Part shown: positions 1 to 39,481 of the stretch, one piece after another
Numbering within the stretch: position 1 is the first letter of the stretch
Layout of the letters: each line of letters begins with the position of its first letter
Assembly (NCBI GenBank): GCA_030592645.1
Contig: JAUVIR010000031.1
Coordinates: 1 to 39,481, forward strand
Source of the DNA: Candidatus Fermentibacterota bacterium
Lineage (GTDB): Bacteria; Fermentibacterota; Fermentibacteria; Fermentibacterales; JCC-6
DNA: 39,481 nt
Reading direction: 5' to 3'
Notes under the pieces: model-generated
What the model saw: only the letters and a program-made list of their open reading frames with translations
What the model was told of the DNA's origin: nothing
Databases searched by the model: none
Translations under genes and position numbers: made by a program

Positions 1-1
1 A

Positions 2-88
2 GTGAGTACCGATCCAATCACCGAAGCCGATGTAACCTATGGGTACGATTGGAGGAAACATTCTTACGGAAAAGCAAGGAGGAGCTAA
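2..88 (+). CDS. possible C-terminal end of an upstream gene (partial)
   Basis: An open frame enters from the left edge and ends at a TAA at 86-88, giving about 28 residues rich in charged and aromatic positions (it ends ...DWRKHSYGKARRS). The composition looks protein-like and no promoter-like sequence precedes the stop, so it may be the last codons of a gene that begins outside the window. It is too short to name and could be a chance open frame. Confidence 0.35.
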   Translation: MSTDPITEADVTYGYDWRKHSYGKARRS

Positions 89-151
89 CCGCCCACCCCC
101 TTTCTATATAATATATTTATTATTGAAATATAGGGATATTACCGCGTACTC

Positions 152-179
152 TTGACAAATCCGCTTTTTGAAATATCTA
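152..179 (+). promoter_or_regulatory. sigma70-type promoter for the lipoprotein gene
   Basis: TTGACA at 152-157 and TATCTA at 174-179 are separated by 16 nt. Transcription would begin near 186, about 45 nt before the chosen ATG at 231. The position rules out the longer in-frame start at 168, which lies inside the promoter. Confidence 0.6.
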
Positions 180-230
180 CACGAGAGTATCAATCAGCGA
201 GGAAGAGCACATTCCAGTCGGGAGGAAACT

Positions 231-1358
231 ATGAAAATTTTGACAGCAGTAGCATTGATGACCCTTCTCATGAGCTGCGGCGGAGAAGAGACAACCGGCT
301 CCGTTGCGGATGAGACTACTTCAGAAGTTCCCACTCTTTATCTGGTACCTGTGGATTCCTTAGGTATCGAATTGGGCGACTCCACCTACGTCATGGGAGC
401 AATAGAAGGGCTTGCATACGGTCCCGACGGGAATATTGCCGTACTTGACTGTGCCTATGCATGTGTTCGAGTTTATTCTCCTGATGGTGAATACCAGAGG
501 CAGATAGGAAGAAGGGGCAACGGACCGGGAGAACTTCAGAGCATCGCGTTCCTGGGAATTTCCGAAGACGGTCACGTTTATTTGACCGGTGATGGCAGTG
601 AGATACTCGGAGTACACCAGTACGACTATTACACAGGTGAATGGCTCGGATCATTGCCTTCGCTCGGAACTCCTCCCACCTGCATTGAAGGTGCTGAAGA
701 GAGCTTCTACGTCAGGAAGGATATCAATTTTGATGTCTCCTCCGGAGAGCCGATGATACTGATAAGCATTGCAAAGTTCACCCTTGATGGTGAAGAGCCC
801 GTGGTGACTTATATAGAAGATACAGCTCCCTTTAACCCTGCTGACATGGCCTCAATGATCAAACTCGTCTGGTACGGTTACGAAATTGCAGCTGATTATT
901 CCGGTAATACCTTCATCGCTCCGAGGTCAACCGGGGAAGCAGTGGTTATCATATTCGACTCCGATGGTATGGAAACCGGGCGGATCGAGCTTGATCTTGA
1001 ACCTGTATTGAGGACGGATGAAGAAATTGAGATGGAAAGGCTGATCCTGAGAGCTAAAATGGCAGCTATGGATATGGACCCGATGACTCCAGTAGAGCCT
1101 GACCAGTACAAGCCTCTGATCAGGGGTCTTGAAATCGATGGAGAGGGAAATATCTGGGTTCAGCACGGCGGACCAATTGTGCCGACATTCAGCGTGTTCA
1201 GCAGTTCGGGTGACTTGTTGTACTACGCTGAGGTAGCAGGAGATCATCCGGATGGCAATTCGTGGAGATTCTACATTGACGGCAACGGAATCCTCGCATA
1301 CGCAGAGGATCCTTCCGATGGTTACCAGAAAGTCTATATGCTGGAAGTAAGGCGGTAG
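231..1358 (+). CDS. lipoprotein with six-bladed beta-propeller (NHL-like) fold
   Basis: A 375-residue protein that is probably lipid-anchored. It opens with MKIL, a hydrophobic stretch and the lipobox-like LLMSC followed by GGEE, so Cys would be residue 19 or close to it after processing. The body has repeated NHL/6-bladed-propeller signatures such as GLAYGPDGNIAVLD, VYSPDGEY and a GRRGNGPGEL turn, and later GLEIDGEGNIWVQ. The family binds ligands or proteins and has no fixed enzymatic role, so the substrate is unknown. The start at 231 is chosen because GGAGG lies at 221-225; an upstream in-frame codon at 168 would add 21 residues, bury the signal peptide and start inside the promoter. The gene converges on the methionine synthase gene with only 7 nt between them. 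No C-terminal sorting tail is present. Confidence 0.8.
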   Translation: MKILTAVALMTLLMSCGGEETTGSVADETTSEVPTLYLVPVDSLGIELGDSTYVMGAIEGLAYGPDGNIAVLDCAYACVRVYSPDGEYQRQIGRRGNGPGELQSIAFLGISEDGHVYLTGDGSEILGVHQYDYYTGEWLGSLPSLGTPPTCIEGAEESFYVRKDINFDVSSGEPMILISIAKFTLDGEEPVVTYIEDTAPFNPADMASMIKLVWYGYEIAADYSGNTFIAPRSTGEAVVIIFDSDGMETGRIELDLEPVLRTDEEIEMERLILRAKMAAMDMDPMTPVEPDQYKPLIRGLEIDGEGNIWVQHGGPIVPTFSVFSSSGDLLYYAEVAGDHPDGNSWRFYIDGNGILAYAEDPSDGYQKVYMLEVRR

Positions 1359-1365
1359 CCTGCTA

Positions 1366-3714
1366 TCAGCTTTCGCCGGTTCCTATAAGATCTGATGCTG
1401 TCTGAACTGCTCCGTACGCATTATCGGCGTATCCGTCCGCTCCTATTGAATCTGCGTAGTCCCTGGTCACTACAGCACCTCCAACCATAATCCGGGCGGT
1501 GATTCCCCTGGATTTCGCAAGAGATATTACCTTCTCCATCTGGGGCGCTGTTGTGCTCATGAGTGCTGAGAGAGCTATTATGTGTGCACTTGTTTCCGAG
1601 GCCTTCGTTACGATTTCATCGGCATGCACATCCTTACCAAGATCGAGAACTTCGAACCCGGCGTTTCGGAGGAAGAGAGCAACAAGATTCTTGCCTATAT
1701 CATGAATATCGCCTCTGACCGATGCTATAATTATCCTTCCTCTGCCAGAAGACACTTTCTCCTTATCAAGGTAAGGCCGAAGGAGCTTCGTCAGGACATC
1801 GGAAGCCGCCGCCGAAGCTATCAGGTGAGGCAGAAACAGTTTCTTCCTGTTGTACAGGTCTCCAACTTTCTCCATTGCAGGAGAAAGCCCCTCTTCCAGT
1901 ATCTCTCTTGCACTGCGGCCGCTCTCAAGCAGCTCCCGACCGGTTGCTTCGGTCTGCCGGCGATCTCCGATCACTATGCTCTTGACCAGTATTCCCATGT
2001 AATCCGGTGAAATTCCCTGAGGGTCAAGCTCCGGAAGCCGCCTCTCGACCGGCTCTATGTTGCCGAGGAGGATCTGGGTATTTCTGTGCATTTCCAGCAC
2101 TTTTGAATCGAGAACGTCCACAATAGCCATATCCAGCCCGGCGGATCCGAGCGATGCAAGGAGAGCCGCATTCAGGCTGCTTCTATCGGGGAGACCGAAG
2201 GAGATGTTCGATATTCCAGCAATGGTCAGGAGACCTCTCTGTCTGAACAGTTTAAGAGTGTCCAGGATCAACCTGCTGCAAGCGCCAGTGCCGAGAGGTT
2301 TCACGATTGGATCGGCAATTATCCTGTTCTCTTCCAATCCGTGACTGCCCAGAATTGCTATCCCTTTTTCCAGCTTTTCCAACCTCTCCTCAGCAGTTCT
2401 GCCCGGTCCATCCTCATCAATGGGCAGAAGTACAGCGTAGCCGCCATGACGGAGAAGAGTATCAACTCTTTTGCCGATATACTGTTCCGTAGCTATCAGG
2501 GAGTTCAGAATGCCGATCCCTCCAATTTCAGAAAAGGCGGTTTCTATGTTCGCAGGATCCGAAAGGTCGACGGAAAGGGGTAACCCGATGGAAAGTCGGC
2601 TGAAGATCTCATGTACAAAACCATCTGGAAGTAATTTCTCCAGACCAAGGTTCACATCGATAAGGTCGGCTCTGCCCTGAGCCCGTGCGAGGGAAATAAC
2701 GGAGAAGAAATCTCCTTTTGACAGGGAATTCTGCAGGTTCTTTTTTCCAGTAGGGTTGATGGACTCCCCAATCGTAAGCATCCTGTCTCCGATAGAAACA
2801 ATTCTGTCTACAGATGTGAGAAGCTGAAGCTTTTCGTGGTGCAATTTTACAGCAGGAAGATCTCCTATCAGAGAGACATACTCCCTTACATGCTCAGGGC
2901 TGCTGCCGCAGCAGCCGCCTATGATAGCTGCGCCACTCATTGCGAAATCCTCAAGCCACGCAGCAAATCTATCAGGAGTTATTTCATAGACACCGTCTTC
3001 CGGAAGACCGGCGTTGGGTTCAACTGTTACCCATTTACTTGAAAACCTCACCATCTCCTGGATTATTGGCAGAAGCCCCTCGGGTCCGGTTCCGCAGTTG
3101 GCTCCGACTGCATCCACGGGAAGCTGGTTCGCAAGAACTGTAAGTGCTGTAGGGGATGTACCGGACAGTGACAGAGAACCGGAGGCAAATGTCATCTGAG
3201 CCGAAATGAAAGCATCTGGAACATTGTCTCTGACTGCCAGAACAGCAGCCTTGAGTTCCCGAGGATCTGAGAATGTTTCGAGAAAGAAAATATCTATACC
3301 CGCATCAGCCAGAGCTTCTGCCTGCACACTGAAAAGGTGATAAGCCTCTTTCCATGTCATTGCTCCTGAGGGATGTATCAGTTTGCCGCTGGGTCCTATG
3401 CTTGCAGCGACCATAGCTTTGCCGCCCACAGCAGTGATTGCTGCTTCGGCAAGCCTGAGGTTGATATCCCTTACACTGCCTGATGTATTGCGGTTTGCCC
3501 GTGTGCCGCCGAAAGTGCAGGTGAGAACAATATCCGCTCCGGCTTCGGCATAGTCGGAATGTACAGCCCTGAGAATTTCGGTGTTTGCTGCCGCCCATTC
3601 TTCGGTTACCGCACCCGGTGGCATGCCCCTTTTTATAAGCTCTGTTCCTGTCCCCCCGTCCAGAAACACTATTCTCTTCTGTAGGAGATCGAGCAATTTC
3701 TTCGCCTGTGTCAT
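1366..3714 (-). CDS. metH: B12-dependent methionine synthase lacking the reactivation domain
   Basis: A 782-residue cobalamin-dependent methionine synthase that moves the methyl group of methyl-THF through cobalamin to homocysteine. Order of domains: homocysteine methyltransferase (about 1-295), with zinc ligands Cys207 (GANCG) and Cys268-Cys269 (GGCCG); pterin-binding domain from about 312 (TIGESINPTG); B12 cap (about 570-660); B12-binding domain with the lower-ligand motif DIHDIG (His671) and a C-terminal GGAVV loop. E. coli MetH is about 1230 residues; the C-terminal AdoMet-binding reactivation domain is absent, as in some other bacteria such as Thermotoga, so reactivation would need a separate protein or may be dispensable under anoxia. 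The ATG at 3714 is preferred over a TTG at 3741 because GGGAG lies just before it. It begins 4 nt after the stop of the upstream MTHFR fusion, implying coupled expression. Confidence 0.92.
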   Translation of the reverse strand: MTQAKKLLDLLQKRIVFLDGGTGTELIKRGMPPGAVTEEWAAANTEILRAVHSDYAEAGADIVLTCTFGGTRANRNTSGSVRDINLRLAEAAITAVGGKAMVAASIGPSGKLIHPSGAMTWKEAYHLFSVQAEALADAGIDIFFLETFSDPRELKAAVLAVRDNVPDAFISAQMTFASGSLSLSGTSPTALTVLANQLPVDAVGANCGTGPEGLLPIIQEMVRFSSKWVTVEPNAGLPEDGVYEITPDRFAAWLEDFAMSGAAIIGGCCGSSPEHVREYVSLIGDLPAVKLHHEKLQLLTSVDRIVSIGDRMLTIGESINPTGKKNLQNSLSKGDFFSVISLARAQGRADLIDVNLGLEKLLPDGFVHEIFSRLSIGLPLSVDLSDPANIETAFSEIGGIGILNSLIATEQYIGKRVDTLLRHGGYAVLLPIDEDGPGRTAEERLEKLEKGIAILGSHGLEENRIIADPIVKPLGTGACSRLILDTLKLFRQRGLLTIAGISNISFGLPDRSSLNAALLASLGSAGLDMAIVDVLDSKVLEMHRNTQILLGNIEPVERRLPELDPQGISPDYMGILVKSIVIGDRRQTEATGRELLESGRSAREILEEGLSPAMEKVGDLYNRKKLFLPHLIASAAASDVLTKLLRPYLDKEKVSSGRGRIIIASVRGDIHDIGKNLVALFLRNAGFEVLDLGKDVHADEIVTKASETSAHIIALSALMSTTAPQMEKVISLAKSRGITARIMVGGAVVTRDYADSIGADGYADNAYGAVQTASDLIGTGES

Positions 3715-3718
3715 CGCG

Positions 3719-5509
3719 TTACTCCCGCCATTCTTCCGCAAGTGTAATCATACCCTTTCTTGAACCGGCCATGTATACACCTGAGACCATATTCCTCATC
3801 CCCTCGATCAGCCGGGAAAGATAATCTAAAGAAAATGAGAGAACATCACAGTCATCCAGTTCATGAACCTTTGCAAGTACTTTGTCAGGGATCGATATGC
3901 CGGGTACTTCGGATGCAAGGTATTCGGCGGAATATTTGTTCCGGAAGGGCATCAAAGCCGGCAGAACAGGGTACTCCTCGAGGAGCTCTGCAGATCTTTC
4001 AAGTGTCTCCATGGAAAAGACAGGCTGGGTTATAAAGAATCTACAGCCTGCATCCCATCGTCTTCTAACCTTATCAGCTGAATCCGCGTCTCCGAGAGCT
4101 ACAGCACTTCCGGGGAAGAAACCGGCACCCGTTCCTATTTTTCTGCCGTTGAGATCCTGCCCATCGGCAAGATGCTGCAGCAGCCTGAGGGTCTGTTCGG
4201 TTGTAAGATCGTATACCGCGGTGGACTCCGGATAATCACCCAGGGAGGGAGGATCGCCGGAAATAAGAAAGATACCCTGCAGGCCTGCTCCGGATAGAGC
4301 AAGGAGGTCCGACTGAATCCTTGTCAGGCTTCTGTCACGCAGGGCAAAGTGTACCAGAGGCTCGATACCGAGCTTTTCCCGAAGGTAAAGCCCTGAGATA
4401 CACGGAGACATCCGTACCTTTCCCATGGGAGAATCAGGGATACTTATAGTAACGGGAGCGAACCGCCCCAGTTTTTCCGCCCTTGAGGAGAACAGCGAAA
4501 GGTCGCCGCCCCGGGGAGGCAGCAATTCGAGAATAAGTGCGTCTCCGACTGCGATCTGTGCCGAAAGGGAGGGAGGATCCCAGGATGCTTCGGAATGATG
4601 GATATCATCAGCTTCATCCGGATTAGGGGATGAGAATACTCTGATTTCTGCTCCCTCCGATAGTTTTCGAGAGAGATTGGAGATGAAAGCGGGAGTTGTG
4701 CCGCAGCATCCACCCAGCAGAGAGGTCGCCTTTCCTGTACAGGACAGCATGCATCTGCAGAAATGATCGGGGTTTTCAGGGAATACGAAACGGCCGTTGA
4801 TGTATTTCCCCGTTCCCGCATTTGGTTGAAGAATAACAGGGAAAGGTGATGATGCTGCAAATCTCCTGTGGATATCAAGAAACTGAAGAGGACCGATTCC
4901 GTGATTGGCGCCAAGCATCACAATGTCCGTACCCACGAATTCACTGATGGAATCCTTAATGGAGTAGCCTGAAGGGGTAAGGAGATCGTGACCGTATGTA
5001 AAACTGACGCCGACAGGAATATCACCTGAGTATGATCTTACAATATCGTAAATGATCCTGGCCTGTACCGGATCGATCTGGGTCTCAAGAAGTATGAGAT
5101 CAACACCTCCGCTGAGTAAACCCGCGACCTGAGGAGCGTATGTTTCCTTCAGTCTGTCAGCGTCTCCGGGTTCAGCGTAGAATGAGCGTCCGGACCCTGG
5201 AGGACCGATTGAACCCATTACCGCGCACTGCCCGTTTCGTGCTGCGAGCTTAACCGCCCGATAGTTGATTTCTTCGCATCGGTCTGCGAGTCCGTGCCTG
5301 TCCAGCTTTTCTGTGTTCGCATCGAAAGTATCTGCAGTAAGTATCACAGCGCCTGCTGATGCGTATTCACGATGTATGCTCGCAAGGATCTCTGGAGATC
5401 TGATAACTGCTTCGCATGCAAGATAATTACCCGGATATCCCAGCGAAAACAGATATTCACCGATTGCACCGTCAGCAAGATGGATCTTCCCATCTTCAAG
5501 GAGATTCAT
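3719..5509 (-). CDS. homocysteine S-methyltransferase / methylenetetrahydrofolate reductase fusion (YitJ-type)
   Basis: A 596-residue bifunctional-type protein. Residues 1 to about 290 form a homocysteine S-methyltransferase fold; about 320 to 596 form a MetF-like flavin TIM barrel, with the expected Glu in LELLPP (E328) and the SGDPP loop. MetF reduces methylene-THF to methyl-THF, the methyl donor for the methionine synthase encoded directly downstream, so the two genes make a compact methyl-transfer pair. The zinc site of the N-terminal domain is unusual: GGCCG (Cys268, Cys269) is intact but the first ligand, normally Cys in GxNC, is His203 (GANHG). That domain may bind zinc differently, use another thiol, or be structural only. 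The ATG at 5509 has GGGAGGA just upstream. It lies 61 nt after the epimerase gene in the same minus-strand run. Confidence 0.9.
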   Translation of the reverse strand: MNLLEDGKIHLADGAIGEYLFSLGYPGNYLACEAVIRSPEILASIHREYASAGAVILTADTFDANTEKLDRHGLADRCEEINYRAVKLAARNGQCAVMGSIGPPGSGRSFYAEPGDADRLKETYAPQVAGLLSGGVDLILLETQIDPVQARIIYDIVRSYSGDIPVGVSFTYGHDLLTPSGYSIKDSISEFVGTDIVMLGANHGIGPLQFLDIHRRFAASSPFPVILQPNAGTGKYINGRFVFPENPDHFCRCMLSCTGKATSLLGGCCGTTPAFISNLSRKLSEGAEIRVFSSPNPDEADDIHHSEASWDPPSLSAQIAVGDALILELLPPRGGDLSLFSSRAEKLGRFAPVTISIPDSPMGKVRMSPCISGLYLREKLGIEPLVHFALRDRSLTRIQSDLLALSGAGLQGIFLISGDPPSLGDYPESTAVYDLTTEQTLRLLQHLADGQDLNGRKIGTGAGFFPGSAVALGDADSADKVRRRWDAGCRFFITQPVFSMETLERSAELLEEYPVLPALMPFRNKYSAEYLASEVPGISIPDKVLAKVHELDDCDVLSFSLDYLSRLIEGMRNMVSGVYMAGSRKGMITLAEEWRE

Positions 5510-5570
5510 ACTTCCTCCCGATGCACAACTGATGGATTTCGCAGGGTTTCAGTGAGGCAGCGCCGGATCG

Positions 5571-6506
5571 TTACATCCGACGCTCCCGCATAAAAGATAC
5601 TGTATTTTCAAGACCTTCTTCAAAGGAAGTCACCGGTTCGTACCCGAGAAGTTTTTGCGCAAGGGTAATATCAGCCCGACTGTGTTTCACGTCTCCTGGA
5701 CGTTCCGGTCTGTGGAATGGTTCTATATCCATTCTGCCTGTAAGACGAGCGATCGCGGAAGAAAGATGATTAACGGAAATACTGTCTCCGCAGGCAATGT
5801 TCATCATCATTCCCGCCGCCGCAGGAGCATCTGCTGCAAGAAGATTGGCATGTACTACATTCGCAATAAAGGTGAAATCTCTTGACTGCTGACCGTCGCC
5901 GTAGATCACCGGTATGCGGCTCTCAAGGCATGCGTTTATGAAAAGTGGGATTACGGCCGAGTAGGGGCTGGCAGGGTCCTGATACGGACCGAATACGTTG
6001 AAATATCGAAGAGCGACGGTTTCCAGTCCGTAGATATGGTGGAAAACCTGCATATATTTTTCACCAGCAAGCTTACTTACTGCATAGGGAGAGAGCGGTC
6101 TTACGTGAAGATCTTCAGTCTTGATCTTCTCGGGTGCATCACCGTAAATTGAGGAGGAAGATGCGAACAGTACTCTTCTGCAGCCTGCATCCAATGCTGC
6201 ATGCAGGACATTCAGAGTTCCCTGCACGTTCACTTCGTTGGTCGTGATGGGGTCGGCAATTGAGCGGGGAACACTTGGAAGAGCCCCCTGGTGGAAAACA
6301 ACCTCTACGCCCTCCATTGTGTTTCTGACAATATGATAACTCCTGATATCACCTTCGACGATTTCAATATCATCTCTGATATCCGTCAGATTGGCCCGGT
6401 GACCTGTAGAGAAGTTATCCAGAATTCTTACTCTGATCCCTTTTTTCAGCGCTTCTCTGGCAATATTGCTGCCGATGAACCCGGCGCCTCCAGTTACAAG
6501 ATACAT
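5571..6506 (-). CDS. NAD-dependent epimerase/dehydratase (UDP-sugar 4-epimerase-like)
   Basis: A 311-residue extended short-chain dehydrogenase/reductase. The NAD-binding loop TGGAGFIG is at residues 5-12, a Ser-rich catalytic stretch ASSSSIYG precedes the active site, and the Tyr141-x3-Lys145 pair is in PYAVSK. RYFNVFGPYQ, near residue 170, and the length fit UDP-glucose or UDP-GlcNAc 4-epimerases, so a role in making surface sugars is likely; the exact sugar cannot be read from the sequence. The ATG follows the TAG of larB with no intervening base, and GAGGGG inside the end of larB can serve as ribosome binding site, so translation is probably coupled. It has no obvious functional link to the cofactor or methionine genes around it. 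Confidence 0.88.
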   Translation of the reverse strand: MYLVTGGAGFIGSNIAREALKKGIRVRILDNFSTGHRANLTDIRDDIEIVEGDIRSYHIVRNTMEGVEVVFHQGALPSVPRSIADPITTNEVNVQGTLNVLHAALDAGCRRVLFASSSSIYGDAPEKIKTEDLHVRPLSPYAVSKLAGEKYMQVFHHIYGLETVALRYFNVFGPYQDPASPYSAVIPLFINACLESRIPVIYGDGQQSRDFTFIANVVHANLLAADAPAAAGMMMNIACGDSISVNHLSSAIARLTGRMDIEPFHRPERPGDVKHSRADITLAQKLLGYEPVTSFEEGLENTVSFMRERRM

Positions 6507-7265
6507 CTATTCAGTTCCCCTCAGTATTCTCAGAGCCGCCGCAGCCGCTCCGAGACCGTTATCTATGTTAAGAACACATATCCCCGGGCTGCATGAATTG
6601 AGCATGGAAAGCAGCGCAGTAACTCCCCCGAAAGCAGTACCATAGCCCGTTGAGGTTGGCACGGCAATCACTGGTCCTCTGAAGAGCCCTCCTATAACGG
6701 TGGGCAGAGCGGCATCCATTCCTGCGAATACGATGCACACAGAGGACTCTCTCAGGGAGGGAAGAACTTCGGCAAGTCTATGTACTCCCGCTACCCCGAT
6801 ATCGCAGAAGCGGCGCGTATCAACTTTCATCGTCTCAAGAATTATTGAAGCCTCCTCGACGGCATGAAGATCCGATGTCCCTGCCGAAACAACTGCCACC
6901 GAGCCTTCGACACGGTCGGGATTGTTCCCGTATTCTCCCGTTACGAACATTTTTCCACGCTTAGAATACGATCCTTCAGGGAATGCCTCAAGAAGTATCC
7001 TGCCGAGGTCTTCCTCTGTCCGCGAAACAATGGCAAGACCTGTTCTGCTGAAAAGGTTCTCCGTGATCTTCAGGACCTCTTCGGGGCTTTTACCCTGAGC
7101 CAGGATCACTTCGGGCAGGACCGCAGTTATACCTCTTCCTGTATCCACTCTGGCGAATCCAAGGTTAGATGTAAGATGAGAATTAAGCAGCTTGAGGGCG
7201 TCGAACGGTGAGATATCACCCTTACCGAGAACTGCAAGCAGAGCTTCAATACTGCTGTTCTTCAA
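6507..7265 (-). CDS. larB: LarB, carboxylase/hydrolase of nickel-pincer cofactor synthesis
   Basis: A 252-residue protein of the LarB family, which has a PurE-like C-terminal half. LarB carboxylates nicotinic acid adenine dinucleotide and cleaves its phosphoanhydride, the first step of the nickel-pincer nucleotide cofactor of lactate racemase. Visible family motifs are ARVDTGR, PEVILAQGK, the PurE-like SAGTSD, GVAGVHRL, FAGMDAALPTV, VAVPTSTGYG and the C-terminal NIDNG. The start is a TTG at 7265 preceded by GGGAG at a usable distance; no ATG fits the N terminus. It lies 30 nt after the thioredoxin-like gene and abuts the epimerase gene. Confidence 0.94.
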   Translation of the reverse strand: MKNSSIEALLAVLGKGDISPFDALKLLNSHLTSNLGFARVDTGRGITAVLPEVILAQGKSPEEVLKITENLFSRTGLAIVSRTEEDLGRILLEAFPEGSYSKRGKMFVTGEYGNNPDRVEGSVAVVSAGTSDLHAVEEASIILETMKVDTRRFCDIGVAGVHRLAEVLPSLRESSVCIVFAGMDAALPTVIGGLFRGPVIAVPTSTGYGTAFGGVTALLSMLNSCSPGICVLNIDNGLGAAAAALRILRGTE

Positions 7266-7295
7266 TACTCTTCTCCCGCCTGTGATAACATGCGA

Positions 7296-7970
7296 TCAAT
7301 TTCCCTGATCTGTTGAATTCGGGACGAAAGAGCCGCCGTCAGGCTGATAAACGACGATCTGGGAATATCGCATTGCCCGAAGCTGAGAAAGCAGGTCGTC
7401 GACTATGCCTCTCAGATCAGCCTTTTCCCATCCGACGTAGAACCTTGCCGATACCCGTGCTCTTGAATCAAGCACAAGCACCGAAGGGAAAGAAGTGACA
7501 TTGAAACGGCTCGATACTGTTCCATTGTTATCAATGATCACCGGGAATTCAATCCCCCAGTCCTCAACAATACTGTGTAATTCGCTGATCGAGGTTTCAT
7601 CCGTCTGGATGGCGGCTATCACTGCAAAAGGCTCCTCAAGAAATTCTTCGTGGATCGCTTCGAGCCGGGAGAAATACTGAAGGTCGTTAAGAGTTGAAAG
7701 CCTGCAGAAAAACACAACAACAACATGTTTGCTTAACTGATCGTAGAGACTCAGGGGCTCGTTTGAGTTGATCCAGATATGATCAGCGGGGAAATCCCCG
7801 ACATCGGAGAGTACGGTCTGTTCCTGAGGTTCCGGCCCCAGGTCGAAGAGAAAACCGAGAAAAAATGCAGAGGCGATCATTGCCAGAGCAAAAACGATAC
7901 CAGACCGTATTCTTTTGCGGCTCAGTTCGGATATTGGCAGTTCGTGTGAATAGTCTTCCAGAAGAATCAC
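7296..7970 (-). CDS. membrane-anchored thioredoxin-like protein with CxxS site
   Basis: A 224-residue protein with a short cytoplasmic N terminus, one membrane segment (about 23-44) and an exported TlpA/AhpC-like thioredoxin domain. The fold shows in VVVVFFC, a following helix, an inserted IAAIQTDE strand, the FPVIID strand and the cis-proline loop TSFPSVLVLD. The usual CxxC is C89-R-L-S92, so the resolving Cys is replaced by Ser; no Cys is visible elsewhere. Such proteins cannot reduce disulfides by the normal dithiol route and may trap mixed disulfides or bind a ligand. The start is a GTG that overlaps the TGA of larC by four bases (GTGA). Its place between larC and larB suggests a link to that pathway, but the predicted outside location of the domain argues for caution. 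Confidence 0.8.
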   Translation of the reverse strand: MILLEDYSHELPISELSRKRIRSGIVFALAMIASAFFLGFLFDLGPEPQEQTVLSDVGDFPADHIWINSNEPLSLYDQLSKHVVVVFFCRLSTLNDLQYFSRLEAIHEEFLEEPFAVIAAIQTDETSISELHSIVEDWGIEFPVIIDNNGTVSSRFNVTSFPSVLVLDSRARVSARFYVGWEKADLRGIVDDLLSQLRAMRYSQIVVYQPDGGSFVPNSTDQGN

Positions 7971-9151
7971 CTGCTTCTTTCATTCTTTAACGCTGCAAAC
8001 CTGGCCTCTGTAATTACTTTCTGGACAGGGACAGCATGCTGTCTTGAAGCCTCTGCACAATCCTCATACTCCGGCTCCGCTCGAAGAAGTTCGCCATCCA
8101 GAAAGACCCTTTTTACTCCAATAGGTCCGAATCTGGTTTCAACCGTTCGCTCATCTCTGTCAAGAACAGCCCTTTCAACTTTGCTGACTCTCATTCCAAT
8201 AGTCGACGTATTCCTGAATATACACTCGATTACAGCATCCATTTCGGTTACCGGGCATAGTATTGTGGCCTCGATTGCGGGCCGTCCCTTTCTGCCGACA
8301 CAGATGGCGGCATAGCAATCCATTGCTCCCGATTCAAGGATTCTGCGGGCGGCATCCGGCCAGAGCCTCGCATCCATGTCATCTATAACTGTCTTGATCT
8401 CTATACAGCGATCGGTACCCCAGAGAGCATCGCCCAGTGTCTGGGCGATTGTAAGGCGAAGAAGATTAGGGCGCTGCAGGTCTTTTGATCCTGCTCCCAT
8501 TCCAGTGGCTTGCGGTTTCATGGGTGGGGGAAGATCCAGCCAGGATTCTACAGCTGTTACCAGTATAGCAGCTCCGGTCGGGGTAGTAAGTTCACTTTCT
8601 ATACCTGTTGGCATTGTGGGAACACCACTGAGAATACACATAGTGGCCGGAGCAGGCACCGGCAGGGTACCATGAGCACATGTTACCGTTCCTGTACCGG
8701 TCGCGACAGCCGACGAGAAAACTCTTTCGATCCCGAGAAGATAAAGGCCGCAGAAGGATCCAACGATATCAATTATGGCATCCATAGCGCCGGTTTCGTG
8801 AAAATGCACTTCGTTGATTGAAACACCGTGAGCATGAGATTCCGCTTCCGCCAGCCTTAAAAAGGCATCGAGGCTTTTATCTTTGACATATTCAGGCAGA
8901 TCGGATTCGGAGATGATATGCCTGATATCGGAAAGATGCCGCGGAGAAGTCTCCTTTGGAACAATGACCGTTACGAATGTTCCCTGCATATGGTTTTTCA
9001 GAACTTTATCCGCAGACAGCTTCCACCCCTTCAGATCAAGGGAGTGAAGCATCTTTTCAAGCTGAAGAATATCCAGGCCGCAGTCCACCAGGGCTCCAAG
9101 GATCATGTTGCCTGAAATTCCGCAGAACGGGTCAAAAACAGCTATTTTCAT
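7967..9151 (-). CDS. larC: LarC, nickel insertion enzyme for the pincer cofactor
   Basis: A 394-residue LarC (CTP-dependent nickel insertion cyclometallase) that places Ni into the pincer nucleotide made by LarB and LarE. Family features are the N-terminal FDPFCGISGNM, the conserved EVHFHETGAMDAI, and TTPTGAAIL, followed by the C-terminal half (from about 250, IDDMD...). The gene is a single continuous frame; in Lactobacillus plantarum LarC is split in two frames joined by a programmed frameshift, which is not needed here. A GTG at 9154 lies directly before the ATG at 9151; the ATG has AAGGA at a better spacing. It opens the minus-strand run and is divergent from larE across 124 nt. Confidence 0.94.
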   Translation of the reverse strand: MKIAVFDPFCGISGNMILGALVDCGLDILQLEKMLHSLDLKGWKLSADKVLKNHMQGTFVTVIVPKETSPRHLSDIRHIISESDLPEYVKDKSLDAFLRLAEAESHAHGVSINEVHFHETGAMDAIIDIVGSFCGLYLLGIERVFSSAVATGTGTVTCAHGTLPVPAPATMCILSGVPTMPTGIESELTTPTGAAILVTAVESWLDLPPPMKPQATGMGAGSKDLQRPNLLRLTIAQTLGDALWGTDRCIEIKTVIDDMDARLWPDAARRILESGAMDCYAAICVGRKGRPAIEATILCPVTEMDAVIECIFRNTSTIGMRVSKVERAVLDRDERTVETRFGPIGVKRVFLDGELLRAEPEYEDCAEASRQHAVPVQKVITEARFAALKNERSR

Positions 9152-9275
9152 CACAGTCCTTTATTTCGGTATGCACTATATTCAGTCACTGTGTTTAACG
9201 AGTAAGCTGAGCCAGCCAGCATTTCTTACGGGTATTAATCACTACATAATATAACGGGCTGCATAGGAGGAACCA
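9152..9275. promoter_or_regulatory. divergent larC/larE intergenic region
   Basis: These 124 nt separate two divergent arms of one cofactor pathway, so both promoters must lie here. The only clear signals are the larE ribosome binding site (9265-9270), the AAGGA before larC, and AT-rich candidate -10 boxes such as CATAAT at 9245-9250. No convincing -35 box, riboswitch or large inverted repeat was found. Confidence 0.4.
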
Positions 9276-10031
9276 TTGTCAGTGCCCCGGATGCTGAAAC
9301 AGAACCTGTTCGATAGAGGACGCTGCGGTGTCCTTTTTTCAGGCGGGCACGACAGTGAGGTTCTGCTCAGGTCTGCTGTCAGAGTTCTTGGAGCTTCAAA
9401 TGTTTTACCGTTTACAGCGGATACACAACTGCTCGCAGCCTTCTACCGAAGACATATTCGCAGCGTTGATGAAGAACTGTCCATTGAAACAGTGTTTGTC
9501 CCCATAGACATGATGTCCTGCAGGGAATTCACGCTGAATACGGACATGCGCTGCTATATCTGTAAGAAGGAACTCTATACCAGACTGAAAGCGGAGGCGG
9601 CTGCCGCGGGATGTGATACTGTCATGGATGGAACCAATACCGATGATCTGAGCGAGCATCGGCCCGGACTTGCTGCCGCGGCGGAAACGGGAATAGTCCA
9701 CCCCTTCCTGGAAGCCTGTATGGGAAAGGATGATATCGCGGAGCTGGGAGCCTTTCTTGGGGCCGGAGAATGTCCCTCCGATTCCTGCCTTGCAACCAGA
9801 ATTCCACACGGGATAACGATAACGTCAGAATTGCTTACACTTATTGAAAGCGTGGAAGCCCCCCTTCGTCCTTACGTAAAAGGCAGATTCCGTGTGACAG
9901 CGGGAACCGGAAGAATGCATATCCATTATTCAGCAATAGATGAAAAATATGTAAAAAAAAGTCTTGCACAGCTGAAACTGATCGCGGAGAGATCAGGGCA
10001 GCAAATCGAGCTTCATCTATGCGAACCGTAG
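9276..10031 (+). CDS. larE: LarE, ATP-dependent sulfur transferase of the pincer cofactor
   Basis: A 251-residue PP-loop ATP pyrophosphatase that adenylates and then sulfurates the LarB product, twice per cofactor. The PP-loop is SGGHDS (22-27), where His replaces the more usual Val. DGTNTDD near 118-124 followed by HRPG is the family's signature. Three Cys are placed as in iron-sulfur or sulfur-relay type enzymes: C93 and C96 (RCYICKK) and C171 (SCLATRIP). C171 aligns with the Cys that is sacrificed in the L. plantarum enzyme; whether this one uses a cluster instead cannot be seen directly. The start is TTG, five bases after a perfect AGGAGG at 9265-9270; the first ATG is five codons later with poorer spacing. 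Its last 15 bases overlap the end of the opposite-strand PH gene. Confidence 0.93.
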   Translation: MSVPRMLKQNLFDRGRCGVLFSGGHDSEVLLRSAVRVLGASNVLPFTADTQLLAAFYRRHIRSVDEELSIETVFVPIDMMSCREFTLNTDMRCYICKKELYTRLKAEAAAAGCDTVMDGTNTDDLSEHRPGLAAAAETGIVHPFLEACMGKDDIAELGAFLGAGECPSDSCLATRIPHGITITSELLTLIESVEAPLRPYVKGRFRVTAGTGRMHIHYSAIDEKYVKKSLAQLKLIAERSGQQIELHLCEP

Positions 10032-10388
10032 ATTTCGCAGGATTTCTACGAACAGATCAGGGTTTTCAGGTGATACCACAAAAGTCAAACCAGATGTCCT
10101 TATTGTTACGCAGTTTTTGAAATCGGTTTCATACGCATTGAAAGATCCAAGCTTTCCGCTTTTATACCTGCCGGAAAAACTGAAAAGACCTTCGTTCCCG
10201 AAGGTTCGAATTGATCCTGTCATTGCTTTCGGGTCGTATTCGACCGATTGCAGAATACTGATGTCAATATCTGTATACCACATCAATCTCCTGATGCGGA
10301 ATGTGTTTTCCGAGATACTGTAGCCTCTTACTGTAAACATGAGGCTGATGGACAGGGTCAGGAGCGGGATAAGCGAGTACAGGATCAT
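10017..10388 (-). CDS. small membrane protein with bacterial PH domain
   Basis: A 123-residue protein with a hydrophobic N terminus (about residues 1-18) followed by a bacterial pleckstrin-homology domain of the bPH_5 type. Diagnostic strands are GYSISENTFRIRR, SVEYDPKAM, a loop FSFSGRYKSGKLGSF, and CVTIRTSGLTFVVSPENP with a closing helix FVEILRN. Members usually carry two membrane segments before the domain, so this copy is short at the N terminus. The frame stays open for another 60 nt upstream but with only ATT candidates before a stop, and no ribosome binding site is obvious at the ATG, so the start is uncertain. Its 3' end overlaps larE tail to tail. Function is unknown. Confidence 0.7.
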   Translation of the reverse strand: MILYSLIPLLTLSISLMFTVRGYSISENTFRIRRLMWYTDIDISILQSVEYDPKAMTGSIRTFGNEGLFSFSGRYKSGKLGSFNAYETDFKNCVTIRTSGLTFVVSPENPDLFVEILRNLRFA

Positions 10389-10473
10389 CGTAACAAGTGT
10401 GGAAGCCCGGCCCCAAGCATTGACGTTGACTGCCCGAATGTAAATTCTCTAATCATCCGCGAAGGGAGTCTGC

Positions 10474-13170
10474 ATGGATGCATCAGGCAGCGCACAGGAA
10501 GAAAGAACAATCCCTGATGAAATCAAGGGAGACAGACTCCTGCAGGAAAGCAGCTATGAGAAGGCGGCGGATTTTTTCAACAGTGCAGCAGCAAGCCACC
10601 CTGCAGAGCAGAGCAGGCTATACCGCAAGGCCGCAGTATCCTTCTGGAAAGCCGGTGTTTTTCAGAAAGCAGTAACGGCATTCAAAAAAGCGATTCAAAG
10701 CTGCCGGCAGGATGGGGACAGGGCAGGCGAAGCAAAGAATACCCTTGGTCTTGGAGCAAGCTACCACGGTCTTAACAGGATGTCTGAGTCATACAGGATC
10801 ATGCACGATGCGTTGAGCGCCGCAGAGGAGAGCGGGGATCTGAAAACAGTCGCCGATGCGACGAACTGGCTCGGCATAATCTGCAAGGATCAGGGGGACT
10901 TCTCCCTTGCCGTAGATCATCATAAGAAAGCTATTGAACTGAGCAGGGAACTTGGAAACGAACAGGATGAAGCCAGTTCCCTCAACAGCCTTGGCCTGGC
11001 TCATTACCATATGGAAAACTATCCGGAGGCCATGGAGTATTTTAATAAAGCCCTGGATATACATCGAAGCAGTGATGATTCATGGGGTCTTCCCGACACA
11101 CTCAACAGCATAGGTATGACACTCAGAAGAATGGGCAGGCTCGAAGAAGCCCTGGAATACTATCTCGAAGCCCTCGAAGCGAGAAAGAGAGCTGGAGGAC
11201 TGGCCCGGACGGCCAACATCCTTAACAACATGGGAAATCTCTGCCTGTCTATGGGTAACATGGATAACGCAATTAAATATCATAAAGAAGCTCTTGCGAT
11301 CCGCGTCGAGATTTCCAGTAGAAGCGGTATGGCATCATCCCTTCTCAACCTTGGTGAAGCGTGGAAAAAGGAGGGAAAACTTCACAAATCGGCATCGTGC
11401 CTGCAGAGCAGTCTGAACCATCAGCAGAACAACAGACCCGATGAAATGATGATGGATACTATCCGGATGCTGGCCGAGGTCAGAAGCGCGCTTGGAGACA
11501 GTGAAAAGGCATACGATCTGAGTATTCATGCTCTGGAGACATCAAGAGTACTTTACCGTGATCTTCTGGAAAAGAGGCTGATGGAATCAAGAGAAATTCT
11601 TGAAACCGAGCACCGGGTCAGGGAAGCACAGCTTCTGCGAAGCAAGAACCGCAAGCTTGAGGATCTATCGGACATGCTGTCAGCTCAGAAGGAACAGCTT
11701 CAGCTTATCCTTGATTACGTTCCGGCGGTGATAGTTTTCATTAATAACGAAGGAACCATGATCAGGCTGAACAGATATGCGGCCAGGCTTGTCGATAAGG
11801 AGCCCATAGAGCTTGTCGGCGATGCGGCGGAAAAGTTCTTTGGATCACTTGGAAGATACTTGCCCTTGCTGAACTGTGAAGAAACGGTTTCGCTGAAGGA
11901 TGGAGACCATGTCTATCTCTGTCACCGTGTTCCATTTAAAGGTACAGAGAGTGCACTCGACGGAATGGTTGTATTCGCTATTGATATTACGGAAGAGAAA
12001 AGAGCGGAGCGGAGCAGGATAGAGCTTTCGGAATTGACCGGCAGGGCAAAAAGACTCGAAAGTCTGGGGTATCTTGCGGGCAGTATAGCTCACGATTTCA
12101 ACAATCTTCTTCTGGGTATAATGGGTAATGTTGAACTGGTTATCGGTCGAACAGGTGATGCGCAGTCCAGGAACAATCTGGAGAAGGCCTCCGATAGCGC
12201 AAGACGTGCCGCATCACTCTGCACACAGTTAATGGCTTTTTCCGGAGGAGGCGATTTTGTCTCGAAGCAGCTTGACCTTTCCGCAGAGGTCGAGTTTATT
12301 CTCAAATCTCTTTCGTTCGACCCGGAAGTGCATTTCAGATTCAGCACCGTTCTTCCAGAAGGGCTGCCGCTGATCAACATATCACCTTCCCAGCTGCGTC
12401 TGGCACTGAAAAACCTGTTGGGCGTTCTGGAGGAGAAGGTCAGCGAGGGAGAAAAGGTGGACATCGTAACCGGCAGGATATCTGTTGATTCGGACTATCT
12501 GAAGGGAGCTGTGTACAATAAAGATGCGTTGAAGGGTGATTTCCTTTTCATGGAGGTGAGCGCTTTCTCAGAAGGGATCTCAGAAGATGAAGTCTGCCGG
12601 ATGTTCGATCCCCTAACCAGTGGAGATACATTGAAGACAGACCTTAGAATGCCTGCTGTTCACGGTATTCTAAAATCGTTGGGCGGCTTCATGATCTGCG
12701 GACAGAAGGGTAAATCGGCAGGGATGATAAGGCTGCACTTCCCCTGTACGCAGGAGAATTCATCCGGAGATAAGCCCATGAACCCGGAAACCCGGAAAGC
12801 GAACGCAGGAAGCTGCATTTTACTGGTTGATGACGAAGAGTCCGTTAGAGAAACAGTGGAATCCATGCTTGGCACGCTGGGCCACGACGTACTTACCTGT
12901 TCAGGAGGAGTGAGTGCTCTTAAGCTGCTGCAGGGAAAAGTTGATGATATTGCCTGTGTTCTTCTTGACATTACAATGCCGGAAATGAATGGACATGAAG
13001 TGTTAAGGGTCATATCAAATCTCTACCCGGACCTTGATGTAGTGCTTTCAAGCGGTTTTTCTGTAAAGATGATAGAAGAATCCAGTAATAGTCCATGTTT
13101 CCGGGGTTTTCTTAAGAAACCGTATACCATGGATGAATTGCAGACCATGCTGGAAAAAGTGCTGTGCTGA
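10474..13170 (+). CDS. TPR-PAS-histidine kinase-receiver hybrid with degenerate ATP-binding domain
   Basis: A soluble 898-residue signalling protein without membrane segments. Tetratricopeptide repeats fill about residues 20-340 (LNSLGLAHYHMENYPEAMEYF and similar units). A coiled coil at about 355-410 leads to a PAS domain (about 408-510). The dimerization/phosphoacceptor helix has SIAHDFNNLL with His540. The HATPase-like domain (about 630-755) lacks its signatures: the N-box Asn is Val651, the G1 box DxGxG reads A697-F-S-E-G, and the GxGL lid reads DLRM. The receiver domain (about 770-897) is intact: the acidic pair in VDDEE, phosphoacceptor Asp832 in LDITMPEMNG, Ser in LSSG and Lys in KKPY. 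The protein probably cannot phosphorylate itself and may act as a phosphate relay or protein-interaction switch. The ATG has GAAGGGAG before it. Three bases separate it from the next gene. Confidence 0.88.
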   Translation: MDASGSAQEERTIPDEIKGDRLLQESSYEKAADFFNSAAASHPAEQSRLYRKAAVSFWKAGVFQKAVTAFKKAIQSCRQDGDRAGEAKNTLGLGASYHGLNRMSESYRIMHDALSAAEESGDLKTVADATNWLGIICKDQGDFSLAVDHHKKAIELSRELGNEQDEASSLNSLGLAHYHMENYPEAMEYFNKALDIHRSSDDSWGLPDTLNSIGMTLRRMGRLEEALEYYLEALEARKRAGGLARTANILNNMGNLCLSMGNMDNAIKYHKEALAIRVEISSRSGMASSLLNLGEAWKKEGKLHKSASCLQSSLNHQQNNRPDEMMMDTIRMLAEVRSALGDSEKAYDLSIHALETSRVLYRDLLEKRLMESREILETEHRVREAQLLRSKNRKLEDLSDMLSAQKEQLQLILDYVPAVIVFINNEGTMIRLNRYAARLVDKEPIELVGDAAEKFFGSLGRYLPLLNCEETVSLKDGDHVYLCHRVPFKGTESALDGMVVFAIDITEEKRAERSRIELSELTGRAKRLESLGYLAGSIAHDFNNLLLGIMGNVELVIGRTGDAQSRNNLEKASDSARRAASLCTQLMAFSGGGDFVSKQLDLSAEVEFILKSLSFDPEVHFRFSTVLPEGLPLINISPSQLRLALKNLLGVLEEKVSEGEKVDIVTGRISVDSDYLKGAVYNKDALKGDFLFMEVSAFSEGISEDEVCRMFDPLTSGDTLKTDLRMPAVHGILKSLGGFMICGQKGKSAGMIRLHFPCTQENSSGDKPMNPETRKANAGSCILLVDDEESVRETVESMLGTLGHDVLTCSGGVSALKLLQGKVDDIACVLLDITMPEMNGHEVLRVISNLYPDLDVVLSSGFSVKMIEESSNSPCFRGFLKKPYTMDELQTMLEKVLC

Positions 13171-13173
13171 AGA

Positions 13174-13908
13174 ATGCAGGATGAGTCGGTGTCTTTCAGA
13201 ATACGCATCCTTTTCAACGATCAGGCGTGTAAGAGCGATCTCGCCACCGGGATCGGTTTCAGTGCCCTTATTGGGGATGATCTCCTCTTTGATACCGGTA
13301 ACGACGAAGTAAGTCTTCTTTCGAACATGAGAGTTCTCGGTGTTAACCCCATGAAGATAGACTCCGTGGTTATCTCTCACGATCATTGGGATCATACGGG
13401 GGGCATTGAGGGCCTGCTTAAAACCCGTCCCGGCATTACGGTTTATGGGTGTCCCGGATTCGGTGAAGAGATGAAGAGAGCTGTTGCACTGAATAAAGGA
13501 GTTTTTATCCCCTGCTCTGAATACCGGCAGATAGGGCCGGGTATTTATCTTACTGGTGAGATGCCTGCCCGCTACAAGGGACATTACCTGGCTGAACAGG
13601 CTATGGTCCTCGAAACAGAGAAAGGGATTTCCATTATCACAGGCTGTGCCCACCCCGGGATTGTAAACATTGTCGATCGAGTCGCGGAACGATTTTCCAC
13701 GAAAAAGATGTATTCCATTATCGGCGGATTTCATCTGAAGCGTCATACGGAAGAAGAACTGGATAGTGTACTCAATGATCTTGAAGAAAGAGACATCACG
13801 CTGTTCGTGCCAATGCACTGTACAGGTGAAAAGGCAACCAGGGCCTTTTCAGACAGGTTCGGCTCCAGGACCCATGTCCTGAAATCGGGAGATTCGTTTG
13901 AAATCTAG
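13174..13908 (+). CDS. metallo-beta-lactamase-fold hydrolase (COG1237-like)
   Basis: A 244-residue MBL-fold enzyme. The metal-binding motif SHDHWDHTGG carries His69, His71, Asp73 and His74; further ligands are the His of GCAHPG and the His of MHCTGE. GGFHLK is typical of the subgroup annotated as dihydropterin ribofuranosyl-aminobenzene phosphate synthase-like, named for the methanopterin pathway; in bacteria without that pathway the substrate is not known. It starts three bases after the hybrid kinase gene and so is almost certainly in the same transcript, which suggests that it makes or removes a signal or simply shares regulation. A GTG five codons in (13189) is an alternative start with a slightly better Shine-Dalgarno match (AGGATGAG). 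Confidence 0.87.
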   Translation: MQDESVSFRIRILFNDQACKSDLATGIGFSALIGDDLLFDTGNDEVSLLSNMRVLGVNPMKIDSVVISHDHWDHTGGIEGLLKTRPGITVYGCPGFGEEMKRAVALNKGVFIPCSEYRQIGPGIYLTGEMPARYKGHYLAEQAMVLETEKGISIITGCAHPGIVNIVDRVAERFSTKKMYSIIGGFHLKRHTEEELDSVLNDLEERDITLFVPMHCTGEKATRAFSDRFGSRTHVLKSGDSFEI

Positions 13909-13958
13909 AATACTCAAGGATAACACTTAATTTTCTTTCACATATATGGAGGGGTCAA

Positions 13959-16073
13959 TTGAAGTCGATAGTTTTACTTTTTGTCGTAGTGATTTGCGTT
14001 TCCTATGCAGCTGATGATCTCGTGTATCCGGAAGCCCGTATGTCCGACCAGGTCGATGACTACTTTGGAACACTAGTTCCGGATCCCTACAGGTGGCTCG
14101 AGGATGTGAGTTCCGTTGAAACACTGGCGTGGATAGCTGCCCAGAACGAGTTATGGAACAGCTTCATCGAGGTTATTCCTCGGAGGAACTGGATAAGGGA
14201 GAGGCTTGAGGAGCTCTACGATTACCAGCGATACTCAATGCCCTACAGGAGAGGCGAGCGCTACTTTATACACCTTAACGACGGTTTGCAGGATCACTAC
14301 GTTTTCTGCTCCCGCGAGAGCCTTGAAGGGGAACTGACTGTGCTTATCAACCCAAACGAGTTCCCCGAAGACGAAAGGTTATCTCTTGCAGGAACCAGTG
14401 TGACCGACGACGGAGAGCTGCTTGCCTGGGCAACCAGCGTGAGCGGGTCGGATTGGTCCACCTGGTACGTTATGGACATAGAGACACAAGCTGCCCTGAG
14501 CGATACTATCCGCTGGACAAAGGGCGGTGTCAGCTGGAAGACCGACAACTCGGGTTTTTATTATACGAGGTATGATGAACCCGAGGAGGGGCAGGAATAT
14601 CTTGAACGTAACGAGAACCAGAGGATATTTTTCCACAGACTTGGGACTTTGCAGGAGCAGGACAGTTTAATATACGAGCGACCTGACAAACCCGAGTGGT
14701 TGATTGGAGCTTACGAGACGGACGATGGCAGATATCTGATCATCTATATCTATGATACGAATCTGGCACGGAAAAACGGGATATTTTACATTGATCTTCT
14801 ATCGGGGGACAGCCAGGTGGTGGAACTTCTGGGGGATTTCGATGCGGGATATTCATTGATCGGTAACGTTGGTGAGGAGTTCTACTTCCGTACGGATCTT
14901 GATGCTCCCCATGACAGGATCATCTGTATCGACATCGCCGCGCCTTCCCGCGAGAACTGGATGGAGATCGTACCCGAGTCGGATGAGATACTGGAGAGAG
15001 TTTCTATCCTGAATAACAGCGAGTCGTTAATTCTCCAGTATTCCTGGGATGCCTACAGCCGTGTGTATCTGTACAGCATCCAGGGAGAGTTGCAGAAGGA
15101 GCTTGAGTTTCCCAGCCAGGGAACAATCTGGGGCTTCGGGGGTCTTCAGTCTGACACCGAAACTTTCTACCTGTTCAGTTCCCTCCTGCATCCGGGAGAG
15201 GTATACAGTTACGATTTCGAATCGGGCGAAAGCACATTCCTCTGGGCACCCGAGATAAACGCAGATCTTTCCCGATTCGAGGAAAAACAGGTTTTCTATG
15301 AGAGCCACGATGGAACGATGATCCCGATGTTTCTGGTTTACTCCAGGGACATCGAGCTGGACGGCTCAAACCCTACGCTCCTGACCGGCTACGGAGGGTT
15401 CGGGGCATCTATGAATCCCTGGTTCAGCACCTCCAGACTTGTATGGCTGGAGTTGGGCGGGATATATGCAATTCCCTGTATTCGAGGGGGCGGAGAGTAC
15501 GGTGAGGAGTGGCACCTGGCAGGGATCAAAGAAAATCGCCCGGTTGTGTTCGGTGATTTCATCTGTGCGGCGGAGTACCTGATAAAGGAGGGTTACACCT
15601 CTACACCGAAGCTCGCAATCTCAGGGGGCTCCAACGGAGGAACCCTGGTCGCCGCGTGCCTGAACATGAGGCCGGATCTGTTCGGTGCGGCTGCTCCCGC
15701 CATGGGTGTCATGGATCTGCTTCGCTTTCACCTGTTCACAGTCGGGTGGGCCTGGACCTCCGAATACGGTAACCCCGATGATCCGGAAGAGTTTGAGTTC
15801 CTTCTCGATTACTCTCCATACCACAATATCGAGCCTGGTATCGAGTATCCACCGGTTCTGATATCAACTGCAGATCACGATGATAGAGTGGTTCCCGGGC
15901 ACAGCTTCAAGTATGGGGCAAGATTGCAGGCTGCTCAGGCCGGAGATGCGCCTATCCTGATGTCGATTCATTCCAGGGCCGGACACGGGGGAGCGGTGGG
16001 TCTTTCAGAAGGTCTTGATCGAACGTCCGACAGTTATGCTTTTTTCTGGCAGATACTGAAGATGGATGAGTAG
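13959..16073 (+). CDS. exported prolyl oligopeptidase (S9A)
   Basis: A 704-residue serine peptidase that cleaves short peptides after proline. It begins with a signal peptide (MKSIVLLFVVVICVSYA, cleavage likely before ADD), so it probably works in the periplasm rather than the cytoplasm where many family members sit. DPYRWLED marks the family's N terminus, a seven-bladed propeller follows, and the alpha/beta-hydrolase domain ends the protein. The triad is visible: Ser558 (GGSNGG), Asp641 (DHDDRVVPGH) and His676 (SRAGHGG). Length matches the family. The start is TTG with GGAGGGG at 13948-13954. The gene stands alone. With the nearby C25 peptidase it could complete the breakdown of protein into usable peptides. 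Confidence 0.93.
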   Translation: MKSIVLLFVVVICVSYAADDLVYPEARMSDQVDDYFGTLVPDPYRWLEDVSSVETLAWIAAQNELWNSFIEVIPRRNWIRERLEELYDYQRYSMPYRRGERYFIHLNDGLQDHYVFCSRESLEGELTVLINPNEFPEDERLSLAGTSVTDDGELLAWATSVSGSDWSTWYVMDIETQAALSDTIRWTKGGVSWKTDNSGFYYTRYDEPEEGQEYLERNENQRIFFHRLGTLQEQDSLIYERPDKPEWLIGAYETDDGRYLIIYIYDTNLARKNGIFYIDLLSGDSQVVELLGDFDAGYSLIGNVGEEFYFRTDLDAPHDRIICIDIAAPSRENWMEIVPESDEILERVSILNNSESLILQYSWDAYSRVYLYSIQGELQKELEFPSQGTIWGFGGLQSDTETFYLFSSLLHPGEVYSYDFESGESTFLWAPEINADLSRFEEKQVFYESHDGTMIPMFLVYSRDIELDGSNPTLLTGYGGFGASMNPWFSTSRLVWLELGGIYAIPCIRGGGEYGEEWHLAGIKENRPVVFGDFICAAEYLIKEGYTSTPKLAISGGSNGGTLVAACLNMRPDLFGAAAPAMGVMDLLRFHLFTVGWAWTSEYGNPDDPEEFEFLLDYSPYHNIEPGIEYPPVLISTADHDDRVVPGHSFKYGARLQAAQAGDAPILMSIHSRAGHGGAVGLSEGLDRTSDSYAFFWQILKMDE

Positions 16074-16079
16074 ATAAAT

Positions 16080-16235
16080 CAGGGAAGGTGAGATGCTCTC
16101 CTCCGGGCATCGGCAATCTCCCGCCATGTATCGTCGATGGTGTCCGGGATACTGATCCTGCCTCTTCCGGAGTGAAAAGCCTCCGGGAAGCCGGTCCAGG
16201 TGTCTGGCCAGTTCTCTATAGTGCTTATTTTCCAT
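16080..16235 (-). pseudogene. possible decayed gene remnant downstream of the transglutaminase-like gene
   Basis: Between the prolyl oligopeptidase and the 731-residue gene, two minus-strand frames look protein-like in succession. The first begins at ATG 16235 and reads MENKHYRELARHLDRLPGGF, which resembles the N terminus of a ferredoxin-like family I recall from anaerobes (…LARHLDRLPGGFP…). The other frame then continues with a hydrophilic segment (GRISIPDTIDDTWREIADAR...) to a TGA near 16080. A single shift near 16176 would join them. The ATG is two bases after the upstream TAG. This reads as an eroded gene fragment, but the family match is from memory and the second part is not recognised. 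Confidence 0.3.
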
Positions 16236-16237
16236 AA

Positions 16238-18433
16238 CTACCGCAGGACAGTCAGGGTCCTGATCGAACTCAGTCCCTCCCCACTGAACTTCACAAAGTA
16301 GAGACCGGTTGACAGTGTTGCGGTTTCCAGGTTCAGATTGTGGCTGCCGGCCTCCAGAAGCTCATTGCATAGAGTTTTAACAATTCTTCCATGTATATCG
16401 TAAAGAACAACTTCAGTGATTCCCGGTGCAGTGGTGGCAAAACTCAAAGAAGTCTGATCTGCACAGGGGTTTGGATAAATAGCTGCCTGAAGGGCAGGTA
16501 CAGCACTTCCACTGATGCCTGTTCCGTTATGCTCCCACAGAGTGAACTCAGCCTCAGCAAAAGTTAGAAGACCCTGATGTCTGTCGCCACTGAATACTGG
16601 ATACCAGTCATCGGTGTGCGGGGCATAGAACCAGGCCTCTCCCGTACTCTGTCCCTGTATCAGTTCGTAGCAGTCAAAAGCATCCCCTGCCTGGTAAAGG
16701 TCCCAGTTGGCGGAATCGACTATGAAGAAGTCAGCTGTGCCGTTATCAAGCGGCTGCGCGTACTCGGATCTGGGGGCGGCATAGTTGTCTCTTCCATTCA
16801 TAAGATCCGCGGGAAGATCGTAGTTCACCTGAATAAGGTATTTCGTCCAGGATCCCTCGCTGACCTCGGTCAAGTCGAGTTCAGGCATGGGATCGGGAGG
16901 GCTCCAGTCGAAATAGTAGCTCTGATCGGGAATACTGTTTACTATAACCTCTTCGTATCCGCCGGTTCCAAAGATACCGAGTGCTGTTACAATTCTCAGG
17001 TAATAATTCTGATTGTCCCCAAGATCGAAAGTGATCTGACCGTTGCGGTCAGTCTCGCCAAAGGTTCCCAGGTAAAGGGTGCTGGTCTGCCAGCCCTCAC
17101 TTGCGACCAATACAATGGCGTTATCGACAGGAACACCCGAGGAATCCGTTACAGTTACCGTAAATGTACACGTTTGAGAATAGAACGCAGCGTCGTCCCA
17201 GGTGTAACCGTCGTTTCTCCAGGTCCAGATGCAGCTGCAGTCCTTTGAACCTCCATGATCCTTGTCATAAGCGCAATTAGGGTTGTTGATCGTGTCTACG
17301 TACCACCCGCGCCATTCCCCATCCCACCAGATCTCACACCAGACATGATCCTCGTTGATATCCATGGTGCATGCTGTAGGAATAAGCGCAACTCTCGCAG
17401 AGGCACAGAGCAGATCCTGCGTCTCGCCGCAGTTCCCGTTGTGCTCATGAGCAATGATGTTGGGCTGTATGGGTCTGTTGCCTGTGGCTCCGTCCGGTAT
17501 TGTGGCACGGGTCCATTTACTGATGATTTCAACAGCCTGCAGAGTGTCCGTGAAAATCGGAGTTGTAGACCATCCCCAGCTCCTCATCTGCTCGTCCCAG
17601 AAGACCAGTATATTTTCGTTCAGTACTTCATTGAGAACCGGATAACCAGGATCATCCATGTCCCAGAGGTACTGCCTCCAGAGTTCATTGTAAACGCTTG
17701 CATCATTCAGAGGGCGTTCGTCAGACACTTTCGGCATTACAACAAAGTGATAGTAGATCTCCTTTGGAATCTCGACCCAGATCGTGTCCGTGTTTACAAC
17801 GGTATTGTATTCGGTAGTGCTGTAGTAATCCGTGCCTCCATAATCGTTCACGTTCACATAGCTCAGATGAGGGTCTGTTTCATAAATGCCCAGGGCATTG
17901 TCCACAAGAAGAGTCTCGTCGAAATATGTACTTGCGAGAATTGTCCAGGAAAGATTCGCAACCGTAAAAGCGAGCTCGTCATAGTACTGCTGTCCCTGAT
18001 GAGCAAGAAGCAGAGTGCCATACCTGTCCTGATTGGACTCGGAGAGTATGGAGTATTTCCAGATAAGGTGTCCCTGCAGCCACTCTGGAGCCAGATCAAC
18101 AGACTGCTGCGCCGCGGAGGTCAGGACTATCTCATCGTTCACCTCAATGGCTTCGGATGAGAGAGAAATTATTGCAGGGCAAATACCATCCATGTCCGGT
18201 ACGATGAATCTGCACGAAAGGGTCTCAACCACTTCGTACTCTACCGGCGGGTCAAGAACAGTCAGTGGTTCAGGAGTTTGAAGCTTCCATGTGAACCATG
18301 ATGGAATGGATGTAACAAGATGAACAGAACTGCCGGTAACCTTAACAGGATCTCCCATGTCACCTGTCATCCCTGGAAGATCACCATTGGCAAGAGCTAT
18401 TGAGCAAATCGAAATCAGTGCAATGTATTTCAT
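16238..18433 (-). CDS. secreted transglutaminase-like protein with C-terminal sorting tail
   Basis: A 731-residue exported protein: signal peptide (first 15 or so residues), an N-terminal beta-rich region, a transglutaminase-like core, a carboxypeptidase-regulatory-like beta domain (about 440-510; VTVTDSSGVPVDNAIV) and a sorting tail. The core shows the triad Cys335 (NCGETQ), His363 (EDHVWCEIW) and Asp380 (YVDTINN), the arrangement used by peptidases and transglutaminases of this superfamily; a CxYDKDHGGSKDCSC insert follows. The tail (from about 652) has YPNP, GRIVK, STGLYF and ends TLTVLR, like type IX secretion substrates. The ATG has CAGGAGGAT upstream. Bond cleaved or formed is unknown; a cell-surface role is likely. 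Confidence 0.85.
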   Translation of the reverse strand: MKYIALISICSIALANGDLPGMTGDMGDPVKVTGSSVHLVTSIPSWFTWKLQTPEPLTVLDPPVEYEVVETLSCRFIVPDMDGICPAIISLSSEAIEVNDEIVLTSAAQQSVDLAPEWLQGHLIWKYSILSESNQDRYGTLLLAHQGQQYYDELAFTVANLSWTILASTYFDETLLVDNALGIYETDPHLSYVNVNDYGGTDYYSTTEYNTVVNTDTIWVEIPKEIYYHFVVMPKVSDERPLNDASVYNELWRQYLWDMDDPGYPVLNEVLNENILVFWDEQMRSWGWSTTPIFTDTLQAVEIISKWTRATIPDGATGNRPIQPNIIAHEHNGNCGETQDLLCASARVALIPTACTMDINEDHVWCEIWWDGEWRGWYVDTINNPNCAYDKDHGGSKDCSCIWTWRNDGYTWDDAAFYSQTCTFTVTVTDSSGVPVDNAIVLVASEGWQTSTLYLGTFGETDRNGQITFDLGDNQNYYLRIVTALGIFGTGGYEEVIVNSIPDQSYYFDWSPPDPMPELDLTEVSEGSWTKYLIQVNYDLPADLMNGRDNYAAPRSEYAQPLDNGTADFFIVDSANWDLYQAGDAFDCYELIQGQSTGEAWFYAPHTDDWYPVFSGDRHQGLLTFAEAEFTLWEHNGTGISGSAVPALQAAIYPNPCADQTSLSFATTAPGITEVVLYDIHGRIVKTLCNELLEAGSHNLNLETATLSTGLYFVKFSGEGLSSIRTLTVLR

Positions 18434-18474
18434 ATAATCATCCTCCTGAAATAGATCAAATTAAGCGACATCAA

Positions 18475-18503
18475 AAGATATGCTTCGCTAAGCGTAAGGT
18501 AAA
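18475..18503 (-). promoter_or_regulatory. candidate promoter of the transglutaminase-like gene
   Basis: Reading the minus strand, TTTACC (18503-18498) is followed after 17 nt by TATCTT (18480-18475). The start codon is 42 nt beyond the -10 box. This gives the 731-residue gene its own promoter in the 154-nt gap after the anchor-J-like gene, although readthrough is also possible because no terminator hairpin with a T run is visible there. Confidence 0.45.
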
Positions 18504-18587
18504 CCCGACTATGAAACCTAAGAGTTAAATCCAGGGGAACAATTTTTTGAATCGGCGGCTTCATGATCCTGCGGCTGAAATACTGAG

Positions 18588-19166
18588 CTATATCCCGGCT
18601 TTAATCTCACCCCAGGTACTGTTATCCAGAGTTGCCAGACTGTACTCCAGTACAATATCATCGATATACCAGTAGTGAGCATCAGATGCAACGATATGAA
18701 ACGCGAACTGGACTGTTTTGCCTGACCATGAAGCATCCAGAGTTTCTGTCTGCTCGTACCATTCAAACCCCGTATATACACCGGCTTCACCTTCATTCCA
18801 GAGTACGATCCAGTCACCGCTGCTGATATCTCTAACTTCGATAAAGACATCTCCATTATTCACTGCTACGAAGTACTGGTAACTTCCACTCCACCACCAT
18901 TTAAAAATGAATTCCCCCGCTGCTGGCAAGGAAAACGATGGCGTAACAGCTCGTGTATCATGCGGCCAGGGGGAAAACCAGACGTACTGCAGGCTGAAAT
19001 CCCCGGTATGAGCCTGGAATTCATTGTCATAGAGGACCCAGTTAGCGGTACCCGTTATGGTCCAGTCACTTATGTCTCCATCCTCAAAATCTTCCATCCA
19101 GATAGTTTCAGCAAATGATAGTGAGGAGCATGCAACCATAAAAATCAACAGATATTGTCTTAGCAT
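18588..19166 (-). CDS. small secreted protein with a jelly-roll (choice-of-anchor J/MAM-like) domain
   Basis: A 192-residue exported protein. A signal peptide (MLRQYLLIFMVACSSLSFA) precedes one domain: WMEDFEDGDISDWTI at the start, a TGDFSLQY strand, many Trp and Tyr, and the closing strand HYWYIDDIVLEY. This is the pattern of choice-of-anchor J or MAM-like lectin folds, which bind glycans or proteins. Unlike its neighbours it has no PNP/GR/YF sorting tail and ends soon after the domain (STWGEIKAGI), so it may be soluble, use another signal, or be shortened. GAGGAGG, inside the last codons of the TPR gene, is its ribosome binding site and the start overlaps that gene by 7 nt, so the two are translationally linked. 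Confidence 0.75.
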   Translation of the reverse strand: MLRQYLLIFMVACSSLSFAETIWMEDFEDGDISDWTITGTANWVLYDNEFQAHTGDFSLQYVWFSPWPHDTRAVTPSFSLPAAGEFIFKWWWSGSYQYFVAVNNGDVFIEVRDISSGDWIVLWNEGEAGVYTGFEWYEQTETLDASWSGKTVQFAFHIVASDAHYWYIDDIVLEYSLATLDNSTWGEIKAGI

Positions 19167-20527
19167 GTTCTTTCCTCCTCAATAGTCGTGTTCGGGGATT
19201 CAGAATAATCAGGATAAAGCATCATCATGCATTCAGGGCACAGTCCGTGGCTGAACTGGGCTTCCGAATGATCTGTAATGTAGGATTCAATCCGTTTCCA
19301 ATATCCCTGGTCATCACGGATTTTTTTGCATGACGCGCAGATCGGAAGTAATCCACTGAGGTGTTTCACTTCAGCAAGAGCGTGTTTCAATTCCTCATTC
19401 GCTTTCGCGAGTTCAATATTCCTGAGTCTGTATATCTCCGCTTCCCGTTCCTTCTTATCGGATTCGTACTTCACCCGCAGTTCATTGATCTTCCGACTGC
19501 TCTCTTCGGTGAATATCTCATCATCCAGTGTTTTGTACTTCTTATGAAATTCGAGTGCTTCCTTAAAATAACCTATTATTTCACAAACCTCAGAATAGGA
19601 TTGACAGACTCTTTTCTTTATTACGGGGGAATCTATACCGTCTGTGTACGCAAGTCCTTTTCTGGCATATTCGTAAGCTTCCTGATACTTACCCGTGCTC
19701 GCATAGCTCAGGCTTATGGAAAGCAGCGTCTGGGAAGCATCGTTATTGTCACTTTTTTCCATCTCGATCTCAAGCGCCCTGAAGAAACAGTCAAGCGCTT
19801 TTTCGTGATTATTCATATCATGATGGATCATGCCGATATTGGTGAGAACTCGAGCGATTTTCCACCTTTCACCAAGAGTCTCCCTGATTTTCAGAGCTCT
19901 CTGGTAATATGCCAGCGCTTTCTCCGGCTCGTCTGTCCGACGGAAAATGCTTCCTGCGTTGTTGAGAGAATTGGCGAGATTAGTGAAGCAGCCGTGTTCC
20001 TCGGATATTTCTATAGCTCTGCCGTAGTAGCTAAGAGCACTGCTCTTATCATTCAAGTCGCTGTAGATAATACCTATGTTATTCAGTAATGATGATACTT
20101 TCAGAATTTCCTTCGATTCTTCGAATATCTTTAGAGCCTTCAGGAAGTACTCAAGAGCCTGATCAATATTCGACAGCTTATAGTAAATTATGCCGATTCG
20201 GTTGTATGTGTCGGATTTGCTTATTTCATCCCTGGTTATATCGGTTACTTCGAGATTTCTGAAACCGTATTGGAGAGCTGTTTTATACTCTCCGATACAC
20301 TGATAGGCCCAGCAGAGCTCATTCAGTATTACTGATTCCAGGCCTTTATCCTCGATATTTTCAAGCAGTTCCAAGCCCTGCGTCGCAAATTCAATGGCTT
20401 TCGTACGATCTGTTTCCCTGTATGCGATAGATAGATCCGCGAGAATCCTTATCCTTTCGAGACCGTTTGTTCTCTGAAGCCTTTTTCTCAGTGTTTCCAG
20501 ACGCTGATTATCTGTTAAATCGGTCAT
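19160..20527 (-). CDS. TPR protein with coiled coil and paired CxxC C-terminal module
   Basis: A 455-residue cytoplasmic protein. TPR units of about 40 residues run from near 20 to near 340 (for example IGIIYYKLSNIDQALEYFLKAL, cut here to its core IGIIYYKLSN). A charged coiled coil follows (about 345-390). The end holds a recurrent signalling module, ICASCKKIRDD-GYW-IE-YI and HGLCPEC, with Cys397/Cys400 and Cys430/Cys433, a likely zinc site. The same module closes many PAS and receiver proteins, so this is probably a regulator or scaffold of a signalling pathway. No enzyme domain is present. It shares its TPR style with the hybrid kinase at 10474. The gene has its own promoter (20594-20565) and overlaps the following secreted-protein gene. 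Confidence 0.82.
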   Translation of the reverse strand: MTDLTDNQRLETLRKRLQRTNGLERIRILADLSIAYRETDRTKAIEFATQGLELLENIEDKGLESVILNELCWAYQCIGEYKTALQYGFRNLEVTDITRDEISKSDTYNRIGIIYYKLSNIDQALEYFLKALKIFEESKEILKVSSLLNNIGIIYSDLNDKSSALSYYGRAIEISEEHGCFTNLANSLNNAGSIFRRTDEPEKALAYYQRALKIRETLGERWKIARVLTNIGMIHHDMNNHEKALDCFFRALEIEMEKSDNNDASQTLLSISLSYASTGKYQEAYEYARKGLAYTDGIDSPVIKKRVCQSYSEVCEIIGYFKEALEFHKKYKTLDDEIFTEESSRKINELRVKYESDKKEREAEIYRLRNIELAKANEELKHALAEVKHLSGLLPICASCKKIRDDQGYWKRIESYITDHSEAQFSHGLCPECMMMLYPDYSESPNTTIEEERTC

Positions 20528-20564
20528 ATATACCTTCCATACCTTTTGCCGATTACCTGAACTG

Positions 20565-20594
20565 ACAATACTGAGAGGAATCCTGTTCTGTCAA
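20565..20594 (-). promoter_or_regulatory. sigma70-type promoter of the TPR gene
   Basis: On the minus strand TTGACA (20594-20589) is followed after 18 nt by TATTGT (20570-20565). The predicted start of transcription near 20558 leaves a leader of about 30 nt, which holds GGAAGG before the ATG at 20527. Confidence 0.6.
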
Positions 20595-20626
20595 TGACAA
20601 TAAGAACTAATTAATACGATGTATTG

Positions 20627-21943
20627 CTACTGCCGCAGGATGACTATCCTTCTGGATAGAATATTGGATTTATCGTTGAACACCACTGCAAAATATACCC
20701 CGGTATCGCAGGCATCCGCAGCCCACAGAAAAACGCCTGAATTCTGATGCAGCGATGGAACCATCTGTATCAGTCTGCCCGAAATATCGAAGATCCCGAC
20801 TTCGGATACTCCGGAAAAACCAGAGATTTCAATTCTGACCGAAGCCCCGGCAGGATTAGGAAAAATGTGCATAGCCTGCTCCGGGGCAGGTGAAATGCCC
20901 TCCTCAATGCCAGTCGGTACGTTCGCGAATCTTACAGCATCTGCCACGATCACAGGCCCTGGAGTACAGCCTTCGCTTGAGATCTCAACCCAGCCGAAAG
21001 TTCCCTCATGGAAATCGAAGGAACCAAGTGAATACCACTCCTCACCACCGGCGCTCTGATCCACCAGGAATTCACTTTCCCCATTATGGTGGTGCACGAT
21101 GTATTTCACATCAGTCGCTCTGTTCAAGCCCGATACCCACCACAGAGACACATCGTACAAGCCGGAAACAGGTATGTACGGATTCCATCTTGCCGTATGG
21201 ACTGCTTCCGATACATTTATCCAGGCGTAATCCGGACCGAATGGAACTCCGTAGTAACCGCAATCCCATCTGTTCGGACCTTCCGCTGTGAACGAAGGGT
21301 AAGAATTGTCAACTGTCCTGCTGAGATACTGCGGTGTAACCGGCAGCAGCAGATTCTCACAAACTCCTGCGCAGTATGCCCATCCCTCGATCCCGGGATG
21401 GTCCTGCCATTGAACTGCAAATCTCAAGGATTCATCCCATTGCGTGATGTAGTCAAGGAACGAAGCTTCCCCGAGGATCGATGGCATTTCGGTGTATTTA
21501 ATGACATAGAAACCTGCTGTTTTAACACCACGATCGGTGTAACCGAATGCTTCAACAATGTAAGGGTGAGTTATGTCCCGAAAGGCGAAGGATTCTGGAG
21601 AACCATCGGTATCGCAGTACGTTTCGGTTCCCTGAACCGATCCGTTAAAAGCGTTGTGATGAATGGATATGAATCTGTCATAGCCGCCCGCGTTGGCGTA
21701 CTCGACCCTGTCGACAAGCGAAACGTACCGGTCAGTTCGCCTTGTCATGGAGACAGATTCGCACTCAGGCAGCTGTTCGAGGTACGATCTGACAAGGTAT
21801 GCAACATCGAGGTTCGCTTCCTTCTCGGTGTAGTAAATACCGATTGCACCAGCGTCCGAGCCTCCATGTCCGGGGTCCAGGCAGACTGTCCAGGCGAGTA
21901 TCACCCCTGCTGCAAGTGGTAATGGAATCAGGAGCCGCATCAT
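20627..21943 (-). CDS. secreted N-acetylmuramoyl-L-alanine amidase (Amidase_3) with sorting tail
   Basis: A 438-residue exported amidase that cuts the bond between N-acetylmuramic acid and the peptide stem. After the signal peptide (about 1-17) the Amidase_3 domain (18-190) shows zinc ligands His26 (DPGHGG), Glu42 (KEANLD) and a His of SIHHN (95/96), and the catalytic Glu159 (LGEASF). A beta-rich golvesin-like ligand-binding domain (about 205-340; YDVSLWWVSG, VIVADAVRFAN) follows. The tail (from about 355) has FPNP, GRLIQ, DTGVYF and a basic end ILRQ, as in the other sorted proteins here. The sorting tail suggests a surface location and targets outside the cell or in the envelope. It starts within the ATGA overlap of the upstream gene. 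Confidence 0.9.
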   Translation of the reverse strand: MMRLLIPLPLAAGVILAWTVCLDPGHGGSDAGAIGIYYTEKEANLDVAYLVRSYLEQLPECESVSMTRRTDRYVSLVDRVEYANAGGYDRFISIHHNAFNGSVQGTETYCDTDGSPESFAFRDITHPYIVEAFGYTDRGVKTAGFYVIKYTEMPSILGEASFLDYITQWDESLRFAVQWQDHPGIEGWAYCAGVCENLLLPVTPQYLSRTVDNSYPSFTAEGPNRWDCGYYGVPFGPDYAWINVSEAVHTARWNPYIPVSGLYDVSLWWVSGLNRATDVKYIVHHHNGESEFLVDQSAGGEEWYSLGSFDFHEGTFGWVEISSEGCTPGPVIVADAVRFANVPTGIEEGISPAPEQAMHIFPNPAGASVRIEISGFSGVSEVGIFDISGRLIQMVPSLHQNSGVFLWAADACDTGVYFAVVFNDKSNILSRRIVILRQ

Positions 21944-22842
21944 CGGGCAGGAACGGAAATGAGAGCGCCGGTGACTGCATCAATCGCAAAAACATCACCG
22001 CAGGACGCTATCGGGTGAATCTCGTGAATTCCGGGGGAAAAAGTGATCTGCTGATTTACTCCTTCTGGGGTAATGCTCCATATCTCACCGGCAGTAACCG
22101 TATGTCCGTCATCGGAAGTTACGCAATACAGTATCGTTTCAGCCTCATTCCACCAGAAGGGCATAGAGCCCTCCGCAAGAGATGTACATGTTCCCCCGCC
22201 TAGGGAGATCATCACGATTTCGCCCTCCAGAGTGGGGGATACGATTACCACGGTTCCCTCGCAGGACACGAATACGGGAGAATAGAACCTGTAATCTGAG
22301 GAGAGAATCGAGGATATCCCGTCAGAAGTATTCAGAATACAGATTCGATCATCGCGGTCGCAGAATGCGACCAGATTGCCGGAAGGATCAACAGATATGG
22401 TATGAGATTCAAGCTCTATTCCGGTTGACACGCTGTTTTTATGAAGGAATCCGTCAGCAGTGAACCATAGGTTTCCCGAAGCGTCAAACACTGTCCTTCC
22501 AGCATTTTCAAAGGGACCATGGAATTCAAGGAGGGAATCGGGAGAGAAAAGAACAATGTAGTCCAATCCCCTGCGATTTATACAAACTGCAGCTGAATCT
22601 CCATAGGAGGAGGGAGCGGAACAGTATGTGGATTCATCCCACTTCCATGGAATGTATCTCGCGGCACTTCCCCGCTCGAGGTACAGAATGGTTCCATAGC
22701 CCCGGGGAATTGCAATTATGCCACTGTCTAATGGCATTATAAGGGCGAGACCTGGGCCGTCGTACTGGAATTCCCGGAGCTCAGAATCCGTAGAAGGAAG
22801 CGACAGGAGAATAAGAATTGAAAGTGCTGTAAGGACATTCAT
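21940..22842 (-). CDS. exported propeller-like protein of unknown role
   Basis: A 300-residue protein with a signal peptide (MNVLTALSILILLSLPSTDS). The rest is beta-rich with repeat-like turns (FDASGNLWFTADG, VDPSGNLVAFCDRDD, ILNTSDG, GEIWSITPEG), resembling WD40/TolB-like propellers, and it ends at SVPAR without a sorting tail. I do not recognise a specific family. GAGGAGGGA precedes the ATG. The last codons overlap the amidase gene by four bases, and the C25 peptidase gene ends 44 nt upstream, so all three are probably one transcript. It may be a partner of the amidase or peptidase at the surface, but this rests on position only. Confidence 0.6.
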   Translation of the reverse strand: MNVLTALSILILLSLPSTDSELREFQYDGPGLALIMPLDSGIIAIPRGYGTILYLERGSAARYIPWKWDESTYCSAPSSYGDSAAVCINRRGLDYIVLFSPDSLLEFHGPFENAGRTVFDASGNLWFTADGFLHKNSVSTGIELESHTISVDPSGNLVAFCDRDDRICILNTSDGISSILSSDYRFYSPVFVSCEGTVVIVSPTLEGEIVMISLGGGTCTSLAEGSMPFWWNEAETILYCVTSDDGHTVTAGEIWSITPEGVNQQITFSPGIHEIHPIASCGDVFAIDAVTGALISVPAR

Positions 22843-22886
22843 CGAATCGATCCCTCCTCGAAAATGTTCGGGAAATGCTGCTGTTC

Positions 22887-25800
22887 TCAGTGATCAAGAA
22901 GGATTACCTTTCTGGTAATATCCCCGGACCCCAGACCCTCAACGCACACTATATACATTCCAGCAGGCAGCCTTTGAGTCCCGTTCCCGTCGTCCAGAAG
23001 GATGCTGGTCCACCCCGAATCAAGTGATTCCGTTTCAAGATCCGTTACGAGCCTGCCATCGATGGAGTATACCTGGATCTTCAGGCCTGCAGGGAGAACT
23101 GAAGGGATGTTGACCGTTAGTTCCATTGATCCGGCCGGACTGGGAATCATTACCTCGGAAACACTTTCCATGCCAGCGATTCTCTCTATTGCCAGAACGT
23201 TGTTGATTTCGTCGATCTCACAGTATTCATTAAATGGATCTGCTATTACTGTGATGTTCCCGGTTTCATCGTTCATGTATCTCAGGGGGATCATAGCCAG
23301 ATGCGACCCTTCTGCGAGTTCGATTGTAACTGAACCTACGAACCGCTGAGCGCAGAAAGCGGCTATCTCAACTGTCCTGCAGGGGATCATCGGTGCAGCG
23401 GCTGAAGGAATGTTAGAACGGTTATTTCTGGTGATGTTCTCTCTTTCGGGAGGCTCTGATTCTATTGAAGCGGGAGCTGATCCTTCCTCCGGATAATCGT
23501 TGACCCCGGATATTTCAACTTCTGCGATCAAGTATAAACCTAATGTTCCGAACTCTCCGGGTGCGGATATGTATGGATTGCCTCCGATACAGATGTCCAG
23601 TCCGGCTGGAGGATAGGTAGTATTGTAGAAACCGTTGCGCAGGGGGTTATCCTGATACATATGCCAGCCGTCAGTGGTATAGATCCCGTCATTCCAGTCG
23701 AGAAGTATTGCGAATCCCGAGAAATCGATGTAGAGAATTTCAGGTGAACCATCCATGTCAAGATCACAGATAGCAGGAGCAGCAGATGCAATATCACGTG
23801 TCCAGAGCGGGAAACCTTCGGGCATAGATGAGCCGGCACCAGGATCATGTCCGCAGCAGAGTGAGGAGAAGCCCGAGAAAACAGACATTCCCCCCGAATG
23901 CCAGGATGCTGATAAGCCGACCACGGGTTGTGATTTTACTTCCGTTCCGCCCCCTGGGATAACCGGATTGAAAGGAACGGGAGAACTCTGAAACACTTCA
24001 GAACCATCATGCAGTTCCCAGCCAAAGACTATCCCTTCTTTATAGTACTGTCCCCCATTCAAGGTGTAAATCACTTCGAGATCCGAATCTCCATCAAGAT
24101 CTCCAATGGCCGGACCCGGCATGTTGCCGTAAAAATCCCCGCCATTCATCCAGCCGGTTGTCCATACGAAAGCCAGACCTGCAGGATCGCTCTGAAGGGT
24201 ATACACAAATACCTGTTTATACATACTGCACAACGCATCGGTCTTAGCCGAACCAGCCAGGTAGTAAGTGCCGTTTTCCTCGGCAGCCGCAAGGGTTCCA
24301 AACGCTCTCGCTGTCTCGCCTTCACTATCCAGTTCGGGCAGTTGATGCATGGATATCAATGCGGTACCGCCGCTTTCGAAATCGATGATTTTCAGTGCGG
24401 TTCCAACGCCTCCAGTGCCCCAGGTAGAGACAATCAGTTCCTCGAAGCCATCCTCATCGAAATCAACGGCTGCAGGAGCACTGTAGAAGCCGCCTTCCAG
24501 GGTAACAGGAAAGTCTGTGCTGTAATCTATCCAGTTGCCGGACAGGGAATCGTACCGCCATACGTAAAGGTGCGGGAGTTCTCCGAAGTGCCCCTTTGTT
24601 CTCAGTGCAATTTCCATGTACGTGCTGCTGTCCGCCTGAAAAAGAACAGGAGTTCCGGCAACAACAGGTGCTGCCGCATGTTCATTCACCCCGGTGGCAG
24701 CTATCTCGTTCACTGTCCATATTGCGCCGGACCTGTCGTACATCAGAACGGCTATCCGCTCCTGGTTTTCGACATCAATTTTCTTCTGGCATGTGACCAC
24801 TATCTCCAGGTTGCCGTCACAGTCTATATCACCGACGGCGCAGCCCAGAAATCTGTCGAAATCGTAGCCGGGAGGAGGGTTCAGTGTCTGATAACTCCCG
24901 TTCCTTTCAATTATGTATACCATACCGAATGAAGTAGCGACGATGATCTCACTGAAACCATCCTGATCTGTATCGGCAACTGCCGGGCCTCCTCCGGATG
25001 AGCCAGCCAGCTGAATCGGCCAGCCGTTAACTGTCGGGCAGGTCGTACTGAATAAACTTGTTGCCGGCTCGCTTTCCCTGCCTGCGTGATCTATCGCTGT
25101 AACCTCGATCAGATACTGCCTTCCCGGCAGCAGGTTTTCCAGTGTGATCTGCTGCACAGGAACCGGAAGAGGATAGGCACGGTGCCGTTGGGTACCGTCG
25201 TTGTAATAGATATAGAATCCTGCAGCGTCTATTTGTCCTTCATGCAGCCAGACCAGACTGATGTAATCCTGGCCTGCGTCATAAACACGCAGCTGGGTAG
25301 GAGGGTCGAGCTGCTGTTCTTCGAGTTCGGCCACCAGCTCAACATCAATATGACGTGCTACGAAATTGCCTCCATCACTGCTCACTAAAAGATCGAACGA
25401 ACAATCCCGATACTGTTCGGTCAACCAGGGTGAGTCTTCGTTCCGCGGAGTTACTGAAAGATGAATCTCTCCTCTCAATGCCGCTACACTGTTGGATTCA
25501 ATACCCGGGTAAGTAAGGTCACTGGCCAGATAGGGTTCAAATGGAAAAATGTTTTCAACAGCAATTTCCAGGTTGTCTCCCTCTCCAAGACCGCAATTTG
25601 CCAGAAACATATCGCTCAGTGTTATCACTGCTGTGATTCCACTTGAGTTGTCGGTCTCCGGATCAAGTACTGTAAGTACGTATCCATCAGAATAGATAGT
25701 AAGGAACAGGGATGACTCCCACTGGCAGATGCTGCCTGAAGGATCAATGTAAGAGAAGAGTACATTGAACTGGGCAATTGAATAACTTTCTACATCCGTA

Positions 25801-28214
25801 TTGATGACAACTGTCAGCGGATCATTTGAAATTTCAGTCTGATCCTGATCGATATCAGGGAAACGTGCCTTACTGTCGGGGATACCGCTTATGTACTCAC
25901 CTCCGGAAACCAGATAGAGTTCCGCAGAGACATTCCGTGCTGTGCAGCCTCCACTGTTCAATGCTGTGATGTAGATATCCACGATCTCTCCGGGATTTGC
26001 AGAGCCATCACCGTCGTCATCGATTGAATAGCCTTCCAGCATTACAATAGGAATGTCTGAGGGGAAGACATCCATGCTTACCTGACCGGGAACATAGTTT
26101 ACGACAGTCGTTGCCCCCGGATGGGATTCGCTGCGGCGCTTAACTGCGGTGATGATCAGATCCTGATCGCCGCTGCCATCTGCAACGCATACATCCTCGA
26201 ATATCACCTGGCCCTGCCAGTCTGTCTCCTCAATCGAGAAGATCTCACCCTTCTTCCAAAGGCAGACGGTGGCGTTTTCAACAGGGTTCGAACCATCGGT
26301 AACAGTAACAGGTATATCCGCGGGAACTCCCTCCTTCAGCAGCATCCGGGGAACGATCAGAAGCAGATTTTCAGGGTCGTCACGCCAGACATACATAAGA
26401 GGTGAGCCGAGGAGGTTAAGCTGCAGGAACGAAATACCGTCATTGTTCTTCGAACATCTATGAGCCTCGCCAAGGTAGCTCAGAGGCCAATGATCAGGTT
26501 GAATTGTATGCTGGTCAGCAATATAACCGGTATTGAAAAGAGCATCGCAGAACGCATAGTAAGTAACATTCTGATTGAAAAGACCGTATCTTGCATTGGT
26601 TATCATAGCTACCAGCCCGGAACCTGATGATGTTATGAGACCGGCTTCGGCAAAACTGAAAGCGCCGTCGAAGTGCCCTACATCACAGCCGAGCGTCCAG
26701 AGAATCGAAGGTTCTGCAAAATTCTGCATTGTTGCGAAATCAGAATCCCACATGTACTGTCCGAGCGTGTTCTTGCCTGCTGTGGCGAGCTTGTGTATCT
26801 CCGAATGATCTGCGTGGATGATAAGATTATATCCCTGATCGAATTCATTCAGAGCTGTGCTCCGGCAAAGGTCTCCGCCGGGCAGAGAATGAGGGAAGTA
26901 CAATACAGTGGGCTCATCAAGGTATTGGGGAATCGCTGATGATTCCTCCAGAAGTGCATTCAGCCATATCATATGATCCGCCCCGGTTCCGGCTGTGTCG
27001 TTTGAGCCGATCAGCAGCAGTTTCCTTGCGAAACCTGCCGGAAAATTGTCAGGCTGTTCGTAGAGCAGGAGTTTTGTGAAGAGGAGATCCACATCGTTAC
27101 CGTTATTAACCGGCCATCTGCCCGCACACAGATCAAGGTAGTTTTCGCTGGATGCAGCAATCCACATTGAACTTTCGTACGACCAGTTACCATCTATATC
27201 AACGTAGTAGTCGTCTGCCGGCATCTGGAATATTGGATAAGGATAGCAATTATAATTCCACCCGTAGCACTCTCTAACCGGTACAACTCCATCGTCACCT
27301 CCTAGAAGAACCGCCTGAATTCCCCATTTCTCATGTGCCTCACGGATGAAGTTACGGATCCGCTCAGGTGTATCACACCCGGCGTAGTGTTGATCAATCC
27401 ATTCTACTGTTCGCACGACCGTTATGATGCCCTGGCATGTACGGTAATCGGCAACCTGTTCAAAATCGAAGGCAAGATCGCTGCTGGTTATGATCACCAT
27501 ATCGACTCCATCACCGGATGAGCCTGGAGATTGTGTTACGTTCAGTGGAGACGTCCTGTTTTCGAAAGTCATAAGAACAGGCTGGTCGTAGCAGGTGATG
27601 TTCTGCGGGTTGGCTACCAGGCTGAGAATGCCCCGTTCCCGCATTGCCGAACTCCATGCGGTCTCGCGGTCCGGGACGATCCGCTCCGCTTCTGAAGGTT
27701 CCGTATGAATGATCAGTTCGATCGAAGTGAGGATCATAAGAATACTGTCCGCAGGAATGTACCTGACCGGTGTTCCGGTTAGAGAAGCCACCGAATAACC
27801 GAATGCAGACCCCTGCCGTGACACCTCGACAGGCTGCGCCGGGAAAGGGGTATCCGAAGAGTAGATAGCCGGGTCGGGGGAGACAAATGCTGTATCTGTC
27901 ATGAAGCCTGTCTGCGCCGGATAGAGGTAGTATCTGCCTGGAAGTGTGTCCCAGGTGGCGGATACGATTTCAATAGTATCAATCCTGACATCAGGAGGAA
28001 GAAGGAAGGTCGAGACAGTGGAAGGTAATGAAGGATATCCAACAGTCTGAACTTCATTTGTCGGGCTTTCAAAGCCATCAATTGAGATCAGATGGAACTC
28101 CGTGCCCTCCACGGTTACAGTATCGCTTGATAATCCACTGAGTATGGCGGCAGGGTCGAACACAATACCGTCCGATGCCGTTCCAAGAATAGCGAATATG
28201 AATATTGCTATCAT
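22887..28214 (-). CDS. giant C25 gingipain-like peptidase with Fn3, FG-GAP repeats and sorting tail
   Basis: A 1775-residue secreted cysteine peptidase. A short signal peptide and an N-terminal propeptide-like region (about 20-220; YPSLPSTVSTFLLPPD) lead to the C25 catalytic domain (about 225-615), with VLLGGDDG and PADDYYVDIDG on the way, His470 (HADHSE) and Cys510 (TLGCDVGHF) as the likely pair. Next come an Ig-like region and beta domains (620-960), an Fn3 domain (about 970-1065), five DxDxDGxxE FG-GAP/VCBS repeats (about 1080-1490) that probably bind calcium, a CARDB-like domain (about 1520-1660) and a degenerate sorting tail (GRLVT, AGMYIV, basic end). Gingipains cleave after Arg or Lys; specificity here cannot be told. 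The ATG has no strong ribosome binding site. Confidence 0.9.
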   Translation of the reverse strand: MIAIFIFAILGTASDGIVFDPAAILSGLSSDTVTVEGTEFHLISIDGFESPTNEVQTVGYPSLPSTVSTFLLPPDVRIDTIEIVSATWDTLPGRYYLYPAQTGFMTDTAFVSPDPAIYSSDTPFPAQPVEVSRQGSAFGYSVASLTGTPVRYIPADSILMILTSIELIIHTEPSEAERIVPDRETAWSSAMRERGILSLVANPQNITCYDQPVLMTFENRTSPLNVTQSPGSSGDGVDMVIITSSDLAFDFEQVADYRTCQGIITVVRTVEWIDQHYAGCDTPERIRNFIREAHEKWGIQAVLLGGDDGVVPVRECYGWNYNCYPYPIFQMPADDYYVDIDGNWSYESSMWIAASSENYLDLCAGRWPVNNGNDVDLLFTKLLLYEQPDNFPAGFARKLLLIGSNDTAGTGADHMIWLNALLEESSAIPQYLDEPTVLYFPHSLPGGDLCRSTALNEFDQGYNLIIHADHSEIHKLATAGKNTLGQYMWDSDFATMQNFAEPSILWTLGCDVGHFDGAFSFAEAGLITSSGSGLVAMITNARYGLFNQNVTYYAFCDALFNTGYIADQHTIQPDHWPLSYLGEAHRCSKNNDGISFLQLNLLGSPLMYVWRDDPENLLLIVPRMLLKEGVPADIPVTVTDGSNPVENATVCLWKKGEIFSIEETDWQGQVIFEDVCVADGSGDQDLIITAVKRRSESHPGATTVVNYVPGQVSMDVFPSDIPIVMLEGYSIDDDGDGSANPGEIVDIYITALNSGGCTARNVSAELYLVSGGEYISGIPDSKARFPDIDQDQTEISNDPLTVVINTDVESYSIAQFNVLFSYIDPSGSICQWESSLFLTIYSDGYVLTVLDPETDNSSGITAVITLSDMFLANCGLGEGDNLEIAVENIFPFEPYLASDLTYPGIESNSVAALRGEIHLSVTPRNEDSPWLTEQYRDCSFDLLVSSDGGNFVARHIDVELVAELEEQQLDPPTQLRVYDAGQDYISLVWLHEGQIDAAGFYIYYNDGTQRHRAYPLPVPVQQITLENLLPGRQYLIEVTAIDHAGRESEPATSLFSTTCPTVNGWPIQLAGSSGGGPAVADTDQDGFSEIIVATSFGMVYIIERNGSYQTLNPPPGYDFDRFLGCAVGDIDCDGNLEIVVTCQKKIDVENQERIAVLMYDRSGAIWTVNEIAATGVNEHAAAPVVAGTPVLFQADSSTYMEIALRTKGHFGELPHLYVWRYDSLSGNWIDYSTDFPVTLEGGFYSAPAAVDFDEDGFEELIVSTWGTGGVGTALKIIDFESGGTALISMHQLPELDSEGETARAFGTLAAAEENGTYYLAGSAKTDALCSMYKQVFVYTLQSDPAGLAFVWTTGWMNGGDFYGNMPGPAIGDLDGDSDLEVIYTLNGGQYYKEGIVFGWELHDGSEVFQSSPVPFNPVIPGGGTEVKSQPVVGLSASWHSGGMSVFSGFSSLCCGHDPGAGSSMPEGFPLWTRDIASAAPAICDLDMDGSPEILYIDFSGFAILLDWNDGIYTTDGWHMYQDNPLRNGFYNTTYPPAGLDICIGGNPYISAPGEFGTLGLYLIAEVEISGVNDYPEEGSAPASIESEPPERENITRNNRSNIPSAAAPMIPCRTVEIAAFCAQRFVGSVTIELAEGSHLAMIPLRYMNDETGNITVIADPFNEYCEIDEINNVLAIERIAGMESVSEVMIPSPAGSMELTVNIPSVLPAGLKIQVYSIDGRLVTDLETESLDSGWTSILLDDGNGTQRLPAGMYIVCVEGLGSGDITRKVILLDH

Positions 28215-28259
28215 AAAGACGTTCTATACCCCGTTCTGCAGTGCTGTTTGTTTCTGATT

Positions 28260-28781
28260 CTAAAAAAGTCCTTTTGCCAGTGATAGTATGGCATCAAGAC
28301 CGGAATCCTGATCCGTACTTAACAATTTCTTCAGTAAATTTCCACCATCCGCTGATACCCGGGCATCTTCATCATCCTTTTCGATAGTACCCAGAGTTGC
28401 CGCAGCTGCTACGGGCAGCATCTTCTTGATCGTTTCGGCGTCTATTCCCGTTCTGCCTGAAACAAATCCTGCAATTTGCCTGCTCACATCCTTGCTGCCG
28501 AATATGTGGCTGAGTATTGCGTTCCCATCGGCAACAGTTTCGGTGTTGCCGAGGGTTTCCGGATTATCCACATATTCCCTGTGACTGCCGGAGCTGATTA
28601 CACTGAGAAGAGATTCCAGACCGCTCTGCTGCGCAGTGTTCCGGTCCAGTCCCTTTGATAATGCGGGCACCACGAGGCTTAGTGCGCTGATAGCTTGAGT
28701 ATCAGTGAGCCCGACCAGCTTTGCAAGTTCCTTGACTACTACGCCCTTACCAGCACTAATCACGTCACTAAGTAAACTCAT
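28260..28781 (-). CDS. DUF937 (YidB-like) protein
   Basis: A 173-residue protein of the DUF937 family, whose role is not known. It has the typical opening MSLLSDVISAGKGVVVKELAKLVGL, shown here only in part as VKELAKLVGL, the short helix repeat ALSLVVPALSKGL and a closing GLDAILSLAKGLF. It is helical, lacks a signal peptide and should be cytoplasmic. A GGGAG box sits before the ATG at 28781 and a good promoter lies at 28865-28836. The gene is divergent from the MFS transporter gene and 45 nt upstream of the C25 peptidase gene, so its promoter may also drive the peptidase group. Confidence 0.82.
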   Translation of the reverse strand: MSLLSDVISAGKGVVVKELAKLVGLTDTQAISALSLVVPALSKGLDRNTAQQSGLESLLSVISSGSHREYVDNPETLGNTETVADGNAILSHIFGSKDVSRQIAGFVSGRTGIDAETIKKMLPVAAAATLGTIEKDDEDARVSADGGNLLKKLLSTDQDSGLDAILSLAKGLF

Positions 28782-28835
28782 ATCATCTCCCTGTGGCCCA
28801 CCAGTATTTCAAAATCAGTCAACTCTACAAAATAA

Positions 28836-28865
28836 ATAATACGAATATCTACATGATCATGTCAA
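28836..28865 (-). promoter_or_regulatory. promoter of the DUF937 gene with overlapping 12-bp palindrome
   Basis: On the minus strand TTGACA (28865-28860) is followed after 18 nt by TATTAT (28841-28836). A perfect 12-bp palindrome, ACATGATCATGT (28851-28862), overlaps the -35 box and could be an operator for the divergent pair. Confidence 0.55.
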
Positions 28866-28904
28866 TTCAGGAGCAGATCCCGCGCTGACAATTCGGGATA
28901 ATGC

Positions 28905-28934
28905 TTTACACGGATAAGTCTGTCCCGATATAAT
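28905..28934 (+). promoter_or_regulatory. promoter of the MFS gene, implying a leaderless transcript
   Basis: TTTACA (28905-28910) and a perfect TATAAT (28929-28934) are 18 nt apart. The ATG begins at 28942, only seven bases beyond the -10 box, so RNA would begin at or beside the start codon. No Shine-Dalgarno sequence is present, which agrees with leaderless translation. Confidence 0.55.
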
Positions 28935-28941
28935 CGTTCCC

Positions 28942-30189
28942 ATGATATCCCAACACAATAGTACCCCAGATAACGCTGAATCGAATACTGATCAAACACG
29001 GGTTTTCTGGCTGATCTTCTCTCTTGTGCTGCTCAGCTGGTTATCGATCAAAATCGTGCTGCCTGCGCTGCCCGGTTTCCCGGAGATTTTCGGGTGTTCC
29101 GCAGACGGCGTGAAAATATCCGTTTCTCTTTACCTTCTGTTCTTTGCTTTTTCGCAGCCTTTCTGGGGAGGGGTTGTTCAGAAAAGCGGATACAGAAGGG
29201 CAATTGTTCTTAGTTTCAGCATAGCAATGATCGGGAGCCTGGTCGCAATGTTATCATCAGGTCTGCCGGCATACATAGTTGGAAGAAGTCTTGAAGGCGT
29301 CGGTATAGGAGCAGCTTCTCCAATAGGCCGTACCCTTCTGGTGGATACATTCGACCGAGCCCGTCTGACAGCCAGAATTGGCCTGATCAGCGGTGTTGCA
29401 GCTATCATGCCCGCTCTTGCGCCTATTCTCGGAGTTTACCTGATGCTGCTGTGGGGGTGGCGGGCCATTTTTGGCCTGTTGTTCGTATTGACGCTGGCGT
29501 GGTTCTGTGGTGCGCTGAGATGGCTTCCCCGGTCACTCGTAAATTCATCGGAACAAACTCCGGTAACTCTGAAGAGTCTACTGGAAATTAACCTGACAAT
29601 ACTGAAGAATAAAGGTTTCTGGGGATTTGCCCTTGCGTATGCTTCGATGCTCGGAGGTCTGCTGGGTTACTATTCTGCCATACCATACTGGCTTCATGTA
29701 CAACTTGGAGTTTCTGCCAGTGTATATCCATATCTGGTAGTTCCTACTGTGCTCCTGTATTTAGGAGGTCTGTCTGTTTCAGGTATCCTGGCGGGGAAGC
29801 GAAGCACTGAAGTTTTACTGACCTTAGGTTTGCTGAGTTCGTTTATAGCAGCTTCAGCGGCAATTGGACTTACACTCCTTGGTTTGAGGGGAGTATGGAT
29901 CATAGTCAGTATTATGAGCCTGTACGGCTTTGCGGTAGGGATAGTAACGCCACAGGCAAATGCCGGGGTCCTCTTAAGGTTCAAGCATGCGGCTGCCCCG
30001 GCATCAGCCCTGCTTAGCCTGGTCGTATTTGGTTTTGCTTCACTCACTTCTGCAATAGCTATGCGGCTTTCTGTAAGCGGATTGCTGTGGCAGCTTACCT
30101 TATATATCTGCCTTCTATCAGTAACCGGTTTGCTGGCAGGTTACTTCTGGATATGGCGCCCATCCCGATCCGCAGTGTTACCTGAGTAG
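28942..30189 (+). CDS. MFS exporter, Bcr/CflA multidrug-like
   Basis: A 415-residue major facilitator transporter with about twelve membrane segments starting near residue 22. It matches the Bcr/CflA drug-efflux group in the N-terminal half (VLPALPGFPEIF in the first loop; GGVVQKSGYRR after segment 2, the DRxGRR-type loop; GRSLEGVGIGAASPIGR, motif C region). Substrate cannot be assigned; drugs, solvents or metabolites are typical. The gene is single and converges on the Ycf48-like gene, overlapping it by 12 bases. It has the promoter described at 28905-28934. Its style is close to proteobacterial exporters, so horizontal transfer is possible but not shown. Confidence 0.87.
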   Translation: MISQHNSTPDNAESNTDQTRVFWLIFSLVLLSWLSIKIVLPALPGFPEIFGCSADGVKISVSLYLLFFAFSQPFWGGVVQKSGYRRAIVLSFSIAMIGSLVAMLSSGLPAYIVGRSLEGVGIGAASPIGRTLLVDTFDRARLTARIGLISGVAAIMPALAPILGVYLMLLWGWRAIFGLLFVLTLAWFCGALRWLPRSLVNSSEQTPVTLKSLLEINLTILKNKGFWGFALAYASMLGGLLGYYSAIPYWLHVQLGVSASVYPYLVVPTVLLYLGGLSVSGILAGKRSTEVLLTLGLLSSFIAASAAIGLTLLGLRGVWIIVSIMSLYGFAVGIVTPQANAGVLLRFKHAAAPASALLSLVVFGFASLTSAIAMRLSVSGLLWQLTLYICLLSVTGLLAGYFWIWRPSRSAVLPE

Positions 30190-32361
30190 AATGCACTTAT
30201 CCGTTAATACCGATTCACCTGTCTGTAACCTGTAAAAGTACATTCCAGGAGTCAGATCCTGGCCGGAAAACAGAGTCTGATGCTCACCGGCATCGACCCA
30301 GCCGTTAATCAGGGTTTTCACCAGCCTGCCGCATGTATCGAACAAGTCCAGTCTGACATGGCTTCCATGTGCGATTTCAAATCTGATCACAGCTGAGGAG
30401 CTGAAGGGATTCGGCTCCACTCTGTGAAGCACGACATCTCTCAGAGGGGTGGTTTCTGTCTCGATACCGGTTGGAGGTATATATCTGAGTACAGTTGCAT
30501 GGTATCCGCATGCCCACAGAGTGCTGTCGTTCAGTGCTGCTATGTCCGAAATGCTGTTCTTGTAGAAGGTCCCGCTCCATTCAAGAGTCCAGGTAGCCGC
30601 GCCATTGTCGGTTCTGTATATGAAACCTTTCCCTCCCTGGTTCATCGGATCATAAGCCGCTGCCCAGCCAGTATTGGAGTTGATCATGAGGATTGTCCCC
30701 ACGTACTCGTGCGGAATGGTTCCTGTCTGTTGCCAGGAAGCTCCGCCATCAGTAGTTCTCTGTGTGCTGCCCGAACAACCCGAAGCCCAGCCTTCCTGAT
30801 CGTTGAGGAAGCACATACTGAGAATATGACTGGTAGTCGCGGGTGACTGAGATGTCCAGGTAGCGCCTCCATTGGTGGTGTGGTGGATGAATCCGTTGCC
30901 GCCGGCATATCCGCCTCCAGCCCAGCCTTCACTGGTATCAACGAAATGAACCGCAGCCACATAATTGGTTGTCCCAAGGGATTGAGAGGTCCAGTTTACA
31001 CCGCCGTTGCTGGTAAATCTGAGAGCGCCGTTGCTCCCGAATGCCCAGCCTGAATCTGCGGATGCGAAAAAGATACCACCTATCCATGGCCCTGAGGTGA
31101 TGTAATGCTGCGTCCAGTTTACACCGCCGTCAGTGGTTCTCCATACCCTGGAACTGTTACCCTCCCATAGCATCCATCCGGTATCAGTGTCAGTGAAGAA
31201 GCATTGCGCTCCCCCTGGAGAATCCGCATCGGGTTCCCACGTTGTTCCGCCGTCACCGGATATGATCGAATAACCATCGGTCCCTGCGTTGGATCCGGAA
31301 GTTATACGGCCGGTTAGATCATCAACCCAGTTTACTGATTTCCAGCATGGTGATCTGTGCTGCCATTCCCAGGTAGTTCCATTGTCAGGGCTGTTGAGTA
31401 TCTGGCTGTAATTTGAACCGGTCCAGATATCATTATTGATGTACTGAATGGCGTATGTGTAATCATTCAGAGGAAGCACGGTCGAAGACCAGCTATCACC
31501 GCCGTCACTGGTGACCATGACTTTCACCTGGGACGGGGACAGAATCGCAACACCAACAACCGCTACGTTGTTCTCATCCCTGGCAGCCACTCTGTGGTAA
31601 TGAAGATTGCTGGTGGTCTGAACAACCCAGTTATCACCGCCATCTTCGGTGTAGAGTATCGGGCCGCCGGCATTAAGACAGGTTGTTGCAGCCCAGCCTA
31701 TATCAGGTGTTACGAAGTCAATACCGCAGATACCCGCATTTGCTGCTGAAAAAGGAACGGTCTGGCTGACCCATGTAACTCCACCGTCGTCTGTATGATA
31801 GATCTGTGGAGCAAGAGTACTGGTTCTGCCACCTACCCAGCCATTCATTGAATCGGTGAACCAGATGTCTTCGCACGAATAAGCGTTTGATCCGAAGCTC
31901 TGGTTTTCCCATGTAACTCCGCCGTCGGCTGTATGCAGGACAAGGTAGGAAGATCCATCGGACCATCCTCCACAGATCCAGCCTTCAAGATGATTGATGA
32001 AATGTATGCTCACGAGTACTCTTGATGTACCGCTCGATTGGCTGCTCCAGCTGTCACCTCCATCAGTGGTTGCAAATATTTTTCCACCTGAGCCCGCCGC
32101 CCACCCGGAATCGGGCGATGTGAAATGGATCGCTCTGAGCGATGCTGAAACCGTCAGCTCCTCCCAGTTAGCTCCCCCGTCTGCCGTTCTGAAAACCGTT
32201 GTGAGGTTTTCCTCCACTGTGCCGAGAGTCCAGCAATGCTCGCCATCGGGCAGAGTACACATATCCATAAGCGTTACGCTTGAGCTCTGCTGCATGAGCT
32301 CCCAGGAGCCCTGCGCAAAGCATGGCACTGAGATAAGACTTATCAGAATGACTATTTTCAT
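30178..32361 (-). CDS. secreted Ycf48/BNR-like propeller with sorting tail
   Basis: A 727-residue exported protein. After the signal peptide (MKIVILISLISVPCFAQG, approximately) there are about thirteen repeats of 40-50 residues, each centred on a T-x-DGG-x-x-W motif (TTDGGVNWTQ, HHTTNGGATW, RTTDGGASW, TDDGGVTW). This is the Ycf48/BNR-repeat propeller; plant and cyanobacterial Ycf48 assists photosystem II assembly, but in non-phototrophs the fold is a general binding scaffold. A sorting tail follows from about 645 (EPNPFSSS, GRLVKT, PGMYFY, ending CILLR). GGAGGTG precedes the ATG. It starts 40 nt after the winged-helix regulator gene, likely in the same transcript. Confidence 0.85.
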   Translation of the reverse strand: MKIVILISLISVPCFAQGSWELMQQSSSVTLMDMCTLPDGEHCWTLGTVEENLTTVFRTADGGANWEELTVSASLRAIHFTSPDSGWAAGSGGKIFATTDGGDSWSSQSSGTSRVLVSIHFINHLEGWICGGWSDGSSYLVLHTADGGVTWENQSFGSNAYSCEDIWFTDSMNGWVGGRTSTLAPQIYHTDDGGVTWVSQTVPFSAANAGICGIDFVTPDIGWAATTCLNAGGPILYTEDGGDNWVVQTTSNLHYHRVAARDENNVAVVGVAILSPSQVKVMVTSDGGDSWSSTVLPLNDYTYAIQYINNDIWTGSNYSQILNSPDNGTTWEWQHRSPCWKSVNWVDDLTGRITSGSNAGTDGYSIISGDGGTTWEPDADSPGGAQCFFTDTDTGWMLWEGNSSRVWRTTDGGVNWTQHYITSGPWIGGIFFASADSGWAFGSNGALRFTSNGGVNWTSQSLGTTNYVAAVHFVDTSEGWAGGGYAGGNGFIHHTTNGGATWTSQSPATTSHILSMCFLNDQEGWASGCSGSTQRTTDGGASWQQTGTIPHEYVGTILMINSNTGWAAAYDPMNQGGKGFIYRTDNGAATWTLEWSGTFYKNSISDIAALNDSTLWACGYHATVLRYIPPTGIETETTPLRDVVLHRVEPNPFSSSAVIRFEIAHGSHVRLDLFDTCGRLVKTLINGWVDAGEHQTLFSGQDLTPGMYFYRLQTGESVLTDKCILLR

Positions 32362-32401
32362 GAAACACCTCCATTATTAATACCCCAGGTACCCACAAGA
32401 A

Positions 32402-33847
32402 TCACAGGTGATACCTGCCATTGTTTAGTATGATTTTTCCGCTATTTGTTACTTTTGGTTTCTCAGCAATGATATCCCAATTGGTATATCCCGAAATATC
32501 TCCTCCGACGGCAAGATTGCTCCCGAAAGTAATATGGAAACTCCCGAATACTTTGGTATCGAGCCGGGGGATGTATGACATCGATACGGCAGCAGGATTA
32601 AGCCCGAAACCGACCTGACTTATCGTCCTTCCCTCGCGGTCCGTTTTTCTGAAATACTCTTCCAGCCGGTTATCACCTTGTTCTATCCTGCAGTCTGTAA
32701 CTATACCGTTATCCACGCTCAGCTCAATTCCTCTGGCTTCCGCATAGTCCAGTTCGCAGTGATCCATATAGATGGTCCCGCAAAGACCGGAGAGGTGGGG
32801 CACAAAGGATATTTCGCCGGAGGGAAGAAGAAAGAGATTCTTGCCGCGTGATGAAGAGTAAGGTCCGGCATCGATGAAATACCTGGTTTGGTCTATGCTC
32901 ACATGCAGCATATTGTCCCGGCCGGTATGAATATCAAAATTCTCAAACTCACGGATTTTTCCAGCAAGCTTACTTACTTTTCTGAATTCATCCCCGTTTA
33001 CAGAAGCAGCTTTCCAGAATGTAGTCAGATTTTCAAGTATATCAGGATTCGTGTAGAATTCTTCCTCGAATCTCGGTATCGAAATAAGAATAGACCGCGT
33101 ATCTGACGGTTCTGTAATACCTCTCAATGCCCGTCTTCGCTCCCGCGTAACGAAATCAAGTCTTTCCTTCGGAATTTCTGCAATATCCGGAATTTCCGAA
33201 CGCTTGAGATGTATCCATGCGTCCGCCCAGTCTACCGTATCTGCAAGCCCGTCGAAGTAGACAATTATCTCTTTCTCAGGCAGGTTCATCAGCATATCTT
33301 TCTCGCTGGCGGGATCTTTGATTATTGTTCTGTAATGAACCCCCGATCGACGCAGATGTGAGACGATCTTTTTGTAGATACCCATGTTCTGTTCCTCGAA
33401 GTTGACAACAACGTTTTCCCCCGGCCTGAGCTTCAGGTAGTCGAAAAGAACAACTCTTGCAAATTTATCAAGATCAAGGTTAAGATCACGTTTGAGGAAA
33501 TAATCGAGGTATGAATTACTGAGCCTGCTGCTTATTCCGTTCTCCGGCTCATGCATCTCATCAAGACCGGCTGAAATGAGAAAGTCCTGAGCTATGGCAC
33601 AGTAGAACTTCTCACGATTTCCACGTACAGGTTTGCGATCCACTTGTCTGGTAAGTCCGGATTTTTCAAGTTTCTTAAGATAGTATATCACGCGGGGTGT
33701 CGTGACACCCAGCATTCCAGCAAGCTGCACACCGGATAACGGCTGTTTCTGCAATTCTTTCAGTATACGAAACGCGTACTTGTTGCTGAGTAATTGAAGT
33801 TTGCTGAAGTCCGATACTATTTCCAGTCCTTTCAATAGCTGCTCCAT
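32402..33847 (-). CDS. winged-helix regulator fused to a degenerate M29-aminopeptidase-like sensor domain
   Basis: A 481-residue protein. Residues 1 to about 90 are an ArsR-type winged helix (LQLLSNKYAFRILKEL, LAGMLGVTTPRVIYYLKKLEKSGL). From about 120 the protein looks like an M29 thermophilic aminopeptidase (LRPGENVVV; LLPSGEISFVPH; FGLNPAAVS; FGSFHITFGSN). Compared with the known metal ligands of M29 enzymes, E345 and H438 and D458 remain, but the second Glu position is Gln411 and the His of HxD is Asn456 (NWD). It is therefore probably not an active peptidase; the pocket may bind a peptide or metal and report to the DNA-binding domain. It has a strong promoter and a perfect operator-like inverted repeat over its own start. 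Confidence 0.82.
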   Translation of the reverse strand: MEQLLKGLEIVSDFSKLQLLSNKYAFRILKELQKQPLSGVQLAGMLGVTTPRVIYYLKKLEKSGLTRQVDRKPVRGNREKFYCAIAQDFLISAGLDEMHEPENGISSRLSNSYLDYFLKRDLNLDLDKFARVVLFDYLKLRPGENVVVNFEEQNMGIYKKIVSHLRRSGVHYRTIIKDPASEKDMLMNLPEKEIIVYFDGLADTVDWADAWIHLKRSEIPDIAEIPKERLDFVTRERRRALRGITEPSDTRSILISIPRFEEEFYTNPDILENLTTFWKAASVNGDEFRKVSKLAGKIREFENFDIHTGRDNMLHVSIDQTRYFIDAGPYSSSRGKNLFLLPSGEISFVPHLSGLCGTIYMDHCELDYAEARGIELSVDNGIVTDCRIEQGDNRLEEYFRKTDREGRTISQVGFGLNPAAVSMSYIPRLDTKVFGSFHITFGSNLAVGGDISGYTNWDIIAEKPKVTNSGKIILNNGRYHL

Positions 33848-33875
33848 TCTAATTAAAATTTATTTTAATTAGAAT
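33846..33875. promoter_or_regulatory. perfect 30-bp inverted repeat, probable operator of the winged-helix regulator
   Basis: Arms ATTCTAATTAAAAT (33846-33859) and ATTTTAATTAGAAT (33862-33875) are exact reverse complements, separated by TT. The repeat overlaps the regulator's -10 box at one end and its ATG at the other. This fits a dimeric winged-helix protein that blocks its own transcription. The arms are long for such a site, and its AT richness stands out from the surrounding DNA. Confidence 0.7.
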
Positions 33876-33899
33876 AGCGCCTGCCTAAATCCATGTCAA
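33871..33899 (-). promoter_or_regulatory. sigma70-type promoter of the winged-helix regulator
   Basis: On the minus strand TTGACA (33899-33894) is followed after exactly 17 nt by TATTCT (33876-33871). Transcription would begin near 33864, leaving about 17 nt of leader with no Shine-Dalgarno sequence before the ATG at 33847. The -10 box shares five bases with the inverted repeat. Confidence 0.65.
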
Positions 33900-33922
33900 G
33901 GAGTTCATTTCATCAACTCCTT
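33898..33922. repeat. 8-bp inverted repeat with 9-nt loop next to the regulator promoter
   Basis: AAGGAGTT (33898-33905) and AACTCCTT (33915-33922) are exact reverse complements. The left arm shares two bases with the -35 box. It could be a second operator or a weak hairpin; no T run follows on either strand, so a terminator is unlikely. Confidence 0.4.
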
Positions 33923-34167
33923 CTAGCTTAACCAGTGCTCATATTCTTATCCTTTTCTGGATTGATTAATGTGTACAGGCGTTATGCGTCTGAAGATATA
34001 AAATAGACATAATGATACTAAATTATGTATTCAACAACTCTTGTCTATCCACTGATTATGCGACTGTATCGTGATAAATGAAGAACATTGACAAATTGGT
34101 AATGATATACTAGTTTACGATTGTACCAAATCAGAATCGATACTCATTTAACTGCAGGGAGAGTGAA
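33923..34167. other. remaining intergenic DNA upstream of the ferredoxin gene
   Basis: AT-rich DNA between divergent genes. Apart from the ferredoxin promoter near 34088-34116 and the GGGAGAG ribosome binding site at its right end, I see no RNA gene, no further large repeat and no open frame of note. Confidence 0.5.
34088..34116 (+). promoter_or_regulatory. candidate promoter of the ferredoxin-like gene
   Basis: TTGACA at 34088-34093 is followed after 17 nt by a weak TAGTTT (34111-34116). An extended -10, TGATATACT (34103-34111), overlaps the same stretch and may be used instead. The leader would be about 45-60 nt. Confidence 0.4.
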
Positions 34168-34908
34168 ATGGGCAGGATCACAAGAAAGATAATCAGGATA
34201 GATGAGGAAAAATGTGACGGCTGCGGGATCTGCGCCGATGCATGTCACGAGGGAGCAATTCAGATAATCGACGGTAAGGCAAAGCTTGTTAAGGAATCTT
34301 ACTGTGATGGTCTCGGAGACTGCATCGGTCCATGTCCTCAGGATGCTATAACCATCGAAGAGCGGTACGCTGACGAGTACGATGAGGATGCAGTACAGAA
34401 ACACCTGGAAGAGCAGGACTCACCCTCCGAGCCTGCGAAACCCGTAGTATGCGCGTGCCCGGGGTCAGCGGTAAGAGAACTTTCGCATCCTGCTGAGCCC
34501 ATGGAGACAGCTTCATCTGAAAATGTGACCTCCAGCCTGTCGACATGGCCTGTACAGATCACGCTTGTTCCTCCCAACGCGCCATTCCTGAACGATTCTG
34601 ATCTTCTTATCGCAGCTGACTGCGTTCCCTTTGCATTTCCCGACTTCCACAACCGTTTCATTAAGGGAAGAGTTGCCCTTGTCGGGTGTCCCAAACTCGA
34701 TGATCCCGGATACTACGCAGATAAGTTCACAGAGATCTTCAAAGTGAACGAGATCAGGTCAATAACTGTCGTTTACATGGAAGTCCCCTGCTGCGGCGGT
34801 CTTGTCCAGCTGATTCACAAAGCGCTGATCCAGTCAGGTAAACAGATTCCCCTGACCTTCCTGAAGATCGGTATCAAAGGTGATATTCTGGACGAAATGA
34901 ACCTCTAG
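34168..34908 (+). CDS. 4Fe-4S ferredoxin-type protein with Cys-rich C-terminal domain
   Basis: A 246-residue cytoplasmic redox protein. The first cluster motif is complete (Cys16, 19, 22, 26 in CDGCGICADAC). The second (CDGLGDCIGPCP) has Cys46, 52 and 56 with Leu at the position of the missing Cys, so it may hold a three-iron cluster or be lost; this is how I remember the family. A linker with a CACPGS motif joins a C-terminal domain with ADCVPFAF, VGCPKLDD and MEVPCCGGL. The family is common in anaerobes; partner and reaction are unknown. GGGAGAG precedes the ATG. The gene is divergent from the winged-helix regulator, so that regulator may also act here, though its operator is over 200 nt away from this promoter. 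Confidence 0.86.
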   Translation: MGRITRKIIRIDEEKCDGCGICADACHEGAIQIIDGKAKLVKESYCDGLGDCIGPCPQDAITIEERYADEYDEDAVQKHLEEQDSPSEPAKPVVCACPGSAVRELSHPAEPMETASSENVTSSLSTWPVQITLVPPNAPFLNDSDLLIAADCVPFAFPDFHNRFIKGRVALVGCPKLDDPGYYADKFTEIFKVNEIRSITVVYMEVPCCGGLVQLIHKALIQSGKQIPLTFLKIGIKGDILDEMNL

Positions 34909-34977
34909 TAGATCTGTAAATGGATATATGATAAGAGTGTACGCAATATCATGGAACTATTTCCTAGTAAAATGGTA

Positions 34978-34983
34978 TATAAT
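34978..34983 (+). promoter_or_regulatory. candidate -10 box for the metal efflux operon
   Basis: TATAAT at 34978-34983 lies 51 nt before the GTG start of the outer-membrane channel gene. No good -35 box sits 16-18 nt upstream, so the promoter may need an activator, or use the overlapping extended form TGGTATATA (34973-34981). No clear metal-regulator inverted repeat is visible in the 126-nt gap. Confidence 0.35.
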
Positions 34984-35034
34984 TATCGGTCTCGTTCTGA
35001 AATGATGGAAAGGTAGAGTATTCAGGGAGGAACC

Positions 35035-36303
35035 GTGCGAACAACTGTCATGACGATCCTGCTTCTTTGGGCTGCTGCCGCAGCAGGCGCAGACAGTCTT
35101 GAAGCCAGCCCGGGTGTGTTGTGGGAATACGCTCTTGCCCATTCAGATATGATGCATTCGATGGATAGCCTCATCGTCAGTTCTGATATGATCCTGGATG
35201 CTTCCGGCCGCCTGCCCGATCCATCTGCAAGGTTTGGATGGTCACCTCTTCCGCTTGAGACGAGGAACGGACCTGCAGTTTTCTCGATCACATTCATGCA
35301 GAGAATTCCATGGCCCGGTTTTCTTTCAAAGGAGATATCTCTCGCCTCGACAGGTGTTGATCTGGCATCCGGGAATCGGGATCTGGCCGCACTGGAGCTT
35401 CGATCCTCAATTACTGAACTCTGGTCAGAGATGTACCTGGCGCGAAGTGGAATTGAATTTTCCGGAGGAGAATCTGCAAGGCTTCAGGTTCTTCTTGAAA
35501 CAGCATCTGCTAAATACGAAACAGGGGCCGTAAGCCTTTCAGACCTGCTTCGGCTGGAGAACAGGATAGCGCTACTGGAAGCGGATCAATACCGGATGGA
35601 ATTGAACCTGGAAGCGCTCAATGCCGAGATGAACAGTCTTCTAGGTCGGCCGATTGATGATGGTTTCCGCTGGGACGGACTCCCTCCCGGTGTTGAGAAT
35701 TTCAGGCAGCTCGGGTATTCCAGAATCGATGTAAGCGATTTCCCGCTTGCACGGAAAAGCATAATTGAAGTTGAGAGAGCCAGGTCCGCAGAAGAGCTCA
35801 GCGCAGAGCGCAGACGCCCTTCATTTGAGGTTGGAGCAACCTGGTCGATCATTGGCAATCCCTCAATTGAGATGGGGTCGGTCGAAGAGGGGGGCGATGG
35901 GCTGATGATCTTCGCGGGGCTAAGTCTTCCGCTTGGCTACAGCGGAAACAGCTACAGGTACAGAGCAGCTCGATCCTCTGCAGAGGCAGCATTTCTGATG
36001 CATTCGCAGAAACTTGCCGCCCTTACCTCCCGAAGAGCGAACCTGACGGCAGCAATTGAAGGACTGATGAATTTCCATTCTTCGTACGAGACGGATATCG
36101 TGCCTAACCTTGAAGTAATCCTTTCACTTACGGAAAGAGAATGGATGACAGGTACACGGAGTTTGATGGATGTGATCGAAGTGATAAGTGAACTCAGAGC
36201 AGCTCATCTTGAAATGGTGGGTGCCTACTCACAGATCGTTGTGTCAACAGCAAAACTGAAAGAATTGACTGGAAGCATAACAGAGAGAGGTGAATTTCTA
36301 TGA
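35035..36303 (+). CDS. TolC/CusC-type outer-membrane efflux protein
   Basis: A 422-residue outer-membrane channel for tripartite export. A signal peptide (to about residue 18, ending AAAAAGA) is followed by two homologous halves of long amphipathic helices. Features include LEASPGVLWEYAL, the short strand-turn region around GWSPLP, VSLSDLLRLENR in the first helical hairpin, the repeat start VGATWS and TGTRSLMDVIE in the second. There is no lipobox Cys, so it is not a lipoprotein like E. coli CusC. The start is GTG with GGGAGG at 35025-35030. It opens the metal-efflux operon, and its TGA overlaps the ATG of the next gene (ATGA). Confidence 0.85.
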   Translation: MRTTVMTILLLWAAAAAGADSLEASPGVLWEYALAHSDMMHSMDSLIVSSDMILDASGRLPDPSARFGWSPLPLETRNGPAVFSITFMQRIPWPGFLSKEISLASTGVDLASGNRDLAALELRSSITELWSEMYLARSGIEFSGGESARLQVLLETASAKYETGAVSLSDLLRLENRIALLEADQYRMELNLEALNAEMNSLLGRPIDDGFRWDGLPPGVENFRQLGYSRIDVSDFPLARKSIIEVERARSAEELSAERRRPSFEVGATWSIIGNPSIEMGSVEEGGDGLMIFAGLSLPLGYSGNSYRYRAARSSAEAAFLMHSQKLAALTSRRANLTAAIEGLMNFHSSYETDIVPNLEVILSLTEREWMTGTRSLMDVIEVISELRAAHLEMVGAYSQIVVSTAKLKELTGSITERGEFL

Positions 36304-36737
36304 AAAAGAAAGCAACAGGGTTCGGAACCGCTATCCTCATCGGGATTATCGCGGCGGTTTTCATCCGTGGTGTTGCAGGAAACGAAACATGCGGGGCAGA
36401 AGAAACTGATACCTCGCAGGCTGCAGGGGCTGTTATTACAGCGGAGAGTCCGGAAGAAGCAGATGAGAGTGGAGTGATAGACCTGAACAATACGTTCTGC
36501 CCTGTAATGGGCGGGGAAGTGATGGAAGGTCAGTATGTCGACTGGGAGGGATTCCGCGTGCATTTCTGTTGCGGCGGATGCGATGTTCTGTTCCTCGCTG
36601 AACCGGAGAAGTATCTGCCCGTTCTGGCAGAGGAGGCTGCTGTTGCCGAATTGCTTGATATTGAATGTGCCAGCTGTTACCCCGAATCCTGCAGCTGCGA
36701 ACAGCCGCAATCTTCTGGCTGCGGCTCCTGTCACTAA
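36300..36737 (+). CDS. membrane-anchored YHS/TRASH-type metal-binding protein with Cys-rich tail
   Basis: A 145-residue protein with one N-terminal membrane segment (about 8-26) and an exported domain. FCPVMGGEVMEG followed by a Tyr/Trp strand and VHFCCGGC is the YHS/TRASH heavy-metal pattern. The protein ends with a run of Cys in short spacing (ECASCYPESC, then CGSCH), which would add further thiol ligands. It probably captures a soft metal, such as copper, silver or mercury, in the periplasm and hands it to the adaptor. It is translated by overlap with the TolC-type gene and followed by the CusB-like gene after 28 nt, a position taken by CusF-type chaperones in Cus operons, though it is unrelated to CusF. 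Confidence 0.8.
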   Translation: MKKKATGFGTAILIGIIAAVFIRGVAGNETCGAEETDTSQAAGAVITAESPEEADESGVIDLNNTFCPVMGGEVMEGQYVDWEGFRVHFCCGGCDVLFLAEPEKYLPVLAEEAAVAELLDIECASCYPESCSCEQPQSSGCGSCH

Positions 36738-36765
36738 CCGCTAAGTAATAGAAGGCGGGTAAGAT

Positions 36766-38061
36766 GTGCTGAAGATCGATGGCAGCAGGAGGACGTTTGG
36801 GCTTCTGATCACAGGAGTGATCGTCGGGTTGATCTTCGGATTCGGACTGCCATGGGGCTGGCTGTTCCAGAGTTCTGCTGAGGGGCATGGTCCCAATGGA
36901 AGTTCAGACCTGTCCGAAAGCTGGGCATGCCCGATGTTATGCGTTGTTCTTGACCATCCCGGCACCTGTCCCGTCTGTGGTATGGAACTTGAAGCATTCA
37001 TCAGCACCGGAGATGAAGTTGTTCTGTCAAGACACGATCAGGCTATGCTCGATCTGACTGTAGAAGAAGCCGCGGTCCGGGACCTCAACACCAGATTCAC
37101 AGCTCCTGGACTCATAAAATTCGATGGTGCGGGGCTCTACTCCGTAACAGCCTGGACCGGAGGCAGGATAGAACACCTGTATGTGGACTACCAGGGAGAG
37201 CATCTTGCAAGTGGTGAAGCAATCGCAGGTATCTACTCTCCGGAACTCTACGCTGCCAAACAGGAGCTTCTGGTGCTTTCTCAGGCAGGAAGCACGCTCG
37301 AAGATTACGGTGCAACCCTTGCTGCTGAAAAACTTCGGCTTTTAGGAGCATCGGAATATGTGATCAACCAGATAATCGAGAGAGGCGACATCAGCACACT
37401 TTCTACTGTTATCTCACCTGTTTCAGGAACTGTTACCGCAATTCACGTTCGGGAGGGAGAGCATGTGTCCACAGGGCAGGTCCTTCTGGAGCTGGCGGAC
37501 ATTTCAACCGTCTGGCTTACGGTCTACCTGACAGAGGATCAGTCCGGTCTGGTCTATAAAGGTCAGGAAGTGGAATTCAGGATCGATGCCCTGCCTGACA
37601 AAGTATTTTCTGCTGTGATCGATGCAGTTGATCCTTTTCTGGATCAGCCGGGTGGCGCCTTTGAAGCAAGGATCATTCTCGAAAACTCCTCGGGGGAATT
37701 CCTTCGGGGGCAGTCTGCAGCCGCAGAATTCATCAACAGAGAAGAACCCGGCGCTGTTCTCTCTGTTCCCAGAGGAAGTGTCCTTTCGCTTGGCTCACGA
37801 TCAGTTGTCTATGTGATGACAGGACCAACCGTTTTTTCAACTGGCGACAACGGATCTCTCCGCACCGAGGAGGCACGGTTCGAACCCATGCTAGTCACAG
37901 TAGGCCCCCTTGCTGCAGACAGTACGGGGGAAGTCTTCTATCCCATCTATGCCGGTCTTTCTGAGGGAGACGTTGTCGCTTTGAAAGGTGCTTTTCTGAT
38001 CGATTCACAGGCTGAACTGCTCGGGCTCCCGTCTCTATTCAATGCGGAAACGGCAGAGTAG
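36766..38061 (+). CDS. CusB-like periplasmic adaptor of heavy-metal RND efflux
   Basis: A 431-residue membrane-fusion protein. A membrane segment (about 10-30) is followed by a heavy-metal-binding domain (WACPM, then HPGTCPVCGMEL; about 51-72), then the barrel-sandwich, hairpin and beta-barrel domains (TAWTGGRIEHL, AIYSPELYAAKQELL region, VREGEHVSTGQVLLELADISTVW, cut here to VREGEHVSTG). It links the pump to the outer-membrane channel and may pass metal to the pump. The start is GTG at 36766 with GAAGG upstream; an overlapping ATG at 36764 leads to an immediate stop. It ends nine bases before the pump gene. Metal specificity, likely Cu(I)/Ag(I), is inferred from the metal-binding domain. Confidence 0.9.
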   Translation: MLKIDGSRRTFGLLITGVIVGLIFGFGLPWGWLFQSSAEGHGPNGSSDLSESWACPMLCVVLDHPGTCPVCGMELEAFISTGDEVVLSRHDQAMLDLTVEEAAVRDLNTRFTAPGLIKFDGAGLYSVTAWTGGRIEHLYVDYQGEHLASGEAIAGIYSPELYAAKQELLVLSQAGSTLEDYGATLAAEKLRLLGASEYVINQIIERGDISTLSTVISPVSGTVTAIHVREGEHVSTGQVLLELADISTVWLTVYLTEDQSGLVYKGQEVEFRIDALPDKVFSAVIDAVDPFLDQPGGAFEARIILENSSGEFLRGQSAAAEFINREEPGAVLSVPRGSVLSLGSRSVVYVMTGPTVFSTGDNGSLRTEEARFEPMLVTVGPLAADSTGEVFYPIYAGLSEGDVVALKGAFLIDSQAELLGLPSLFNAETAE

Positions 38062-38070
38062 TGGAATGCG

Positions 38071-39481
38071 ATGATAAGAAAAATTGTCGAATTCTGCCTG
38101 AAGAATCCTCCCGCTGTTATCATGATCGCCGCATTGGCGGGCGGCACCGGCATCTGGGCACTGAAAACAACTCCAGTGGACGCCTTTCCGGACATATCAG
38201 AGAATCAGGTTATCGTTTCAACGCAATGGGCGGGGAGAAGCCCCGATGATGTTCAGGATCAGATAACCTACCCGCTCTCAGTCGAACTGCAGGGGATTCC
38301 CGGTGTAAAACAGGTAAGAGGCATGTCCGGTTTTGGGTTCAGCAGGATCTATATAGTTTTCGAAGACAATATAGATTTCTACTGGGCAAGAACCCGTGTT
38401 CTCGAGCGTCTGGGCGGTCTTGGAGATGTCCTCCCGTACGATGCCCTGCCCCAGCTGGGTCCGGATGCCACACCTCTAGGACAGATATACTGGTATACGG
38501 TTGAAGGTCCGCAGGATCTCGGGACGCTTCGGACATTGCAGGATTACACCATCAGATACGCGCTTCAGAGTATCCCCGGTGTTTCCGAAGTCTCAAGCAT
38601 CGGCGGCTTTGTAATGGAGTATCAGGTTGATGTCGACCCGAATCTGCTCTTCAACTACGGATTGGATATTCAGCAGGTGAACGAGGCGATCTCCAGCTCG
38701 AACATCGATGTAGGTGCCAGAACGGTCGAGGCATCAGGGATGGAGTATATCGTCAGAGGTACAGGATTCCTGGAGGGGATAGAGGACCTTGAGCAGGTTC
38801 TCGTCGCCAGTAGAGACGGGGTTCCTGTATTGCTTGGCGACATCTCCTCAATATCCACCGGCCCGGGGTTCCGGAGGGGAGCGCTTGCCGACCACAACGG
38901 TGAGATCGCGGGGGGGATTGTCGTCATGAGAAAGGATGCCAACCCTGTGCGCGTCATCGATGCGGTGGAGGCAAGACTGGCCGAAATCGCCCCGGCTCTT
39001 CCTGAAGGTGTAACCATTTCTCCCTATTACGATCGAAGAGAACTCGTCCTTGAGACAGTCGAAACTCTCTCGGGCGTGATCGCAATGGAAATGCTGATCA
39101 CACTGATAGTTATCCTGATCTTCCTGGTTCATCTGAGAAGTTCTATTATTGTGACCGCAACGCTGCCTTACGCTGTTCTGCTCTGTTTCGCGGCGATGAA
39201 GGTTCTTGGTATCTCGGCAAATATTATGAGTTTTGCGGGGATAGCGATAGCCATAGGTACATTGGTGGATATGGGAATAGTTGTCACGGAGAATATCCAC
39301 CTCTCTCTTGCGCGCGATAATTTTAAAAATACTCTTGTCAGCATACGTGACGCTGTTGCGGAGGTAGCTCCCGCGATACTGACATCGCTGGGGACCACCG
39401 TAATAAGTTTCGTGCCGGTTTTCTTCCTCTCAGGGCAAAGCGGCAGACTCTTCATCCCTCTTGCCTGGACCAAAACCCTTG
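38071..39481 (+). CDS. CusA/CzcA-type heavy-metal RND pump (partial)
   Basis: The first 470 codons of a proton-driven heavy-metal pump, cut by the window end; complete members are about 1030-1050 residues. It opens with MIRKIVEFCLKNPP and one membrane segment, then the periplasmic porter region with DAFPDISENQV, the PLSVELQGIPGV stretch and SSIGGF, and a DRRELVLETVETLSG helix into membrane segments. The fourth segment carries the family's conserved Asp in IAIGTLVDMGIVVTENI, which takes part in proton relay. The ATG at 38071 follows the adaptor stop by nine bases, with only a weak GTGGA ribosome binding site, so coupling to the upstream gene is likely. Confidence 0.92.
   Translation, partial: MIRKIVEFCLKNPPAVIMIAALAGGTGIWALKTTPVDAFPDISENQVIVSTQWAGRSPDDVQDQITYPLSVELQGIPGVKQVRGMSGFGFSRIYIVFEDNIDFYWARTRVLERLGGLGDVLPYDALPQLGPDATPLGQIYWYTVEGPQDLGTLRTLQDYTIRYALQSIPGVSEVSSIGGFVMEYQVDVDPNLLFNYGLDIQQVNEAISSSNIDVGARTVEASGMEYIVRGTGFLEGIEDLEQVLVASRDGVPVLLGDISSISTGPGFRRGALADHNGEIAGGIVVMRKDANPVRVIDAVEARLAEIAPALPEGVTISPYYDRRELVLETVETLSGVIAMEMLITLIVILIFLVHLRSSIIVTATLPYAVLLCFAAMKVLGISANIMSFAGIAIAIGTLVDMGIVVTENIHLSLARDNFKNTLVSIRDAVAEVAPAILTSLGTTVISFVPVFFLSGQSGRLFIPLAWTKTL

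Follow-up and report, generated by a model that had tools for sequence, protein, structure and literature searches.

Proteins that join an N-terminal winged-helix DNA-binding domain (wHTH) to a domain of the M29 aminopeptidase fold form a family in three phyla, the Fermentibacterota, the Cloacimonadota and a third phylum. We consider it probable that the member studied here is a one-component autorepressor of an operon made up of the regulator and a cargo gene, with the former M29 pocket as its ligand sensor.

The gene lies on the minus strand of the window, by which we mean the whole stretch of 39,481 nucleotides that was analysed, and its protein has two domains:

32402..33835, minus strand: regulator gene, 477 aa from its probable TTG start (orthologue comparison and GGAG site)
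33842..33845, minus strand: GGAG ribosome-binding site, 6 nt before TTG 33835 (sequence)
33575..33790, minus strand: winged-helix DNA-binding domain, approximately residues 20-91 (Pfam HTH_24/HTH_5, PDB 1uly by sequence, 2cwe/1uly by fold)
32405..33475, minus strand: M29-fold domain with no intact metal site, residues 125-481 (Pfam PF02073, Foldseek 2ayi)

An earlier reading of the letters alone (the sequence-only reading) had given the gene as the open reading frame 32402-33847. The frame stands (minus strand, 481 aa from ATG 33847), but its start was revised, as TTG 33835 is probably the start codon. We preferred this TTG because of the GGAG 5' of it, because the orthologues agree with it, and because ATG 33847 overlaps a conserved inverted repeat, on whose last base it begins. 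Most orthologues share a Lys-Gly-Leu start located 10-11 nt behind that repeat. Residue numbers below follow ATG 33847 and are 4 lower if counted from TTG 33835. A paralogue of the window regulator, 66% identical, is found on C60 of the same genome.

The union of a winged helix with a domain carrying M29 motifs, as first claimed from the letters, was seen again with Pfam and with AlphaFold and Foldseek. The window protein scored 28.9 bits for HTH_24 (residues 22-65, cut-off 21.9), 26.5 bits for HTH_5 (residues 27-65, cut-off 22) and 50.7 bits for Peptidase_M29 (PF02073, residues 125-445, cut-off 27). Its AlphaFold model (pLDDT 75, pTM 0.64, from 21 aligned homologues) had AmpT (2ayi) as its best PDB match in Foldseek with an E-value of 7e-19, followed by PepS, NicX and AmpS, and further matches included CgnE (6zsu, 1.6e-7) and the ArsR-like PH1932 (2cwe, 2.8e-6). 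For a Cloacimonadota relative with a weak AlphaFold model (pLDDT 65, pTM 0.46), NicX and M29 structures were at the top of the Foldseek list (E 8e-14 to 2e-10, TM 0.35-0.48). Chance resemblance to M29 is ruled out by the fold, by Pfam, by two alignment methods and by the family-wide pattern described below.

A DNA-binding domain and a sensor-type domain in one chain is the layout of a one-component regulator, in which the second domain would do the sensing. The metalloregulator model NF033788 (NCBIfam) gave 20.9 bits on the window protein, under its cut-off of 55, and identity as an ArsR/SmtB metalloregulator was rejected on this score. Thermoleophilia have a wHTH of the same type fused to a PBP_like (solute-binding) domain (L078 and L079), and so this head pairs with more than one sensor.

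The five metal ligands of the M29 enzymes correspond to the following codons of the window gene, listed as positions 1 to 5:

32813..32815, minus strand: E345, kept ligand (AmpS E253; alignments including hhalign)
32615..32617, minus strand: Q411, replacing the bridging Glu (AmpS E319; alignments including hhalign)
32534..32536, minus strand: H438, kept ligand (AmpS H348; alignments including hhalign)
32480..32482, minus strand: N456, replacing the His of the HxD motif (AmpS H381; alignment)
32474..32476, minus strand: D458, kept ligand (AmpS D383; alignment)

AmpS numbers were carried over through alignment of the M29 enzyme of the same genome (offset 3) and an extract of PMC7023490, with N456 equated to H381 and D458 to D383 by alignment column and not by a residue-by-residue count. 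That extract gives E319 of AmpS as the bridge between the two metals, one of which is bound by E253 and H348 and the other by H381 and D383 (PMC7023490). In a MAFFT alignment with 15 stand-alone M29-like proteins, the window protein reads E-Q-H-N-D where these have E-E-H-H-D. With hhalign against the M29 enzyme of its own genome, E345, Q411 and H438 fell in the same columns, and the alignment stopped at residue 445, before N456. The sequence-only reading had named Gln411 and Asn456 as replaced ligands and E345, H438 and D458 as retained ones; the MAFFT columns agree with all five assignments and hhalign with those of Q411, E345 and H438, and the sequence alignment gave no intact ligand at positions 2 and 4. 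Its term "de-metallated" goes further than the alignment does for the window protein, which keeps E345 and H438, the terminal ligands of one AmpS metal, so that one (weak) metal could still bind in the window clade. The EEHYHD motif has likewise lost its Tyr (L445), which is missing from 13 of 23 stand-alone relatives as well. The same genome has one ordinary complete M29 enzyme (C14, locus L001, 418 aa), with E-values of about 1e-77 to AmpS, AmpT and PepS.

Full-length homologues among 146 relatives came only from the window's own family of organisms; the named records were Candidatus Fermentibacteria, Aegiribacteria and Sabulitectum, which we take to be members of the phylum Fermentibacterota, plus three full-length homologues in Cloacimonadota. 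Profile searches gave 22 near-full-length fusion matches, spread over 14 of the 42 genomes from the window's phylum, and 61 such matches in Cloacimonadota, where 59 of 124 genomes had them; this phylum was identified by contigs identical to the named loci L075-L077. In the third phylum 16 of 20 genomes had a match starting at the wHTH, two of them partial. Three broader, overlapping samples (385, 386 and 386 genomes, with up to four candidates scored in each genome) yielded no match over both domains outside the three phyla. Stand-alone M29-like proteins occurred widely in these samples, and wHTH-only matches in short frames occurred in about 10 other genomes of one broader sample.

We aligned 66 fusions with 23 stand-alone proteins to compare the ligand positions; 65 of the fusions could be scored and one was truncated. 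The set held all 22 near-full-length Fermentibacterota fusions, 32 of the 61 Cloacimonadota matches, and third-phylum fusions from 12 of the 16 genomes, one of which breaks off ahead of four ligand columns. Three Cloacimonadota duplicates of L075-L077 and the partial Fermentibacterota sequences L055 and L056 were left out of the counts. The sequence-only reading had raised the question of whether the same two ligands are lost in all wHTH-M29 fusions, and this was the case in 65 of the 65 scorable aligned ones: the bridging Glu was kept in 0/65, and so was the HxD His. E-E-H-H-D was complete in all 23 stand-alone M29-like proteins. A loss peculiar to the window copy, or a sequencing error, was rejected, as the ligands at positions 2 and 4 are likewise missing from every aligned homologue that has these columns. 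The bridging Glu position is occupied in the fusions by Q, M, L, S, T, F or G, and the HxD His position by T, N, G, P, E, I or S.

E345 was kept in 17/22 Fermentibacterota and 21/32 Cloacimonadota fusions and was Lys in 12/12 of the third phylum; H438 was kept in 17/22 Fermentibacterota, 0/32 Cloacimonadota and 0/11 third-phylum fusions; and D458 was kept in 18/22 Fermentibacterota and in no fusion elsewhere. Glu stood at position 4 in 22/32 Cloacimonadota fusions, and all 11 readable third-phylum rows had K-G-x-S-G at the ligand positions. We read this pattern as a stepwise loss of ligands in which the new residues have themselves become fixed in some lineages.

These counts bear on two other explanations in which the site still works with metal. 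PepA (XerA/CarP) of E. coli is an aminopeptidase that also binds DNA, and a working aminopeptidase of this kind would be in keeping with the M29 fold and the three of five ligands that the window protein retains. It is nonetheless extremely improbable, given that 65/65 scorable fusions have lost the bridging Glu as well as one of the second metal's ligands and that the genome has its separate complete M29 enzyme (L001). The protein could also be a metal or redox sensor in which one metal, held by E345 and H438 and perhaps also by Q411, controls DNA binding. The presence of Glu and His at both positions in 17 of 22 Fermentibacterota fusions speaks for such a sensor, as does the proximity of what is likely a metal-efflux operon on the opposite strand (HlyD_D23/HMBD, ACR_tran, OEP). 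However, the Cloacimonadota and third-phylum fusions, with His438 in 0/32 and 0/11, have the same gene arrangement, and the NF033788 score (20.9 against 55) is low, which together make a metal sensor improbable.

The surroundings of the old site were compared with the rest of the C-terminal half by entropy, the ligand residues themselves excluded. Segments within 4 residues of the old ligands showed the lower entropy in four of four lineages (near-ligand/rest: 0.94/1.39, 1.04/1.55, 0.48/0.89 and 0.37/0.67 bits). This fits a kept pocket, although the low entropy could be structural because these segments are core motifs of the fold. The M29-derived domain might instead be a dimerisation scaffold only, in a constitutive autorepressor that sets a fixed cargo level with two winged helices on a two-fold operator. 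Such a scaffold would account for the loss of catalytic residues, in some lineages to unlike replacements (Lys, Gly, Leu); a fixed-level autorepressor needs no ligand; and an extract of PMC10070186 describes an extensive dimer interface in M29 enzymes. But the better conservation of the pocket-lining segments in all four lineages, the fixation of several replacements within a lineage (K-G-x-S-G, 11/11 third-phylum rows) and the joining of the same type of wHTH to a ligand-binding PBP_like domain argue for more than a scaffold, and we regard the scaffold explanation as unlikely but worth serious consideration.

The descent of the fusions was followed with a tree of the M29 part (78 rows), from which the five ligand columns, the truncated row and rows more than 90% identical were removed. 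The Fermentibacterota fusions formed one clade (100/99), as did the third-phylum fusions (100/100), and the Cloacimonadota fusions were split into two clades. The best tree placed the third-phylum fusions among stand-alone proteins (96/86), but one clade for all fusions was not rejected (p-AU 0.224); the deep branches are long.

The regulator gene is followed on the same strand by a partner gene that carries a type IX secretion system (T9SS) sorting domain:

30178..32361, minus strand: partner gene, with its ATG behind GGAGG; the secreted product (727 aa) combines BNR/YCF48 repeats with a T9SS type A sorting domain

The gap from the regulator to the partner gene is 41 nt, and the partner has its own GGAGG site. 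Its sorting domain scored 25.5 bits with TIGR04183 (cut-off 23); with Pfam PF18962 (cut-off 27) it reached 22.9 in one scan and 27.8 for the same stretch in another. Among nine downstream proteins scanned, all nine passed TIGR04183 and four passed PF18962, the window's partner not being among these four. The sorting-domain profile was built from the same nine proteins, all passing TIGR04183, and is therefore not independent of them.

A same-strand T9SS cargo gene was present within 210 nt downstream in 38 of the 49 fusion loci with a complete downstream gene (12/18 Fermentibacterota, 21/23 Cloacimonadota and 5/8 third phylum), with a median gap of 18 nt. Where the downstream open reading frame was cut by the contig end, it was homologous to these cargos in 12 of 14 loci, and three of the 66 loci had no downstream frame at all. 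The cargos belong to unlike families: BNR and FG-GAP propellers, cleaved-adhesin, gingipain-type C25 peptidase and MAM-domain proteins. The 11 of 49 loci lacking a close same-strand cargo were six Fermentibacterota (L044 and five deeper paralogues, that is, all five deeper paralogues with a complete downstream gene), two Cloacimonadota (L077 and L159) and three of the third phylum; L077 was counted as a miss with a subtilase carrying the same sorting domain 442 nt downstream. In addition, same-strand cargo lay directly upstream of the regulator in 15 of 56 loci; nine belonged to the smaller Cloacimonadota clade and four to other Cloacimonadota, and the remaining two were L044 and L049.

The background was estimated from the other genes of the same loci, of which 47 of 213 had the sorting domain at a laxer cut-off, and from four genomes with 67-108 sorting-domain matches each, which we estimate to be a few per cent of genes. 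Because related loci are not independent, binomial figures for the cargo link overstate its certainty. The link could be passive, with the regulator acting elsewhere or on the cargo by an accident of position, and the 11/49 loci without close cargo and the frequency of cargo genes nearby (47/213) are what such an accident might leave. We consider this highly improbable in view of 38/49 against 47/213, the occurrence in three phyla and the unlike cargo families (BNR, FG-GAP, C25 peptidase, adhesin). The sequence-only reading had called the neighbourhood peptidase-rich; the window does hold a C25 peptidase and an S9 peptidase, but the partner gene itself encodes a secreted BNR-repeat protein. 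The likely metal-efflux operon on the other strand is a further feature of this neighbourhood.

Upstream of the regulator gene, alignments of the clade showed a promoter and a candidate operator:

33894..33899, minus strand: -35 box TTGACA, 17-nt spacer
33871..33876, minus strand: -10 box TATTCT, whose last four bases are the operator's first four; kept in the clade
33847..33874, minus strand: candidate operator, a 28-bp inverted repeat with 12-bp perfect arms, TTCTAATTAAAATAAATTTTAATTAGAA (upstream alignments)

In the 16 aligned upstream regions of the window's clade (including L054), the promoters are sigma-70-like and the repeat TTCTAWTTCA-N8-TGAAWTAGAA lies over the -10 box. The repeat was present with up to 4 mismatches in 14 of the 16 genes, and all 14 repeat-bearing genes had TTGAC with the 17-nt spacer before the -10 box. 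The distance from the repeat end to the start codon was 10-11 nt in 11 of the 14; L054 had 14 nt, and the other two genes had 23 nt. The repeat was not at that place in L044 and L049, both of which are close behind another same-strand cargo gene, and it was absent from the six deeper Fermentibacterota paralogues. A genome scan allowing 2 mismatches, with a pattern that had been written to fit these two sites, showed the operator only before the window gene and the C60 paralogue, both times as an exact match; when reversed, this pattern matched one place in the genome.

The arms of the repeat were matched in 124 of 140 pairs, compared with a mean of 117.6 when the arms were re-dealt among genes (21 of 2000 re-dealings as high). 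Changes on both sides were seen at two arm pairs, with C-G to A-T in the window, and A-T to T-A in L042 or to C-G in two genes of Sabulitectum. A scan for the best repeat in 120 nt against shuffles (p < 0.05) recovered the common repeat in 8 of 16 clade genes and other repeats in two more, and none in the six deeper Fermentibacterota paralogues; it was significant in 8/32 Cloacimonadota genes, with several different repeats, and in 1/12 third-phylum genes. The idea that an inverted repeat generally precedes the gene across the three phyla was rejected, as the scan was significant in a minority of genes outside the window's clade. The case for the operator rests on the position of the repeat and on comparison between genes. 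Upstream of 14/32 Cloacimonadota genes the repeat GT[CA]AA-N7-TTGAC was found, against 0.16% of mononucleotide shuffles, a count that is no independent test because the motif was seen by eye before counting; its right half can be a -35 box. The repeat scan found no common site upstream of the 12 third-phylum genes.

With 65/65 fusions lacking the same two ligands and a two-fold site at the protein's own promoter, the proposal that a peptidase fold has been re-used in a DNA-binding regulator held up well. From the fusion, the loss of two ligands across the family, the gene arrangement and the conserved site, as they appear in the compared sequences, it is very probable that the protein is a DNA-binding autoregulator of its cargo operon. 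We infer that the regulator, as a dimer, would bind the 28-bp inverted repeat over its own -10 box, and that the bound dimer would repress, rather than activate, a presumably co-transcribed operon of two genes, the regulator and the T9SS-secreted surface protein. A signal molecule in the old M29 pocket would alter DNA affinity and release repression. The window gene and its C60 paralogue, which share this site, may cross-regulate.

The sensor role, also suggested by the sequence-only reading, is plausible on the strength of the conserved segments round the old metal site in four lineages and of the wHTH-PBP_like fusions, and the former peptidase pocket is probably ligand-sensing. The ligand would most likely be a peptide, an amino acid or a similar amide compound; this choice is suggested by the ancestry of the fold, the peptidase cargos of some Cloacimonadota loci, the polypeptide use proposed for some Cloacimonadota and the example of CgnE, and a peptide-like ligand is a guess that we hold only tentatively. 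Polypeptide use has been proposed for the Cloacimonadota of one lake, according to an extract of PMC8542988.

AmpT (2ayi), AmpS (1zjc) and PepS (4icq) have the same fold as the C-terminal domain and the same loop motifs round the metal site; in contrast to them, the window protein lacks the bridging Glu, the HxD His and the catalytic Tyr, and has an N-terminal winged helix. NicX (7cn3), a 2,5-dihydroxypyridine dioxygenase, has the same fold with another function. In this iron enzyme the two His and the Asp of these positions are among the ligands, and the window protein has Asn at one of them. PH1932 and ArsR-type winged helices belong to the same DNA-binding domain class, with a sensor of another fold or none, and the wHTH-PBP_like proteins (L078, L079) combine a related head with a different sensor fold. 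Regulators built on enzyme folds include ROK on sugar kinases, B. subtilis PurR on the PRTase fold, GntR/UTRA and MocR, and these follow the same principle of an enzyme fold as ligand sensor behind a DNA-binding domain. To our knowledge none of them uses the M29 peptidase fold, and no report of this fold as the sensor of a DNA-binding regulator was found in the open-licence PMC literature. As far as we know from the same literature, dedicated one-component regulators for T9SS cargo have not been described.

CgnE/CgnB (6zsu), from crocagin biosynthesis, is an M29 fold likewise diverted from peptidase work. An extract of PMC10070186 describes CgnE as having lost two metal ligands, as having no metal in its structure and as binding the crocagin precursor peptide; its two lost ligands need not equal those of the window protein. 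CgnE/CgnB has no DNA-binding domain, acts in peptide modification and is a distant fold match only (Foldseek 1.6e-7). A phmmer search of the PDB with the window protein gave four matches up to E 1, none of them a CgnE/CgnB chain or AmpT/AmpS.

Enzyme folds as the sensors of gene switches are a known theme, and a peptidase of the M29 fold in that role would, as far as we know, be new. The family adds, beside CgnE, a case of the M29 fold outliving its chemistry, and it offers a DNA site that is short and open to testing, and a pocket for which screening could find the ligand. A more speculative and rather unlikely extension is that the dead M29 pocket binds extracellular peptides, either products of the secreted cargo's activity or pieces of the cargo protein, and that this binding would relieve repression, each regulator serving its adjoining cargo. 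If true, three phyla would have a built-in feedback between type IX secretion and the transcription of its cargo.

Peptidase genes were present in the window around the regulator gene, as the sequence-only reading had held in calling this neighbourhood peptidase-rich:
22887-28214 (-), gingipain-type Peptidase_C25 protein of 1775 aa with FG-GAP and fn3 domains
13959-16073 (+), S9 prolyl oligopeptidase with both domains present
Three genes separate the Peptidase_C25 gene from the regulator gene. With the C25 protein and the S9 prolyl oligopeptidase, the neighbourhood of the regulator is only mildly peptidase-rich. Further genes of the window were as follows:
34168-39480 (+), genes on the divergent strand, the first for a ferredoxin-like protein, followed by OEP, YHS, HlyD_D23 with a heavy-metal-binding domain, and ACR_tran
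1366-5509 (-), two neighbouring genes, each with a homocysteine S-methyltransferase domain
The genes on the divergent strand likely form a metal efflux operon. One member of the homocysteine S-methyltransferase pair carries B12 and pterin domains, and the other is an MTHFR fusion.

Two remnants were found, and the winged helix of the regulator's type was also observed in Thermoleophilia proteins, fused to a PBP_like solute-binding domain:
L056, G029:C115:7324-7900, regulator remnant from a Sabulitectum genome
G000:C32:44590-44712, short winged-helix remnant in a 56-aa frame, similar to regulator residues 3-42
L078:822-1841 and L079:2224-3333, Thermoleophilia winged-helix proteins
At L056, pieces matching residues 19-78 and 345-479 adjoin with the middle absent, and one piece contains a stop.

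Regulators of the Cloacimonadota clade of L076, L077 and L159 are usually flanked on both sides by genes for cargo, the T9SS-secreted proteins with a sorting domain. The upstream regions of these three loci contain a long inverted repeat, ATTGCGGGG...CCCCGCAAT, approximately 15 nt 5' of the regulator start, which is perhaps a terminator or attenuator.

Among the deeper Fermentibacterota paralogues (L036-L041), some are adjoined by opposite-strand cargo genes. Five of these six paralogues showed further ligand loss: their first three ligand positions (E345, Q411 and H438 in the regulator) read C-M-S, G-Q-N or S-M-S.
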